In this document: positions 1 through 64,000 of the stretch, one piece after another
Position numbering within the stretch: position 1 is the first letter of the stretch
Layout of the letters: the number at the start of each line of letters is the position of its first letter
Assembly (NCBI GenBank): GCA_903857865.1
Contig: CAIOGO010000021.1
Span: 15,810-79,809, forward strand
DNA: 64,000 nt
Direction: 5' to 3'
Origin: an uncultured bacterium
Lineage (GTDB): Bacteria > Bipolaricaulota > Bipolaricaulia > UBA7950 > UBA9294
Notes under the pieces: generated by a model
Told to the model about the DNA's origin: nothing
Database searches by the model: none
Seen by the model: the letters and a program-made list of their open reading frames with translations, nothing else
Program-made: the position numbers and the translations under genes

Positions 1-603
1 GATAGCAATTCCAAGAAGCCGGCCCGACCTCACAACGATGTCGGTCAATTCGCGACGTGTGTAGAAGCCGAGGCGGAACGACACCTCGAACCGGTCACGC
101 ATCGGCGCGGAGATGAGGCCGGCGCGCGTCGTCGCGCCGATGAGCGTAAAGGCGGGAAGGTCGATGCGCAGAGACTGCGCGTTGGGTCCCTCGCCGAGGA
201 CAATGTCGATCTTCCCATCCTCCATCGCCGGGTACAGGATCTCCTCGACGTTGCGGCGGAGTCGATGGACCTCGTCGATGAAGAAGACGTCGCGCGGGTG
301 GAGATTCGTCAGGATGGCGGCGAGATCGCCCGCCTTCTCGATCGCAGGGCCGGAGCTGACGCGGAAGCCGACGCCCATCTCCGCGGCGATGATCTGCGCC
401 AGTGTCGTCTTCCCGAGGCCCGGAGGACCGGAGAGCAGCACGTGGTCGAGCCGCTCGTCGCGTCGCCGCGCGGCCTCGATGTAGATGCGGAGCTTCTCCT
501 TGACGTCTTCCTGTCCGACGAACTCCTCAAGCGCGCGAGGCCGCAGTGTCGTGAACGCCGAATCCTCTTCGAGTCTCGCCCCAGCCAGGTGCTCCGTCCT
601 CAT
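1..603 (-). CDS. ruvB: Holliday junction branch migration ATPase RuvB, C-terminus outside window
   Basis: N-terminal 201 residues of RuvB, the hexameric AAA+ motor that drives branch migration with RuvA and RuvC in recombinational repair. The frame stays open to base 1, so the rest (about 130-140 residues in the family) lies outside. Visible landmarks are Walker [10 protein letters not shown] (residues 59-67), Walker B FFIDEIH (107-113) and the sensor motif GATTR (156-160) followed by APMRDRF with the likely arginine finger. The ATG at 603 suits the family N-terminus, including the conserved [12 protein letters not shown] segment. It is divergent from ribF, with about 100 bp between the starts. 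Identity is firm; only the 3' part is unseen. Confidence 0.97.
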
Positions 604-700
604 CTCGGCCGCATTCTACGAGGGAGACGTTCGGCTCTCCAACTCGCGGGTGCGATTTCGAGGAGGGCGCAGTACGATCGCAGCGGAGCGTGAGAGGTCC

Positions 701-1618
701 ATGACGCGTGACGTGGTCACCATCGGGACGTTCGACGGAGTGCATTGCGGACACCAGCGCGTGCTCACCGCAGCCCGCGCAACAACCGTTGCGCACGGCG
801 GGAAGTGCATCGCGTACACGTTCGACGTCCCGCCGCGCGCCATCACCGGGGAAGAGGAGCCGCGCCTGCTCCTCCCTCCATCGACGAAGCGCCTCCTGCT
901 CAAGAGGTGGGTCGACCGAGTCCTCGAAGCCCCGTTCCACAAGCTGCGCGAACTCGGACCGAGAGCCTTCGTCAGCGAGGTGCTGGTCGGCGAGTTGGCG
1001 GCGGGAGCCATCGTCGTCGGGGAGTCGTTCCGGTTCGGCCGAGGCCGAACGGGCGACGTCTCCGTTCTCGCCAAGCTCGCCGACGACGCGGGCCTGGGAC
1101 TCACCGTGGTCCCCGCCCTCACGATCGGCGAGGAACCAGTCAGCAGCACGCGGATCCGTCGCCTCCTGCAGGCAGGCGACATTCCCCAGGCAGCGTCCCT
1201 TCTCGGCCGGCCTCCCCTTCTCCTCGGCACGGTCGTGTCGGGCGACGGAATCGGCCGCACGCTCGGCTTTCCCACCGCGAACCTGGGTCTCGATCCACGC
1301 GTCTTGCTCCCACGGCACGGAATCTACCTTTCCCGCGCATTCGGCGCCGGCATCCGCTCGGAGGCCCTAACCTACGTCGGCTCCCGCCCGACAGTGTCCG
1401 AGTCTCCCGTGCGTTGCGAGGTCCACTTGTTCGAGGACCCTCGCCGTGACGTTCGGGGTGAGACGATCGAGGTGCACCTCCACGCCTTTCTCCGGGCCGA
1501 CCGTGCGTTCGCCACGCTGGGTGATCTCCGCCGACAGATGACCCACGACCTCGAAGCGGCGAGACTCGCGGCAGACGCCTTTCCTGACCGCAGCGACCCG
1601 GAACCGTTCGGCGGTTGA
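701..1618 (+). CDS. ribF: Bifunctional riboflavin kinase/FAD synthetase
   Basis: 305-residue RibF, which makes FMN from riboflavin and then FAD. The N-terminal adenylyltransferase domain opens with GTFDGVHCGHQ (residues 9-19, the HxGH nucleotide-binding motif) and includes STRIR near residue 150. The C-terminal flavokinase domain has GIGRTLGFPTAN. Length is normal. The ATG at 701 follows a GAGAGG sequence; the frame is open further upstream, but that stretch overlaps ruvB antisense and lacks family similarity. It is the first gene of a plus-strand run (ribF-tsaB-rpmB-unknown-kor). Having FAD synthesis beside a redox enzyme operon is suggestive but not proof of a functional link. Confidence 0.95.
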   Translation: MTRDVVTIGTFDGVHCGHQRVLTAARATTVAHGGKCIAYTFDVPPRAITGEEEPRLLLPPSTKRLLLKRWVDRVLEAPFHKLRELGPRAFVSEVLVGELAAGAIVVGESFRFGRGRTGDVSVLAKLADDAGLGLTVVPALTIGEEPVSSTRIRRLLQAGDIPQAASLLGRPPLLLGTVVSGDGIGRTLGFPTANLGLDPRVLLPRHGIYLSRAFGAGIRSEALTYVGSRPTVSESPVRCEVHLFEDPRRDVRGETIEVHLHAFLRADRAFATLGDLRRQMTHDLEAARLAADAFPDRSDPEPFGG

Positions 1619-1652
1619 AACGTCGCCGCGGCTCACCTACCATAGCAGCGGC

Positions 1653-2294
1653 ATGCTGGTTCTCGGCTTGGATACGTCGGAGTCACCGGGCAGTGTCGCT
1701 CTTCTCGAAGAGGCGAATCTCGCGGTCGAGCGCGTGCTGCCTGAGCCTTTGCGGCATGCGGAGTGTCTTCTCCCGACGGTAGAAGCGCTCCTCGCGGAGT
1801 GCGGCCGCACGCGGGATGACGTCGGACGAATCTGCGTGAACCTCGGGCCCGGATCCTTCACGGGCCTTCGGATCGGCCTGGCGACGGCAAAGGGCATGAG
1901 CCAGGCGCGGAGAATCGCCCTGGTCGGCGTTGACGGTACGGTGGCGTATCGCCAGCGTGCCGCCGGGGAGCGACGCATCTGCGTCGCGATCGCCAGCCGA
2001 CGGGATCTTGTGTACGCGCGCTGGTTCTCCGGCGAGCAGCCGCGGAGTGAGACGGTCATGCTGCACGAGGCGGACCTTGTGGAACGGCTTCGCGCAGAGA
2101 AGCGCCCGCTGTGCGTGATCGGGAGCGCGGCTCGTCGGCTCGTCGACCACATGGCCGACTCGTCGTGCGTGGTTCTCGGACCTGCGGAGGCCTTGGAACC
2201 TTCGGCGCTCGCTGTGGCGAGGATTGGCGCCCTGCTCCGCGAGGGCCGGCTGCACGAGCTGGAGCCGACGTACGTGGAGCCGATCTTGGCGTAG
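1653..2294 (+). CDS. tsaB: tRNA threonylcarbamoyladenosine biosynthesis protein TsaB
   Basis: 213-residue TsaB (YeaZ), the non-catalytic partner of TsaD in making the t6A37 modification of ANN-decoding tRNAs in the cytoplasm. It has the ASKHA-type N-terminus LVLGLDTS (residues 2-9) and the conserved GPGSFTGLRIG motif (about 65-75) involved in TsaD pairing. Length is typical of the family (about 210-240). It lies 34 bp after ribF and 25 bp before rpmB, so it is probably co-transcribed. tsaD and tsaE are not in the window. Confidence 0.93.
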   Translation: MLVLGLDTSESPGSVALLEEANLAVERVLPEPLRHAECLLPTVEALLAECGRTRDDVGRICVNLGPGSFTGLRIGLATAKGMSQARRIALVGVDGTVAYRQRAAGERRICVAIASRRDLVYARWFSGEQPRSETVMLHEADLVERLRAEKRPLCVIGSAARRLVDHMADSSCVVLGPAEALEPSALAVARIGALLREGRLHELEPTYVEPILA

Positions 2295-2319
2295 ATGTGA
2301 GAACGAGAGGTGAGTGGAG

Positions 2320-2511
2320 ATGTCGAGAGTCTGCAGTGTTTGTGGCAAGCGCCCCCTCGCGGGGAACATGGTGAGCCACTCGATGAGGCACACGCGGCGC
2401 GTCCGTGCCCCCAACCTCCAGCGAGTTCACGCGATCGTCGAGGGACGGCGGGCGTGGATTCGCGTGTGCACGCGGTGCATCAAGTCCGGACACGTAACGA
2501 AGGCTGCGTAG
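2320..2511 (+). CDS. rpmB: 50S ribosomal protein L28, zinc-binding (C+) type
   Basis: 63-residue L28 of the large ribosomal subunit. Two cysteine pairs, CSVC near the N-terminus and CTRC near the C-terminus, form the zinc site of the C+ paralogue. The central HSMRHTRR and the basic, tryptophan-containing C-terminal half are typical. The ATG at 2320 is preferred over the in-frame GTG at 2314 because the GAGAGG at 2305-2310 is then 9 nt upstream and the protein begins MSRVC as in homologues. Confidence 0.95.
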   Translation: MSRVCSVCGKRPLAGNMVSHSMRHTRRVRAPNLQRVHAIVEGRRAWIRVCTRCIKSGHVTKAA

Positions 2512-2537
2512 CGCGGCAAGCCGAAGAAGGGAGCCCG

Positions 2538-2960
2538 TTGAACGAGAAGGTCACGCTGTTCGGCGAGGTGGTCTCGACCGGCGGTGAGGACATCGAGGTC
2601 CGTCTCGATACCGATGAGCTTGCCATCCTCCACGATGGCAGCGAGCAGTCCCCACACGTCGGATACCGCGGCGAGTTCACCGTGGAAGGTCGTTCGCCCG
2701 ACGGGCGAACGGTCGTCTCCCCAGCTCGGCCGACGGCCAGCGCAGAGGATTCGACGGCGTTTGACCTTGAGTTCGACCGCTTACATAGCGCGCTTGCCGG
2801 GCGTCGGGCCGGCCAGCGATCGCGAGATCCAAGTCCTACCACACCTTCCCTGCAGGAGGAGCAAATCCGCGGCTGGGTGGACCGAGCGGGAACCGCACTT
2901 GGCCAACTGCGGAAGCATCGCGCGAAGCGATTGAGCGAGCAAGTCAACGACGAATCCTAG
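2538..2960 (+). CDS. Uncharacterised 140-residue protein between rpmB and kor genes
   Basis: Not recognised. The frame starts with TTG at 2538, with AAGAAGGGA just upstream, and ends 8 bp before the ferredoxin gene. Residues 1-65 look like a small all-beta unit (alternating hydrophobic strands, LFGEVV, IEVRLD, GEFTVEG). A proline/serine-rich linker follows, then a charged helical tail (GWVDRAGTALGQLRKHRAKRL). There is no signal peptide or membrane segment. Its tight placement suggests co-expression with the oxidoreductase operon. The start is uncertain because no ATG is near; a start inside rpmB would be possible but less likely. Confidence 0.6.
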   Translation: MNEKVTLFGEVVSTGGEDIEVRLDTDELAILHDGSEQSPHVGYRGEFTVEGRSPDGRTVVSPARPTASAEDSTAFDLEFDRLHSALAGRRAGQRSRDPSPTTPSLQEEQIRGWVDRAGTALGQLRKHRAKRLSEQVNDES

Positions 2961-2968
2961 GAGGTTTC

Positions 2969-3193
2969 ATGCCCCGCGGAGTTGTGGTCGTCGACGGCGA
3001 GCGCTGCAAGGGGTGCGGGCTGTGCATCGCCGCCTGCCCGCAGAAGGTCCTGGCCTCTTCCGGCACTCTCAACAACAGCGGCTACGACGTCGTTCACATG
3101 AAGAATCCAGACGCCTGCGTCGGGTGCGCCTTCTGCGCCCTCACGTGCCCGGACATCGCGCTTTCGGTCTATCGAGAGAAGACGTCGGCCTAA
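2969..3193 (+). CDS. korD: 2-oxoacid:ferredoxin oxidoreductase, delta (ferredoxin) subunit
   Basis: 74-residue ferredoxin-type subunit with two complete [4Fe-4S] cluster motifs, CKGCGLCIAACP (about residues 14-25) and CVGCAFCALTCP (about 50-61). In KOR/VOR-type enzymes this subunit relays electrons from the thiamine-bound intermediate to external ferredoxin. An AGGAGG lies 6 nt upstream of the ATG. It leads the cluster delta-alpha-beta-gamma, an order common for 2-oxoglutarate or branched-chain 2-oxoacid oxidoreductases. The exact substrate cannot be read from this subunit. Confidence 0.93.
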   Translation: MPRGVVVVDGERCKGCGLCIAACPQKVLASSGTLNNSGYDVVHMKNPDACVGCAFCALTCPDIALSVYREKTSA

Positions 3194-3202
3194 GGAGTTG
3201 AC

Positions 3203-4258
3203 ATGCGAGAACGCTACCTCTTGCGCGGAAACGAGGCCATCGCGGAGTCGGCCATCCGCGCCGGTTGCCAGTGCTACTTCGCCTATCCCATCACTCCCCA
3301 GGGCGAACTCGTCGAGCACATGGCGCACAACATGCCCCGCCTCGGACGAACGTTCATCCAGGCGGAGAGCGAAGTGGCAGCCATCAACATGGTGTACGGA
3401 GCGGCGGCGGCCGGAGTGCGCACGATGACGTCGTCCTCCTCGCCGGGGATCTCGCTCAAGCAGGAGGGGATCTCGTATCTCGCCGGAGCGAACCTGCCCG
3501 CCGTCATCGTCAACGTCGTTCGCGGCGGACCCGGCCTCGGCAACATCGCGCCGTCGCAGTGCGACTACTTCCAGGCCGTCAAGGGGGGTGGGCACGGCGA
3601 CTACCACATGATCGTCCTCGGTCCGTCGACCGTACCGGAGGCGGGAGAACTGACGATGCTCGCCTTCGATCTGGCCGACCGCTATCGAACCCCAGTCATG
3701 ATCCTAGCCGACGGACTGCTCGGACAGATGATGGAGCCGGTAGAGCTGCCCGCGCCGATCGACATGGCGAGCCTCCCGGCCAAAGAGTGGGCCGCGACCG
3801 GCGCGCGAGGACGGGAACCCAACATCATCCTGAGCTTCGACCTCTCCCCCGACAACTTGAAGAAGATGAACCTCGCGCTTCAGGCCAAGTACGCGGAGAT
3901 CCGCAAGAACGAGGTTCGCTACGAGGAGGCGGAGACGGAGGACGCGGACATTGTCATCGTCGCCTATGGGAGCACCGCGCGAATCGCGAAGACCGTCGTC
4001 CGCATGGCGCGAGCGGAAGGGATACGCCTCGGTCTGTTCCGTCCGATCACCCTGTGGCCCTACCCGTACGAGCCGTTGCGCGCGCTCGCCGACCGGGTCG
4101 ATACCGTGCTGACCGTCGAGATGAGCGCGGGGCAGATGTGGGAAGACGTCCGCCTCGCCGTGGCCGAGCGCGCGAACACCCCATTCTACGGCGAGATGGG
4201 CGGCATCGTCCCCACGCCCAAGGAGATCCTGACCGAGGTGAGAAAGCATGCCCGTTGA
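3203..4258 (+). CDS. korA: 2-oxoacid:ferredoxin oxidoreductase, alpha subunit
   Basis: 351-residue alpha subunit (pyrimidine-binding TPP domain plus transketolase C-like domain). The hallmark AYPITPQ is at residues 27-33, followed by the glutamate-containing QAESEVAAINM used in cofactor activation and the conserved TSSSSPGISLKQE. GGPGLGN around residue 108 is also typical. The absence of a fused gamma domain and a separate korB mark the four-subunit KOR/VOR form that oxidatively decarboxylates a 2-oxoacid to acyl-CoA and CO2, reducing ferredoxin. A GGAG lies upstream of the ATG. It overlaps korB by 11 nt. Confidence 0.93.
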   Translation: MRERYLLRGNEAIAESAIRAGCQCYFAYPITPQGELVEHMAHNMPRLGRTFIQAESEVAAINMVYGAAAAGVRTMTSSSSPGISLKQEGISYLAGANLPAVIVNVVRGGPGLGNIAPSQCDYFQAVKGGGHGDYHMIVLGPSTVPEAGELTMLAFDLADRYRTPVMILADGLLGQMMEPVELPAPIDMASLPAKEWAATGARGREPNIILSFDLSPDNLKKMNLALQAKYAEIRKNEVRYEEAETEDADIVIVAYGSTARIAKTVVRMARAEGIRLGLFRPITLWPYPYEPLRALADRVDTVLTVEMSAGQMWEDVRLAVAERANTPFYGEMGGIVPTPKEILTEVRKHAR

Positions 4259-5009
4259 CATCGCCCGCATGACGAAGGTCTTCGGTCGGCCGGAGAGCCT
4301 GACCCAGGCTCGCTCCACGTATTGCCCCGGATGCCACCACGGAATCATCACGCGGATCATCGGCCAGACGATCGATGAGCTCGGCATCGCGGAGCGCACG
4401 ATCGGCATCGCGCCCGTCGGCTGTTCGGTTTTCGCGTACCTGTGGTACCGCTGCGACGCTCTCCAGGCGGCTCACGGTCGCGCAAGCGCCGTCGCCACGG
4501 GCCTGAAGAGGGCGCGACCCGATCTCGTCGTGTTCTCCTATCAGGGAGACGGCGACTTTGCGAGCATCGGGACGGCCGAATCGATCCACGCCGCGAACCG
4601 CGGCGAGAACATCACGGTCATCTTCGTCAACAACCAGATCTACGGCATGACCGGCGGCGAGATGGCCCCGACAACGCTCGTCGGCCAGCACACGGCGACG
4701 ACGCCTGACGGCAGAGACCCCGCCACGACCGGGTATCCAATCCGCTTCTCGGAACTCATCGCGCAACTCGATGCCCCCGTCTACGTGACGCGCCAGGCCT
4801 TGTACGACACACGCCGGATCATGGACTGCACCAAGGCTGTGAAGAAGGCCTTCCAGAACCAGGTGGAAGGGAGGGGGTACTCGCTGGTCGAGATCCTGGC
4901 GACGTGCCCGACGAACTGGCATATGTCGCCCATCCAATCCAACCAGCACGTGGCCGACACGGTGACGAAAGTGTTCCCGCTCGGCGATCTCGTGAACAGG
5001 GGGGCATGA
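4248..5009 (+). CDS. korB: 2-oxoacid:ferredoxin oxidoreductase, beta (TPP-binding) subunit
   Basis: 253-residue beta subunit that binds thiamine diphosphate. The N-terminal CPGCHHG is the usual KorB signature. The TPP motif GDGDFASIGT with downstream VNNQIYGMTGG is intact, as is GQHTATTPDG. Translation is probably coupled: its ATG lies inside the end of korA (11-nt overlap) and its stop overlaps the korC start as ATGA. Together with korD, korA and korC it completes the enzyme. I favour 2-oxoglutarate or branched-chain 2-oxoacid as substrate over pyruvate because of subunit order and CPGCHHG, with moderate certainty. Confidence 0.94.
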   Translation: MPVDIARMTKVFGRPESLTQARSTYCPGCHHGIITRIIGQTIDELGIAERTIGIAPVGCSVFAYLWYRCDALQAAHGRASAVATGLKRARPDLVVFSYQGDGDFASIGTAESIHAANRGENITVIFVNNQIYGMTGGEMAPTTLVGQHTATTPDGRDPATTGYPIRFSELIAQLDAPVYVTRQALYDTRRIMDCTKAVKKAFQNQVEGRGYSLVEILATCPTNWHMSPIQSNQHVADTVTKVFPLGDLVNRGA

Positions 5010-5548
5010 TGGAGCGTTCGGTGGTCATCGCCGGATTCGGCGGACAGGGCGTGATCCTCGCGGGGAAGATCCTCGCTCAGGCGGGAATGACCCACGGCCT
5101 CGAAGTCACGTGGCTCCCCTCGTACGGCCCGGAGATGCGCGGCGGGACCGCGAACTGCACCGTCGTCCTCTCCGACGAGCCGGTCGGCTCGCCGATCGTC
5201 GACGAGCCCAGCGCGGTGATCGCGCTCAACTTGCCTTCGCTCGACAAGTTCGAGCCGACGGTTGCGGCGGCGGGAGTCCTCATCGTCAATCAGTCGCTCA
5301 TCGGGCGCGCCGCGAAACGGAGCGACATCCATGTCTACGCCGTGCCGATCAACGAGATCGCAACCCGCGTGGGGAATCCGCGAACGGTCAACATGGTTGC
5401 GCTCGGCGCCTACCTCAAAGCCACGCGCGTCGTGCCCCTGGACGTCGTGAAACGCGTCATGGCCGAAGCGATGCGCGACGGGGGAAAAGAGAAGCTCATC
5501 GCTGTCAACGAGAAGGCGCTCGACGAAGGGTACGCGGCCATCCCGTAG
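5006..5548 (+). CDS. korC: 2-oxoacid:ferredoxin oxidoreductase, gamma subunit
   Basis: 180-residue gamma subunit with the nucleotide-fold motif [14 protein letters not shown] (residues 10-23) and the conserved [13 protein letters not shown] stretch. This domain contributes to CoA and 2-oxoacid binding in the assembled complex. Two ATG codons are in tandem at 5006 and 5009; the first forms an ATGA overlap with the korB stop and is chosen. It is the last gene of the plus-strand run; a convergent glycosidase gene ends 35 bp away, and I see no convincing terminator between them. Confidence 0.93.
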
Positions 5549-5582
5549 GGCGAAGGTGCCGGCAGAGGGACGGTCGTTCCAC

Positions 5583-7565
5583 CTAGGCGCGGTCGGTACT
5601 CCCACCGCTTCTCGTGAGCACGAGGCACTCCCACGGTGCAAGCTCAACCTGCAGGATTCCGTCCCGGATCTCGCACGGCCGGCCGTTCATTCGGTCGATC
5701 GCCGGTCCATCGGGAAACGGGAGATGCTCCACGCGAGCCATTACGCGTTGGCCGGATGAGTTGCCGACGACGGCAACCGCGTCACCCGCATCCGCGCGCA
5801 CGTAGCCAATCACGTCGCCAGGGCTGGCGTGGGCAAGGGAAAACGACGCCGGATCCTGCGCGGTGACGAGATCAAGGAACTCGCCGCGCACGTCGACGCT
5901 CCGCCGAACCGCATCGAGAGCGCGGGACTCGCGGCTCCAATCGTAGGCCCACGGCGCGTACAGCGGAAGCTCGTCGGCCGGGTACAGGGCAAGCTCCCCG
6001 GCCGAGAAATCGAGACCCGTATTCACAGGTTGCGTCTCGCCGAGCTCGAACCCACCGTGCACGAAGGGGACCGCGGGAAGGAAGCACCCGAAGACCCAGG
6101 CGAACTGGGATCGCGCCATCCCGCCGGGCCTCGCGGCGCAACGCGGCGTGTTGTGAGTCTCTGGAGTTGCAAGGAATGGCAGCGGGATTCGGGTTCGCGC
6201 GAGCTCCGGCAGGACATCGGATCGGAGCCGATCGGGCCGGTGTACCGCCCACCAGTAGCTCCCGATCGCCGCGTTGTACCCTTCTTTGCGTGAGTCGTCT
6301 CGCAAAGAGAAGTCCTCGTCCCAGAACGCGAAGTCCGCGCGCGCCTGTCGTGTCTCCTCGATGATCCGGTGTTTGAGTTCGCGAGGCAGAGCATGTCCCA
6401 TGTCGATCATGGCGCCATCGATTCCGTACTCCCACACGTAGTGGGGAAGGATTCCCGCGATGCGGTCCCAAAGCGCGGGGACCGCGAGCTCCGGCGTTGC
6501 GAGCCGGACGTCGTACATCCGCACCGTGTTGTACGCGATGTAGTCGAACTCCGAATGTCCGTAGAGCCTAAGGTACGTGACGTCCGACCACGGAGGTTGC
6601 GTATCGTCGGGCGGCCAGTCGGCGAACGCCCCCGGTACTCGCGCCTCCCGACGGTCTCCCGTCATGCCGAGGAAACGGACACCGTCTGTCCGGACCCCCT
6701 CTCCTACCGGGGCGGGCACGAACAGGCCGCGGTACTCCGCGTGAGGCGGAGGTAGGTCGCAGAAGCTGCCGTTTGCGACCTGCTCCTTGATGCGTGCCAG
6801 CTCCCCGGCGGAGAACACCGGGCTCCCGTACAGCGATTCGTCCGCGCTCCCCGGGGGCCGATCCCCGACCTCGGACCGGATCCAGTAGAACCAGTCGGGG
6901 TGCTGCGGGACCCAGGCGGAGTCCTTCGCCGCGGTGCGGAATACGAACTCGACGACGACCCGGATTCCCAGTCGGTGTGCCGCTTCGACGAACGCCCGAA
7001 ACTCTAGATCGACTCCCAAACCGAGGAGGGGTTCGGACAGCGTCTCGTCGAGGCTGTACGGATCGCGGATCGCGTACGGCGACCCCAGGGATCCCTTGCG
7101 GCCATCGAGGCCGATGGAGGCAATGGGAAGGAGGTGCACGACGTTGCAGCCGAGGCTGCGCAGGTACGGGAGCAGTGCGATGGCTTTGAGGAACGTGCCC
7201 GTCTCCCGCGGCCGGCCGGGAGTCTGAGCAAGAGCGCCATCTCCATCGTGATCGAACGCAGCGGCGGAGCGAACGAAGGCGTTGTAGACGATCGAACGCC
7301 GCGTCCACTCGCCTGCCTCCCCTTCGGGACAGTCCTCACGCGGCGAGCGCAGCACTCGGGCGACGGCCTCCCGCCAGAAGTCGACCGCATCGGTCTCCAC
7401 GACGCCCGTCCCCCGCCCGTACGGGTCGACCCACAACTGGGGCACCCGATAGGGAGTCGAGGTCCGCGTCCTCTTCATCCTCCCCAGCCGTTCCGCGACG
7501 CGCCGCAACGCGGCCGCCTCGCTCCCCTGCTCCCCCCACGATGCCTCCGGCCCCTTCCCCCGCAT
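5583..7565 (-). CDS. GlgE-like GH13 family protein with altered catalytic motif
   Basis: 660-residue alpha-amylase-superfamily protein. TIM-barrel landmarks are LLPIASIG (about residues 145-152), FVFRTAAKDSAWVPQHPDWF (207-226), YGIDGAMIDMGH (380-391, nucleophile D388) and FWDEDF (414-419, acid/base E417). These resemble GlgE maltosyltransferases (GH13_3) more than classical amylases. In region IV the usual aspartate is not seen: the segment reads ETHNTPR (469-475), with Asn where the transition-state Asp is expected. The ATG at 7565 is preferred because GGGAGGGG lies 4 nt upstream; a GTG at 7610 in frame is possible. It is upstream of nothing on its strand except glgA, 153 bp away, supporting an alpha-glucan role. 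Activity is uncertain. Confidence 0.72.
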   Translation of the reverse strand: MRGKGPEASWGEQGSEAAALRRVAERLGRMKRTRTSTPYRVPQLWVDPYGRGTGVVETDAVDFWREAVARVLRSPREDCPEGEAGEWTRRSIVYNAFVRSAAAFDHDGDGALAQTPGRPRETGTFLKAIALLPYLRSLGCNVVHLLPIASIGLDGRKGSLGSPYAIRDPYSLDETLSEPLLGLGVDLEFRAFVEAAHRLGIRVVVEFVFRTAAKDSAWVPQHPDWFYWIRSEVGDRPPGSADESLYGSPVFSAGELARIKEQVANGSFCDLPPPHAEYRGLFVPAPVGEGVRTDGVRFLGMTGDRREARVPGAFADWPPDDTQPPWSDVTYLRLYGHSEFDYIAYNTVRMYDVRLATPELAVPALWDRIAGILPHYVWEYGIDGAMIDMGHALPRELKHRIIEETRQARADFAFWDEDFSLRDDSRKEGYNAAIGSYWWAVHRPDRLRSDVLPELARTRIPLPFLATPETHNTPRCAARPGGMARSQFAWVFGCFLPAVPFVHGGFELGETQPVNTGLDFSAGELALYPADELPLYAPWAYDWSRESRALDAVRRSVDVRGEFLDLVTAQDPASFSLAHASPGDVIGYVRADAGDAVAVVGNSSGQRVMARVEHLPFPDGPAIDRMNGRPCEIRDGILQVELAPWECLVLTRSGGSTDRA

Positions 7566-7718
7566 GCGTCCCCTCCCAGGCTGTCCGATGTGCGGGGCTC
7601 TCTCCGCCACTCAGGAAGCGGTCCCCGCCCCTAGCGCCCCCCAGGACCCCTGAAGTTCTTGCAGCGCGGGAAGCCTGGTTCCTGGCTGGGGACCCGAGAT
7701 GCAACGCGATGGACGGCG

Positions 7719-9143
7719 CTAGCGAACGAGCTTGCGGTACAGACCGCGGTACGTCTTCGCCGATCCCTCCCAAGACAAGTCCTGCCCCATGCCACGCTGC
7801 TGGATGTCCCGCCACGCGCGAGGATCGTCGCGATAGAGGCTCACCGCCCGCGTCACCGCGTCCAACATCCCCTCGGCCGTGTAGGTCTCAAAGGCGAACC
7901 CGTTCGCGCGCCGCTTGTCATGGGCGACATCGACCACCGTGTCGCGCAGGCCGCCGGTGGCGCGAACGACGGGAACCGTTCCGTAGCGCAGGGAGTACAA
8001 CTGGTTCAACCCGCAGGGTTCAAAGCGCGAAGGCATGAGGAAGATGTCCGCCGCCGCCTCGATTCGATGCGCCCACTCCTCCGAGAAGGTGATGAGGGCT
8101 CCGACCCGGCCGCGGTGTCGCTCGGCGGCGTCGCGGAAGAAGCGCTCGTACTCCGGCGCGCCGGTGCCGAGGACGACAAACTGCACCCCCAGGTCGAGAA
8201 GCCGGTCGAAGGCTGGCAGGATGAGGTCGAACCCCTTCTGCTCCGCAAGCCGGGAAATCGCGCCGACCAGTGGGGCGCGCGGATCCTCGGCCATGCCGAG
8301 CTCCTTCTGCAGACCCTCCTTGTTCTTCGCCTTGCCCGCGAGGTTGCGCCGCGTGTACGTCGTCCACAAGAGGGGGTCGTGCGCCGGATCCCACACCGCC
8401 GTGTCGATGCCGTTCAGGACGCCGTAGAGATCGTCTTTGCGCGTCCGAAGCTCCCCTTCCAACCCGTCCCCTGCATCGAGGATCTCCTTGGCATAGGTTG
8501 GCGACACCGTGTTCACGAGGTCGGCCGACAGGATTCCCCCGCGCAGCAGGTTCACCTGGTCGCCCCGCACGTACGGTTCGAGCGCCTTGCCGGAGAGACC
8601 GATCGCTCCCGCCAGGCTTTGCGGGAACGCCCCTTGGTAGGCCAGATTGTGAATCGTGAGGATCGTCTTCGCCTCTTTCGAGCGAGACATCCCGAGCGAC
8701 CGGACAAGCGCGGGGATGAGCGCCGTGTGCCAGTCGTTCGCGTGGATGATGTCCGGCGTCCACCCGAGAGCCTCGCACAGTTCGAGCGCCCCGCGAGAGA
8801 GGAACGTAAACCGTTCGAGCGCGTCCGGGTACTCGCTTCCTTCCCCGTAGATCGCGGGACGATCGAAGTACGGATCGTTTCCCAGGAAGTAGATCGGCAC
8901 GCTGCACTCGGGCAGCACCCCTCGATAGGCCACGCAATCCTTCAACTGACCCGCGACCGGAACCGCAAAGCGCGCTGCTTCATGAAGATCCGTCTTCCCC
9001 GCGACGGAACGGTGTTTCGGCATGACCACGAGGACCTCGACTCCAAGGGAAGCGAGGGCCCTCGGTAGAGCAAGAGCTACATCCGCCAGCCCGCCCGTTT
9101 TGGCAAACGGGGCGACCTCGGCGGCAACGAACAAGATGCGCAT
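7719..9143 (-). CDS. glgA: Glycogen synthase, ADP-glucose type
   Basis: 474-residue GT5 glycogen synthase that adds glucose from ADP-glucose to alpha-1,4-glucan. The N-terminal ADP-glucose site KTGGLAD (residues 15-21), HANDWHTA and the C-terminal acceptor/catalytic loop EPCGLNQLYSLRYGT with ATGGLRDTV are all present. The ATG at 9143 is chosen because the protein then starts MRILFVAAEVAPF, as in homologues, and GAGGTGAG lies 4 nt upstream; the frame extends to 9239 without family similarity. It is transcribed ahead of the GH13 gene on the same strand. It diverges from galT. Confidence 0.95.
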   Translation of the reverse strand: MRILFVAAEVAPFAKTGGLADVALALPRALASLGVEVLVVMPKHRSVAGKTDLHEAARFAVPVAGQLKDCVAYRGVLPECSVPIYFLGNDPYFDRPAIYGEGSEYPDALERFTFLSRGALELCEALGWTPDIIHANDWHTALIPALVRSLGMSRSKEAKTILTIHNLAYQGAFPQSLAGAIGLSGKALEPYVRGDQVNLLRGGILSADLVNTVSPTYAKEILDAGDGLEGELRTRKDDLYGVLNGIDTAVWDPAHDPLLWTTYTRRNLAGKAKNKEGLQKELGMAEDPRAPLVGAISRLAEQKGFDLILPAFDRLLDLGVQFVVLGTGAPEYERFFRDAAERHRGRVGALITFSEEWAHRIEAAADIFLMPSRFEPCGLNQLYSLRYGTVPVVRATGGLRDTVVDVAHDKRRANGFAFETYTAEGMLDAVTRAVSLYRDDPRAWRDIQQRGMGQDLSWEGSAKTYRGLYRKLVR

Positions 9144-9276
9144 TCCCTCACCTCTAGGAGGGAGTATGGGCACCGGGTGGGGGAGCGTCAACCAAGCTCG
9201 GTGCTCCCGACGTGAGGCACGCCCCGCACCGCGATACAATCACCTCAAACACTCGAACGGAAACGAAGGGATGGCC

Positions 9277-10314
9277 ATGCCAGAGCTACGCCGTGGGCCC
9301 ACAAGCAACCGCTGGGTCATTGTCGCGCCGGAGCGCGCCAAGCGACCTTCCGACTTCGAGCGCAAGCCGGACCCCAAGGCCGTCGAGGGGAGGCCCGGCG
9401 CATGCCCGTTCTGCGCCGGGAATGAGCAGCTCACACCGCCGGAGATCTACCGCATTCCAGAGGGCGCGGGGTGGCGGGTTCGCGTTATCCCGAACAAGTT
9501 CCCCGCACTGCAGGACTACCACGAGCTGGGTCGCGAGTCCGTGGACGGGGTATTCGACCGCATGCACGGTGTGGGCGCGCACGAGATCGTCGTCGAGGCG
9601 CCTGACCACGCTCCGGGAATCGCCGACATGAGCGAGGAGCAGGTCAAGCTCATCATCGACACCTACATCGCCCGCCTTCAGGACCTCATGAAGAACCAAT
9701 GGTTCCGCTACATTCTCTTGTTCAAGAACCACGGGAAGGAAGCCGGCGCGTCGCTCGCTCATCCCCACTCTCAGATCATCGCCACGCCCATCGTGCCTCA
9801 AGAAGTGCGTAATTCGCTCGCCACCGCGCGCGCGTACTACGAGAAGAAGGAGCGTTGCCTCTACTGCGACGTCATGCTGAGCGAGATCCGAAGCGGCGAG
9901 CGCATCGTCGAGGAAGTCGACGGACACGTCGTCTGGGCGCCCTACGACTCTCGATTCCCGTTCGAGTTGGTGGTCTACCCGAAGACGCACTCTCACGACT
10001 TCACGACGCTCACAGCAGAACAGCGATTCGGTCTCGCGCGCACCTTGGTTCGCACGTTGGGCCGTCTCAAGTCGCTGCTCGGGGACGTGCCGTACAACTT
10101 CGTCCTCAAGACGACGCCCAATCCGGTGCACCGGCCGGGGCGACCGGGATATTGGTCGACCCTACCCTACGACTACCACTGGCGGATCGCCATCCTGCCG
10201 CGCTTGACCCAAGTGGCCGGCTTCGAGTGGGGCACTGGCTTCTACATCAACCCCATGCCGCCGGAAGATGCAGCTCGATACCTTCGCGAGGTGGAACTCC
10301 CCCAGGCCAGCTAG
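9277..10314 (+). CDS. galT: Galactose-1-phosphate uridylyltransferase family
   Basis: 345-residue HIT-superfamily nucleotidyltransferase. The catalytic HPHSQ sits in LAHPHSQIIATP, the zinc-binding CPFCAG is near residue 45, and a second cysteine pair CLYC is near 198. The family exchanges UMP between UDP-glucose and galactose-1-phosphate (Leloir pathway); some bacterial relatives act on other sugar phosphates. The ATG at 9277 is preferred over the one at 9271 because the purine-rich GAAGGG (9265-9270) abuts the first and is correctly spaced for the second. A TACAAT at about 9234 may be a -10 element. It converges on the aldolase gene. Confidence 0.88.
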   Translation: MPELRRGPTSNRWVIVAPERAKRPSDFERKPDPKAVEGRPGACPFCAGNEQLTPPEIYRIPEGAGWRVRVIPNKFPALQDYHELGRESVDGVFDRMHGVGAHEIVVEAPDHAPGIADMSEEQVKLIIDTYIARLQDLMKNQWFRYILLFKNHGKEAGASLAHPHSQIIATPIVPQEVRNSLATARAYYEKKERCLYCDVMLSEIRSGERIVEEVDGHVVWAPYDSRFPFELVVYPKTHSHDFTTLTAEQRFGLARTLVRTLGRLKSLLGDVPYNFVLKTTPNPVHRPGRPGYWSTLPYDYHWRIAILPRLTQVAGFEWGTGFYINPMPPEDAARYLREVELPQAS

Positions 10315-10338
10315 CTCCTGCGGCGGAGCTGGAGCTAG
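10311..10338. terminator. Inverted repeat joining two convergent stop codons
   Basis: CTAGCTCC at 10311-10318 pairs with GGAGCTAG at 10331-10338 (8 bp, 12-nt loop; an alternative 6-bp pairing uses the inner GGAGCT). Each arm contains one stop codon: galT TAG on plus and aldolase TAG on minus. There is no T-run, so a bidirectional terminator or mRNA 3' end stabiliser is only an inference. Confidence 0.4.
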
Positions 10339-11348
10339 CCCGCGTCCGCCGTGCCCTCGATCGCCTGCGCGTGCCCCGCGCTGCCCGCCTGCGCAAGAAG
10401 CTCGCCGGCGATCCACTTGATCCGTTCCTGGACGGCGCGTCCGGCAACACGCGGGTCGAACAGCTTCTTGTTTGGACTCCAATCGCTCTTCGAGAACAGG
10501 TCCACGACGTCGTCCTCCACTCCCGCCGGCGGGACGATGGCGGCTGCATTCTTGACGTAGAACTCGCACGCCGTGCGGCTGTAGACGTATTGGTAGTGGG
10601 TGTCTTTGTTCAGCTTGCAGATTCCGTAGCGGATCGCGTCCTTCACCTGGTGGAGCAACAGGCCCGACGAACCGTGCAGGACGAGCGGCGTGTCCAAGCC
10701 GGCTGCGCGAAGCTTCGTTTGGATCGCCTGTGCCAGATCGACGCGCAGCTGGATGGTGCGCCCTTTCGAGACGCCGTGCTCGGTCCCGATCGAGATCGCC
10801 AGGAGATCGGCGCCCGAGGCGTTTACGAACTCCACCGCCTCGTCGGGGTGCGTGTAGAAAGCGTCGTCCGACGCGATCTCGTCCTCGACGCCGCGGATCT
10901 TGCCAAGCTCCGCCTCGACAAGAGTGCCGCTCCCTTTGGCCATCCGGACAACCTCGCGGCTGATCCGGACATTCTCGTCGAAGCTCTCGTCCGACGCGTC
11001 GATCATGATCGACGAGACCAGGCGCTCGCGGATCGCGGTCTCGATGAGGTCCATCTCCTTGGTCGTGAAGTGGTCCAGGTTGACGAACACGCCCATCGGC
11101 CGCTTCGCCGCGAGCTCACGAACGAGCCCGCACATCGCGCGCATCCCGGCCAGCTTGTCGCCCCCGCCGGCGAACTTCGCAGCCCCCGGGCTGATCTGGA
11201 CGAGAAGATCCGACATCGCCTCGCTGTATGCGTCCAGGAGACCGATGAACGTGTTCGGCTCGGCGATGTTGTTCGCCATGTAGGCGTATCCGCCGCGCTG
11301 AGCTCGACGGTACGCTTCTTTCAGCGCGCTTCCTCCAAGAAACGGCAT
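10335..11348 (-). CDS. Class II fructose-bisphosphate aldolase family
   Basis: 337-residue zinc-dependent ketose-bisphosphate aldolase, splitting fructose-1,6-bisphosphate to DHAP and glyceraldehyde-3-phosphate. Metal and substrate motifs appear in order: NLDHF (first zinc His), MIDASDESFDENV, AELGKIRGVED, the second zinc His in GTEHGVSKG and the third in LVLHGSSG. Length fits the FbaA-like group. The ATG at 11348 follows GGGGAGGTGG with 6-nt spacing, so the upstream in-frame extension to 11366 is unlikely. It is divergent from transketolase, and both serve lower sugar-phosphate metabolism. Specificity for fructose over tagatose bisphosphate cannot be decided by eye. Confidence 0.85.
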   Translation of the reverse strand: MPFLGGSALKEAYRRAQRGGYAYMANNIAEPNTFIGLLDAYSEAMSDLLVQISPGAAKFAGGGDKLAGMRAMCGLVRELAAKRPMGVFVNLDHFTTKEMDLIETAIRERLVSSIMIDASDESFDENVRISREVVRMAKGSGTLVEAELGKIRGVEDEIASDDAFYTHPDEAVEFVNASGADLLAISIGTEHGVSKGRTIQLRVDLAQAIQTKLRAAGLDTPLVLHGSSGLLLHQVKDAIRYGICKLNKDTHYQYVYSRTACEFYVKNAAAIVPPAGVEDDVVDLFSKSDWSPNKKLFDPRVAGRAVQERIKWIAGELLAQAGSAGHAQAIEGTADAG

Positions 11349-11505
11349 GCTGCGCCACCTCCCCAAGCGTCGCTCGTGGAGCGACGGGCCAGTTTACTTC
11401 GAACGCAGGATAGGGCAAAGCCAGCCCCTCCTTGACAAGCGCAATCGCGCTGAGGGAAAGTGTCGCACGCAAGCGAAGCTACATCTATGATCTAGGGGGC
11501 ACCTC

Positions 11506-13560
11506 ATGGCGAGACAGGAAGCGCTCGATGGGCGATGCGTCAACGCGTTGCGATTCCTCGCGGTGGACGCAGTGGAACAGGCGAACTCCGGACACCCGGG
11601 CCTTCCACTAGGGGCCGCGCCGGCCGCCCACGTCCTCTGGTCGCGCGTTCTCCGGCACGACCCTCACGACCCGCAGTGGCCCGACCGCGACCGCTTCGTC
11701 CTCTCCGCCGGGCACGGCTCGGCACTCCTCTACGCCCTCCTTCACGTCTTCGGCTACGACGTGCCGCTGTCGGACGTGAAGGCGTTCCGCCAGTGGGGCA
11801 GTCGCGCGCCCGGGCATCCCGAGCGCACGGTCACGCCGGGAGTTGAGGTGACCACCGGCCCGCTAGGCCAGGGCCTGGCCAACGCGGTCGGCCTGGCGAT
11901 CGCCGAGCGCCATCTCGCCGCGACGTTCAACCGCCCGGGACACGAGATCGTCGACCACCGCACGTTCGTCCTCGCCGGCGACGGCGACTTCATGGAGGGC
12001 ATCTCCTACGAGGCGTGCGCCCTGGCCGGCCACCTGCGCCTCGGTCGTCTGATTGTCCTCTACGACTCCAACGACATCTGCCTCGCCGGCTCAACCAACC
12101 TGTCCACGTCGGAGGACACGGCCGCTCGCTTCGCGGCCGCCGGCTGGAACGTGCAGGCTGTGCCCGACGGCAACGATCTCGCGGCCATCGAACGGGCTCT
12201 GTGCTCCGCAACAGAGGCCGACGATCGCCCGTCGCTCATCATCGTCAAGACGGTCATCGGGTACGGAGCACCGACGAAGCAGAATACGTTCGGCGCACAC
12301 GGCGCACCGCTCGGGCCGGAGGAGGTCGCCGCCGCGAAGCGCGCCCTCGGTTGGCCCGAGTCGCCGGCCTTCCTCGTGCCCGATGACGTACACCAACGTT
12401 TCGTCGACCTCGCCAGGCGGGGATCCGCCGCGCACGACGACTGGAACCATCGGTTCGACGGCTATCGCCGCGCGTTCCCGGGCTTGGCCGCGGAATTCGA
12501 GCGCAGACTCTCAGGCCGGCTTCCCGAAGGCTGGGACGCCGAACTCCCGACGTTCCCCGCCGATCCCGAGGGACTCGCGACGCGCAAAGCCTCGGAGACC
12601 ATTCTCCAAGCGGTAGCCGCCGCCGTGCCGGAGTTGCTCGGCGGCTCGGCCGATCTGAATCCCTCTACGCTGACGGCGCTCAAGGGGCGTAGCGACTTCG
12701 AAGCTCCCGGCGGCCGCCCCGCCGATGCCCAAGGGGCCGTCGGGCCCGAATGGGGCTACGGCGGACGCAATCTTCACTTCGGCGTGCGCGAACACGCGAT
12801 GGGAGCCATCTCGAACGGCCTCGCCGCGCACGGCGGCGTTCTTCCCTACGCGTCCACGTTCCTCGTCTTCTCCGACTACTTGCGACCCGCACTGCGGGTC
12901 GCCGCACTCGCCGACTACCGGACGATCTTCGCGTTCACGCACGACAGCATCGCCGTCGGCGAGGACGGTCCGACGCACCAGCCGGTCGAGCACATCATGA
13001 GCCTGCGCCTGATCCCGAACCTCGTCGTCCTGCGGCCGGCTGACGCCAACGAGACCGTCGAGGCCTGGCGGCTGGCCGTCGAGCGCGTCGGCGGCCCCAC
13101 CGTGCTCGTCTTGTCGCGGCAGGCGTTGCCGACGCTCGACCGCACGCAGCTCGCGCCGGCAAGCGGCGTTCGCCGCGGCGCGTACGTGCTGTGGGACACA
13201 GCCCCATCGCCCGAGCTCATCCTGATCGCGTCGGGCTCGGAGGTCGCACTCACCCTTGATGCCGCGCGCCGACTCGCCTCCGAAGGCATCCGTACTCGCG
13301 TCGTGTCGATGCCAAGCTGGGAGCTGTTCGAGCAGCAGCCCGAGGCGTATCGCACCAGCGTGCTCCCGCCGGCCGTATCCGCGAGGGTCGCCATCGAAGC
13401 GGGCCGGACGCTAGGTTGGGATCGCTACGTCGGCGCGCGCGGCCAGGTTGTCGGCGTCGATCGATTCGGAGCCAGCGCGCCAGGTCCCGAGGTCGCGGCG
13501 CGCCTCGGCCTCACTCCAGAAACGATCGTGCGACGCGCGCAGGACATCCTCGAACGCTAG
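11506..13560 (+). CDS. tkt: Transketolase
   Basis: 684-residue full-length transketolase, moving two-carbon units in the pentose phosphate pathway with thiamine diphosphate. The N-terminal domain has [10 protein letters not shown] and the TPP motif [13 protein letters not shown]; the central domain has [14 protein letters not shown] and [20 protein letters not shown], all typical; a C-terminal domain follows. AGGGGGC precedes the ATG by about 6 nt, and a TATGAT at 11485 could be a -10 box. An MFS gene follows after 18 bp. Since the pgl gene elsewhere in the window is broken, this may feed the non-oxidative branch. Confidence 0.96.
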
Positions 13561-13578
13561 CCCACCCGGGAGGTGGAC

Positions 13579-14820
13579 ATGATCCGCGCCTACGCGTCCG
13601 CGATCCGTGAGTTCTCGTCGAACGCCCGCCTGTACCTCGCGACTTCGCTTCTCGTGGGGTTCGGCACCGGGCTGCTGTACCTATTCTTCAACCTCTACGT
13701 CCTATCGCTCGGCTACGACCAGGCGTTCGTCGGCCTCCTCGCGAGCTTGCCCGCTCTCGTGACCGCGGCCGCCGCGGTGCCCGCGGGGCTTCTCCTGCCG
13801 CGCCTGGGCTTCCGGCGGGCGCTGACGATCGGACTCGCCATCTCCGCCATAGCGCAAGTCGCCTGGGTCCTCTACCCGACACGGCCCGTCCTGGTCGCGG
13901 CGGCGATCGTCTCGGGGTTGGGAACTGTCCTCCTGTCGATCGTCTCGTCGCCGCTCCTCGTGACGGTGAGCAACGAGAAGACGAGGACGCACCTATTCGG
14001 CGTTCAGTTCGCGCTCAACACGTTCGCCACCGTCGTGGCGAGCTTCCTTGGCGGGCACCTCACCAAGTACCTCGGCGCCGGGACCGCAGGCACGAGCGCG
14101 GGGTATCGCGGGGTGTTGCTCGTCGCGATGGCCGTGACCCTGGCGGCCTTCCTGCCCATCGCCCGCCTGCGGGGAATGGCTCCCGCGGCCGCCGCGGAGC
14201 GGCCTGCACGTGGACACTGGCGGCCCTACCGGCCCCTGCTCGCGAAGCTCCTCGCCGTACAACTCGTCGCGTCTCTCGGCGCGGGGATGACGATGCCGTT
14301 CCTCAACGTGTTCTTCCACCTCCGCTTCCATGTCTCCGACGCCCTCCTCGGCTCGATGTTCGCGCTGTCCTCGCTCCTAATGGGGTTCGCCGGCATCGTC
14401 GCGCCGTGGGCCGCGGGCAAGCTTGGCAAGGTGCGCGCCATCGTCTTGAGTCAGGCCCTGTCGATTCCACTCCTTCTAGCAATGGGTCTCGCTCCCGTCT
14501 TCGGCGCGTCAGCAGGCAGCTTCCTCGTTCGGACAGCGCTGATGAACATGAGCGCGCCCTTGTTCGCCGCCTACTCGATGGGCATCGTCCCGACCCACGT
14601 CCGGCCACTCGCGGCCAGTCTCCTCATGCTCGCCTGGAACGGCGGGTGGGCGATCTCCGCCTGGATCAGCGGCCGCGTTCAAGTGGCCGCGGGGTTCACG
14701 CCGCTCTTTCTGATCACAGCGACGCTCTACTCCGCCTCGATCGTGATGACGTACGTCATCTTCCACAACGTCGAAGAGTCGACCGAGGCGGAACACGCGG
14801 CGGCGCAGCTGCGCGAGTAG
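13579..14820 (+). CDS. MFS transporter, substrate unknown
   Basis: About 413-residue major facilitator protein with roughly 12 hydrophobic segments in two halves, separated by a cytoplasmic loop near residues 195-215 (AAAAERPARGHW). The first loop holds LLPRLGFRRAL, a weak match to the MFS loop 2-3 motif. The ATG at 13579 has GGGAGGTGG 3-10 nt upstream; an in-frame GTG at 13573 overlaps that binding site. It lies 18 bp after tkt and is probably co-transcribed. Substrate cannot be inferred; sugar or drug export are both possible. Confidence 0.85.
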   Translation: MIRAYASAIREFSSNARLYLATSLLVGFGTGLLYLFFNLYVLSLGYDQAFVGLLASLPALVTAAAAVPAGLLLPRLGFRRALTIGLAISAIAQVAWVLYPTRPVLVAAAIVSGLGTVLLSIVSSPLLVTVSNEKTRTHLFGVQFALNTFATVVASFLGGHLTKYLGAGTAGTSAGYRGVLLVAMAVTLAAFLPIARLRGMAPAAAAERPARGHWRPYRPLLAKLLAVQLVASLGAGMTMPFLNVFFHLRFHVSDALLGSMFALSSLLMGFAGIVAPWAAGKLGKVRAIVLSQALSIPLLLAMGLAPVFGASAGSFLVRTALMNMSAPLFAAYSMGIVPTHVRPLAASLLMLAWNGGWAISAWISGRVQVAAGFTPLFLITATLYSASIVMTYVIFHNVEESTEAEHAAAQLRE

Positions 14821-14852
14821 TCGAGGATAAGCTCCTGAACAGCCGCTCCTGG

Positions 14853-15848
14853 TTAGTTGCGTGCGGCGTCGACTGCTGGAGGCAGCGCGTCGGGCGTCGG
14901 GATGGGTGCCAAAACGAAGCGCCCGATCCCACGATAGCGCGCGTAGCGCCGAGCCAGGAGCTCGTTCGCCGGCAACGCCGAGAGTTCACTCAAACGCCGC
15001 ACGATCTCTGTCTTGAGCGCGTCGGCGGTCTTGCCGAAATCCTTGTGGGCGCCTCCCAGCGGCTCGGGGACGATGCCATCGATGAGACCAAGAGCCAACA
15101 GCCGCTCGGCCGTCAGCTGCAGGGCGGCAGCCGCATCCTTCGCCTTGTCCTTGTCCTTCCATAAGATGGACGCCGCGCCCTCGGGCGTGATCACCGAGAA
15201 GATGGCGTTCTCAAGCATCACGATGCAGTCCGCAAGACCGATGGCCAGCGCCCCGCCTGAGCCGCCCTCGCCGATGACGACGGCGATCGTCGGGACGCGC
15301 ACTCCGGCCATCGCCTGGAGGCTCTCGGCGATCGTCGCTCCGACGTTCTGCTCCTCCGCCTCGAGGCCCGGATACGCGCCCGGCGTGTCGATCATCGAGA
15401 TGAGGGGGAAACGGAAGCGGTCGGCCAACTCGATCGCGCGCCGCGCCTTGCGGAACCCCTGCGGACGCGGCATCCCGAAGAACCGCTCCTTGTTCTCCTC
15501 GGTCGTCCGCCCCTTCTGCTGGGCCAACACAACGACCGGCCGGCCGTCGAGACGCGCCAGCCCGGCAAGGAGCGCGCGATCGTCGCCCGTGACTCGGTCT
15601 CCCCGTAGCTCGTAGAACCCCTCGAAGACCGTCTCGAGGTAATCGAGGGAGTAGGGTCTCTTCGGGTGCCGCGCGAGCTTCACGCGCTCCCAGTCGTTCA
15701 GGTTCTCGTAGAGCTTGCGGCGAAGGTGTTGCAGCTTTTCTTCCAGCCGCGCGATCTCCTTCGACAAGTCGATGCCCTCGACGGCGTTCAGTTGGCGCAG
15801 CTCCTCGATCTTCGCCTCGAGCAGATCCAGCGTGCGTTCGTCGCTCAT
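14853..15848 (-). CDS. accA: Acetyl-CoA carboxylase carboxyltransferase, alpha subunit
   Basis: 331-residue AccA, half of the carboxyltransferase that moves CO2 from biotin to acetyl-CoA for fatty acid synthesis. The N-terminal coiled segment (about 1-45) is followed by the crotonase-fold core with SMIDTPGAYPG and GEGGSGGALAIG, which form the oxyanion and acyl-CoA site. It overlaps accD as ATGA, so translation is probably coupled. Biotin carboxylase and the biotin carrier protein are not in this window. Confidence 0.96.
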   Translation of the reverse strand: MSDERTLDLLEAKIEELRQLNAVEGIDLSKEIARLEEKLQHLRRKLYENLNDWERVKLARHPKRPYSLDYLETVFEGFYELRGDRVTGDDRALLAGLARLDGRPVVVLAQQKGRTTEENKERFFGMPRPQGFRKARRAIELADRFRFPLISMIDTPGAYPGLEAEEQNVGATIAESLQAMAGVRVPTIAVVIGEGGSGGALAIGLADCIVMLENAIFSVITPEGAASILWKDKDKAKDAAAALQLTAERLLALGLIDGIVPEPLGGAHKDFGKTADALKTEIVRRLSELSALPANELLARRYARYRGIGRFVLAPIPTPDALPPAVDAARN

Positions 15849-16687
15849 CGGACCCCCGCGAAGAAGCCGAGGGCAAGGGCAAGCTCGGCGCGCAGATCCT
15901 CGCGCCGCACGACGCGATCGATCTGCCCACGTTCGAGAGCGAACGTCTCCGTCTGGAAGTGAGCCGGAAGCTCCTGCGCGATCGTTTGCTGGATGACCCG
16001 ACGCCCGGCGAATCCGATCAGCGCGCCCTTCTCGGCGATGAGGATGTCACCGAGCGAGGCAATCGACGCTTGGACGCCACCCGATGTCGGGTACGTCATG
16101 ACCGAGACAAACGGCAGCCCGGCCTCGGCGAGGCGCCGCCGTACGGTGACCGTCTTTGCCATCTGCAGGAGTGAGAACATGCCTTCCTGAATGCGCGCAC
16201 CGCCGGACGACGACACGAGGACGAACGCACGCCGTTCGGCCATCGCCGCCTCCATGGCGCGGCAGATGTGCTCCCCCATCACAGACCCCATGCTGCCACC
16301 GATGAAGCGGAAATCCATGACTCCGAGGATGAGGGGGACCCCCTCGATCGTTCCGCGACCGATCACGATCGCATCCGAGAGCGACGTCTTCTCCTGCGCC
16401 TCGCGCAAGCGCTCGCGGTAGGGCTGGCTATCGACAAACGCGAGCGGATCGTCCGTGACGATTCGCTCCGTCAGATCCTCGAACGAACCGGGATCGACGA
16501 GCGAGTCGATCCGCTCCGCCGCCGTGAGGAAGAAGTACTCCCCGCAGCTCGGGCAGACGTTGTTGTTCTCGCGAACCCGCCGTTTGAACACGAGCTCGCC
16601 GCACGCCTTGCACTTCATCCACAGGCTGTCGTCCGCCTCGCGGTCGACGCGAATCCTCAAGTATTGGCGCTCTTTGAACAAGGACAA
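15845..16687 (-). CDS. accD: Acetyl-CoA carboxylase carboxyltransferase, beta subunit
   Basis: 280-residue AccD. The zinc ribbon is CKAC (about residues 26-29) and CPSC (about 45-48), followed by the carboxyltransferase core with GSMGSVMGEH, SSSGGARIQEG and TYPTSGGVQAS. The start is TTG at 16687, three bases after the DUF502 stop; its ribosome binding site GGGAGGGGGG is inside the end of that gene, so the two are probably coupled. The C-terminal FFAGVR tail runs into accA. Confidence 0.95.
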   Translation of the reverse strand: MSLFKERQYLRIRVDREADDSLWMKCKACGELVFKRRVRENNNVCPSCGEYFFLTAAERIDSLVDPGSFEDLTERIVTDDPLAFVDSQPYRERLREAQEKTSLSDAIVIGRGTIEGVPLILGVMDFRFIGGSMGSVMGEHICRAMEAAMAERRAFVLVSSSGGARIQEGMFSLLQMAKTVTVRRRLAEAGLPFVSVMTYPTSGGVQASIASLGDILIAEKGALIGFAGRRVIQQTIAQELPAHFQTETFALERGQIDRVVRREDLRAELALALGFFAGVR

Positions 16688-16690
16688 CGC

Positions 16691-17404
16691 TTACCCCCCC
16701 TCCCGCCCTCGCCGCGCGCGGGCGCTGCGCCACCGGGCCAGAACGCCGGGCCGCCCTTTCCGGGACGCCCGCTTCTCGCCGGCCGCGAAGCCTCCCGTAA
16801 GCACCGACCCGCTCGAGACAAACATCGAGATCGCGTCCTCGACGGGCATGTCCAGATGCCTTACCAGCCGCCTCGGCACGACGAACAGCCGGCCGCTCAA
16901 CGGGTTGGGGACGTTCGGCAGGTAGACGACGACGCACTCTTCGCCGACGGCGTCCTGCAGCTTGCGAGGATTCTCGTGGGTCACAACGCCGATAGCATAC
17001 GTCCCCGGCTGCGGAAACTCTAACAGGACGACTTGCTTGAACGCGCTCGTTCGGTCCTTACCGAGCAGCGCGCCCACGAACTGCTTGAACGTCCCGAACA
17101 TCTTCCGCACGCCGGGCACGGCGAAGAACAGGCGCTCGAAGTAGTACTGCAGCGTCCGCCCGAGGAAGTTCCGCGTGATGATTCCGACGAGCAGGACGAG
17201 CACGATGAGGAGGATGATCCCGAGCCCGGGAATCTGGCGACCGACCGCTCGCTCGATCGCATCGCCGGCCGGACGACCTCGTCCGAACAGGCCGTCGAGC
17301 GCCGCGTACAAGACCCACAGAATGTAGACGGTAGCACCGATCGGCAGGATGGCCAGGAGCCCACTCACGAAGGTCGCGCGCAGCCAGACGAGGAATCTCT
17401 TCAT
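16691..17404 (-). CDS. DUF502 family membrane protein
   Basis: About 237-residue DUF502 protein with two strong transmembrane segments (about residues 8-30 and 60-85) and a soluble C-terminal domain containing the family's VYLPNVPNPLSGRL and SSGSVL motifs. Function is unknown; plant homologues are membrane proteins (LIKE COV). The ATG at 17404 gives MKRFLVWLR, the usual family start; an upstream in-frame extension passes into a tandem repeat. It is the first gene of the DUF502-accD-accA run. The C-terminus is very basic (RARRGREGG). Confidence 0.88.
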   Translation of the reverse strand: MKRFLVWLRATFVSGLLAILPIGATVYILWVLYAALDGLFGRGRPAGDAIERAVGRQIPGLGIILLIVLVLLVGIITRNFLGRTLQYYFERLFFAVPGVRKMFGTFKQFVGALLGKDRTSAFKQVVLLEFPQPGTYAIGVVTHENPRKLQDAVGEECVVVYLPNVPNPLSGRLFVVPRRLVRHLDMPVEDAISMFVSSGSVLTGGFAAGEKRASRKGRPGVLARWRSARARRGREGG

Positions 17405-17443
17405 CCCACCCCACTCTGAAGTCGCCGGCGGCGCGCCCGGCAT

Positions 17444-17547
17444 TCGACGCGCCGCGCACCGGATTATGCGGTCGCCCAGCGCTCGACGCGCCGCGCACCG
17501 GACTATGCGGTCGCCCAGCGCTCGACGCGCCGCGCACCGGATTATAG
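17444..17547. repeat. 39-bp tandem repeat, about 2.7 copies, in divergent promoter region
   Basis: Copies start at 17444, 17483 and 17522 with near-identical sequence (TCGACGCGCCGCGCACCGGA core); the third ends early. On the minus strand each unit carries a -10-like hexamer: CATAAT, CATAGT, and TATAAT in the copy farthest from DUF502. The array lies between the DUF502 start (17404) and the lytic transglycosylase start (17569). It may multiply promoter elements for the DUF502-acc operon, or be a neutral expansion. Confidence 0.85.
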
Positions 17548-17556
17548 GGATTCCCG

Positions 17557-17568
17557 TATGATGGGAAC
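17557..17568 (+). promoter_or_regulatory. -10-like TATGAT close to the lytic transglycosylase start
   Basis: TATGAT at 17557-17562 ends only 6 nt before the ATG at 17569, and no clear Shine-Dalgarno sequence is present between them. This spacing would give a leaderless transcript. It is an inference from sequence alone; the motif could be chance. Confidence 0.3.
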
Positions 17569-18123
17569 ATGAACCGGCGGCGAGCGCGCATCCTACGGAC
17601 TGGCGTATTCGCCCTGGCCGCCGTCGCCTGTATCTACGCTGCCGCCCTAGGCCTGCGTATCCTGTACCCCGTCGACGACCTCGACCGGGTCCGCTCCCAC
17701 GCCGAGGCCGCCGGCCTCGACCCGGCCCTGGTGTGCGCCGTCGCGCGCGCCGAGAGCCGTTTCCACGCGGACGCCGTGTCGCCGCGCGGCGCCGTCGGCC
17801 TGATGCAGATCATGCCGGACACCGCGACCTGGATCGCCGACCGCCTTGACGTGAGCGCGTTCGACCTCCACGACGCGGAGACGAACCTCCGCTTCGGCAC
17901 GTGGTACCTCCGCTACCTGATCGACCGCTTCGGCAACCTCAACCTGGCCCTCGCCGCGTACAACGCCGGGCCGACGCGCGTCGACCGCTGGCTGGCCGAA
18001 GGGGCGACCGCCTTTCCCGAGACGGCGACCTACGTGACGCGCGTCCTCCGCGCGGTGCCCGTGTATCGCTTTGTTTTCAGCATCCCGATCCTTCTCCAGG
18101 TCACACCCTCGCTACCGATCTAG
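17569..18123 (+). CDS. Lytic transglycosylase (SLT domain), membrane-anchored
   Basis: 184-residue protein with one N-terminal hydrophobic segment (about residues 10-33), a signal anchor or signal peptide, then an SLT/lysozyme-fold domain. The catalytic glutamate is E62 in ARAESRF, with GLMQIMP (77-83) and AYNAGP (about 128-133) completing the family 1 pattern. It cleaves peptidoglycan glycan strands in the periplasm to form anhydromuropeptides, for wall turnover or insertion of large complexes. It is short but the domain is complete. It stands alone between a repeat-rich promoter region and acs. Confidence 0.92.
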   Translation: MNRRRARILRTGVFALAAVACIYAAALGLRILYPVDDLDRVRSHAEAAGLDPALVCAVARAESRFHADAVSPRGAVGLMQIMPDTATWIADRLDVSAFDLHDAETNLRFGTWYLRYLIDRFGNLNLALAAYNAGPTRVDRWLAEGATAFPETATYVTRVLRAVPVYRFVFSIPILLQVTPSLPI

Positions 18124-18125
18124 CG

Positions 18126-18154
18126 TTGCAGCGTCCAGGTCGTTCGGCTAGCAT
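18126..18154 (+). promoter_or_regulatory. Probable sigma-70-type promoter of acs
   Basis: TTGCAG at 18126-18131 and TAGCAT at 18149-18154 are separated by 17 nt. A 5' leader of about 35 nt to the GTG at 18194 contains the strong AGGAGG binding site. Confidence 0.6.
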
Positions 18155-18193
18155 CAAACTCACTTTTCACACCGTGCAACAGGAGGTCCAAAC

Positions 18194-20152
18194 GTGTCGG
18201 AGGCGAAAAAGTGGGTCAAGAAGGACCCAACGCGTGAGAACGTCTTCTGGCCCACAGACGAACTGAAGAAGAGAGCGTGGGTTTCGGACGAGGCGATCTA
18301 CAAGCAGGCGGCGGCGGACCCGGTCGGATTCTGGGCAAAGCAAGCCGAGGAGCTTCACTGGTTCAAGAAGTGGGACAAGGCGTACGATCCCACTCCGTAC
18401 GCCTACAAGTGGTTCGTCGGTGGGAAAACGAACCTCTCGTACAACTCCCTCGACCGGCACATCGAGGCCGGCCACGGCGACCGAGTTGCCATCATCTGGG
18501 AACCGGAGCCGGTGGAGGAGAAGGCCCTGCACATCACGTTCAAAGAGCTGCATGAGCGCGTGTGCAAGTTCGCCAACGGCCTCAAGTCGCTCGGCGTGAA
18601 GAAGGGCGACCGCGTCGGAATCTACCTTCCGATGATCCCCGAGGCCGTCGTCGCGATGCAGGCCTGCGCGCGCATCGGCGCGCCGCACAGCGTCGTGTTC
18701 TCGGCGTTCAGCCCCGAGTCGCTGCGTGACCGCATGGACGACGCCGGCGCGAAGGTGCTCATCACCGCCGACGGTTACTACCGCCGCGGCAAGCCGATCG
18801 ACCTCAAGAAGGCGGCCGAGCAAGGCGCCGAGGGGACAAAGGTCGAGAAGATCGTCGTCGTGAAGCGCCTCGACGGCTCGGCGCCGATGAAGGCCGGGCG
18901 CGACGTGTGGTACCACGACTTGGTCGCCAAGGCGTCGGCCGATTGCCCGGCCGAGCCCCTCGACTCAGAGCACTTGTCGTACCTGCTCTACACCTCGGGC
19001 ACCACGGGCAAGCCGAAAGGAATCATGCACACCACCGGCGGCTACGCCGTCCAGTCGTACGTGACCGCCAAGTGGAACTTCGACCTCCACCCCGGCGACA
19101 TCTTCTGGTGCACGGCCGACGTCGGCTGGGTCACCGGCCACACCTACATCAACTACGGCCCGCTCATGAACGGCGTCACCTCGTTCATGTACGAGGGCTC
19201 GCCCGACGTGCCCGACTACGGCCGCATGTGGGACATGATCCAGAGGCACAAGATCACGCAGCTCTACACGGCGCCGACGCTGATTCGCATGCTCCTTAAG
19301 TGGGGCGACGAGTGGCCGGCGAAGTACGACCTCACGAGCCTGCGGCTCCTCGGCACGGTCGGCGAGCCGATCAACGTCGACGCTTGGATGTGGTACTTCG
19401 AGAAGATCGGCGGCGGCCGCTGCCCAATCATCGACACTTGGTGGCAGACCGAGACCGGCGCAAACATGGTCAACAACCTGCCCGGCATCGGGCCGTTCAT
19501 TCCAACCGTCGCTGGTCGCGGCTTTCCCGGGATCATCGGCGACATCCTCGACTCGGGCGGCCAGTCGATGAAGGTCGGCGAGGGCGGCTACCTCGCGATC
19601 TTCAGCCCGTTCCCGCCGGCCCTGACGCGCGGCATCTACGGCGACATGGACCGCTTCAAGACCCAGTACTTCTCCGACTACGGTCCGGAGCGCTACTTCA
19701 CGAGCGACGGCGCCCGCAAGGACGAGATGGGCAACTTCCGCATCACCGGGCGCGTCGACGACGTCATGAATGTCGCCGGCCACCGGTTGGCGACTGCCGA
19801 AGTCGAGAGCGCGCTGGCGCAGAACGACAAGGTCAGCGAAGTGGCCGTCGTATCCAAGCCGCACGATCTCAAGGGCGAGGTCCCCGTGGCCTTCGTCCTC
19901 CTGCGCAAGGGCATCGAGCCGTCCGACGAAATCCGCAAGGACCTATTGGCGACCGTCAATCGCGTCATCGGACCCACCGGGCGGCCGGAGGAGATCATCT
20001 TCGCGCACGACGTGCCCAAGACGCGAAGCGGCAAGATCATGCGCCGTATCTTGAAGGCGCTCGTCCGCAACGAACCCGTCGGCGACCTGACGACGCTCCT
20101 GAACCCGGAGACCGTCGACGAGTTGAAGAAGGCCGTCGGCTACAAGGGCTAG
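18194..20152 (+). CDS. acs: Acetyl-CoA synthetase, AMP-forming
   Basis: 652-residue acetate:CoA ligase. The adenylation P-loop region is YTSGTTGKPKGIMHTTGG, the acetate pocket contains DVGWVTGH and DTWWQTETG, and the C-terminal PKTRSGKIMRR holds the lysine that is regulated by acetylation in this family. The N-terminal ACAS segment (FWAKQAEELHW) is present. The start is GTG at 18194 with AGGAGG upstream. A transporter gene of the OFA type follows. The direction in vivo (acetate use, or propionate activation) is not set by sequence. Confidence 0.96.
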   Translation: MSEAKKWVKKDPTRENVFWPTDELKKRAWVSDEAIYKQAAADPVGFWAKQAEELHWFKKWDKAYDPTPYAYKWFVGGKTNLSYNSLDRHIEAGHGDRVAIIWEPEPVEEKALHITFKELHERVCKFANGLKSLGVKKGDRVGIYLPMIPEAVVAMQACARIGAPHSVVFSAFSPESLRDRMDDAGAKVLITADGYYRRGKPIDLKKAAEQGAEGTKVEKIVVVKRLDGSAPMKAGRDVWYHDLVAKASADCPAEPLDSEHLSYLLYTSGTTGKPKGIMHTTGGYAVQSYVTAKWNFDLHPGDIFWCTADVGWVTGHTYINYGPLMNGVTSFMYEGSPDVPDYGRMWDMIQRHKITQLYTAPTLIRMLLKWGDEWPAKYDLTSLRLLGTVGEPINVDAWMWYFEKIGGGRCPIIDTWWQTETGANMVNNLPGIGPFIPTVAGRGFPGIIGDILDSGGQSMKVGEGGYLAIFSPFPPALTRGIYGDMDRFKTQYFSDYGPERYFTSDGARKDEMGNFRITGRVDDVMNVAGHRLATAEVESALAQNDKVSEVAVVSKPHDLKGEVPVAFVLLRKGIEPSDEIRKDLLATVNRVIGPTGRPEEIIFAHDVPKTRSGKIMRRILKALVRNEPVGDLTTLLNPETVDELKKAVGYKG

Positions 20153-20192
20153 GAAGGACCGTGCCAGCAAGCGGCATAAGACAAAGCAACGA

Positions 20193-20220
20193 AGGGGCGG
20201 CGCGGCCGCCCCTCTCTCTT
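20193..20220 (+). terminator. GC-rich hairpin after acs
   Basis: AGGGGCGGC at 20193-20201 pairs perfectly with GCCGCCCCT at 20205-20213 across a GCG loop, followed by CTCTCTT. The tail is pyrimidine-rich but not a true U-run, so this may be a weak terminator or attenuator between acs and the transporter gene. Confidence 0.45.
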
Positions 20221-20231
20221 CGGGGGAGGGG

Positions 20232-21515
20232 ATGATGAGCACAGCGGAAAAGCGGGCGAGCCAAGACAAGCTCGAGACCACGCGTTGGCTGTACGTCGGA
20301 GTCGGGTTCCTGATCAACATCTGTCTTGGCGCGGTGTACGCGTTCAGCGTGTTCCGGCCGCCGCTCCAGAAGCTGTGGGGCATTACGGCCACCCAGGCAG
20401 GACTGCCGTTCATGGTGTTCCTCGGCATGTTCGCACTGGCCATGGCGCTCGCCGGCCCGCTGGTCGAGAAGTGGGGGCCGCGCAAGACGAGCCTGCTCGG
20501 CGGATTGCTCGTCGGCGGTGGATGGATCCTGTCGGGGTTCTCCCCGAACATCTGGGTCCTCACTCTGCTCTACGGCGTAGTCGGCGGTGGCGGCGTGGGC
20601 ATCCTGTACGGCTGCCCCATTGCCGTCTCCGGCAAGTGGTTCCCGGACAAGAAGGGCCTCGCCGTCGGGCTGACCGTCATGGGCTTCGGCCTCTCGGCGC
20701 TCCTTCTCGCCCCGATCGCCGACTCGCTGATCACGGGCATGGGCGTCGTTCGCACGTTCACCGTGCTCGGGGGTGCGTTCCTCGTTCTTCTGCTCCTCCT
20801 GTCGTTGCCGCTCAAGTTCCCGCCGCAGGGCTGGTCGCCGAAGCGCTGCGAGCCCGCCAGCGGCAAGCCCGGGAAAGCCAAGGCGCCAGCCTGCGTCTTC
20901 GGAGACCTCGACCGCGGTCAGATGGTCAAGCGCGGGACGTTCCACGCATTGTGGGGCTGCTACACCATCGGCTGCCTTGCCGGCCTGATGTCGATCGGCA
21001 TCGCGAAGCCGTTCGGACTCGAGGTCGCTGGAGTCAACAGCTCTCTGGCCACCCTCGCCGTCTCGATCTTCGCCATCCCCAACGCCATCGGCCGGCCGCT
21101 CTTCGGGTGGCTCACTGACCGAGTAACCCCGCGCTACGCGGCCGCCTGGTCTTTCACGTCGATCCTTCTTGCGGCGGCGTTCGTCTACTTCTTCGGGAAG
21201 GGCAGCACCGTGGTCTACTTTGTCTCATTCGTCCTCCTCTACCTGAATCTCGGCGGCTGGCTCGCCATCGCGCCCACAGCTACGGCAACATTCTTTGGGA
21301 CGAAACACTACGCGAGGAACTACGGCATTGTGTTTACCGCCTACGGCGTCGGAGCGATCCTCGGCAGCGTCCTCTCGGGCATGATTCGCGACGCCACGCA
21401 GAGCTACCTCCCGGTGTTCCTGCCAGTCATGGCTCTGGCGGCGCTCGGGTTCATCGTTGCCCTTTTCGGCCTCAAGCCGCCCGGAGCACCCGTAGCGCAG
21501 AAGGCGAAGAACTAG
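20232..21515 (+). CDS. OFA (oxalate/formate antiporter-like) MFS transporter
   Basis: About 427-residue, 12-segment MFS protein. The start GAVYAFSVFRPPL after the first helix, the KWGPRKTS loop 2-3 motif, GGGGVGILYG in helix 4 and the KWFPDKKGLAVGLTVMG loop are diagnostic of the OFA family, which moves small carboxylates such as oxalate, formate or lactate. Placed directly after acs, a monocarboxylate role such as acetate, formate or lactate is plausible but unproved. GGGGGAGGGG lies immediately upstream; of the tandem ATGs at 20232 and 20235, the second has better spacing. Confidence 0.88.
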   Translation: MMSTAEKRASQDKLETTRWLYVGVGFLINICLGAVYAFSVFRPPLQKLWGITATQAGLPFMVFLGMFALAMALAGPLVEKWGPRKTSLLGGLLVGGGWILSGFSPNIWVLTLLYGVVGGGGVGILYGCPIAVSGKWFPDKKGLAVGLTVMGFGLSALLLAPIADSLITGMGVVRTFTVLGGAFLVLLLLLSLPLKFPPQGWSPKRCEPASGKPGKAKAPACVFGDLDRGQMVKRGTFHALWGCYTIGCLAGLMSIGIAKPFGLEVAGVNSSLATLAVSIFAIPNAIGRPLFGWLTDRVTPRYAAAWSFTSILLAAAFVYFFGKGSTVVYFVSFVLLYLNLGGWLAIAPTATATFFGTKHYARNYGIVFTAYGVGAILGSVLSGMIRDATQSYLPVFLPVMALAALGFIVALFGLKPPGAPVAQKAKN

Positions 21516-21537
21516 AGACGACGATTCGATCTGACGA

Positions 21538-21577
21538 GGCGGGGCTGCTCGCACGTTGAGCGGCCCCGCTTTCTGTT
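21538..21577 (+). terminator. Rho-independent terminator after the OFA transporter
   Basis: GCGGGGCTGCTC at 21539-21550 pairs with GAGCGGCCCCGC at 21558-21569 (one internal T-G pair), 7-nt loop, followed by TTTCTGTT at 21570-21577. Confidence 0.82.
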
Positions 21578-21647
21578 CACACCCGGAAGCAACCGGTCGC
21601 CCCGCAGCGACGGCGGCGGTAAGCTCTCTGCAAGCAAAGGAGGCGGC

Positions 21648-22211
21648 GTGACGCGCAGCGCGGACAACCTCATCTGGATCGACCTCGAAACGACCGGCCT
21701 TGACCCGGAGACGCGCGTCGTTCTCGAAATCGCCTGTCTGATCACCGACAAGGATCTGAACGAGCTCGGCGACGGCATCGACCTCGTCGTGCATCAGGAG
21801 GGCCACGCGATCGGCCAACTCGACCCCTGGTGCGTCAAGCAGCATGCGGCGAGCGGATTGCTTGACGCATCGCGCGCCTCAACGACGTCGCTCGCCGAGG
21901 CGGAGGCGCAGACCCTGGCCTACGTCAAGCGCCATTGCCTGTCGGGGAAGACGCCTCTCTGCGGCAACTCGGTGTGCTTCGACCGCCGCTTCCTCATCCG
22001 CCACATGCCAAAGCTCGAAGCGACCTTCCACTACCGCAACGTCGACGTGAGCTCGATCAAGGAGTTGGCTCGCCGTTGGCGGCCGGAGGTTGTCGAGAAG
22101 CAGACGAAGCTGTCGCGGCACCGCTCGCTCGACGACGTGCGCGAGTCGATCGCCGAGCTGCGCCTGTACCGCGAAGCCTTCTTCCAGGAGCCGCCGTGCG
22201 CGACGCCGTAG
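21648..22211 (+). CDS. orn: Oligoribonuclease
   Basis: 187-residue DEDDh 3'-5' exoribonuclease that degrades di- to pentaribonucleotides, including pGpG from c-di-GMP breakdown. Acidic motifs are WIDLETTGLDP near the N-terminus, GNSVCFDRRFL in the middle and the C-terminal HRSLDDVRESI with the catalytic His and Asp. The start is GTG at 21648 with AAGGAGG 5 nt upstream. The next gene starts within its last 16 nt. A c-di-GMP-making GGDEF protein is encoded elsewhere in the window. Confidence 0.95.
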   Translation: MTRSADNLIWIDLETTGLDPETRVVLEIACLITDKDLNELGDGIDLVVHQEGHAIGQLDPWCVKQHAASGLLDASRASTTSLAEAEAQTLAYVKRHCLSGKTPLCGNSVCFDRRFLIRHMPKLEATFHYRNVDVSSIKELARRWRPEVVEKQTKLSRHRSLDDVRESIAELRLYREAFFQEPPCATP

Positions 22212-23164
22212 CGTGGAGCGACATCGAGGCGGCGCAGCGGCGCATCGTCCCGTTCGCTCACCGCACGCCGATCCACACGTCGCGCTTGCTCGATGCAGCC
22301 TGCGGTGCCAGCGTCTTCCTCAAGTGCGAGAACTTCCAACGGACCGGTTCGTTCAAGTTCCGCGGAGCTACGAACGCCGTCGCAGCGCTCGACGCCGGCA
22401 CGCGCAGCCGGGGTGTGATCGCCGACTCCAGCGGCAATCATGCCCAAGCGCTCGCACTGGCCGCGTGCCTGCACCAAACCCACGCCACGCTCGTCATCCC
22501 CGAGAACGCGAACCCCGCGAAGGTCGAGGCGACGCGCGGCTACGGCGCCCACGTCGTCTTCTGCCTGCCGACGCACCAAGGCCGGCGCGACGCCGTCGAG
22601 TGCCTCGTGCGGGAGACGGGCGCCGTCTACGTCTCGCCGCACGACGACCCGCTCGTCATCGCCGGCCAGGGCACCGCGGCGTGCGAGCTTCTTGACGACG
22701 TGCCGGACCTGGACATGATCCTCGCCCCCGTCGGCGGCGGGGGGCTCTTGTCCGGCACGCTGCTCGCCACGCGGCACATGGCCCCGAAAGTGAGGGTCGT
22801 CGGCTGCGAGCCGGCCGGAGCCGATGACGCTGCGCGTTCGCTCAGAACGGGCGAGCGGATCACCAACTTCGTCCCGCGCACGATGGCCGACGGCCTGCGC
22901 ACGCCGCTCGGCGAACTCGCGTTCGACATCCTGCGAAAGGCTCACCTGGATGACATCGTCCTCGTGAATGAGGACGAGATCCTGACCGCCATGCGCTTCA
23001 TCTGGGAGCGCGCCAAGCTCGTTATCGAACCCTCGGCCGCCGTCGCCCTAGCGCCGCTTCTCTTCGGGAAGCTCAACATCGCCGGCCAGCGCGTCGGCGT
23101 CATCGTCTCCGGCGGCAACGTCGACCTCGAGCCGCTCTTCACAACGCTGAAAGGAGCACCATGA
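22196..23164 (+). CDS. Threonine/serine dehydratase family, PLP-dependent
   Basis: 322-residue fold-type II PLP enzyme. The cofactor lysine is K54 in GSFKFRGAT, SSGNHAQALA is the substrate loop, and VGGGGLLSG binds the PLP phosphate. No C-terminal ACT regulatory domain is present, so it resembles catabolic threonine dehydratase or serine racemase rather than biosynthetic IlvA. The GTG start at 22196 lies inside the end of orn with CCAGGAG upstream; the longer open frame to 21935 is antisense-like overlap with orn. It is followed by a coupled DUF3795 gene (ATGA). Confidence 0.88.
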   Translation: MRDAVAWSDIEAAQRRIVPFAHRTPIHTSRLLDAACGASVFLKCENFQRTGSFKFRGATNAVAALDAGTRSRGVIADSSGNHAQALALAACLHQTHATLVIPENANPAKVEATRGYGAHVVFCLPTHQGRRDAVECLVRETGAVYVSPHDDPLVIAGQGTAACELLDDVPDLDMILAPVGGGGLLSGTLLATRHMAPKVRVVGCEPAGADDAARSLRTGERITNFVPRTMADGLRTPLGELAFDILRKAHLDDIVLVNEDEILTAMRFIWERAKLVIEPSAAVALAPLLFGKLNIAGQRVGVIVSGGNVDLEPLFTTLKGAP

Positions 23165-23619
23165 CTCAAGCAAGACTCGACGCGTATTGCGGCCTCTACT
23201 GTGGAGCCTGTCTGATCTACCGCTGCACCCAAGACGGCAACCTTGCCACCGCGGCCGCAACGCTCGGCCGGCCGGAGGAAGGCCTCGCCTGCGATGGGTG
23301 CCGCTCAAGCAGAGTGACGCTCGCCTGCCGCGACTGCTGGTATCGCGACTGTCCAGCCAAGAAAGGCTACACGTCCTGCGCCGAGTGCCCCGAGATGCCG
23401 TGCGATTCGCTCAAGAGCCTTCAGACACGTCGGCCCCACCTCGTCGAGATCGTCGACAACTTGGAGCGGATCCGCGCCGACGGCCACGCCCGTTGGTGCG
23501 CCGACCAGGCCAAGCGCTGGACGTGCCCGTCGTGCGGCAAGGCCACATGGTGGTACGAGTCGAAGTGCAGCGCGTGCGGTGCGGCGGTCCCGACGGGGTA
23601 CAGGATGCAGGCGCAGTAG
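23161..23619 (+). CDS. DUF3795 cysteine-rich protein
   Basis: 152-residue protein with about 17 cysteines. The N-terminal CGLYCGAC pattern and the spaced pairs CDGC, CRDCWYRDC and CAECPEMPC match DUF3795; a C-terminal zinc-ribbon-like CPSC...CSAC pair follows. Metal binding is likely, but no function is known. The start overlaps the dehydratase stop (ATGA), indicating coupling. It marks the last gene before the less GC-rich accessory island. Confidence 0.85.
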   Translation: MTQARLDAYCGLYCGACLIYRCTQDGNLATAAATLGRPEEGLACDGCRSSRVTLACRDCWYRDCPAKKGYTSCAECPEMPCDSLKSLQTRRPHLVEIVDNLERIRADGHARWCADQAKRWTCPSCGKATWWYESKCSACGAAVPTGYRMQAQ

Positions 23620-23711
23620 CACGAGTCTGAAAGAGGACTTCGGCAGAGTCACAGGGAGCCGCATAGATCCGGCAAGCGTCAACGCCGGGTGCGTTATCCA
23701 AACCCGCCGGC

Positions 23712-23929
23712 CTACTTGAGGTCGTCCGACAGCCGGCCTGTGCGCTTAGCGATGCGCGCCAACATCCGTGGGCCGATCTCGTCTGGGTCTCGAAACGCGA
23801 ACGTGTAGTCGGCCAGCCTGGGGGGGAGAGAACGCGATGAGAGCCCCTAACCTCGCGCTTGATGGACCGACCTCTTCGGAGGAGTGCCGCGAGAACTTGG
23901 CGAGCCTTCGTTGACGGCCACTGGCTCAT
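23712..23929 (-). pseudogene. hicA: HicA mRNA interferase toxin gene with a one-base frameshift
   Basis: The ATG at 23929 overlaps the hicB stop as ATGA. The first about 39 codons read as HicA (MSQWPSTKARQVLAALL, then GSHRVL...PGW, with the catalytic His in GSHR). After the tryptophan the frame is lost, but one frame over the sequence continues as a normal HicA tail (DYTFAFRDPDEIGPRMLARI, then AKRTGRLSDDLK and stop). The span of 218 nt is one base short of 73 codons. The break is just after a run of seven C (plus-strand G at 23820-23826). Either the toxin is inactivated or the base call is wrong. Confidence 0.85.
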
Positions 23930-24126
23930 GCGTGGACAGCAAAGAGGTCGTCCAACTCAGGCACAGATTCGCCGTGATCGAGACGGTCGGCGATAACGCG
24001 GAGAGCTAGAGCCTCTGCCTTCGAAATGGCTTGTGGGCGACTCTCCCCGTAGACCATCACGCCCGGCAGATCCGGCACCTCGGCAATCCACCGGCCGTCC
24101 TCTTCCTGCTCAATCTCGATCCGCAT
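23926..24126 (-). CDS. hicB: HicB-family antitoxin
   Basis: 66-residue HicB-like antitoxin, normally binding HicA and repressing the operon. The degraded RNase H-like core is visible: EEDGRWIAEVPDLPGVMVYG, then a helix with SKAEALALRVIADRL. There is no C-terminal DNA-binding domain of the long HicB type. The ATG at 24126 has GGAGGTTGG upstream; the longer frame to 24369 has no similarity. The order hicB-hicA with overlap is common in this variant. It is intact although its toxin partner is frameshifted. Confidence 0.85.
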   Translation of the reverse strand: MRIEIEQEEDGRWIAEVPDLPGVMVYGESRPQAISKAEALALRVIADRLDHGESVPELDDLFAVHA

Positions 24127-24387
24127 CTTGCCAACCTCCAACCCGCACGGTAGCAGAACGAGAGCAGGCCGAGCAAGACTGCGCCGCGAATGGGACAGGC
24201 GCAGTGCCCGCACGATCCCGCCGTGAGAGTGGCAGCCTGTCAGGCGGATCGTTCTTCTAGGTGCCGGTCCGCCGGAGTGAACGGAGAACGGCAAGAGCCA
24301 ACCCCGGCGCCGGGAGTGGTTTCGGCCAGGTCTGCACTGCCAAGCTCTCCCCGGGGTGCTCCACTGCAAGATCAGACCCCACGGCCC

Positions 24388-25008
24388 CTAGCTGCTTACT
24401 TGGCCTAGTGGCTTAGGGCACGACAGCTGACCGGCGATACTTGACAACTCCTTGAGTACGTCAGCCATGTCATCGTAGGTCAGCAAAGCAGAATCGGCCT
24501 GGAGACCGTCGTTAGTGAGCCAGACGGGCATTGTTGCGTCCGGGGGTAGTTGACCTGCAGCAATCGCCTTGTCAGCGTGTTTCGAGCGGCCGTAGATTAG
24601 GTTCAGGCGATCAAGTACTGAACCGTCGCGATTCTCGAAGAGATCTTCGCCGGTCCATTTTCGGATGACTTCAAGTGCCTGATACGATTGCGCGACGAAC
24701 GATTCGAAGTGGAAGACGGCCCGGAGGTAGAGCGTGATCGCGCCTCGGCCACCGGATACGTACTGCTGGAGGGCGATACGCGCGTTCTCATGCTCGACGA
24801 ATGCCATCTCAGCCCGACGGAGGAGTACGAAAGTGTATGCGCGATACGGCGCTTGAACGTCAACGCGGAGCATTGAGTTCAGCACGAAGTTGGCAACCCA
24901 ATCCTCACACTGATCGTCGAAGCCAGTCATGTCAATTGCGTTGCACTCTGTGAGTTTCGAGAGATCTGGGGCTACGTACTTGTCCAGTGCCCAGTTCGTC
25001 AGAGGCAT
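24388..25008 (-). CDS. Unrecognised 206-residue island protein
   Basis: Not recognised. Mostly alpha-helical, soluble, without signal peptide. Notable segments are FVLLRRAEMAFVEHENARIA, AVFHFESFVAQSYQALEVI and RLNLIYGRSKHADKAI; the last pattern, an Arg close to a His at a helix start, is vaguely reminiscent of HEPN-like proteins, but this is only an impression. The ATG at 25008 has GGGAGAG upstream. Its third positions are visibly less GC-biased than those of the flanking housekeeping genes, consistent with transfer. It reads in the same direction as the restriction gene pair. Confidence 0.6.
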   Translation of the reverse strand: MPLTNWALDKYVAPDLSKLTECNAIDMTGFDDQCEDWVANFVLNSMLRVDVQAPYRAYTFVLLRRAEMAFVEHENARIALQQYVSGGRGAITLYLRAVFHFESFVAQSYQALEVIRKWTGEDLFENRDGSVLDRLNLIYGRSKHADKAIAAGQLPPDATMPVWLTNDGLQADSALLTYDDMADVLKELSSIAGQLSCPKPLGQVSS

Positions 25009-25127
25009 AGTCTCTCCCAGCACCTTCCGCGGTTCAGTGTTCCTTACGAGACTGCGCGAACGGAATCCGCGCCATTTCCCCGGCATTTCTCTTCATCTAC
25101 AACAGGAGCTACTACCCGCCGACAGCA

Positions 25128-26159
25128 TCATGGCTGGCTTTTCGAGTGTTCTCCAAGTTGCTTGTCGAGTTCGACAGCAACTTCGGAAGGATCCAGGTCT
25201 GCGGGTATGGCGATCACACAGGGTGCGAGGTCAAGCTGCGATCTCGTGAACACTCCCTGGATCTGACTCAGCTCATCCCATGAAATCAAGTATGCGCTCG
25301 CCCGTGCTTCACTACGAGACACGACAGTGACCTGCACGTCAAAAACCGTGTCCTGCTTGGGGAACTTCGCGGCTATGTCGACCCGTATTCTGGGAAGGTC
25401 GAGTTTGATCGGGTCTGCGTCTAGGACACAAAGCTGGACTTCGAGGCGCTGTGGTGGGAGCTGACCGAGCGTTTCCAGGCCATGAAGGTGAGTCAGCTCG
25501 TCGAGAGCTCGTCGGAGACACTTCTCTTCGAAAGCATCCATTGTCCAGATTCCTTGCAGATAGCGGAGTATGGAGACGAATATGACCGTGAGGTTGCGGC
25601 GGTCCGCTTCCGTGATCAGAACGGTAGGGCCGATTACTCCACGCTTCGTGCTCGATACCTCGAGCGTGCCGCTTGCTGATGTGAAACGCCGATCGTGAAT
25701 GATGGTGCCGCGCAGCGGTTCGAGCTGCTCATACAGGCCACATAGCCTTTCGCGAAGCCACGGCCGCGCCTCTATCAGACGCGGAAACTGGAGAGGCCCC
25801 TTGAGTGCGTCGATCTTCTCCGCAAACGTGTACGCCTTACGCGTTGGAGCGACACCGTTTTCGACCAACACCCACTCGATCAGCATGTCGAGGATCTTGA
25901 ACGCTGTGACGAACACGAGTGGTGCACCGACCTTGAGGAACCCGCCGCGCCAGTCGCCGACTGTAATGCTCGATGAGGCGTACTTCAGTGTCTTTGGCGA
26001 CGCGCCGCTCGGGGGATAGATGAACTCATCTGGGTCGCTGGCGGCAATTCGGCGCTCGGCAATCTCGTACACAGCTTCAAGAAGCCACGTCTCGTACTCA
26101 GTGTGCTCCTCCAACGCTGCGAGTGAGCCGGCCCCGTACAGGCTGGAGAGTCGTGTCAT
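25128..26159 (-). CDS. Unrecognised 343-residue protein coupled to the MmeI-like gene
   Basis: Not recognised as a named family. The start overlaps the stop of the restriction-methyltransferase gene as ATGA, so it is almost certainly translated with it. Residues about 1-210 are helical and contain PLRGTIIHDRRF, which fits an R-x4-H HEPN-type RNase motif; a beta-rich C-terminal part (about 225-343: VQLCVLDADPIKLDLPRIRVD) follows. A HEPN toxin, an accessory specificity factor, or an immunity protein are all possible. Longer in-frame sequence upstream is antisense-free overlap with the restriction gene and is not used. Confidence 0.65.
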   Translation of the reverse strand: MTRLSSLYGAGSLAALEEHTEYETWLLEAVYEIAERRIAASDPDEFIYPPSGASPKTLKYASSSITVGDWRGGFLKVGAPLVFVTAFKILDMLIEWVLVENGVAPTRKAYTFAEKIDALKGPLQFPRLIEARPWLRERLCGLYEQLEPLRGTIIHDRRFTSASGTLEVSSTKRGVIGPTVLITEADRRNLTVIFVSILRYLQGIWTMDAFEEKCLRRALDELTHLHGLETLGQLPPQRLEVQLCVLDADPIKLDLPRIRVDIAAKFPKQDTVFDVQVTVVSRSEARASAYLISWDELSQIQGVFTRSQLDLAPCVIAIPADLDPSEVAVELDKQLGEHSKSQP

Positions 26160-29110
26160 CGTGTCACCGCGCTCTGATCTGATTTGAATCGCGTACCGGC
26201 TCGCTCGAGGTTCAAGGCCAGCAGCCATTCGAGGATCTGGTCGTCGGCGAGGTCGTGAGGCCAGGCGTAGGCGTCGAGGACGGCTTCGTCGAGCGTCCTG
26301 TGGGCGAGGTCGAGCCAGGTGGGGCGCTGGTTGTAGAGGTTGGTGAGCGTGCGCTTGGCGAGCTTCTTGGCACACTCGTCGTCCTGCGCTGCGACCCGCG
26401 TGTAACGCACTACTCCAATCTGAAGGCCTCCGCGCGCCTCCACGGTCTCAGGGGCGATGAACTGGCCCCAGGGACCGTCAGGCCTACCGCCGAACTCCAG
26501 GACCTCGGTTCTTGTCCACTCTGGAGGATTCAGCCAGCCCTCCCGCAGATCGTTGAGTTCCCGTGCCGCTTGTGCGATCGGATCCCTGTGAGCGGTGGTT
26601 AGTTCGGGAAAGGGAAAAGTCTCGAAGCAGGTTGTAGGCGTGTAGCGAAAGCCGCTCTCCTTCTCGCGAAGCTGCGTTCCCTGCGCAAGCGCCCACGCTT
26701 CGTGAACCCGAGAGTGCAGAACCCCGAAGATGTAGTCGTCGCCGGTCCCGAAGGCGACGAGCTGATGGTCCGGCAGCGTTGGATGCGATGCCCAGGCGAA
26801 GACGCGGTGCTTCGCCACGGTGGGAGTAACAAGGAACCGAGGCGCCACAGCGATGCTCTTGCGCATCTCCGCACAGGGTTCGGCGTGCAGCCACCAAGTC
26901 TCGCGATACTTCTTGCGTTTGACCGTTGCTCGGTCTGGGTAGACGCGTTCCTCGACGAGACGATACGGAGCTTCGTACAACGCCGCTTCTTCGCGGCTTG
27001 TGCGAACGCCGAAGTCAATGATCCAGATGTTGCGCGGCCTTCGGAGGACGTCGAGGGAGTTGATCCATGGGACGATCACGTCGCTGTTCGGGGCACCATG
27101 GGGATTTGGCATTGCCAAGAGTTCGAGCACTTCCTGTTCCTCAACGTCGAAGCGTCCGGCCTTGACGTCCGCGATGAACCCGCGGTCCACGTTCTCACGG
27201 AGTCTGGCAGCCTTTGTGATGTCGGCCAGAGCGCTCAGGTTTGGGTTGACCGTGACAACGGCCCGACCATCGAGTTCACGGGACGTCTCCGTGCCGCCGT
27301 CGAAACCCACCATGCTCACGTGCACGTTCGCACCATCGAGAATCCAGCCCCGATCGGACTGAGCCCAGAAGATGTCGCCGGAGGCCTTGATCCGCTTCAG
27401 CACTTCGCGGTTCAGGCCGCCTCGGATGCCTTGGGTGGCAAGCAGGCCTGCGCGGTGGAGCTTGCCGCCCTCAATCATCGCCCGCGCTTTCTCGAACCAG
27501 TAGCAGCAGAGGTCGCTGAAGTTGGGGATTCGTGAGCCGTAGAGTGCGAAGAGATTCTCCACGTACGGGTCGCCCAACTCGGAGCGCAACTTCTTGGTGC
27601 CCAGAAACGGCGGATTCCCGATGACGACGGTCGCCGCGGGCCACTCGGGCTCGACGGCGTTTCCGTCTGCGTCGAAGGCGAGGATCGCATCCTTGTGCTC
27701 GATGTTGTCGAGCTTCTTCAGCAGCGGCTCGGCCGGCCAGCCAAAGCCGTTTTCGTGCAGCCACTGGATATAGCCGATCCACACGGTCGCCTGGGCCAGC
27801 TCGTGGGCATACTCGTTGATCTCGATCCCGTAGAGCTGCCGCGGATCCGCGGTGGGTATCGAGAGAGGGAAGCCGAGGCTCGTCGAGAGCGTGATGACTT
27901 CCTTCTCGAGATTCAAGAGCTCGCGCATCGCAACATAGAGGAAATTGCCGCTGCCGCAGGCGGGATCGAGGACCTTCGTGTCGGCGATCTCGTCGGCGAA
28001 GCCGTGCAACAGCTTCTGCAGACGGGTGCGCAACCTTGCCTTGGCGCCACCGGCCGACGGCGTGGCGCGCCACTCGGCGGCGACTTTCTCGACTTCCTTC
28101 CTGACTTCCTCCCAGCGGCGGCGCAGCGGGCGCATGAGGACCGGCTCGACGATGAGGAGGATGTCCTCGCGGCTCGTGTAGTGGGCGCCGATCTGCGACC
28201 GCTTGCTCGGGTCAAGGCCGCGCTCGAACAGCGTGCCGAGGATCGACGGCTCGATGCTCGACCAATCGAGTTGCGACACGCGATGGAGGATCCGCAGATC
28301 GTCGTGCGAGAGGTCAAGCACGGTGTCGTCGTCGAACAGGCCGCCGTTGAAGTGCGGGATGCGGTCGAGGCCGAAGTAGCCGCCTTTCGCCATGTGGCCA
28401 AACAGTGCCTTGAGCTGGCGGCCGAACGTGGCCGGGTCGTCCCTCGTCTCGGCGACGAGGCGCGACACGAGCTTCTCGGGCAGAAGCTTGATGTCTTCGG
28501 CGAAGAGAGAGAAGAGGATGCGGATGAGAAAGTGGGCTGCCTCTTCCGAATCGTGGCCGCGGTCGCGGAGCGATTGGGCGAGATGGACGAACTCTGCCGC
28601 TGCCTTCTTCGTGACGCCCTCGCGTGTCTCGTCGGCCCGCAGCCTCTCCGGCTCGTTGAAGACCGCTCGCAGCACGGCTTGGCCCGCTTCGGTCGTGAGA
28701 TCGTCGAAGCCGATGCGAATCTCGCGCTTCACGGCATTGTTGAAGTTCGTGTGGACGACGATCGTCTCCATGTCGGAGACGACGAGAAGCGGCGGGTTCA
28801 GCAGGGCATCGCAGTACCTCAAGAGCTGCGCGTAGGCAGCGTCGAGGTCCTTGTGCTTGCCCTTGTACTCCCAGGCGAAGAAACCCTTCTTCCAGACGTC
28901 GGCCCACCCTTGGCCGCCCGTCGACTTGTCGGCGCCCTTCTCGAACGTGAACCACGTGCCTTCGCTGTCCGCCTGGGCCGGAGTCTCGTGCCCCAGCATG
29001 CGGCAGAGGTCGATGAAGTGCTCTTGGGAGGCCGAGCGCTCCTTGAGCGTGGAGGCGCGCCACTTGGCGACGAACTCCTGCGGCGTCATCGTTGGCCTTT
29101 TCGTCGACAT
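26156..29110 (-). CDS. MmeI-like type IIG/IIL restriction endonuclease-methyltransferase
   Basis: 984-residue single-chain restriction-modification enzyme. The N-terminal nuclease domain has the PD-(D/E)XK pattern D71, then E81-Y-K83, the same spacing as in MmeI. A helical spacer follows (GAHYTSREDI at 309-317), then the gamma-class N6-adenine methyltransferase with the SAM motif DPACGSGNFL (382-391) and catalytic NPPF (499-502). The target recognition region and C-terminal helical domain complete the family layout. Such enzymes methylate one strand and cut about 20 bases away. The ATG at 29110 has GAGGGGG nearby; another ATG at 29089 is possible. It is coupled to the next gene downstream. 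Confidence 0.92.
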   Translation of the reverse strand: MSTKRPTMTPQEFVAKWRASTLKERSASQEHFIDLCRMLGHETPAQADSEGTWFTFEKGADKSTGGQGWADVWKKGFFAWEYKGKHKDLDAAYAQLLRYCDALLNPPLLVVSDMETIVVHTNFNNAVKREIRIGFDDLTTEAGQAVLRAVFNEPERLRADETREGVTKKAAAEFVHLAQSLRDRGHDSEEAAHFLIRILFSLFAEDIKLLPEKLVSRLVAETRDDPATFGRQLKALFGHMAKGGYFGLDRIPHFNGGLFDDDTVLDLSHDDLRILHRVSQLDWSSIEPSILGTLFERGLDPSKRSQIGAHYTSREDILLIVEPVLMRPLRRRWEEVRKEVEKVAAEWRATPSAGGAKARLRTRLQKLLHGFADEIADTKVLDPACGSGNFLYVAMRELLNLEKEVITLSTSLGFPLSIPTADPRQLYGIEINEYAHELAQATVWIGYIQWLHENGFGWPAEPLLKKLDNIEHKDAILAFDADGNAVEPEWPAATVVIGNPPFLGTKKLRSELGDPYVENLFALYGSRIPNFSDLCCYWFEKARAMIEGGKLHRAGLLATQGIRGGLNREVLKRIKASGDIFWAQSDRGWILDGANVHVSMVGFDGGTETSRELDGRAVVTVNPNLSALADITKAARLRENVDRGFIADVKAGRFDVEEQEVLELLAMPNPHGAPNSDVIVPWINSLDVLRRPRNIWIIDFGVRTSREEAALYEAPYRLVEERVYPDRATVKRKKYRETWWLHAEPCAEMRKSIAVAPRFLVTPTVAKHRVFAWASHPTLPDHQLVAFGTGDDYIFGVLHSRVHEAWALAQGTQLREKESGFRYTPTTCFETFPFPELTTAHRDPIAQAARELNDLREGWLNPPEWTRTEVLEFGGRPDGPWGQFIAPETVEARGGLQIGVVRYTRVAAQDDECAKKLAKRTLTNLYNQRPTWLDLAHRTLDEAVLDAYAWPHDLADDQILEWLLALNLERAGTRFKSDQSAVTR

Positions 29111-29320
29111 GTCCCCCTCAGCGCCTCTCGTGGGATTGAGGCAGTTGAGTCTCATTCTAGGGAGCAGCATCGTACGCAGCAAACTCGTGCCATCCACCTC
29201 AGGCCTCTCGCCACAACGGCAAGGCACATGCCCTACGGCTGCGCCTCTCCCCGGCCGCCCGTGGTACACTTCGCCAAGGTCCGAGCCAGTCGGCGAGGGC
29301 AGTGCGTCACGAAAGGCGGA

Positions 29321-30595
29321 ATGACAGACAAGACGAATAGTGAAAGCACCCACGCGGGCGTGCCCGCGTTGCTGAGCGAGTTCACGTCGCTGTGGTGGGA
29401 AGGCGATTCGTCGTTCCCCGATCTAGGCCCGCTCGTCTCGCATGCCGAGCGGCGGGAGAACGAACGCAGGCTGGCGTGCGTCGTCGATCAGGCGCTGGCG
29501 GAGATCAAGCATCCGCCGACGGATCCTGAGGCGCGCAAGCTCTCCGAGCAGCGGCTGGCTCTGGCCGGACGCGAGTTCGTCAAGGCAACGCTCGGGCTCG
29601 ACGACGTTCACCTCGACACGCTCCAGCACGGCGGATTCATCGAGTGCGGGCGCGAGTTCGCGCGCCTGGTCCACGAATTCGATCCGACGGTGTCGCGCGA
29701 AGACACGTTCCAGGCGAGCCGCAACGTGTGGACGATGAACGGGGTCCAGCGGATGCTGGGCCTGCCGGTACGGATGACGCCATCGGTGTTCGCCTACAGC
29801 CTCCTCTACCCGTACACCGACAATGCGCTCGATCAACCCGATGTATTCGAGGAAGCGAAGCTGCGCGCGAACGAGCGGTTCGGTCGGCGCCTGGAGGGCG
29901 AGAAGCTGCTGCCTGAGGCAAGCGACGAGGAGAAGCTCTTCCGACTGCTCGAGAAGATCGAGACGGAGTATTCGCGCGACGTGGCCCCGCAGGTGTACGA
30001 GAGCCTGTACGCAATTCACGCCGCCCAAGCCCGAAGCGTTCGGCTCATGCGTCGCGACGAGCCGCCGTACGGCGTCGACGTGCTCGGGATCGCCCTCGAG
30101 AAGGGCGGCGCGTCGGTGTTGGCGGACGGGTACTTGGTCGCGGGATCGCTCACTCTCTCTCAGGCGCGGCTCTTGTTCGGGCTCGGTGCCCTGTTGCAGC
30201 TCGGCGACGACCTACAGGACGTCGAGGACGATCGCGCGAAGGGCCTGGCAACGATCTTCTCGCAGACGGCGAAGCGCTGGCCGCTCGATCGGCTGACGAA
30301 TCGCCTCTTCCACTTCCGCGAGCGCGTCCTCGAGCATCTCGCGTGCCTCGACGCGCCGGAGGCGGCACCGCTGGCCGACCTGATGCGCAAAGCGACATTC
30401 CACCTCATCCTTGACGCGGCCGGGAGCACTCCGCGTCTCTATTCTGGCGCGTACATCAAGGCGCTCGAAGTGCACTCGCCGTTCCGCTTCCGCGAGCTGG
30501 CTCGTCAACGGCGGCGGCTCGAACGCGAGCGCACGTCGGCGTTCGCGCTGCTCGCGACGGCGATGTCCGCCGGGACTCCCACGTCTTCAACCTAG
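29321..30595 (+). CDS. Class 1 isoprenoid biosynthesis-fold enzyme
   Basis: 424-residue, all-helical protein resembling trans-isoprenyl diphosphate synthases. Two aspartate-rich segments are seen: DNALD within YPYTDNALDQP (about residues 166-177) and GDDLQDVEDDRAKG (about 295-308), the latter close to the second DDxxD of the fold. The first motif is weaker than in true prenyl synthases, so the reaction (prenyl transfer or terpene chemistry) is uncertain. The ATG at 29321 has AAAGGCGGA upstream; the huge open frame before it is antisense to the restriction gene. Its codon use looks like the core genome, unlike the genes around it. Confidence 0.75.
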   Translation: MTDKTNSESTHAGVPALLSEFTSLWWEGDSSFPDLGPLVSHAERRENERRLACVVDQALAEIKHPPTDPEARKLSEQRLALAGREFVKATLGLDDVHLDTLQHGGFIECGREFARLVHEFDPTVSREDTFQASRNVWTMNGVQRMLGLPVRMTPSVFAYSLLYPYTDNALDQPDVFEEAKLRANERFGRRLEGEKLLPEASDEEKLFRLLEKIETEYSRDVAPQVYESLYAIHAAQARSVRLMRRDEPPYGVDVLGIALEKGGASVLADGYLVAGSLTLSQARLLFGLGALLQLGDDLQDVEDDRAKGLATIFSQTAKRWPLDRLTNRLFHFRERVLEHLACLDAPEAAPLADLMRKATFHLILDAAGSTPRLYSGAYIKALEVHSPFRFRELARQRRRLERERTSAFALLATAMSAGTPTSST

Positions 30596-30678
30596 CGCGC
30601 CGGAGTCTCAGTTGTCACGCCGCCCTCCCACAAGTACGCTGGCCACTAGCTGCCACTAGGCAGCCACGGGGGTGGAAC

Positions 30679-31467
30679 GTGTTCAGACGCATCGGGAGGA
30701 AGCATGCGCGCATCATCGGGAACGCGCTTGTCGTCGTCGCCGTCGTCATTGCGCTCAAGGCCGCTGCCCACGCGCTCGGCTGGGAGGCGCTGTCGCTCAA
30801 CCCGCTTCTGTCCGGCATCGTGGCTGCCGACGTCTTCCTGATGGGCTTCCTTCTAAGCGGCGTGTTGGCCGACTTCAAGGAAAGCGAGAAGCTGCCGGGC
30901 GAGGTGGCGGCGTCGCTCGAGATCCTGTTCGACGAAGCCACGAGCATGGCCCGACGGGCGAGTGATGCCACGTCGACATCCGCCGCGGGCGCCGTCACCG
31001 CCGGCGTGCGCGACCTCGCGATGTCCCTCCACGACTGGTTCTACAAGAAACAGCGCACGTCGGAGTTGATGAACGCGCTCGGCGACCTCAGCCCGCGCCT
31101 CCTCGCGCTCGAGTCGCCAGCACAGGCGGCGTCGATCGCTCGCATCAAGCAGGAGCAGCACGCGCTTCGCCGCGCGCTCGTCCGCATCCACACGATCCGC
31201 GAGACGTCGTTCATCTCGTCCGGCTACTTGATCGCCGAGCTCACGACCGGACTCCTGTCGCTGGCGCTCATCCTGTCGAAGATCGAGCCATTCTACGAAT
31301 CGCTGTTCATCGTCGGCGTGATCGTCTTCCTGCTCGCCTTCCTCCTCCTGCTGATCGGTGACCTCGACAACCCATTCGGGTACTACGAGAAGCATTCGTC
31401 CGAAGAGGTCTCGCTCAAGCCGCTCGAGGACGCGATCGCGCGGATGGGCGCGAGTCCGGAGAAGTAG
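30679..31467 (+). CDS. Four-segment membrane protein, DUF4239/bestrophin-like
   Basis: 262-residue protein with hydrophobic segments near residues 13-30, 42-62, 180-200 and 210-230, the two pairs separated by a long charged cytoplasmic helical stretch. The layout, including a helix pair at each end, resembles bestrophin-like DUF4239 proteins, but identification by eye is weak. The GTG start at 30679 follows GGGGGTGGAAC. It is 83 bp after the isoprenoid-type gene and may share its transcript. Confidence 0.6.
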   Translation: MFRRIGRKHARIIGNALVVVAVVIALKAAAHALGWEALSLNPLLSGIVAADVFLMGFLLSGVLADFKESEKLPGEVAASLEILFDEATSMARRASDATSTSAAGAVTAGVRDLAMSLHDWFYKKQRTSELMNALGDLSPRLLALESPAQAASIARIKQEQHALRRALVRIHTIRETSFISSGYLIAELTTGLLSLALILSKIEPFYESLFIVGVIVFLLAFLLLLIGDLDNPFGYYEKHSSEEVSLKPLEDAIARMGASPEK

Positions 31468-31954
31468 GACGCGTCGCGTCACTGGCCTTGCGTGGAGTGG
31501 CTGGCCTCGACCGGCCACATGGACGAGCACGAGCAGGCTCTGGTCCCACAGGCTCACGTTCAGGGCTGAGAACGTCAAGAGGCGAGACGCGACCCCGTCG
31601 CCGCAACGGCAGAGTAGCCAGTAGGGCGACCTGGGCACGCCCACCGCATGTGCAGACGTGCAAGCCAGAGTCGGCGAGAACGTCAAGCAGGACCGATGTG
31701 ACACCGGCACCCCCGGCTGACTACCGGTTGCCTGACCCGTGAAGTGAAGACCTGCCCCCGCCGCCTGAAGTGCGTCGCCCAATCCCCTCACGTCAGGCTT
31801 CTCCATGTCCTCCACCTGGTGGTCTTGTAGTGTGGCTACTGCTATACTCCGTTTTCAGAAGCACTTGGGTATTGTGCCACGCCCAGAGTGTTCGGGACGA
31901 CGAGGGTTGCAGGTGCTCGGGCTTCTTAGTTCTGCGTGCTCCTGCGAGGTGCGC
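31468..31954. other. Intergenic gap, no gene seen
   Basis: About 490 bp without a credible coding frame between the membrane protein and the STAND gene. The only signal noted is an extended -10 element at 31840-31848. No repeat, insertion sequence end or tRNA is visible. Confidence 0.6.
31840..31848 (+). promoter_or_regulatory. Extended -10 element upstream of the STAND NTPase gene
   Basis: TGC followed by TATACT (31843-31848) is an extended -10 sequence about 107 nt before the ATG at 31955. A well-spaced -35 is not evident (TTGTAG at 31825 is too close). Confidence 0.4.
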
Positions 31955-34339
31955 ATGACTGGTAATGACGGAGGAACTTCGCAGCGCGACGAATCGAAGC
32001 TCGCGCTGTATGCAGACATACTCGCTCTGCGAGATGTTGCCGACGCCACGCGACGCGGATTCGCGTTTGAGGTCGCCGTTAGGGACGTTCTCCCGTGGGA
32101 TCACCGACCACCCTTCTCCGTGAGGACCAAGTCCGCGCAGTTTGACGCTTTTTTCGAGTGGCTTGGCCGCATCTTCTGGGTTGAGGCAAAGGCGAAGAAG
32201 ACGCCAATTAGGAGGGCGTCGCATGATTGGGAAGACTTCGCTCTGAAAGTCCGTGAGGGGAGACAGACCTGCGTGGGTCTGTTCTGCAGCTTGTACCCCG
32301 TCAACAGCGACATCGGCTCCGCGGCAGCCCAGATGAACACTGAGGGTTTCACAGTTCTGGTAGTGGCTGGTGAGGCCTGGGATGCTCTCGCAGCAGACTC
32401 ACTTCCGTTCGGAGATGTGCTTCGCTACATGATCATGCAAGCAAGGATCTCTGGGGCCGCCATGGCGCCCGCACCTACGATAGTCCGCAAGTGGACCTAC
32501 AATCGCCAGGCCGCGACGACAAAGGTCGAAAGGGCTTGCCGCGAGCTTTCAGCGGCTTTCTTGAGAAGGCACAAACACCCGAAGCACAAAGAGATCTACG
32601 TCCAAAGGGCGCTGGACGTGGCTGTCACGAGCATGGCAATGGATTTGCGACCATCGAGGCTCGAGGCTGTGCAGAGGCGCTTTCGCAAGAAGAGTGCCCA
32701 CCCAGAGTGGACGGGCCGTCGAGAATCGCCGACACAGATCTGCACACTGCGCGACGATTCCGGCTCGGGGAAGACGACGCTGTCCGTGCAGCTAGGCTTG
32801 ACCACCTCTCCCTTTTTCGGCGTCGCTCTGGAAGCTCTCCATCCGGACCTGGATCGTGCGCTTGAGGCTGCAGTCCGTTCACTTGGGCAAGACTGCGGGA
32901 TTGAGGAGCTTCGAGCATCGAATCGCCCCCTCTTGGTCGCAATTGACTCGCTCGATGAAGCGCGGCATGTTCCGGAGAAGCGAAGACAGGTCCTTGCAGC
33001 GGTCAGGCTGCTCGACGAACTGAATAGTCTGGCTGAAAGCCGCGGCCTTCTCGCATACCCGCTTGGCCTCATCTTCACCGTCCGGGAAGACTACTGGGAG
33101 CCGTGGGCAAGCCTCTTTGAGAAGAGGAAGGTTCTGACGCTGAGAAGGCGCTGTTCGCGCTTCAATGGCACGGAGATGCCAATTGCGCTTGAGAAGTATG
33201 CCTGCGCGTATGACTACACGCCAGCCGGTCCGCCAACCGAGGCAGCTTTGGCGGTTCTGTCGATCCCATTCAATCTTGATGTCTTCTCCGCCGCGAATGA
33301 CAGCATGGGGACCGTTTCTCTTGCAGACGTATTGGAGACAAACGTCCTCTCGCTCTACTTCGCTCGCAAGGAGGAGGACATTCTCCGAAGACAGCTCCGT
33401 GACTTGACGGGCGAGAGACTTATGTGGCTGGCATCGCAATTCGCCGTTGCTTGCGTCGATCGAGGTGAGAACGCACTGCCGAGGAATCTTCTCCTCGAGA
33501 TCGTTGAGGCGCTTCCCTGCTTCAAGGGCTCTGGCGAGCAAGTCCTCGTCGCAATGACGTCTGAGCAGTTGCTCAGCAGAGATGGCGGCGGCTTGCACTT
33601 CCGTTTCCGCCACACTCAGTTCCTGGAGTATCTCCTTGCATACCACATTGTCACCTCCATTGGCGAGGGCGGCGGCCTCACGGAACTGGAGGCGATCGTT
33701 GCTTCTCTCGCTTCCTCGGGGGTTGCGTCCGCCTTCCGGGTCCATGATGTCGTCCGCCATCTGTGCGACCGACGTTACCCCGAGGTCAAGGAGCTAATCG
33801 AGAATTACTACGCGCAGTGCGAGCAATACGTTGTCGCCAACCTACAACGGCTCCGCTCGCATCTGGCGAACAATGACCAGACTCCGCAGCGTGACCTAAC
33901 AATGGTACTCCAGGCGCTCGGGCCCGCCTCGGCGGATTCGGCGCTCGATGCTTTCTTCGTGATCGCTGCACAGAACAACAGACAGCCGCCTGCCCGAATA
34001 CTCGAGAGCTTCTGCATCGCATGGGAGAAGAGCCAAGGCCACCCTGACCGCTGGCGGCTTGTCGGAAAGCTGGCTGATCGCAACCTTCTCGCGTCAGACG
34101 ATGTCCTGGTGCGCCTCTTCGAGACGGGGACACAAAAAGAGTGGGAGGTCTACCTGGGCGCCGCGCTCGAGACCGATCAGACGGGCGAGATCCGGGAGCT
34201 GTGGGAGCAAGCCAGCGGAGATACGCTTGTGGCAGGACTCCGCGCCAGAATGCGGAGCCCGGGATGGGAGCAGGTTCAGTACCTGCTGACCACGTTCCGC
34301 TCAGGGGATCCATTCGTCATTGGAAGCACCTCCCTCTAG
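31955..34339 (+). CDS. STAND/NACHT-type NTPase with N-terminal PD-(D/E)XK nuclease domain (Avs-like)
   Basis: 794-residue multidomain protein. Residues about 30-150 fit a restriction-like nuclease: E39, D64 in AQFDAFF, and E77-A-K79 in FWVEAKAK. A P-loop NTPase follows with DDSGSGKTTL (267-276; the first Walker A glycine is Asp) and Walker B LLVAIDSLDE (326-335), then a sensor-like FTVREDYW and the STAND-style helical motif RHTQFLEYLLAYH (552-564). About 200 helical residues at the C-terminus may be the sensor. This order matches antiviral STAND proteins, in which ligand-triggered oligomerisation activates a nuclease. The ATG at 31955 follows GAGGTG. Lower GC at third positions suggests transfer. 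Function is inferred. Confidence 0.78.
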   Translation: MTGNDGGTSQRDESKLALYADILALRDVADATRRGFAFEVAVRDVLPWDHRPPFSVRTKSAQFDAFFEWLGRIFWVEAKAKKTPIRRASHDWEDFALKVREGRQTCVGLFCSLYPVNSDIGSAAAQMNTEGFTVLVVAGEAWDALAADSLPFGDVLRYMIMQARISGAAMAPAPTIVRKWTYNRQAATTKVERACRELSAAFLRRHKHPKHKEIYVQRALDVAVTSMAMDLRPSRLEAVQRRFRKKSAHPEWTGRRESPTQICTLRDDSGSGKTTLSVQLGLTTSPFFGVALEALHPDLDRALEAAVRSLGQDCGIEELRASNRPLLVAIDSLDEARHVPEKRRQVLAAVRLLDELNSLAESRGLLAYPLGLIFTVREDYWEPWASLFEKRKVLTLRRRCSRFNGTEMPIALEKYACAYDYTPAGPPTEAALAVLSIPFNLDVFSAANDSMGTVSLADVLETNVLSLYFARKEEDILRRQLRDLTGERLMWLASQFAVACVDRGENALPRNLLLEIVEALPCFKGSGEQVLVAMTSEQLLSRDGGGLHFRFRHTQFLEYLLAYHIVTSIGEGGGLTELEAIVASLASSGVASAFRVHDVVRHLCDRRYPEVKELIENYYAQCEQYVVANLQRLRSHLANNDQTPQRDLTMVLQALGPASADSALDAFFVIAAQNNRQPPARILESFCIAWEKSQGHPDRWRLVGKLADRNLLASDDVLVRLFETGTQKEWEVYLGAALETDQTGEIRELWEQASGDTLVAGLRARMRSPGWEQVQYLLTTFRSGDPFVIGSTSL

Positions 34340-34514
34340 GTTGTCCAGCGGGGCGTGGTGTCGACGCTTCAGGCCTCTTGAGGGATGCGTGATGAATCGA
34401 GCATGACAAGATCTCAGCGGGGGCACATCCTTTGGCACCATGTTCCCTAATGCGGCCGCTCAAGACTGAAGGAAACGGAGACGCCAAGAGAACAACACGC
34501 GACCGCGGCGCTCG

Positions 34515-36260
34515 CTACTCGCCTTCACCGTCCGATAATTCCCACCGTTCACTCGGCGACGGTTTGCTGGAGTCGACCCACTCCCTCACCTTTTGCCGCA
34601 GCTCGGCGATGGTTACATAGGACCCCTCGTGGGTCCCGCTGAGAATGGAATCTGCTGAGCCCCTCAGCCATTTCAGCTCCTCGCACGTTTCGAAGTCGCT
34701 CCGATGGAGTTCACGCACTGCGTAGTAGGGCTTGTCCGCGGCTAGTTCGCAGCCGAAGTAGTGCAACTCGAAACTGGGAACCTGGGCAACCAGGGATCGC
34801 TTTGCAGCGCCTGTGCTGGGTTGCTGGATCACCTTGGCGATCTCCTCGTTCGCCGTCCACATCCCATTGCGACGCCACTTCCCATCGCGCTGGCTCTTGG
34901 GCGCGTCAGTATCATGCACAATCGTGTACGAGCTTCCGAACTGGTTGAGGATTCGGGCGAAGAGCACAAGGTTGCTCTTGCCCATACAATTCACAATGTG
35001 CACACCCCGCGACGCATCCGCCGCGCTGCGCTGGAGTAGTTCTGAATAGACGGCCTGTTCGGTCTCGCCCTCGACGAGCCAGACTTGGTCCGCGAAGAAG
35101 AACTCCGTCACGGTGGGATGGCATGAGCGTACCATGTGAAGATTCTCCCGTTCCTCGTCTGAGAAGGCGGCTCGGTCGGTCGAGAACATCCTAGTCTGCG
35201 AAGGCCCACTGCGCGCAACCCTCACGATTGTCGTGTGCGCCTTCGATACATCGATGAAGACGGGAGAGTGCGTGGTCGCGAGCACTTGCCACTCTGAGAC
35301 CTCAGAGAGGCCATACAGGGCCTCGCGAGCCGCTCGCACAATGGGCGGGTGCAGAAACGACTCCGGCTCCTCAATCAGGAGAATCCGCTGCCGTTCAGGA
35401 GCGATGGAGGCTTTCCCGTGTTTGAGTCGTCCGAGATCTGCGAGGGTTCCGATCGCCGACCACAAGAATGTGCGCCTCACGCCAGCACCTTGCTGGGCCA
35501 GGGGCAGCAGCGGATCACCTTCGCCCTGGATCTTGATGCAGCTGCCCGCTCCGACTACCTTCTCTGGCTCGAACTTGCCCACGTCCGGGGCGAACTCGAC
35601 CCTGTAGCCAGGGAAGACCGTCGCCAGCCGGGAAGCGATTCGCGTCGTCGCATCCTTGAGTTGCACATCGATCTCTTCTGCGAGCTCATCTGTCAGTTTC
35701 TTGAGTTCCGCCCTGACTGCTGCGGCCCGTCCTTCGTCGCCCTTGAGTGTGCCTTTCACGGCAGCGGTCAGGATCTCGACGATTTGAGCCTCCGTGGTCG
35801 CGGGGTCGTCCGTCGGCCTGACCCTTAGTGGGGCAGGGATGCGGCTAACGATGAGGGTATCCCAGCCCCCAACTCCCCCTTTTCCCCACCCCTTGACCTC
35901 TGGATCCCAGGAGTACTTGGTGCCCTTCTCCTCCGGAGTAGTCCACTCCCACTTCACGCGAATGCAGTTCCCGTGGCGCGGGTCTTCGTGCTCCCACTTG
36001 GAGCCGATTGTCTGCCGATCCTCGTCTGTCAAGTCCGTGAATACGCCCTCGATGGTAATCGGGGTCGCAGTATCCTCGTTTCGGAAACGAGATCTTGGCA
36101 GGGGTGACCCGACGCTCGCAAGGGCTTCATACGCGTCGAGTATCGTGGACTTCCCGACATTGTTCGGCCCTATCAGCACGACTATTCGGTCGATCTCGAT
36201 CTCGCAGCCCTCCGCGCCAATGCATCCGAAGTTGGCCACCCGAATTGCCCCGAGTCTCAT
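34515..36260 (-). CDS. OLD-family ATP-dependent endonuclease (ABC ATPase plus TOPRIM)
   Basis: 581-residue OLD-type nuclease. The ABC-like ATPase half has Walker A GPNNVGKST (31-39), signature QQGAGVRRTF (256-265), Walker B RILLIEEPESFLHP (292-305) and H-loop TTHSP (329-333). The TOPRIM half has the catalytic Glu in LVEGETE (395-401) and DTD in HDTDAP (449-454). No UvrD-like helicase gene (Gabija GajB) or AriB-like partner lies next to it, so it is a solitary type unless it works with the convergent STAND gene 175 bp away. The ATG at 36260 (GGTGAG upstream) is preferred to a GTG at 36284. Confidence 0.9.
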   Translation of the reverse strand: MRLGAIRVANFGCIGAEGCEIEIDRIVVLIGPNNVGKSTILDAYEALASVGSPLPRSRFRNEDTATPITIEGVFTDLTDEDRQTIGSKWEHEDPRHGNCIRVKWEWTTPEEKGTKYSWDPEVKGWGKGGVGGWDTLIVSRIPAPLRVRPTDDPATTEAQIVEILTAAVKGTLKGDEGRAAAVRAELKKLTDELAEEIDVQLKDATTRIASRLATVFPGYRVEFAPDVGKFEPEKVVGAGSCIKIQGEGDPLLPLAQQGAGVRRTFLWSAIGTLADLGRLKHGKASIAPERQRILLIEEPESFLHPPIVRAAREALYGLSEVSEWQVLATTHSPVFIDVSKAHTTIVRVARSGPSQTRMFSTDRAAFSDEERENLHMVRSCHPTVTEFFFADQVWLVEGETEQAVYSELLQRSAADASRGVHIVNCMGKSNLVLFARILNQFGSSYTIVHDTDAPKSQRDGKWRRNGMWTANEEIAKVIQQPSTGAAKRSLVAQVPSFELHYFGCELAADKPYYAVRELHRSDFETCEELKWLRGSADSILSGTHEGSYVTIAELRQKVREWVDSSKPSPSERWELSDGEGE

Positions 36261-36463
36261 CGTCTCACCGCCCCCCGTCTGCACTCAGATGCAGAGCCTG
36301 GCCAAGCGAGCTGCGCCGCTCCCCAGCTTGCTTCGATTCGCGAGGCACTTCATGTCTCTACGACCGTCTTCCATGATGTTGTTCTTTCGTACATGGCATC
36401 GGGTGCTATCCTATATTCTGGCGACACTCTCTTCAACTGCGCGACTCGGCAACCTCCGCGCAC

Positions 36464-36491
36464 TTGACAGTAGCGAACTCCTTCGTAGAAT
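36464..36491 (+). promoter_or_regulatory. Promoter of the TetR operon
   Basis: Consensus TTGACA at 36464-36469 and TAGAAT at 36486-36491, 16-nt spacer. The last base of the -10 box is the first base of the palindromic operator, so repressor binding would block the polymerase. Confidence 0.8.
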
Positions 36492-36512
36492 ATGAATGAA
36501 CGTTCATTCATA
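36491..36512. promoter_or_regulatory. Perfect 22-bp palindromic TetR-type operator
   Basis: Inverted repeat with half-site TATGAATGAAC and its exact mirror GTTCATTCATA, no central spacer. It lies over the transcription start region, 12 nt before the TetR gene, and resembles the TGAATGA...TCATTCA sites of AcrR/FadR-like TetR proteins. Autorepression is the likely result. Confidence 0.85.
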
Positions 36513-36523
36513 CGGAGGCGACG

Positions 36524-37123
36524 ATGGCGAACGACCCGGCGAAGCAGGACCTGATTCGCAACGCAGCGATCCGCGTGTTCGCCCGGAAGGGCTTTCACGC
36601 GACGCGAGCGGAGGAGATTGCCGAAGAGGCCGGGATCGCTGTCGGCACGATCTACAACTACTTCGAGAGCAAGGCTCAAGTCCTGCTCTCCATTTTCGAG
36701 CGTGAGTTCGAGGAGGAAGTCGGGCTCTACGAATCGATGGCGAAGAGCGGTGTGTCGGTGCGCGAGCGCTTCAGCAAGATCCTCAGTGCGCACTTCGCAC
36801 GGCTTGCGGAGTCGCGCGACCTAGCAGTGGTCCTCGTGCGCGAGCGCTACAACGGGTCGGGCGAGATCGGCGAGGCCATGGCGAAGATGCAGCGCAAGAT
36901 GCTCGACAGGATCGAGAAGCTCATCCAGGACGGCGTGGACGCAGGATGGCTGCGCACCTGCAACGTGCGCATGGTTGCGCCGGCGCTGTTCGCCATCGTT
37001 CAGTCCATCGGCGAGGCGGCAATGATCTACCCGGAGTCCCAGCAGAAGGCATTCCTCGCCCGGGCGCCCGAGGAGCTCGCAGGCCTCATATGGAACGGGC
37101 TCGGACGCGAGGAGGCGGCATGA
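36524..37123 (+). CDS. TetR/AcrR family transcriptional regulator
   Basis: 199-residue one-domain-pair repressor. The N-terminal helix-turn-helix (about residues 10-55) is typical: AAIRVFARKGFHATRAEEIA, then AGIAVGTIYNYFESK. The C-terminal ligand-binding domain is helical, and its inducer is unknown. GGAGG precedes the ATG. It sits directly behind its presumed operator and ends in an ATGA overlap with a small exported-protein gene and the remains of an RND transporter, the usual partners of such regulators. The regulator appears intact although its target operon is broken. Confidence 0.93.
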   Translation: MANDPAKQDLIRNAAIRVFARKGFHATRAEEIAEEAGIAVGTIYNYFESKAQVLLSIFEREFEEEVGLYESMAKSGVSVRERFSKILSAHFARLAESRDLAVVLVRERYNGSGEIGEAMAKMQRKMLDRIEKLIQDGVDAGWLRTCNVRMVAPALFAIVQSIGEAAMIYPESQQKAFLARAPEELAGLIWNGLGREEAA

Positions 37124-37290
37124 CACGTCGGCTCGCAGCAGTCCTCACGGTTCTCGTCATTCTCGCTGCCGCAGCACGCACCCTGGATGCTACGCCCACG
37201 GCGCGCAGGGAGGAGACCCCTCCCGCGCAGAACCCGGGGCGGGAGGGGTCACCGCCTCCTCCGCAGCTCCCGGAGGGAGAGGAGGCGTAA
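37120..37290 (+). CDS. Short exported peptide, possible remnant of an efflux component
   Basis: 56-residue frame overlapping the TetR stop (ATGA) and the next ATG (TAATG). Residues 1-24 form a signal peptide (MTRRLAAVLTVLVILAAAAR); the rest is proline- and glutamate-rich (EETPPAQNPGREGSPPPPQL) with no domain. It may be a genuine small periplasmic protein, or the fused ends of a deleted outer-membrane or adaptor gene. Confidence 0.5.
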   Translation: MTRRLAAVLTVLVILAAAARTLDATPTARREETPPAQNPGREGSPPPPQLPEGEEA

Positions 37291-37548
37291 TGCGCCACTG
37301 GATGGATCGTCGATCACGCCTGGCTGACGCTCGCCGTCGTCGTCGCGATCACCGTCTTCTTCCTCGTCTTCATCCCGAAACTCCAGCTGCAGACCAACTT
37401 CGGCAAGTACTTGCCGGACAGTGACCGTTCGGTGCAGATGATGCGGAACGCGGAGAGGATCTTCGGCTCGCAGGAATCCTTCATGGTCCTCGTCGAGACG
37501 CCGGACACGGTCTTCACCGTCGAGACAATCGCCGACCCGATCTCGGTC
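37290..37548 (+). pseudogene. N-terminal fragment of an RND/MMPL-family transporter
   Basis: The ATG at 37290 has GGAGAGGAGG upstream, but within about six codons the reading shifts. In the next frame the sequence reads like an RND transporter start: WIVDHAWLTLAVVVAITVFF (transmembrane helix 1), FIPKLQLQTNFGKYLPDSD, then FGSQESFMVLVETPDTVFTV. The family needs some 700 or more further residues, which are absent; near 37545 the sequence switches to a different protein. A frameshift plus a large deletion make this non-functional. Confidence 0.8.
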
Positions 37549-38081
37549 AGACCCAGCAGCTCGTGTCGAGCAGCGAACGTACAGGCAGCTTCTCCGGGTC
37601 GAACATCCAATTCGACCAGATGGGCCGCAGCAAGCTCTCCTCCAAGTTCGACGCGGAGCTCCTCGGCGAGACGACGCTCACCGTGAGTGTGGATGGCGTG
37701 CCGCAGGACCGCAGGGTCTACGTCCTCCGCCTGGTGGCGAACGCCCAGACGAACCCAAGCGAGAGCTTCCCCGAGCGCACGATGTGGGTGGACGCGGAGC
37801 AGTACCTCGTCCTCGCCTCGGAGAGCAAGAACACGGTCGGGAAGCTCGAGAGCGCGCTGCGCGCCGACGCCCTCGTCACGTTCAGGGACCGTCTCGAGTA
37901 CGCCGTGATGACGGTGTCGAACGTGCTCGACAACAGCTGGACGACGGTGAGGGTCACCGACCGGGAGGACGTGGGCGAACTCGCGGACAACCTGTTCGAC
38001 CCAGCGCTCTTGCCGCAGTTCGACCCGCGGCAGTTCAACGATCGGCTGCAAGTCCAGGTGCCCGACCCGATCTGCCCGTAG
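37549..38081 (+). pseudogene. C-terminal fragment of a LolA-like outer-membrane lipoprotein-sorting protein
   Basis: About 175 residues without their own signal peptide or start. They match the tail of LolA-like sorting proteins often found beside RND transporters: GSNIQFDQMGRSKLSSKFDAEL, shortened here to its core FDQMGRSKLS, then VYVLRL, TMWVDAEQYLVLASES and LADNLFDPALL. An ATG at 37563 could start translation, but the protein would lack its N-terminal half. The junction with the transporter fragment is around 37545, pointing to one deletion spanning both genes. Confidence 0.72.
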
Positions 38082-38190
38082 GCATCTCACGAAGAGGGAG
38101 AACACCGGTGTGGGCAGCCGCTGCGCTGCTGCCCTCTTCATTGGACACAACCCGTCGCGAGGGTCGCTCTCCCTGTGAGATCGTCGCTCG

Positions 38191-40155
38191 TCAGCTTCGC
38201 GACGGGCCGTGGGGCCTGCGGACGTAGCGGCGCCAGGCGTCGCGGCCCTCGGTCTTAGCCACGTACATGGCCGCATCGGCGTTCTGAAGAAGATGCGTGC
38301 TGTTGTCCGCGTCGTCGGGGTAAACCGCAATGCCAATGCTGGCGGACAGCCCAAGGCTTCCGTCGTTCTCGATGTCAAAGGAGTCGCGCAGGGCGCGCAA
38401 GACCTTCTCCGCGGCGATCTCCGCGTCCTTCGGATTGTCGATGCCGGGGAGGAGGACGACGAACTCGTCGCCGCCAAGGCGAGCGATCGTATCGCTCGCG
38501 CGCAGTACGTCTCGCAGGCGGATGCTCACTTCCTGCAGCACGCGGTCGCCGGCGGCGTGCCCGTGCGTGTCGTTGACCTCCTTGAATCGATCGAGGTCAA
38601 GGTAGAACACGGCCAGCCGCTCGAGGTTGCGCATGGCGCGCGCGATCTCAAGTCTGAGGACATCATCGAGCGCCCCGCGCGTCAGGAGACCCGTCAGCGG
38701 ATCGTGCGTCGCGAGGAACGACAGCTTCTCCTGATTGCGCAGCAGTTCGGTCACATCGCGGATGATACCCTGGTACACGCGCTCCGTTCCGCCCGACGGC
38801 GCCTCGAGGATGCTCGTCAGGAGACAGCGCACGTGCGCACCGTCCTTCCGCTTCAGCGTGACGGGGTAGCTCGCAACGAACCCTTTCTCTTGGATGGCAA
38901 CCCGGAACGCCTCTCGATCCTCCGGGCGGACGTAGAGCGCGCTTGCCGAGATCGCCAGGATTTCCTCTTTCGTGTAGCCGAAGAGGTCGACGAGCGCTTG
39001 ATTCGCGTCGATGAAGCGCCCGTCTTCCGACGTGATGTAGATCGGGTCGCGCGACGATTCGAACAAGTTGTGGTACTGCCGCTCGCTCTGTGCAAGCGCC
39101 GCGCGGGACTCTTCAATCGATGCGAGCATGCCGTTGATGCTCGTCCCGAGGCGCGCGAGCTCGTCTTTCCCTCCCGACGGCACGCGCCGCGATGTGTCTT
39201 GCTCGCGGGCGATTCTCGCGACGTTCCGCGTCAGGCGAGCGGTGCGCGCCAGGACACGCGAGTCGAGGAAGACCAAGAAGCCCCCGCCGAGGAACGCCAG
39301 CATGGACAGAAGCACAATCATCAGGTTCCGCAAGGCCAAGACACCCACCCGGTAGGCGTCACGCGGAATCTCCACGCCAAGGACGGCGAGCGGCGCGCCC
39401 AACAGGTCCCGCCACACGGTGTATCCAGCCACGGTCTCGGCGTTGAGCGGCACGACAACGGACGGCGGCTCGTTCGGATCCCCTCCCGACAGCTGCGTCA
39501 ACAAGCCGGGATCGTTCCGCGGATCGTCCATGCTCCGGAACTGGAGAGCGAGGCTGACTTGGGCGGCCAGGCGGCCCATCTCGGTCGCGGTGAGCGTGCG
39601 CACGATCACGAGAATCCCCCGCACCGGCGGCTCATGAAGGCTGTTGAGAATCGGGTGCACAGCGACAAGGGCCAGCTCGTCACCGAAAGCAACGAGGCCA
39701 GCGAGACTGGACGTGTCATCCGCCGACCGGCCGAGCGCCACAATGGAATTCAGCGCCACCATCTGAGCTTCAGACATAGGCGCCGCCTCGTTCAACTCCA
39801 AGTTGAAGCCTCGGGCGTCGACGAGACCCCCGGCGGAGTCGAAGAACGCCATCCCGTTGAGGCGCAGGTTGGTGAACGTCTCAGCGAAGAGGTTCTGCTC
39901 CGCGAACCCCGGATCCGCACCCGTCACGAAGCCGACGGTGTCGTCCCACGAGGCCCAATCGTGAGCGGTCGCTTCCAGCGCCGTCAGTTCGGTCGCCATC
40001 GCGCTGCGCGCCCGGCCGATGTCCTTCCGCACTTCCGTGCGCTCGATGCCCAGGAACGTGCGCTTCAAGTGCGGCAAGGCAACGCCCAACAGGAGGCCAA
40101 CCACAACAGCGACCATGACGCCGATGCTCAGGATCACCTGCGCTCGAAGTCGCAT
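38191..40155 (-). CDS. Membrane CHASE4-HAMP-PAS diguanylate cyclase
   Basis: 654-residue sensor enzyme making c-di-GMP. Helix 1 is at about 8-29; a periplasmic CHASE4 domain (HDWASWDDT at 65-73) follows, then helix 2 (about 272-298), HAMP (to about 350), PAS (about 358-475) and GGDEF. The active-site GGDEF is intact at 561-565, and an inhibitory I-site RASD (552-555) lies five residues before it, so product inhibition is likely. No EAL or HD-GYP domain. It is convergent with the efflux-operon remnant. The oligoribonuclease encoded in the window could clear the pGpG breakdown product. Confidence 0.93.
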   Translation of the reverse strand: MRLRAQVILSIGVMVAVVVGLLLGVALPHLKRTFLGIERTEVRKDIGRARSAMATELTALEATAHDWASWDDTVGFVTGADPGFAEQNLFAETFTNLRLNGMAFFDSAGGLVDARGFNLELNEAAPMSEAQMVALNSIVALGRSADDTSSLAGLVAFGDELALVAVHPILNSLHEPPVRGILVIVRTLTATEMGRLAAQVSLALQFRSMDDPRNDPGLLTQLSGGDPNEPPSVVVPLNAETVAGYTVWRDLLGAPLAVLGVEIPRDAYRVGVLALRNLMIVLLSMLAFLGGGFLVFLDSRVLARTARLTRNVARIAREQDTSRRVPSGGKDELARLGTSINGMLASIEESRAALAQSERQYHNLFESSRDPIYITSEDGRFIDANQALVDLFGYTKEEILAISASALYVRPEDREAFRVAIQEKGFVASYPVTLKRKDGAHVRCLLTSILEAPSGGTERVYQGIIRDVTELLRNQEKLSFLATHDPLTGLLTRGALDDVLRLEIARAMRNLERLAVFYLDLDRFKEVNDTHGHAAGDRVLQEVSIRLRDVLRASDTIARLGGDEFVVLLPGIDNPKDAEIAAEKVLRALRDSFDIENDGSLGLSASIGIAVYPDDADNSTHLLQNADAAMYVAKTEGRDAWRRYVRRPHGPSRS

Positions 40156-40318
40156 CTAGGCTGCGCTCCTCGATGGCTCGTTGTCGCTGCGGCGCATCTC
40201 GTTCACGTCTCGATCGTACCTCACCACAAGCGCACTCTAGACTCCGGGAGCGGTCACGGCAAATGCAGCTGCCTCGCCGGGGGACGACGATCGTCCCATG
40301 GAAGCGATGAGATCGAGC

Positions 40319-41833
<1,515 letters not shown>

Positions 41834-41850
41834 AGCTCCCGCTCCTCCCG

Positions 41851-42858
41851 CTACTTGTACTTCTCTGCGCTGCCCTTGTAGGCCACGCCCTTCTGCTCCT
41901 CGGTGCGGTCGGTGGCCGGCGGCGGGGTCGGGACCAAGGACGCGACCCGGGCGTAGAGCTCATCGGTCATCGTGAAGTCCGCCGCGGCGAGCGAGGGCTC
42001 CAGTTGTTCGACGCTGCGCGCGCCGAGAATCGGCGCCGTCATCGCCGGGTGGGACTTGACCCACGCCACAGCGAGGGTTGCTGGGTGGACGCCCACCTCA
42101 CGCGCCAACACGGCGAGTGTCTCCGCTGCGTCGTAGTACGCCCTTTCGCCGTACCGAACGGCGTACATCTGATTTTCGACCAGACGGCCGCGCTCGGGTC
42201 TTCTTTCCACGCCGTATTTCCCGGAAAGGAGACCACCGCCAAGAGGGCTGTAGCTGACAACGCCGAGACCCTCCGCGCGCGCCAGAGGCAGGATCTCCAC
42301 CTCGGCCTGCCTCTTCACGAGACTGTACATGGGTTGGATGCAGGAGAATCCGACCAGAGCCTCGCGGCGGGAGATCCCAAGGGCCGTCGCGATCTGCCAT
42401 GCGGCCCAATTGCTCACTCCAATGTAGAGCGCCTTACCTTGCCGCACGACGAGGTCGAGAGCGCGCAGGGTCTCGTCGATCGGCGTCGACGGGTCGAAGG
42501 CGTGGACGAACAGGATCTCGACGCGATCGGTGCGCAGGCGCCGCAGGCTGGCTTCGAGGGAAGCGACGATGTGTCGTCGCGATAGCCCTCGGTCGTTGGG
42601 ATCCGAACCCATCGGGAATCCGACCTTCGTCGTGAGCACCACTCGATCGCGCTCTGGCTCAACGAGACTTCCGAGGATCTCTTCCGCGCGGCCGGCGGAG
42701 TAGACGTTGGCACAGTCGAAGAAGTCCACGCCCGCCTCGCGTGCGCGCCGGTACAGCGAGGCCGACGTCCTCTCATCGGCAACGTCTCCGAACGACATCG
42801 TCCCGAAGCAGAGCTCCGAAACCCGAATCCCCGTCAAGCCGAGCAGCCGGTGTTCCAT
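41851..42858 (-). CDS. Aldo/keto reductase
   Basis: 335-residue NAD(P)H-dependent oxidoreductase of the AKR barrel fold. The N-terminal [19 protein letters not shown], the catalytic tetrad context [13 protein letters not shown] (Asp, Tyr), VLTTKVG (Lys) and FVHAFDP (His), and the cofactor loop near [15 protein letters not shown] are all visible. It resembles the YajO/Tas-type group acting on aldehydes or small carbonyls. The ATG at 42858 gives the family start; a longer frame to 43047 is unsupported. It is upstream of guaA on the same strand and divergent from a glycosyltransferase. Confidence 0.9.
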
Positions 42859-43005
42859 CTCGATCGCCCCCCCCCTCGTCCGCGTTGGCTCTCGATCATA
42901 GCTTTCTCGCGCGAAGCCCGCTAGGATCCGGTCCGCCACGATTGACCGTCGCGGCCAGAGTCGGTAGTGTCTCCCTGCGGCGCCTGGAGCGCCGTGGGGA
43001 GCAGC

Positions 43006-44049
43006 GTGCGCATCGTCTACGGAGTCCAGAGCACGGGAAAGGGTCACCTGTCAAGATTCCTCGGCCTGTTGCCGCTATTCCGTCGCGACGGCCATGAACT
43101 CCTGGTCCTTGTGACCGGCCGGTGGGATCCTCCCGGCTACTTCCTCGACGCGCTCGCGGGAACGCGTTTCCGCCGGTTCCCAGGCTTGCCGATGGTCGCC
43201 GACGGCGTCGGAGGCATCTCCAAGCGGGGTACGGTGAAAGCGTTCGCCACCCGTCTCCCCGGGCTGTTCAACAGCTTCCGCAAGGCGCACCGATGGATCA
43301 GCGCATTCGATCCGGACTTGATCGTCAGCGACTTCGACCCGGTCACCGGATCCCCGTTCGTCGCTCCCGGCACCTTCAAGGTGGGCATCGGCAACTACTT
43401 CACGCCCGCGCGCCGGGACGTCGAACACCCGGCAGGCCTTCGCCGGGAACGGTTCAACGTCCGCGTCGCCGACAAGATGATCACGAGCGGACTCGATGTG
43501 AGAATCGGCTGCCACTTCTATCCGCTCGACGACGAGTGTCTCCCCCCGATTCTTCGGCCCGAAACGCTCACCATGGCGCCCGAGAACCGCGGCCACCTTG
43601 TCGTCTACCACGCCTTCCCGGGATTGCTCCCCCCGGTCCTGGCGTACGCAACCTCCCACCCCGCGACGCCCGTCATCCTGTATGGATACGAGACGAGGCC
43701 GCGCGGCCTTCCGGACAACGTCCGCCTGGAGGCGAACGCCGACCGCTTCCTCCGCGACCTCGCGACCTGCGAGGCGTTTGTCGGGACGGCTGGGTTTCAG
43801 TCGGTTGCCGAGGCGTTCTACTTCGGAAAGAAGATCGTCGTCCAGCCGATTGAGGGCCACTACGAACAGAAGTGGAACGCGTCACAACTCGAGCTTCACG
43901 GTATGGGGAAGTGCTGTCGCGGGGACCTCGAGGCCGATCTTGCGCAGCCGTTCGACCACGCCCTGCACGAGCGCCTCGTCCCGTGGTATCGGAGCGGGGC
44001 GGAACGCCACTACCAGCGCATTTTGAGCTACCTCCCCGACGCGCAGTGA
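43006..44049 (+). CDS. GT-B fold glycosyltransferase, MurG/UDP-glucuronosyltransferase-like
   Basis: 347-residue protein. The N-terminal IVYGVQSTGKGHLSRFLGLLP is the glycine-rich loop of GT-B enzymes, DLIVSDFDP sits in the first Rossmann domain, and the C-terminal donor-site region reads FVGTAGFQSVAEAFYFGKK with a later PIEGHYEQ. This matches the Glyco_trans_1_3/MJ1255-type group. Donor and acceptor are unknown. A GTG at 43006, 4 nt after GGGGAG, is chosen over a GTG at 42967. No capsule or LPS cluster is nearby. Confidence 0.75.
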   Translation: MRIVYGVQSTGKGHLSRFLGLLPLFRRDGHELLVLVTGRWDPPGYFLDALAGTRFRRFPGLPMVADGVGGISKRGTVKAFATRLPGLFNSFRKAHRWISAFDPDLIVSDFDPVTGSPFVAPGTFKVGIGNYFTPARRDVEHPAGLRRERFNVRVADKMITSGLDVRIGCHFYPLDDECLPPILRPETLTMAPENRGHLVVYHAFPGLLPPVLAYATSHPATPVILYGYETRPRGLPDNVRLEANADRFLRDLATCEAFVGTAGFQSVAEAFYFGKKIVVQPIEGHYEQKWNASQLELHGMGKCCRGDLEADLAQPFDHALHERLVPWYRSGAERHYQRILSYLPDAQ

Positions 44050-44059
44050 CGAGGGCGTT

Positions 44060-45259
44060 CTACTCTGTCTCGCCCGCGTACACCGTGCGGCCGTCGATCA
44101 GCACGCGCTCGACGCGGGAGTGCGCGATGTCAAAGGGATGCGCGGTCAGCACCGCGAGATCGGCGTCTTTACCCGGCTCGAGCGATCCGACGCGATCGTC
44201 GATCCTCAGGATCTCGGCCGGAGTCAGCGTGATCGCCCGCAACGCCTCCGCCTCGTCCATGCCCTCGTTCACGGCCAGCGCGGCGTTGAGGGTGAGGTAG
44301 CGCGTCGCCGATCCTTCGTCGGTTTGAATCGCGACCTTCACGCCCGCGCGGGAGAGAAGCCCGGCATTGCGGGGCGTGAGCCCGCGCAGTTCGAGCTTCA
44401 TCCGCGAGAAGAGCACCGGGCCGGGAATGCACGGGATCCGTTTCTCGGCCAGGATGTCGGCGATCTTGTACCCCTCGGTGGCATGGATGAGCACGAGGTC
44501 GAGGTGGAACTCCTCGGCGATCCGGATCGCGGTCATGATGTCGTCGGCACGGTGAGCGTGAATGTGGGTTGGGATCTCGCGCGAGAGCGCGCTCGCAAGC
44601 ACCTCGAGCCGCAGGTCACGCTCGAACGGCTCCGGCCGCTGCGCGCCTTTCGCACGTTTGGAGAACGCCGCGACCTTCTCCTCGTGCCGCGCTTTGCGCT
44701 CGATGTAGTTCTGGGCCTTGGCCAGCGCTTCGCGCAACACGCCCGCGCTGCCCATGCGTGTGGATGGTGCCTTCTTCTGTTCACCGTAGACGCGCTTCGG
44801 GTTCTCGCCAAGCGCCATCTTCAGCGCCGCCGGGGCACGCACCAGCATCTCCTCGACCGTGCGGCCCGCGGTCTTCACAATGGCGGTCTGGCCGCCGACG
44901 ATGTTGGCACTGCCGGGGCTCGTGTTGATGGTCGTGATACCCGCGCGGCGCAAGTCAGCAAAGGCGAGGTCCTCGGGGTGGATGGCATCGATCGCGCGGA
45001 GGTGCGGAGTGACCGGGTCGGTCATCTCGTTCCCGTCGTAGTATCGGGCGTCGATTCCGTCAGCGAACAGCGCGACGTGACAGTGGGCCTCGACGAGCCC
45101 CGGCACGACAAACCGTCCCCTAGCATCGACGATCTCAGCGGCCTTCGGGATACGGCGCACGCTTCCGACAGCCGTGATCCTCCCGCGCTCGACCGCCACG
45201 TCGGCCCTTTCGAATCGCATCTCCGGCGTGAGAACCAATCCACCTTGGATGAGAAGCAC
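44060..45259 (-). CDS. Imidazolonepropionase-like amidohydrolase
   Basis: 399-residue metal-dependent hydrolase. Metal ligands are suggested by GLVEAHCHV (HxH), HIHAHRADD, LIHATEGYK and the Asp in QTDEGS; a small beta-sandwich surrounds the barrel at both termini (DARGRFVVPGL and LEPGKDADLAVL). Substrate is unknown; relatives hydrolyse cyclic amides or dipeptides. The start is GTG at 45259, with AAGGAGG 8 nt upstream. Stands convergent to the glycosyltransferase gene. Confidence 0.88.
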   Translation of the reverse strand: MLLIQGGLVLTPEMRFERADVAVERGRITAVGSVRRIPKAAEIVDARGRFVVPGLVEAHCHVALFADGIDARYYDGNEMTDPVTPHLRAIDAIHPEDLAFADLRRAGITTINTSPGSANIVGGQTAIVKTAGRTVEEMLVRAPAALKMALGENPKRVYGEQKKAPSTRMGSAGVLREALAKAQNYIERKARHEEKVAAFSKRAKGAQRPEPFERDLRLEVLASALSREIPTHIHAHRADDIMTAIRIAEEFHLDLVLIHATEGYKIADILAEKRIPCIPGPVLFSRMKLELRGLTPRNAGLLSRAGVKVAIQTDEGSATRYLTLNAALAVNEGMDEAEALRAITLTPAEILRIDDRVGSLEPGKDADLAVLTAHPFDIAHSRVERVLIDGRTVYAGETE

Positions 45260-45591
45260 CTCTGCCTCCTTCCCTACTCCGCGGGTCGCCGCGGTGGATC
45301 GGAGAAGTATACAGAACGTCCGAGAGAGGAATCAACCTCCACAGACGCGGGACGCCTGCTCGACGACTTACCCCATCGGGCACGCGCTTTGGCGTCGCCT
45401 ACGTCGTCGACAAGGTCTTCTTCGAGCCTTTCCCGCAGGATCTGGTCGACGCCCTCGACTCCGGAAAGCGGCGCGACGTTCGGTAGGTAGGTGCTCTTCC
45501 CAGGCTCTCGGCACCTTGGGAGGAGACAGGCGGGATTGCCTTCGCCCCGGCTCGTCGTGATAGACTGGCGTTCTGCACCAAAAGGGGGGCT
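45260..45591. other. Intergenic stretch with a possible short coding remnant
   Basis: No complete gene. A plus-strand frame from about 45340 to the stop at 45484-45486 shows strongly GC-rich third positions and reads protein-like (TRFGVAYVVDKVFFEPFPQD), with no start codon or partner, so it may be the end of a lost gene. Near 45536-45566 a TTGCCT/TAGACT pair with 19-nt spacing might be a weak promoter for the next gene. Confidence 0.3.
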
Positions 45592-45969
45592 ATGGAGAAT
45601 GGGAAGCGTATTGCCATGTTCGGCCTCGCCGGCCTGCTCCTCGCAGCGGCGCTCATCGGTGTCGGCCAACAGGTGGCCGCGCCGCAGAGCACACTGCATG
45701 CAGGTCCAAGCGCCGTCGATCAGGTGCTGACCTTCGTCGAGAGTGCGTCCAACTACCTGGGCCAGGGCTTGCTGTACGTCCTGAACCTCATCACGAAGGA
45801 CCGGCTGTCAAGCGATCTGGAGAAACCGCTCGGATACCTGGCGTTCATCACGCTGATCCTCGTCTTCTTCGGGCTGATCGAGTTCGCCCGCAAGGTGATC
45901 TGGATCGGCATTATCATCGGCTGGGTTCTCCTGATCGTGCGCATCGTCCTCGACGCTCTCAAGGTCTAG
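45592..45969 (+). CDS. Small three-helix membrane protein
   Basis: 125-residue protein without a recognised family. The N-terminal hydrophobic segment (about 8-27, MFGLAGLLLAAALIGVG) may be a signal peptide or anchor; two more hydrophobic helices occupy about 82-122 (LAFITLILVFFGLIEFARKV and IWIGIIIGWVLLIVRIVL). The loop in between carries few charges. AAAAGGGGGG precedes the ATG. It is monocistronic, with a strong terminator after its stop. Confidence 0.7.
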   Translation: MENGKRIAMFGLAGLLLAAALIGVGQQVAAPQSTLHAGPSAVDQVLTFVESASNYLGQGLLYVLNLITKDRLSSDLEKPLGYLAFITLILVFFGLIEFARKVIWIGIIIGWVLLIVRIVLDALKV

Positions 45970-45992
45970 GGCGCGCGTCTCGTCGCGCATCG

Positions 45993-46024
45993 AACGGCCC
46001 TCGTGCGGGCCGTTCTGTTTTCTT
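45993..46024. terminator. Bidirectional intrinsic terminator
   Basis: AACGGCCC at 45993-46000 pairs with GGGCCGTT at 46007-46014 (6-nt loop), followed by CTGTTTTCTT. It lies between two convergent genes, so it may serve the small membrane protein gene on plus and the DMT gene on minus. Confidence 0.85.
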
Positions 46025-46978
46025 CTACTCCGCGCCGCCGTGCGCGACGGTGCGGTCTCGCGCCAGCTTGTCTCCAAGAACGCCCCACACGCCGAGCAGC
46101 ACGAGTACCATCCCGCCGATCGCGACCGGAGGGATCCGTTCTTTGAGGAGAATCGCACCGAGCACGACGGCAATTACCGGGTTCACGTAGGCGTACGTCA
46201 TGACAACCCTTGTCGGGAGCAGGCGCAGAACCCGCACGAACGACGTGAAGGCGCCAACCGAACCGGCAAGCACAAGGTAGCCGAGCGCACCCCACGCCGC
46301 CGCGGACGGGCGAGGGAGCCCCTCGCCAAGCGCAAGAGAGGCCACGAGGAATCCGCAAGCTCCAAACAGATGGAGGTACGCGGCCGACACGACCGGGCTC
46401 GCGCTCACCGGACGACGTGTTTGCAGGACCGATCCGAAAGCCCACGCGATCGGCGCAATCAAGAGAGCAAGGACGGCGGCCGCGTCGGCCGCCTCCGCAT
46501 GTGCCAGTCCCGGCACGGTCAGCAGGACGAGGCCGCCGAACCCGACCCCGAGAGAGAGAGCGAACCGCAGGGTGGGTCTCCGACGGTCAAGGGCCGACTC
46601 GATTGCCGCCGTCCAGATGGGCAAGGCGCCAACGAGGAGTGCCGCGTAGCTCGAGTCTGCGCGCCGCTCGGCCCAGTTGACGAGACCATTCGCAAGAGGC
46701 CACATGAGGACGCCCGCGACGGCCAGCGTCACGACCTCGCGGCGCGTCAGGCCCACCCGCTGCCCGCGCAACGCCGCCCAGCCAAGAAGGATCGCGCCGG
46801 CGAGGAGCAGGCGCAGAGAGCCCAGCGCGAACGGCGGGAACCCTCCCTCCGGGCGCACGGCGAGCCGGATCGCAAGGTAGGTGCTCCCCCAGACGACGTA
46901 GACGACCGAGAGGTGGACGAGGCCGGCGCGCCTCGCGGAGTCTCTCGTGGGGTCGTCTGTCGAGCTCGCGCTGGCCAT
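46025..46978 (-). CDS. EamA/DMT family transporter
   Basis: 317-residue, ten-segment protein of the drug/metabolite transporter superfamily, with two EamA repeats. Typical pieces are VVYVVWGSTYLAIRLAV in helix 1 and TYAYVNPVIAVVLGAILLKE near the end of repeat 2. These often export amino acids or metabolites; substrate not readable. The ATG at 46978 follows GGGGGAGGACGAG; a longer frame to 47059 is unsupported. Divergent from the sugar ABC ATPase gene. Confidence 0.9.
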   Translation of the reverse strand: MASASSTDDPTRDSARRAGLVHLSVVYVVWGSTYLAIRLAVRPEGGFPPFALGSLRLLLAGAILLGWAALRGQRVGLTRREVVTLAVAGVLMWPLANGLVNWAERRADSSYAALLVGALPIWTAAIESALDRRRPTLRFALSLGVGFGGLVLLTVPGLAHAEAADAAAVLALLIAPIAWAFGSVLQTRRPVSASPVVSAAYLHLFGACGFLVASLALGEGLPRPSAAAWGALGYLVLAGSVGAFTSFVRVLRLLPTRVVMTYAYVNPVIAVVLGAILLKERIPPVAIGGMVLVLLGVWGVLGDKLARDRTVAHGGAE

Positions 46979-47147
46979 CTCGTCCTCCCCCGGCGTCGCC
47001 GCAGACCTGCGGGAAACGCCACCGGAAGCGTAGCAGGTCCGCCGGTCAGATCCAGGCATCGTGCGGTGGCCGGACGATGTCGCACCGTGTTACACTGAGC
47101 CGCGAGCGGTCGGCTCGCAGACACCCAAGGAAAAGAGCGAGGGAACC

Positions 47148-48227
<1,080 letters not shown>

Positions 48228-48254
48228 GCCGGCAGGCCCGGAAGGAGGTCGGGA

Positions 48255-49271
48255 GTGAGTCGAACGCTTCTTGCTGGGGATGTCGGCGGGACAAAGACGA
48301 CCCTTGCTCTCTACGACACGGAGGACGTGAGAGTCCCTCGAGTCGCCAGAACCTATGACAGCCGCACCGTGGAACGATTCGACTCCCTCGTGGACGCCTT
48401 CCTCGGGGAGTTCGGCGCGGCGCCGCCGGCCGTCGCGTCCTTTGCAGTTGCCGGACCCATTGTCGAGCAGTCCGTGCGCATCACGAATCTACCCTGGGGG
48501 CTTTCGGGGCCCGACCTCGCATCGCGCTTCCACTTCGGACGCGTCAGCCTCGTCAACGACGTCGAGGCGTTGGCATGGGCCATCTCCGCCCTCCGGCCCG
48601 AAGAGGTGGATATCATCCAGAAGGGGCAAGCCGACCCGACGGGTCCCATCGGCGTCCTCGCGCTGGGCACAGGACTTGGCGAAGGCTACTTGACGCGCGG
48701 CCCAGAAGCGCCGCGCGCCCACCCCTCCGAAGGGGGACACGCCGACTTCGCGCCGACAACTCCGCAGCAGACCCGTCTCCTCGAGAACCTCTGGCGCGAG
48801 CACAAGCATGTGAGCGTTGAGCGGGCTTGCTCGGGAATCGGACTTTCGAAGATCCATCGCTTCCTGGTAACCGAAGAAGGGTGGGCAGAGGATTCCGCGG
48901 TCGGCGCCGAGATCGCCGCAGCAGCCGATCCAACCCCCGTGGTGGTGCAGGCGGCTCTCGAGGGCCGTAGCGCCGTCTGCCACGAGGCCGTGGCCCTCCT
49001 CTGCGACATCCTCGCCGCGGAAGCAGGGAACCTCGCGCTCAGACTGCTCTCGACGGGCGGCATCTTCCTGGGCGGCGGAATCCCACCGCGCGTCCTTCCC
49101 TTTCTGCGCGCGTCGAGATTCCACGAGGCCTTCCTCGCCAAAGGCCGGTTCTCCCCCTTCCTCGAGCGGGTTCCCGTCCTCGTCGTCGTGTCCCCGCAGG
49201 CCGTCCTCTGGGGAGCCGCCCTCCGCGGGATGGTCTCCGAGGGCGATTCGCCGAATCGAGTCGGGATCTGA
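48255..49271 (+). CDS. glk: Glucokinase
   Basis: 338-residue Glk of the E. coli type (not ROK): GDVGGTKTTLALYD near the N-terminus binds ATP phosphate, FAVAGPI and NLPWGLSG lie in the substrate domain, LVNDVEA holds the catalytic Asp, and GTGLGEGYL and SEGGHADFAP complete the glucose site. It phosphorylates glucose to glucose-6-phosphate for the following pgi gene. The start is GTG at 48255 with GGAGGTCGGG upstream, 27 bp after the ABC ATPase gene. Confidence 0.93.
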   Translation: MSRTLLAGDVGGTKTTLALYDTEDVRVPRVARTYDSRTVERFDSLVDAFLGEFGAAPPAVASFAVAGPIVEQSVRITNLPWGLSGPDLASRFHFGRVSLVNDVEALAWAISALRPEEVDIIQKGQADPTGPIGVLALGTGLGEGYLTRGPEAPRAHPSEGGHADFAPTTPQQTRLLENLWREHKHVSVERACSGIGLSKIHRFLVTEEGWAEDSAVGAEIAAAADPTPVVVQAALEGRSAVCHEAVALLCDILAAEAGNLALRLLSTGGIFLGGGIPPRVLPFLRASRFHEAFLAKGRFSPFLERVPVLVVVSPQAVLWGAALRGMVSEGDSPNRVGI

Positions 49272-49333
49272 CGGGTGCCCGCTGTTTGGTGTATGTTGAA
49301 CCCACTATGAGCGGGAACGGAAGGCGAGACTTG

Positions 49334-50953
49334 ATGATTCGCTCCATGCCCGAGCCAAGAGGATTGGCTGGTCGGATCGAGTGCCTCGCGACGGCCGATG
49401 CTGTCCGCCGCGCCTGGTCGGGCGACTACACATTGTGGGGACCTCACCCGGACGAGATCGCAAATCGCCTCGGGTGGCTGCGGCTTCCGCAGACGATGGC
49501 AGAGCACGTCGGCCCGCTACGACATTTCGCAGAGTCGGTGCATTCGGAGGGCTGCGACGCGGTCGCCCTCCTCGGCATGGGCGGCTCAAGCCTCGCGCCG
49601 GAAACGCTGGCCCGGACACTCTGCTCCCCTGCCGGCGCTCCCCGCCTCATCGTCCTCGACACGACGCACCCTAGCGCGCTGCGCCGGTTGGGCGAGCATC
49701 TCGACGTGAGACGCACCCTGTTCATCGTCTCGACGAAGTCCGGGACGACGACCGAGACATTGTCTCTCTTCCGCCACTTCTATCGACTCACCCGCGACGC
49801 CGTGGGGGACGCCGCGGCCGGTCGGCGCTTCGTGGCGATCACGGATCCCGGCAGTCCGCTCGTCGAGCTGGCGCAGCAGCACGGCTTCCGTCACGTCTTT
49901 CTCAACGATCCCGCGATCGGTGGGCGCTACGCGGCGCTATCCCTCGTGGGCCTCGTCCCGGCCGCGCTCCTCGGCCTGGATCTCAACGAGTTGCTCGAGA
50001 ACGCGCGAGCCATGGCCGCACGCTGCGGGCCGTCGATTCCGCTCGAACGGAATCCGGCCGCGCTTCTGGCCGCCCTTCTCGCCGCGCACGTCGACGACGG
50101 GCACGACAAGGCCACATTCGTCATTCCGGAGGCGATCGCCAGTTTCGGCGATTGGCTCGAACAGCTCATCGCGGAGAGCACGGGAAAGGGAGGCATGGGA
50201 GTGGTCCCGATCGTCGGCGAACCCCCGGGCCCACCCAACATCTATGGGACGGACCGAGTCTTCGTTCGCCTCGGCACCGACGCCGAGACGCCGCATCCTA
50301 CCGTGGATGTGGAGTTCCTCGGCCCCGAGGACATCGGGGGGCAGTTCTTCCTGTGGGAGGTCGCAACGGCCCTCCTCGGCCACCTCCTCGGGGTCAACCC
50401 CTTCGACCAGCCCGACGTCGAGTCTTCGAAGAGCGTCACGCGGCAGATGCTGTCCGCCTATCGCGAGCAGGGAGAGCGCCCGTCGGCGCCCAGCGTTCCT
50501 CTGACTCCCGACGCGCTGCGGCAGTTCGCGAGCCGGGCGGTCCCCGGCGACTACATCGCGATCCTCGCCTACCTCGATCCGCGCCCGGAGGTCGCCGAGT
50601 CCCTTGCCGCCCTAAGGCGAGCCCTTCGCGATGCGACACGATGTGCCACGACACTGGGCTACGGCCCGCGATTCCTCCACTCGACCGGCCAGCTTCACAA
50701 GGGAGACTCGGGGCGAGGCCTGTTCATCGAACTTGTCGACGAGCCCGGCGACGATTTACGGATTCCCGACGATGCCGGCCCGCCAGTCAGCTTCGGGCTC
50801 CTCCTCCGCGCGCAGGCCTTTGGGGACGCACAAGCGCTCGCCGCGCGCGGACGACGCGTCCTCGTCTCCGATCTCGGCCACAACGCGCCCGCGATTCTCC
50901 GCGATGCGGCGGCCACAGTTCGAGCCTGCCTCAGAGGTCCAAGCAGCGACTGA
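49334..50953 (+). CDS. pgi: Glucose-6-phosphate isomerase
   Basis: About 539-residue Pgi interconverting glucose-6-phosphate and fructose-6-phosphate. STKSGTTTET is the phosphate-binding loop, GMGGSSLAPE is the first SIS motif, and GYGPRFLHSTGQLHKG near the C-terminus resembles the isomerase half of bacterial transaldolase-isomerase fusions; here no transaldolase domain is attached. Start is uncertain: 49334 has GGAAGGCGAG well placed, while ATG 49307 and GTG 49286 are in frame without such a site. It is the third gene of the glucose operon and is followed by a broken pgl. Confidence 0.88.
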   Translation: MIRSMPEPRGLAGRIECLATADAVRRAWSGDYTLWGPHPDEIANRLGWLRLPQTMAEHVGPLRHFAESVHSEGCDAVALLGMGGSSLAPETLARTLCSPAGAPRLIVLDTTHPSALRRLGEHLDVRRTLFIVSTKSGTTTETLSLFRHFYRLTRDAVGDAAAGRRFVAITDPGSPLVELAQQHGFRHVFLNDPAIGGRYAALSLVGLVPAALLGLDLNELLENARAMAARCGPSIPLERNPAALLAALLAAHVDDGHDKATFVIPEAIASFGDWLEQLIAESTGKGGMGVVPIVGEPPGPPNIYGTDRVFVRLGTDAETPHPTVDVEFLGPEDIGGQFFLWEVATALLGHLLGVNPFDQPDVESSKSVTRQMLSAYREQGERPSAPSVPLTPDALRQFASRAVPGDYIAILAYLDPRPEVAESLAALRRALRDATRCATTLGYGPRFLHSTGQLHKGDSGRGLFIELVDEPGDDLRIPDDAGPPVSFGLLLRAQAFGDAQALAARGRRVLVSDLGHNAPAILRDAAATVRACLRGPSSD

Positions 50954-51136
50954 TTGTAGGTTCCCGCCGGGTGTCGGTCAGTGATGTCCATTGCGTTCGT
51001 CTCCCGACGGCCGGCCCGGCGCATGGTGCGAGTTTCGGGCAGGGGCGAGCGTCGGTTGACGCAGCAAGGTCGATGCTCACGCTTCGGGGCAGGAGATCGG
51101 CTGATGCAATGAGACCAGGCCAACAGAGAGAAGCCG

Positions 51137-51345
51137 ATGGAGAGGTCAGCCGAAGCCGGCCTGCGGGTTTTCGTCGCGGGCGAGGACGACGCTCGTCACG
51201 TCTAGGGCTTTGCATCTGAGCTTCACGCCGCGGCTGTCGAGCGATTCCTCTCCTGCGCCAAGGCCGCGATCTGCGCTCGCGCCTGCTACGTCGTGGCCCT
51301 CGCAAGCGGGCGTACGCCGCTCCTGGCGTACGAGATCCTCGCTGA
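51137..51345 (+). pseudogene. pgl: Truncated 6-phosphogluconolactonase remnant with internal stop
   Basis: From the ATG at 51137 the frame reads SAEAGLRVFVAGEDDARHV, meets an amber codon at 51203-51205, and continues in the same frame with FASELHAAAVERFLSCAKAA and VVALASGRTPLLAYEILAE, matching the N-terminal third of 6-phosphogluconolactonase (the SGG/S-TP loop region). Similarity then stops near 51345; the remaining two thirds are missing. One nonsense change plus 3' loss make it dead. Its place behind glk-pgi is that expected for pgl. Confidence 0.7.
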
Positions 51346-51464
51346 GGCGGGAGGAGGGAGGGACTCGGCGCGCAGGGATCCAAGCGCAGGGCCTACACAG
51401 CTTGAATTGAAAGCGCCCCGGCTCGTGGCCCCCCCTCGCGAGCCACAGACCGCACGCTGCCCTC

Positions 51465-52979
51465 TCACCAGCGGACGCGCCCGCCGAAGGTCAGCTCGAG
51501 CTTCGGATCTCCGAACCCGCCCGTTCGGCAGGCGATTTGGAGGGATGCACTCACGTTCTGACCCAACATCACGTCGGCCTTCGCCACCGTCATCCCGCAC
51601 CCCATGATCGCCTCGTGGTCGTTCTGGAAGTACGTTGCGACGCTCCACGTTCCCCCGCTGCCACAACACGACGAGACGGTCCCCGAGATTCGGAGCAACT
51701 CGAAGTAGTCCACTTGCCCGGTCATCGTGGCGTTCTTTGCCGGGTCGAAGGATGTTGATGATTCAAGGTTCACTCGGCCCAGCGTGTGCTCGATCCGCAA
51801 CCCGTACACCGAGATCCCGTCCATCCACGTCCCACCGAGCGAACCCAAGACTAGTTCCCCGTATGCCCTCACGCAATCGATCCAGCTTGTCTTCAGCGAG
51901 AATACCGGGGTCACCACCTTCCTGCTCATCGCGTAGTCGAGCGTCACGTCCAGGTACAGGCCGCCGCCCGTCCACCCGAATCCCGGAGTTGCGTAGTTGT
52001 CGAGCTTCGCGGTGAGCTCGTCGAATCCAGTCTCCGTAAGCGTCAACGTTGCCTGCAGCCCCAGAGCGCACCACGTCCACTCCGCCGTCACCCGCTCCGA
52101 ACGGAAGGCAAAGCTGCACTCGGGCTCCATCCCGAGCGTCGTCGTGCTCGAGTACTCCACCCCGCCCGCCAACCCTCGGAGCGCCAGGTTCTGATACGAG
52201 TTCGCCGCCTGCCGATCGAGGTAGAACGTGTGGGTGAACGACACGTCATACAACGTGAACCGCGTCGTTACCAACGCGTAGTCGAAGAAGTCCACTGCCG
52301 TCGGCTGCGTCTGGCTGGGCGTCGGCTCCAACACCAGCGACGCACTCATAGACAGTCGTTCGAGCCGAACGTCCGCCTGAAACCGCAGCGCATCGAACCA
52401 CACCCGCGTCTCGTCGAGGTCGGGCGCCGGGCGCTCGAACAGCCGCCACTCCGCGGTCCCCTGCACCGTCAGCGAACCGACCCGATACGCCTCGGTCAGC
52501 CGGTTGGCAAACGCCGTAACCGACCCCGACTGCACGTTGTACGTCAACCACTCATCCATGCTTCCCGACAGTCCGCCCTGCGTCCGCGGCCGCACATCAA
52601 TCTGGATCGTCGTCATTCCCATTGCCGTCAGGTGGAACGGGTCGCCTACCGTCAGAACGAGGTAGTCGGCCCCGACGAAGCCGTCGGCAGGCTCATATCG
52701 CAGCTGCACGTAGGCTGCGTGGGGTCCCTCGTAGTACACCCTCGTCAGGTCCCCCACGAGCACGCCATGAAATGGACCGTCGAGGAGGACGAACGTCAGC
52801 GGGTGAGCGTCGGGATGCAGCGGATCGATGTCGGGGTCGCTGGCGCGAACGAGGAGTGTCATCGGCGTGTCCCGGTACGTCGTCACAACCTGGTCCTGCA
52901 TCGACGGCGGCTCGTTGGCGAGGACCACAAGAGAGCTGAGAAGCGCGAGCAGTAGCAGTTCGGCGATTCGACGGGTCAT
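51465..52979 (-). CDS. Exported Ig-like/beta-barrel protein, probable outer-membrane partner
   Basis: 504-residue protein. A signal peptide (residues 1-20, LLLLALLSSLVVLA) precedes a cadherin/Ig-like domain (about 25-130) ending in YEPADGFVGADYLVLTVGDP, the same domain type as in the C-terminal part of the upstream giant protein. From about 145 on, short amphipathic strands alternate (FTLYDVSFTHTFYLD, VTAEWTWCALGLQATLTL), and the chain ends GGRVRW with a terminal aromatic, as in outer-membrane barrels. Its ATG overlaps the giant gene's stop (ATGA). Likely a surface anchor or assembly partner; not a named family. Confidence 0.68.
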   Translation of the reverse strand: MTRRIAELLLLALLSSLVVLANEPPSMQDQVVTTYRDTPMTLLVRASDPDIDPLHPDAHPLTFVLLDGPFHGVLVGDLTRVYYEGPHAAYVQLRYEPADGFVGADYLVLTVGDPFHLTAMGMTTIQIDVRPRTQGGLSGSMDEWLTYNVQSGSVTAFANRLTEAYRVGSLTVQGTAEWRLFERPAPDLDETRVWFDALRFQADVRLERLSMSASLVLEPTPSQTQPTAVDFFDYALVTTRFTLYDVSFTHTFYLDRQAANSYQNLALRGLAGGVEYSSTTTLGMEPECSFAFRSERVTAEWTWCALGLQATLTLTETGFDELTAKLDNYATPGFGWTGGGLYLDVTLDYAMSRKVVTPVFSLKTSWIDCVRAYGELVLGSLGGTWMDGISVYGLRIEHTLGRVNLESSTSFDPAKNATMTGQVDYFELLRISGTVSSCCGSGGTWSVATYFQNDHEAIMGCGMTVAKADVMLGQNVSASLQIACRTGGFGDPKLELTFGGRVRW

Positions 52980-55900
52980 GGCTTCTCACCCACGACGAAG
53001 CGGAGCGTCACGATCTGTCCGTTGCCGAGCGGGATCACTAACTCGTACACCCCCAGCGCAAGCGGCCCTGTATCCACGACCAGTGCCGGCCGTTCCAGCG
53101 ATTCGCTCCAGGTTGCAAGCAGCGCTTCCGGATGCTCGGTCCCGTCTTCTCCCGTCAGCGTCACTGTGTCCCACGCTGTCTCGTACAGGCTTGCGAAGCT
53201 CAGCGGCACAATCAACGGCAGCAGCGCACCCCGCGGAATCACGAGAGGCGCCTCCTCCACCCACGGGCACTTCTGGACCTCGATGTCGATGACGGCTGTC
53301 CTGGCCCCACCAAAGGGGTCGCTCAACCGGACGCGGAACTGGTCCCGCCCAACAAACCCAGATGCCGGTGCGTAGATGAACTTCACCGTCGCGGACTCGA
53401 CGAACAGGGTCGAGAGCCCGGGGCCCGTTGTCTCCACCTCCGCGGGGTCCCCGGCCACGATCCCGTGCTCGGGGCCTTCGACGATCTGAAACGCGAACTC
53501 CGCGTCCTCCGGCGCTCCGGGCGGAATGAACAGGTCCGTCGCCGCCACGTCGATCGCCACAGACGCCTCGGCGCATGCAGTGACGTACACGTCCGCGAAC
53601 ACGAGCTGCGGAATCACCTCGACGTAGACGGTCGCCTCTACGGAGACGTTGCCGCACCCGTCGACCGCTCGGTAGGTGAACTCGTCCGGTCCGCTGTACC
53701 CAGCGTACGGCGCGTAGCGCACGGGGTTGGTTGGATTCTCGTCCGAGATCGCCCCGTACGTCGGCAGCACGGGGAAGTCGTAGACGCTCAGATGACTCAG
53801 ACAGGGAAGCTCGATGTCGTTGGCAAGAACGTCAATGTACACCGGCGTATCCTGCCGCACCATCAGGCGATACCGTCCCTGCGGATCCAGCCGCACCTCG
53901 ACGACATCGCTGTCGGCGCCGCTGCGCGTCTCGTCCTCATCCGGATCTGTCACAGCGATCGGGATGGTCGTGTCGACGATGACCGCGCTGTTGTCTGCCA
54001 GGTTGTGGCCCGTGTGGCCCGTCGGCAGCGACAGATTCGTCTCGTCCCCCGTCCAATGTGCGTAGTTCCCCGCCCAATCGACGAGGTCTCCGCCTGCGTC
54101 GACGACGGCGGACTCCACGTCGAGATCACAGCTGTTCTCGCCCCATTGGATCGTGTACGTCCGCGTCTCGCTGTCGCTGTCATCCACTCCGAAGACATCG
54201 ACGATCCCTCCAGAGTCGAGGTGCAAGGTGAGGGCACCGAACACGCTCTCCGAGAACCGGGCGGTGACATCAAGCATGTCCCCGGCGACGTGGCAGCCTC
54301 CATCGGGAACCGAGGTGAACTCCACAATCTCGGGCTGCAGGGTGTCGATGTCGAACTCCGGCTCCGCCGCGTAGGGTTCTTGGAGGTTGCCGGCGACGTC
54401 GCGCGCTCCGCCTACGTCGACCGTGACGACGCTTCCGCTCAGGTTGTAGTACTCCTCGTCGTGGTCGGCGAGGGTGTACGTTACGGTCCAGATGGTGTCG
54501 CCGGACGACCATACCCCGTCGTGGTTCGTCGTCCATGTGCCGTGGCCGAAGACGATTGCGGGCGTTGTCCCAGTATGCATTGCCTCGTCGAACGTCACCG
54601 TCACCCGCTGCGTAAGATCCCCCTCGTAGACCGGGTCCGTGTCGATGGCGACTGCTGTCGCGCCGGGGACAAGCTCCGGCTTGTGCGTGTCAACCTCGAA
54701 CGTCGGCGAGTCGTCGCCCACATCGGCGTTCCCGGCAAGGTCCGTCGCCCCGCTCGTGTTCGCCACCCGAGCGAAGGCAATCAGCGCGGGTGTGGGAGGA
54801 GTCGGCTCCTCGATCCCGTTGTGGGTGAACGTCGCTCGGTACACCGTATTCCCCGTCCACCCGAGCAACACCTGGCCACCCCAGTTCGCTCCCTTGTTCT
54901 CCAGGGTGATGACGGGCGTCGTCAACGTGTTCATCGCCTCGTCGTACGTCACGGTCACCGTCAGGACTAGCTCGTCTTCGTGGATCGGCGAACCGTCGGC
55001 AATCAGCGTGTGATCCATCGTTACCGTCGCCCGCGGGTTGCGCGCATCAATATCGAATTCTGACTGCGCCGCGTAGGTCTGCTGGTCATTCCCAGCCGCA
55101 TCCTGCGCACCCGTGACGGCAACCGTTACGTTCGCAGCTGTCTCCTGGTTGTCGGTCAACGTGAACGTCCGCGTCCACTCCGAGTCTCCCACGGTCCAGG
55201 CCCCGGCCGCTCCGGCGGTCCATGTGCCCACGCTGAACGCAATCGCCGGCGCCGCGCTGGTCTTCATCGCCTCGCCGAACGTCACCGTGATCTGCTGCGT
55301 CAGGTCGCCGTCGTACACGAGCGCCGTGTCCGCGACAACCGCCGATGCGGAGGGGTTCGCCGTGTCGATGTTGAACTCGTGAGCGGCCGTGTAGTCCTGT
55401 TGGTCGTTTCCAGCAGCATCCCTGGCGTTGATCACGCCAATCGTCACGCTGTTCTGATCCACGTCGGCGTCCGTCACGCTGTAGATCGCCTGGTACGTGT
55501 CACCATCGATCCACCCACCGCTCGAGAACGCGAGAGTCGTGGCGACCGACGGGGAAAACACGAACGTGGGCGTCGAGCCTGAGCTCATGGCCTCGCTGAA
55601 GTCGACGGTCACCGCGAACGGAGTCCCAACACCGGCGTCGCTGAGCAGGAGGTCGCTCGCTACGACGCTCGTCACCGTGGGGTCCTGCGTGTCGATGTCG
55701 ACGTAGCCCACGTTCGTGGTCGACACTTGCAGGTTCCCCGCCACATCGCGCCCGCCCGACGCTGTGAGATCCACGTCAGGCACCGTCACGCCGAGATCCG
55801 CGACGTCGTACGTCCACGTGTAGACCATGTCGCCGACGCTCCACGTCCCGCTCGCGTTCGTGAACGTCGTCGCCGGATCTGGAGCCAGCGTCAGCGCAGG

Positions 55901-57034
55901 TACGACAGTCGGGTTCATCGGCTCGGAGAACGTCGCCGTCACCCTGAACCGACCGACGCCTACGTCACCGTCGTAGATCGCGACGTCGTTCGCAAGAATC
56001 GACGCCGTCGGAGGCACGGTGTCGATGACTAGCGACCAACTGCTGCCATAGGACCCGGGGTTGCCTGCCACGTCCCGGGTGCGCAGCTTCCAGGTGTAGG
56101 CTCCGTCACTGAGGGGGGAACCCGACGAGGGAGTGTACGTCGTGTTCGCCGTGGTGCTGTTCTTCGGCGTTGGGCCTCCAATATCGTAGCCGTAGTCGCG
56201 GACTCCGCTGCCGCCAGGGTCGCTCGGCGTGGTGGCCCACGAGAATGTCGGCGTGTTGTCGTTCGTCCGTGTTCCGTCCAGAGGGGTGCGGCCCTCCGGG
56301 GCAGGCGCCCCTTGCTGATCGACGAGGACTGTCAGCGGGGCAGACTCCGGGCTCACGTTTCCTGCCAGGTCGGTTGCCGTTGCCGTGAAAGAGTAGGTGC
56401 CGTCGGCGAGAGGGGTGCCCTGGTAGTCGAAGGTCCAGGCTCCGCCTCCGTCGGCAGGCGTGGCGCCAATCGGTCTCCCATCGCGGTACACACGAACGTT
56501 GCTCTGCGATTCCGCCGTCCCAGTCAGGATGAGCGTGCTGTCGTTCGTGATCCCATCCTGACTGCTCAGCCCGCCGTCAACCGAAACCCCGCTGACCACA
56601 GGAGCGCTGGGATTCCGCGTGTCGATCTCGAACGCGCGCATCGGCATGTAGTCCTGCTGCAGGTTCCCCGACGCGTCTCGCGCTCCGGTCACGTCGATCG
56701 TCACGCTGTCCACGTCCACGTTCCCATCCGCCACGCTGTACGTCGCGGTGTACGTGTCGCTGTCAGTCCAGCTCCCGCCGGGGAGGAGACTGAGTGTCGA
56801 CGAGACGTCCGGAGCGAATGCCAGCATCGGCGGGATGGACGTGTTCATTGCCACATCGAAGTCAATCGTGACCGTCAATGGACCCGGCACATCCCCATCC
56901 GCAATCAGGGAGTCACTTGCCGATACTCCCGTAACCATCGGATCAGCCATGCCGACCAAGGAGGCAAACAACAGAAGGCCGCAAAGAACGACGCCCGCCG
57001 CCGCCAGTCTGCGCACACCGTTGTCCCCGATCAT
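52976..57034 (-). CDS. Giant secreted Ig-like repeat protein
   Basis: 1352-residue exported protein. A signal peptide (about 8-30: VRRLAAAGVVLCGLLLFASL) is followed by at least six related units of about 95-115 residues with the pattern VTF-EAM, GTW, GD..YT, then GARDAAGNLQQ.Y and FDIDT. An FN3/Ig-like pair sits between units 1 and 2 (NDNTPTFSWATTPSDPGG). The C-terminus has two cadherin-like domains (YAPYAGYSGPDEFTYRAVDG, YAPASGFVGRDQFRV). Many Asp-rich loops suggest calcium binding. Probably a surface adhesin or S-layer-like protein. The ATG at 57034 has AAGGGG upstream; the longer frame is not export-competent. Confidence 0.82.
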   Translation of the reverse strand: MIGDNGVRRLAAAGVVLCGLLLFASLVGMADPMVTGVSASDSLIADGDVPGPLTVTIDFDVAMNTSIPPMLAFAPDVSSTLSLLPGGSWTDSDTYTATYSVADGNVDVDSVTIDVTGARDASGNLQQDYMPMRAFEIDTRNPSAPVVSGVSVDGGLSSQDGITNDSTLILTGTAESQSNVRVYRDGRPIGATPADGGGAWTFDYQGTPLADGTYSFTATATDLAGNVSPESAPLTVLVDQQGAPAPEGRTPLDGTRTNDNTPTFSWATTPSDPGGSGVRDYGYDIGGPTPKNSTTANTTYTPSSGSPLSDGAYTWKLRTRDVAGNPGSYGSSWSLVIDTVPPTASILANDVAIYDGDVGVGRFRVTATFSEPMNPTVVPALTLAPDPATTFTNASGTWSVGDMVYTWTYDVADLGVTVPDVDLTASGGRDVAGNLQVSTTNVGYVDIDTQDPTVTSVVASDLLLSDAGVGTPFAVTVDFSEAMSSGSTPTFVFSPSVATTLAFSSGGWIDGDTYQAIYSVTDADVDQNSVTIGVINARDAAGNDQQDYTAAHEFNIDTANPSASAVVADTALVYDGDLTQQITVTFGEAMKTSAAPAIAFSVGTWTAGAAGAWTVGDSEWTRTFTLTDNQETAANVTVAVTGAQDAAGNDQQTYAAQSEFDIDARNPRATVTMDHTLIADGSPIHEDELVLTVTVTYDEAMNTLTTPVITLENKGANWGGQVLLGWTGNTVYRATFTHNGIEEPTPPTPALIAFARVANTSGATDLAGNADVGDDSPTFEVDTHKPELVPGATAVAIDTDPVYEGDLTQRVTVTFDEAMHTGTTPAIVFGHGTWTTNHDGVWSSGDTIWTVTYTLADHDEEYYNLSGSVVTVDVGGARDVAGNLQEPYAAEPEFDIDTLQPEIVEFTSVPDGGCHVAGDMLDVTARFSESVFGALTLHLDSGGIVDVFGVDDSDSETRTYTIQWGENSCDLDVESAVVDAGGDLVDWAGNYAHWTGDETNLSLPTGHTGHNLADNSAVIVDTTIPIAVTDPDEDETRSGADSDVVEVRLDPQGRYRLMVRQDTPVYIDVLANDIELPCLSHLSVYDFPVLPTYGAISDENPTNPVRYAPYAGYSGPDEFTYRAVDGCGNVSVEATVYVEVIPQLVFADVYVTACAEASVAIDVAATDLFIPPGAPEDAEFAFQIVEGPEHGIVAGDPAEVETTGPGLSTLFVESATVKFIYAPASGFVGRDQFRVRLSDPFGGARTAVIDIEVQKCPWVEEAPLVIPRGALLPLIVPLSFASLYETAWDTVTLTGEDGTEHPEALLATWSESLERPALVVDTGPLALGVYELVIPLGNGQIVTLRFVVGEKP

Positions 57035-57213
57035 CCGCAGCCCCTTTGCGCCCCTTCTCGAAGCCTCTCGATGGCCCGGCGGGCACGACCCTCTCGGGCA
57101 CTCTGGAGCCCGTCTGGCCGCTTTCGAAGCGTCGTACCACAGCCTCGGTCCGCACCGTCGCGGTATGCGTGACGTGGCGGGATTGCCTTGCGATGCATCC
57201 CTTAGTCGCATCC

Positions 57214-57219
57214 ATTATA
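57214..57219 (-). promoter_or_regulatory. Consensus -10 box upstream of the giant surface protein gene
   Basis: TATAAT on the minus strand, about 180 nt before the ATG at 57034. No good -35 is at the usual distance (CAGATG). The 57035-57342 gap otherwise holds only the tRNA promoter. Confidence 0.45.
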
Positions 57220-57303
57220 GGCAAGTATCGCCTCGCCATCTGTGATGTGGATAACATTCGGCTCGGTTTCGGAGGATCGAGTCCGACCTCGGCCTCGAAC
57301 TCA

Positions 57304-57332
57304 TTGACGAGACAGCATCGACGCTCTACTAT
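57304..57332 (+). promoter_or_regulatory. Promoter of tRNA-Leu
   Basis: TTGACG at 57304-57309 and TACTAT at 57327-57332, exactly 17 nt apart, ending 10 nt before the mature tRNA 5' end. Confidence 0.8.
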
Positions 57333-57342
57333 GTCAACCTGC

Positions 57343-57431
57343 GCCAGAGTGGCGGAACTGGCAGACGCGCGGGACTCAAAATCCCGTGTCCCGTGAGGGA
57401 CGTGTGGGTTCGACCCCCTCCTCTGGTACCA
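57343..57431 (+). tRNA. tRNA-Leu (anticodon CAA)
   Basis: 89-nt class II tRNA. The anticodon stem CGGGA/TCCCG encloses the loop CTCAAAA (anticodon CAA, reading UUG). The long variable arm GTCCC-GTGA-GGGAC is typical of leucine. The acceptor stem GCCAGAG pairs with CTCTGGT (one G-U), the discriminator is A as tRNA-Leu requires, and CCA is encoded. The T stem has one T-T mismatch (second pair). Confidence 0.95.
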
Positions 57432-57440
57432 GAAAGGGGA

Positions 57441-57470
57441 AGCCCCTCGCTACCGAGGGGCTCTTCTTTT
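57441..57470 (+). terminator. Intrinsic terminator after tRNA-Leu
   Basis: AGCCCCTCG at 57441-57449 pairs perfectly with CGAGGGGCT at 57454-57462 (4-nt loop), followed by CTTCTTTT. It also sits 20 bp beyond the stop of the convergent ftsZ gene and could act on that strand more weakly (TTCCCCTTTCT). Confidence 0.88.
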
Positions 57471-57489
57471 CGACAACGCGCCTCTTGTG

Positions 57490-58659
57490 TCAGCGCTTGC
57501 GGCGATCCTTTCCCACATCCCGCTCACGACGAGCTTCCGGCCGCGGCTTCTCGCCCCACGGGGGGCGCAACTCGTCTTCTTTGGCTTTGCGAGTGCGGCG
57601 CAGGTACGTCGGGATGTCGAAGTCATCGGCTCCAACGCGGCTCTCCTGCTCCATCTTCGTCAGCATCGACTCGTGCGAGATCGGCGCCCCTTCTTCGTCT
57701 TCGCGGTCATAGCCCACAGCGAAACCCGTGGCGATGACGGTAAGTCGCACTTTCTCCATGCCCTCGCGAATCGCAGTCCCGAAGATGATGTCCGCGCGGT
57801 CGGATACGGCCTCACGGATGAGTGACGCAGCCTGGGTCACTTCCTCGAGAGTCAGATCGGCGCCGCCGGTGATGTTCATGATGACTTTCCTCGCGCCGTG
57901 GATGGATCCATCGAGGAGCGGCGACGAAATCGCGTTGCGCGCGGCCTCTTTCGTCTTTCCTTCGCCCTGACCTTCGCCGATCCCCATCATCGCTGTGCCC
58001 GCGTCGCGCATCACGCTCTCCACGTCAGCGAAGTCGAGATTGATCATCCCAGGAACCGTAATCAGATCCGAGATTCCTTCAACTCCCTTCCGCAGCACCT
58101 CGTCCGCCATCTCGAACGCCTTCGTGATCGGAGTGTCCGCCGGAGCGACCTTGAGCAGCTTGTCGTTCGAGATGCAGATCAAAGCGTCCACGTTCTGCGA
58201 CAGGCGCGCGATGCCTTCCTCCGCCTTCTGTGCGCGCGCGATGCCTTCGAATGCAAAGGGCCGCGTCACGATGGCTGTCGTGAGGATCCCGGACTCCCTG
58301 GCGAGTCCCGCGATCACCGGCGCAGCACCCGTCCCCGTGCCTCCGCCCATTCCCGCAGTGATGAAGACCATGTCGACGCCGTGCAGGAGATCGGCGATCT
58401 CCTCTCGGCTCTCCTCGGCGGCGAGCTTGCCGACCTCGGGATTCCCGCCCGCGCCCAGTCCGTGGGTAAGTTTGCGGCCGATCTGGAGCGTTTGGTGCGC
58501 GCGGACGACTTCCAGCACCTGCGCGTCGGTGTTGACGACGACCAGGTCGACGCCTTGGACGCAGGTGTCAAACATGCGGTCCACGACGTTCCCGCCGCCG
58601 CCACCCACGCCCACGACCATCAACCGTGCCGGTGGAGAGGAGTGCATCTGCTCGGCCAT
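57490..58659 (-). CDS. ftsZ: Cell division protein FtsZ
   Basis: 389-residue tubulin-like GTPase forming the division ring. GTP-binding motifs include GVGGGGGNVVDRM near residue 17, the tubulin signature GGGTGTGAAPVIA near 106, and NLDFADV holding the T7-loop Asp. The conserved C-terminal peptide that binds FtsA is present (DDFDIPTYLRR, about residue 346) but is followed by some 30 mostly charged residues (KRRKR-type end), longer than usual. It is the last gene of the dcw run, 3 bp after ftsA. Confidence 0.97.
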   Translation of the reverse strand: MAEQMHSSPPARLMVVGVGGGGGNVVDRMFDTCVQGVDLVVVNTDAQVLEVVRAHQTLQIGRKLTHGLGAGGNPEVGKLAAEESREEIADLLHGVDMVFITAGMGGGTGTGAAPVIAGLARESGILTTAIVTRPFAFEGIARAQKAEEGIARLSQNVDALICISNDKLLKVAPADTPITKAFEMADEVLRKGVEGISDLITVPGMINLDFADVESVMRDAGTAMMGIGEGQGEGKTKEAARNAISSPLLDGSIHGARKVIMNITGGADLTLEEVTQAASLIREAVSDRADIIFGTAIREGMEKVRLTVIATGFAVGYDREDEEGAPISHESMLTKMEQESRVGADDFDIPTYLRRTRKAKEDELRPPWGEKPRPEARRERDVGKDRRKR

Positions 58660-58662
58660 GAC

Positions 58663-59910
58663 CTACCCTCGGAAGAACTTGTTGAACCAGGCGAAAAGCT
58701 TCCGCGTAATGGTCGCCCCGGACGTCGATCGCTTCCGATCGTAGTACTCCGACTTCTTGAAGTCCTTCGTCTCCACGGCGTAGCGGAGCAGCCCGATGGA
58801 GGTCGCGTAGATGGGGGACTCCACGATGTCGCGCAATCCGTGAATCCCTTGCGGGATCTTGCCGCGGCGAACGGGGAGATCATAGCGCTGCGCAGCGAAC
58901 TCGGTGATCCCGCTGAGGAGGGATGTCCCTCCCGTGAGAACCAACCCTGCCGGGATCAGGTCGCGATACCCTGCGTCCTCGACTTCCTGCATCGCCAGAT
59001 CGAGCAGTTCCTCGACGCGCGGTTCGATGATCTTCGCAAGCTTCTTCTTGGAGACGGTCTTCTTGTCGTCGCCTCCGATGGTAGCGACCTCGATCTTCTC
59101 ATCCTCTCCCACGCTGTCGACGAGCGCCGTACCGTGCTGCTTCTTGACCAGCTCCGCCTCCTCGATCGGCGTCTGCAGGCCCACGGTGATGTCGTTCGTG
59201 ATGTGCTCGCCCGCGATCGGAATGACCTTCGAGAACCAGATGTCGCCGCCGCGGAACACGCTGATGTCGGTCGTCCCTCCCCCAATGTCCATGAGGACGA
59301 CCCCGAGCTCCTTCTCCGCCGAGCTGAGGACGGCGAGGGACGAGGCAATGGGTTCGAGGACGATCTGCCGGATGCCGATCCCAAGGCTTTCCACGCAGCG
59401 GACGAGGTTGTGCACAGCCGTGATCGCCCCCGTCACGATGTGGACGTCCACTTCAAGTCGCGTGCCCGTCATTCCCACGGGGTCCGTGATGCCGTCCTGG
59501 CCGTCCACGATGTACTGGCGCGGGATGATGTGGATCATCTCGCTCTCCGACGGAATCTGGATCGCCTGCGCCGTGTCCACGACGCGCCGCACATCTTCTT
59601 CCGTAATGATGCGATCCGGCCGATTAATCGATACCGTCCCGCTGTTGTTGATCGAGTTGATGTGCTTGCCGGCGATCCCGACGTACACGGACTCGATCTT
59701 CACATCGGCCATGTTCTCGGCCTCTTCGACCGCCTTGCGGATCGACGTGATGGTTCGTCCGATGTCGACGACCACGCCCTTCTCGAGGCCATGCGATTCC
59801 GCTTTTCCCATCCCGATGACTTCGATCGTGCCGTTGACGATGTTTCCCACGATGGCAACCACCTTCGTGGTTCCTACGTCAAGCCCGACAACCACCTTCT
59901 CTTTCCTCAT
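58663..59910 (-). CDS. ftsA: Cell division protein FtsA
   Basis: 415-residue actin-like ATPase that tethers FtsZ to the membrane. Nucleotide-site motifs are GLDVGTTKVVAIVG (N-terminus), MDIGGGTTDISVFRGG (middle) and LTGGTSLLSG (late). The 1C domain lies around residues 85-165. The last residues KLFAWFNKFF form the amphipathic membrane-targeting helix. It lies between ftsQ (4-bp gap) and ftsZ (3-bp gap). Confidence 0.96.
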   Translation of the reverse strand: MRKEKVVVGLDVGTTKVVAIVGNIVNGTIEVIGMGKAESHGLEKGVVVDIGRTITSIRKAVEEAENMADVKIESVYVGIAGKHINSINNSGTVSINRPDRIITEEDVRRVVDTAQAIQIPSESEMIHIIPRQYIVDGQDGITDPVGMTGTRLEVDVHIVTGAITAVHNLVRCVESLGIGIRQIVLEPIASSLAVLSSAEKELGVVLMDIGGGTTDISVFRGGDIWFSKVIPIAGEHITNDITVGLQTPIEEAELVKKQHGTALVDSVGEDEKIEVATIGGDDKKTVSKKKLAKIIEPRVEELLDLAMQEVEDAGYRDLIPAGLVLTGGTSLLSGITEFAAQRYDLPVRRGKIPQGIHGLRDIVESPIYATSIGLLRYAVETKDFKKSEYYDRKRSTSGATITRKLFAWFNKFFRG

Positions 59911-59914
59911 CTCT

Positions 59915-60649
59915 TCACCGCCTTACCCGAGGCACAAGCGTCGCCTCCCCCCCAAACCGAAGATCGATCAGCTCATACTGCTCGGCTTTCACCGCGCGGC
60001 ACAGTGCTTCAAGGTAGGGAATCTTCCCTGCGGCCTCGTCGAGTGCCCCGAGCCGCACGCGGGTTTCGGCTGTTGTCACCAGTTCCGCCGACTCCCCCTT
60101 GGAGATGTCCACCTCACGCACGACGGCTCCGGGCAGCGTCGCCCGCTGCAGAGCGTCCATGAGGTCCACGGCCCCCTGCTTCGCGAGACGCCCACCGGGC
60201 TCTGCCTTGGACAGCGACACTCCCTTCAAGAGCGGAGCGCCGTCACGGCCCCTGCAGTCGATGGCTACAACCACCCCACCCTCACCAATGAGTGCGCACG
60301 CGCTGCCGGTCAGCATGACTCTCGCCACCGGCGATCGCTCAATGACCTCAATGTTGATGCCGTGCGGGAATGATCGGCGGACTCGGACGTTCTCGACCCA
60401 CGGCAGCGCAGAGACACGCTTCGCCGTCGTTCTGAGAGACACGCTGAGGAGACCGACACCGCCCCGCACATTCGCTGCGCGGGCCACATCAAGAGCCGTC
60501 GTCTCCTTGTTTCCGGAGACGGCGACTTCGCGCAGGTCAAAGATGGGCAACCATGGTGTGTATAGGGCGATGATGGCAACAGTGATAAGAACCCCCCCCA
60601 GGCCGAGTAGCCAAAAAGCAGTTTTGAGTCTGCTCTTCCCCTCCTTCAC
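59915..60649 (-). CDS. ftsQ: Cell division protein FtsQ/DivIB
   Basis: 244-residue bitopic protein. A short cytoplasmic N-terminus and one transmembrane helix (about 12-30) precede a POTRA domain starting with FDLREVAVSGNKETTALDVA and continuing through LPWVENVRVRRSFPHGINIE, the usual FtsQ pattern. It organises the FtsB-FtsL divisome complex. The start is GTG at 60649, overlapping the murB stop as GTGA. A C-terminal beta domain follows. Confidence 0.92.
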   Translation of the reverse strand: MKEGKSRLKTAFWLLGLGGVLITVAIIALYTPWLPIFDLREVAVSGNKETTALDVARAANVRGGVGLLSVSLRTTAKRVSALPWVENVRVRRSFPHGINIEVIERSPVARVMLTGSACALIGEGGVVVAIDCRGRDGAPLLKGVSLSKAEPGGRLAKQGAVDLMDALQRATLPGAVVREVDISKGESAELVTTAETRVRLGALDEAAGKIPYLEALCRAVKAEQYELIDLRFGGEATLVPRVRR

Positions 60650-61530
60650 CCGTCGATGACCTCAATCTCTAGATCAAGCCCAACGTGGAATGTGTTATAC
60701 ACCTTTTGACGCACAATGTCAATTAGCTTGCAGATCTCCGCGCTCGACGCCCCACCCAGGTTCACTATGAAGTTGGCGTGTTTCTCTGATACTTGCGCCT
60801 TACCAATCATCATACCCTTCAGTCCACTGCGATCGATGAGCTCGCCGGCCGACCATCCATCCGGGTTCTTGAACACGCAGCCCGCGCTCGGGAAGGACAG
60901 GGGCTGGGTTGCCCTCTTTCGCTCAATGACTCCGTCCCTGTCGTAGGCAGGCCCGTCGACGCCGAGCGTTGCCGTGAGAACGATCAGCCCGTCTTGCCGG
61001 ATTCCGCTCCCTCGGTACCCAAATCGGCACTCCTTGGAGGACACTTCGCGCACGAGGCCGTCCGGGGTCAAGACAAGCGCGCTGCGGACCATGTCGCCGA
61101 TCGATCGATCGCGGATCCCGGCATTCATTGCGACGGCTCCGCCGACCGTCCCAGGAATCCCGGCAAGGAAACTGAGCGAGCGGACACCCTGCTTCTCCGC
61201 ACGGTCGACGAGGCCTCCAAGAGGTTCTCCGGCGCACACTTCGAAGCTGTGAGGGTGGTCAAGGACTCCCCGAATCGCTGTGGTCGAGATCACCACACCG
61301 CGGAAGCCACGATCTGAGAACAGGACGTTGGACCCGCCTCCGACGACCACGTGCCGGAGGCGAAGCCCTCGGCACAATTCGATGGCTCCGATCAAGCCCT
61401 CGATCGTGCGGGGCGCGTGGAAGAGGTCCGCACGTCCCCCTACGCGGAACGTCGTGTGGCCCGCGAGGGACTCCCCCTGTCGGCAGTCGTCGCCCCAATG
61501 TCGCGAGGTGGCGAGCACAGCGGCGTTCAT
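60646..61530 (-). CDS. murB: UDP-N-acetylenolpyruvoylglucosamine reductase
   Basis: 294-residue type II MurB, the FAD enzyme making UDP-N-acetylmuramate. FAD-site motifs are TTFRVGGRADLF, VVGGGSNVLFSDRGF and FLAGIPGTVGGAVAMNAG; the proton-donor serine sits in FPSAGCVFKNP, and the C-terminal SEKHANFIVNLG contains the catalytic region Glu further on. No extra type I loop is apparent. It overlaps murC (ATGA) and ftsQ (GTGA). Confidence 0.96.
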   Translation of the reverse strand: MNAAVLATSRHWGDDCRQGESLAGHTTFRVGGRADLFHAPRTIEGLIGAIELCRGLRLRHVVVGGGSNVLFSDRGFRGVVISTTAIRGVLDHPHSFEVCAGEPLGGLVDRAEKQGVRSLSFLAGIPGTVGGAVAMNAGIRDRSIGDMVRSALVLTPDGLVREVSSKECRFGYRGSGIRQDGLIVLTATLGVDGPAYDRDGVIERKRATQPLSFPSAGCVFKNPDGWSAGELIDRSGLKGMMIGKAQVSEKHANFIVNLGGASSAEICKLIDIVRQKVYNTFHVGLDLEIEVIDG

Positions 61531-62903
61531 ACGACGCAGAAGCTACCCTCCTTGAGGAAGTGGGCCAGCTCCTCCGTCACGGTCCATATGTCTCCCGCGC
61601 CGAAGCTGATGATGAAGTCCCCAGGCCGGATCAGCGCCTTGAGGAGCGACACGACCTCTTCCTTGTTGGGGATCGAGTAGACGGCCGAGTCCGTCGTATC
61701 GAGCACGGCGTCGACGATGCCCGCTGACGAGACGCCGGGCATAGGGTGCTCGCAAGCCGAGTAGATATTCGTCACGATGACTACGTCCGCGCCGGAGAAC
61801 GCGCGGCCGAAGTCCTGCCCCATGCTCTGTGTTCGCGTGTACCGGTGGGGCTGAAACACGGCGACGATGCGGCGCCCGGGCCAACCGTCGCGGATCGCGC
61901 GCAGCGTCACCTCTACCTCTTCCGGCGTGTGGGCGAAGTCGTCGACGACGGTGACTCCGTTCTCCTCAAGGATCTCGAACCGCCTGTGCGGAAGCGAGAG
62001 TGCGCCCAGCGCATCCGCAGCAGCAGCCGGATCTGCGCCCGCCGCCATGGCCGCGCCGAGCGCGCACAGGGCGTTGCGAACGTTGTGCGTTCCAGGCGCC
62101 GTGATCCAACGACGGCCGAGGCTCTCACCGCGGATGAGGAGGTCGAACGATGTCTGGAGCTTCTCGTGTCGCACGCCCACGGCGCGGATCTGCGCCTCAG
62201 TGCAGAGCCCCACGGTGATGGCGCTCGGAATCTCGGACGCGATCTCACGCACACGGACGTCGTCGATCGACAGGACCGTGCGTTCGGCCTGCAGGACGTA
62301 GCGCCGGAACGCTTCGCGGATCGCCGCTTCGCTTCGGTAGGTCAGCAGGTGATCCTTCCCGACGTTCGTCAGGACCGCGACCGTCGGGCGGATCTCGGTG
62401 AACAGCCCGTCGCTCTCGTCGACCTCGGCAACGAACCACGCTCCCTCTCCGAGGTGAGCGTTCCCCCCAAGGTTCGGACAGTGCGCGCCCACAAGATAGC
62501 TCGGCGAGAACCCGAGTTCGCGCAGCAGCGTCGCTGCCATGGATGTCGTCGTACTCTTCCCGTGGCTTCCCACGACGCCGATGCTCGAGTACTCCTTGAG
62601 CAGGAGCGCCACCGCGTGGAGCCGCCGCACGACAGGCACGCCGCGCTCGCGAGCAGCGACAATCTCTACGTTGTCGGAGGGAATCGCCGACGAAATGATG
62701 ACCCCATCGAGATCGTCCGAGATGTGTTCGCCAGCATGCCCCACGTGGACCGATGCGCCAAGGCGGCTGAGGTGATCTGCCTCGAAGCTCCACTTTAGAT
62801 CGGATCCGGAGATCTCCTTTCCCAGAGCGAGGAGGATCGAAGCCAACCCACTCATGCCCGCCCCGCCGATGCCAACGAAGTGGTAGCGTCGTCCAAGTGC
62901 CAT
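61527..62903 (-). CDS. murC: UDP-N-acetylmuramate-L-alanine ligase
   Basis: 458-residue Mur ligase adding the first amino acid to UDP-MurNAc. Domain 1 has HFVGIGGAGMSGLA, the ATP P-loop is VVGSHGKSTTTSM (about 107-119), AEVDESDG is the Mg-binding loop, and DDFAHTPEEV lies in domain 3 (many MurC have DDYGHHP). A normal length and all three domains are present. It begins in TAATG overlap with murG and ends overlapping murB. Confidence 0.96.
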   Translation of the reverse strand: MALGRRYHFVGIGGAGMSGLASILLALGKEISGSDLKWSFEADHLSRLGASVHVGHAGEHISDDLDGVIISSAIPSDNVEIVAARERGVPVVRRLHAVALLLKEYSSIGVVGSHGKSTTTSMAATLLRELGFSPSYLVGAHCPNLGGNAHLGEGAWFVAEVDESDGLFTEIRPTVAVLTNVGKDHLLTYRSEAAIREAFRRYVLQAERTVLSIDDVRVREIASEIPSAITVGLCTEAQIRAVGVRHEKLQTSFDLLIRGESLGRRWITAPGTHNVRNALCALGAAMAAGADPAAAADALGALSLPHRRFEILEENGVTVVDDFAHTPEEVEVTLRAIRDGWPGRRIVAVFQPHRYTRTQSMGQDFGRAFSGADVVIVTNIYSACEHPMPGVSSAGIVDAVLDTTDSAVYSIPNKEEVVSLLKALIRPGDFIISFGAGDIWTVTEELAHFLKEGSFCVV

Positions 62904-64000
62904 TACGCCCCCGCCCCCCTCACCAGCGCGTGAATCTCATTGAGAATCAACGATCCCGCCTGCCTTTGGCCGAGTCGGTGGGCGTTCTGCCCAAGCCTCG
63001 CAAGTGCCGATGCGTCCTTCACCACGTCCAACACAAGCCTCACCAACTCATGTCTTACCATGACCTCGTCACTAACTAGGCGACACGCCTCCTCGCGTTC
63101 TAGGACGCGTGCGTTCTCCAGCTGATGGTCATCTGTCGCACCTCGCCATGGGACAAGAATCGACGGCTTGCCGCAACTCGTGATCTCGGCGAGCGTCGTC
63201 GCTCCGGCACGCGACACGATCAGGTCGGCAATCGCGAACGCCACGCCCATCTGCTCGATATACGGCACGACCGCCACGTTGACGATCCCGTCCCTCGCGA
63301 GGCGCTGACGCGCCTCGTCTGCAACGCTCTCGTTCCCCGTCACGAGAAGGACTTGAACCTCCTCGCGGCGCAGTAGTTCGCGAGTCCCGAACAGAACCTG
63401 TTCAACGAGATCCGAGGAGCCGTTCGACCCGCCGAAGACGAGGACCGTGCGCTTTCGCGGGTCGAGCCCGAACAGGCGGAACCCCGAGTCGGCCTTCCTC
63501 TCCCTCAGGAACTCGGCGCGGATCGGATTGCCCGTGGTGACGACCCGTCGGGCGCGAGGGAACTGCGCGCGCGAGGTGGGATAAGAGATGAGCACCAGAT
63601 CGACAACGCGTGACAGCCAGCGATTCGCCATCCCCGCCACCGCGTTCTGCTCGTGGATGACCGTCCGCACGGGCAGCAGCCTCCCAGCCAACGCGGCAAG
63701 GAGAATGGGTGGGAACGAGCTGTACCCACCCACCCCCACCACGACGTTCGGGCGAAATCGCAGCAGGGCGACGGCCGCCTCGACAAGGCCTACAGCCAGC
63801 CACAAGCCGACGCGGAGCCCGTCAAGCCTCACGCCGGGCCGACGCCCTCGGGCGTGGATCGGCGTGAAGCGGACCCACGGGCGAGTCTTGAGAACGCGAG
63901 ATTCCAACCCGCGTTGCGTGCCAACGTACGCGATCTCGACGCCCGGATCCTTGCGCCGCAGCTCATCAAGGATCGCCATCGCGGGATACACGTGGCCGCC
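62903..64000 (-). CDS. murG: MurG lipid II synthase, N-terminus outside window
   Basis: The last about 365 residues of UDP-GlcNAc:lipid I GlcNAc transferase, acting on the inner face of the membrane. The frame is open to base 64000, where it reads GGHVYPAMAI, part of the N-terminal glycine-rich loop, so only a few residues are missing. VVGVGGYSSFPPILLA, HEQNAVAGMANRWL, FGGSNGSSDLVEQ and SRAGATTLAEI (donor site), then DDHQLENA, are the expected motifs. Its TAA overlaps the murC ATG by one base. Confidence 0.97.
   Translation of the reverse strand, partial: GGHVYPAMAILDELRRKDPGVEIAYVGTQRGLESRVLKTRPWVRFTPIHARGRRPGVRLDGLRVGLWLAVGLVEAAVALLRFRPNVVVGVGGYSSFPPILLAALAGRLLPVRTVIHEQNAVAGMANRWLSRVVDLVLISYPTSRAQFPRARRVVTTGNPIRAEFLRERKADSGFRLFGLDPRKRTVLVFGGSNGSSDLVEQVLFGTRELLRREEVQVLLVTGNESVADEARQRLARDGIVNVAVVPYIEQMGVAFAIADLIVSRAGATTLAEITSCGKPSILVPWRGATDDHQLENARVLEREEACRLVSDEVMVRHELVRLVLDVVKDASALARLGQNAHRLGQRQAGSLILNEIHALVRGAGA

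Follow-up and report, generated by a model that had tools for sequence, protein, structure and literature searches.

Why would a bacterium carry a single gene that joins a restriction-like nuclease to a STAND ATPase, and does such a protein represent a new kind of antiphage sensor? We analyzed a stretch of 64,000 nucleotides from an uncultured member of the Bipolaricaulota (the window), in which one intact open reading frame encodes a protein of this layout. A sequence-only reading of this DNA had recognized in it a STAND NTPase, complete in one gene, with a restriction-like nuclease as its effector. Both domains are borne out by structure models, and the gene lies in a defence setting. With a probability of roughly three in four, we consider the protein to be a one-gene antiphage sensor of the bNACHT type, in which a trigger would cause NACHT oligomerisation, DNA cleavage and abortive death. 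The features of the gene are listed below, with positions in the window.

31955..34339, + strand: whole gene, encoding the 794-aa nuclease-NACHT protein; intact ORF, ATG at 31955, stop ending at 34339
32012..32452, + strand: predicted Mrr-type PD-(D/E)XK nuclease domain, residues 20–166 (hhalign and model)
32144..32191, + strand: active-site residues D64 (32144–32146), E77 (32183–32185) and K79 (32189–32191), assigned by invariance
32219..32239, + strand: SHDWEDF, residues 89–95, opening the helix that comes after the active-site strands; family-invariant
32507..34006, + strand: predicted NACHT STAND module, residues ~185–684 (structure match and profile match)
32750..32779, + strand: Walker A RDDSGSGKTT, residues 266–275, with Asp267 at the first-Gly position (alignment)
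32930..32959, + strand: Walker B LLVAIDSLDE, residues 326–335; DSLDE invariant
33077..33085, + strand: TxR motif (T375, R377), past the first strand downstream of Walker B; invariant
33602..33640, + strand: winged-helix His motif RFRHTQFLEYLLA, residues 550–562, with H553 (invariance, alignment)
34007..34336, + strand: helical C-terminal tail, residues 685–794, candidate sensor; least conserved part, helices in the model

An alternative start further upstream, at 31805, is open, yet shows no conservation. The ORF, D64, E77-x-K79, both Walker motifs and RHTQFLEYLLAYH (residues 552–564) all lie at the residues given by the sequence-only reading, and their invariance in relatives of 33–39% identity makes them more than chance.

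Nuclease domain and NACHT switch

Profile comparison and modeling confirm residues ~20–166 as a predicted Mrr-type PD-(D/E)XK nuclease. In hhalign profile-profile alignment, the N-terminus matches a group of related Mrr-like domains over residues 30–158 with 98.3% probability (E 2.2e-14). The link to Mrr_cat (Pfam PF04471) is indirect, running through this group of eight, six of which match Mrr_cat; the window protein alone has no Pfam match. D64, E77 and K79 are invariant in 14 sequences, eight of them viral-contig relatives. Folded alone, with 14 sequences as input, the domain yields a confident model (pLDDT 87.4) whose elements run helix, strands, helix, strand, helix, strand, as in the PD-(D/E)XK core, and the features by which members of this fold are recognized, an alpha-beta-beta-beta-alpha-beta core and D...(D/E)xK, are both present. 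The model places E77-x-K79 on or at the end of strand 72–79; D64 lies where the hairpin before it begins. Foldseek returns weak E-values for this model (best 6.4e-3), with PD-(D/E)XK nucleases forming the majority of the leading matches. VIA realignment gives R.BspD6I2 (Z 11.1 over 152 residues), FokI (9.7) and AF1548 (9.3), followed at lower scores by Can2/Card1 (about 8–9), McrC (8.0) and Avs4 (7.4). By the model and these matches, residues 30–150 contain the fold that had been proposed for them.

With its N-terminal part only, the family profile retrieves Rhizobium plasmid genes, stand-alone proteins of ~300–390 aa and one reverse transcriptase fusion. The Mrr-like nucleases on Rhizobium plasmids and viral contigs (L011, L012, L031–L038) and the fusion (L022) share the nuclease domain, with its GEQIDG...EAKW core. 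Unlike the window protein, L011, L012 and L022 have no visible STAND module, and their nuclease is C-terminal. The two Rhizobium plasmid proteins with this C-terminal domain (L011:7545–8474 and L012:6231–7160) are each encoded near a repABC region, and the Lys of their ExK motif is replaced by Arg (ECRW). The L022 protein, a 535-aa ORF on the complement, is a reverse transcriptase with the Mrr-like nuclease fused at its C-terminus, apparently retron- or DRT-like.

Residues ~185–684 are likewise confirmed, by model and profile, as a predicted NACHT-clade STAND switch, the same kind of module as in human NOD-like immune receptors. The whole-protein model (pLDDT 78, pTM 0.62) was built from six sequences, and its domain placement is uncertain. 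Foldseek matches it to the NLRP3 NACHT (E 1e-8), Avs4 (1.5e-7), NOD2 and, at E<1e-3, AVAST5. VIA-align lists NLRP3 (8wsm; Z 19.9, 388 residues, rmsd 4.7), NLRC4 (4kxf; 19.6) and NOD2 (5irn; 19.1); general AAA+ proteins in the same list score Z ~11, versus 19–20 for NLRs over about 360–390 residues. A nucleotide-binding domain, helical domain 1, winged helix and helical domain 2, the parts of the NACHT module, follow one another in the NLR arrangement over residues 185–684 (Z 19–20). In profile comparison, residues 180–600 match 18 Pfam-NACHT proteins of Bacteroidota with 97.4% probability (E 1.4e-11), the aligned region extending from the P-loop as far as the winged-helix His, and five nSTAND3 proteins with 50%; since the two sets are unequal in size, this ranking of NACHT above nSTAND3 is rough. 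None of the seven family members reaches the curated cut-off of Pfam PF05729, and sub-threshold matches occur in four (best E 0.016). The question of whether the ATPase might belong to a housekeeping family is answered by structure and profile comparison alike in favor of NACHT.

The NACHT signature consists of a Walker B of the form D-[GAS]-h-D-E, in which a tiny residue after the first Asp is followed by an acidic pair, and a winged-helix FxHxxFxEYLxA. Both the Walker B DSLDE and the winged helix FRHTQFLEYLLA are NACHT-like. The segment RHTQFLEYLLAYH, previously noted as helical, is correctly placed and is more than a helix: it is the NACHT winged-helix His motif, and aligns with the same motif in Pfam-NACHT proteins. 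The Walker A reads RD-x-SG-[SA]-GKTT in seven of seven members. The replacement of its first Gly by Asp, already remarked on from the window copy, is therefore fixed throughout the family, and that copy is not simply damaged; nucleotide binding or hydrolysis could be altered or weakened by the change. Similarly, the short C-terminus of about 200 residues (590–794) is helical, as had been proposed, but part of it can be aligned to helical domain 2 of NLRs, and the distinct tail is thereby reduced to perhaps 110 residues (685–794). D598, R634, W730, W771 and G790 are invariant in the C-terminal part.

Searched on its own against Pfam, PADLOC, NCBIfam and PDB sequences, the window protein has no match above cut-off, in agreement with the earlier suggestion of an undescribed subfamily. 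We discarded three weaker matches: GlutR_dimer (Pfam, residues 607–650; sub-threshold) and a PDB match to a GGDEF protein, both of which look like chance, and a Sll1717-type ATPase match far below its own cut-off.

Known systems and proposed mechanism

Is the protein best seen as Avs-like, as the sequence-only reading had it? Avs4 (AVAST type 4; PDB 8dgf), found above among the structural matches of both the whole model and the nuclease alone, is likewise a single protein with a nuclease, a STAND module and a helical sensor. However, Avs4 has ~1,540 residues versus 794, and its sensor is large and C-terminal; its structure was solved with phage portal. The C-terminus of the window protein is short (110–200 residues) compared with the large Avs sensors that recognize terminase, portal or another phage protein. 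None of the seven members matches a PADLOC Avs model at E<=1. The protein stands nearer to the NACHT clade, and its layout of PD-(D/E)XK, NACHT and helical tail fits bNACHT25/32 (PMC12169576).

bNACHT25/32 (clade 6) protect against phage, require their nuclease and degrade DNA on triggering (PMC12169576). Compared by their published description and not by their sequences, they and the window family share a single gene, an N-terminal PD-(D/E)XK DNase, a central NACHT and a helical C-terminus; the Walker A of the window family differs in opening with Asp. The bNACHT25 NACHT His mutant H506L is hyperactive (PMC12169576), and H506 probably corresponds to the winged-helix H553, a correspondence reasoned from the motif without an alignment. 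A Pfam scan of the seven members yielded no match to an NCH-type C-terminal domain, although the library may lack an NCH1 model.

Small size had been considered notable, but Mrr_cat-nSTAND3 proteins of Bacteroidota (L090–L093) resemble the window protein in size (759–778 aa) and in the order nuclease, STAND, short tail. Their STAND part is nSTAND3, with the weaker profile match to the window family (50% versus 97% for NACHT). Size is thereby ruled out as the mark of a new type, and a short C-terminus together with small size, being common to these proteins, does not by itself imply a new trigger. The layout is already known from bNACHT25/32 and Avs4, and the kind is not new. The family is rare and unnamed; the libraries searched do not contain it and no published clade placement was obtained, so it is an undescribed subfamily.

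How might such a protein work? By analogy, we infer that an ADP-bound NACHT module would keep the resting protein inactive. The signal, coming either from the phage itself or from a host process that the phage disturbs, would act on the helical C-terminus, whereupon nucleotide exchange at the Walker A/B site would open the winged-helix latch (H553). The NACHT module would then oligomerise and so place the Mrr/FokI-like nuclease domains of the N-termini side by side. Nuclease domains of the FokI kind function as dimers. We propose that pairing through oligomerisation would thus allow DNA to be cut, and that phage and host DNA would be cleaved alike, ending the infection by abortive death; the nucleases of Avs1-4 do cleave both phage and host DNA (PMC12931631). 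More tentatively, the family may form a distinct NACHT subfamily whose minimal, cross-phylum C-terminus and altered Walker A serve to sense a cue that is conserved or comes from the host, by a mechanism different from that of the Avs proteins with their large sensors, such as the guarding of a host factor; we regard this as possible and not as the likelier outcome.

If the proposed antiphage function is correct, this is a compact, easily cloned family of nuclease-NACHT receptors in at least four phyla, overlooked by current family libraries. With its short C-terminus, it is well suited to defining the minimum that a bacterial NLR-like protein needs to detect infection, and its fixed Walker A variant is a natural experiment on the role of that Gly in STAND switches.

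Relatives and conservation

The family numbers seven proteins from four phyla, with relatives 33–39% identical to the window protein, and includes six distinct full-length proteins in all. Azospirillum lipoferum carries its relative as a lone gene on a conjugative plasmid; further relatives occur in Mucilaginibacter, Chitinophagaceae, Puteibacter and Prevotella (two genomes, same protein), and that of Acidobacteria is cut off by a contig end. Within its own phylum, the gene was found in one of 100 genomes and in none of the other 99. In samples of 395, 396 and 399 genomes of Bacteroidota and 297 of Acidobacteriota, every full-length member comes from a seed genome, and all other matches are to parts of the protein only. 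Viral contigs and phage records contained no full-length relative.

Among the six complete proteins, 111 alignment positions are invariant, including S89–F95 and H553. No variation occurs in any of the seven at Q62, D64, E77, K79, T375/R377 and P438, in the RD-x-SG-x-GKTT loop or in DSLDE. Mean pairwise identity is highest in the nuclease (50%), followed by the nucleotide-binding part (46%), the winged helix (35%) and the C-terminal tail (30%, last 100 residues). The descent from 50% through 46% to 30% is the pattern expected of an effector, a switch and a sensor.

Genomic setting and rival explanations

Window positions 17633–23568 and 36486–37535 are collinear with G070, which belongs to a genome from the same genus (blastn against L056: 2737–8658 and 11226–12281). 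Between them lies a swappable defence island that contains an MmeI-type IIG enzyme, the nuclease-NACHT gene and an OLD-like nuclease. G+C content is 62% in the island, 59% in the nuclease-NACHT gene and 65–66% in the flanks. Repeats marking an insertion site were not seen at the island ends.

23569..36485, no strand: variable island, 12.9 kb here versus 2.6 kb of other sequence in G070
26156..29110, − strand: MmeI-type IIG restriction-methylation enzyme (PADLOC REase_MTase_IIG, E 4.6e-269)
30679–31467, + strand: bestrophin-like gene (sub-threshold match), neighbor on one side of the nuclease-NACHT gene
34515..36284, − strand: OLD-like ATPase-TOPRIM nuclease, convergent neighbor (PADLOC Old, E 5.7e-76; Pfam OLD-like_TOPRIM)

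A search around the relatives for a shared operon partner found none. Because neighbors vary from relative to relative, the unit is a single gene. Most of the neighborhoods are no obvious defence islands. A Septu pair (PtuA E 5.5e-107, PtuB 9.6e-68) is found ~1.3 kb away from the L005 relative, an Mrr-like protein is encoded near the L009 relative, and the Prevotella copies (L007/L008) lie near an apparent tyrosine-type integrase gene, the latter two neighbors being inferred from sequence.

Could the protein be directed against something other than phage? Its target might be plasmids or mobile elements of another sort, or, if itself part of a mobile element, it might exclude competitors; the Azospirillum copy on a conjugative plasmid and the apparent integrase gene near the Prevotella copies are in keeping with this. 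Antiphage genes are commonly carried in this way as well, however, and the window gene has a restriction enzyme and OLD-like nuclease as neighbors, so we consider this explanation unlikely. A programmed-death or toxin-type protein that answers internal stress and not invaders would have the same architecture, which alone cannot reveal the trigger; given the patchy distribution and the defence-island neighbors, we find it highly improbable.

The antiphage role itself could also be exerted differently, with a non-hydrolysing NACHT (D267) as a passive scaffold and some other signal releasing the nuclease. The Asp at the first Walker A Gly in all members speaks for such a scaffold, but Lys273, Thr274 and D331/D334/E335 are all invariant, and selection would hardly keep these in a dead site; we judge this version very unlikely. 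A DNA-repair or housekeeping ATPase-nuclease is scarcely credible: the only point in its favor is that the protein combines an ATPase with a nuclease, and the NACHT fold and variable-island location argue against it. We rejected a housekeeping role on the distribution described above, across the phylum (one genome of 100) and the Bacteroidota and Acidobacteriota samples with full-length copies in seed genomes alone. The one-gene bNACHT-type sensor remains the reading that we prefer, although several points count against it: each member scores below the Pfam cut-off for NACHT, domain placement in the full-length model is uncertain, the Walker A Asp might impair the nucleotide site, and the relatives' neighborhoods vary and mostly do not resemble defence islands.

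Several neighboring genes are described here for their own sake. The OLD-like protein (34515–36284, − strand) has no recognized partner gene alongside it. Adjoining the MmeI-type enzyme within the island is a 343-aa ORF without family match (25128–26159, − strand), which contains an R-x4-H pattern as in HEPN RNases (RGTIIH near 25712). Downstream of it and likewise within the island, an ORF of up to 232 aa (24388–25086, − strand) has no Pfam, PADLOC or NCBIfam match. Beside the Chitinophagaceae copy (L006:12638–17471) are encoded a metallo-beta-lactamase-fold-like protein with LmuA/Avs1a-type PADLOC matches, a second gene product and a patatin-like protein; a patatin-like gene adjoins the Acidobacteria copy too (L010:3–1685).
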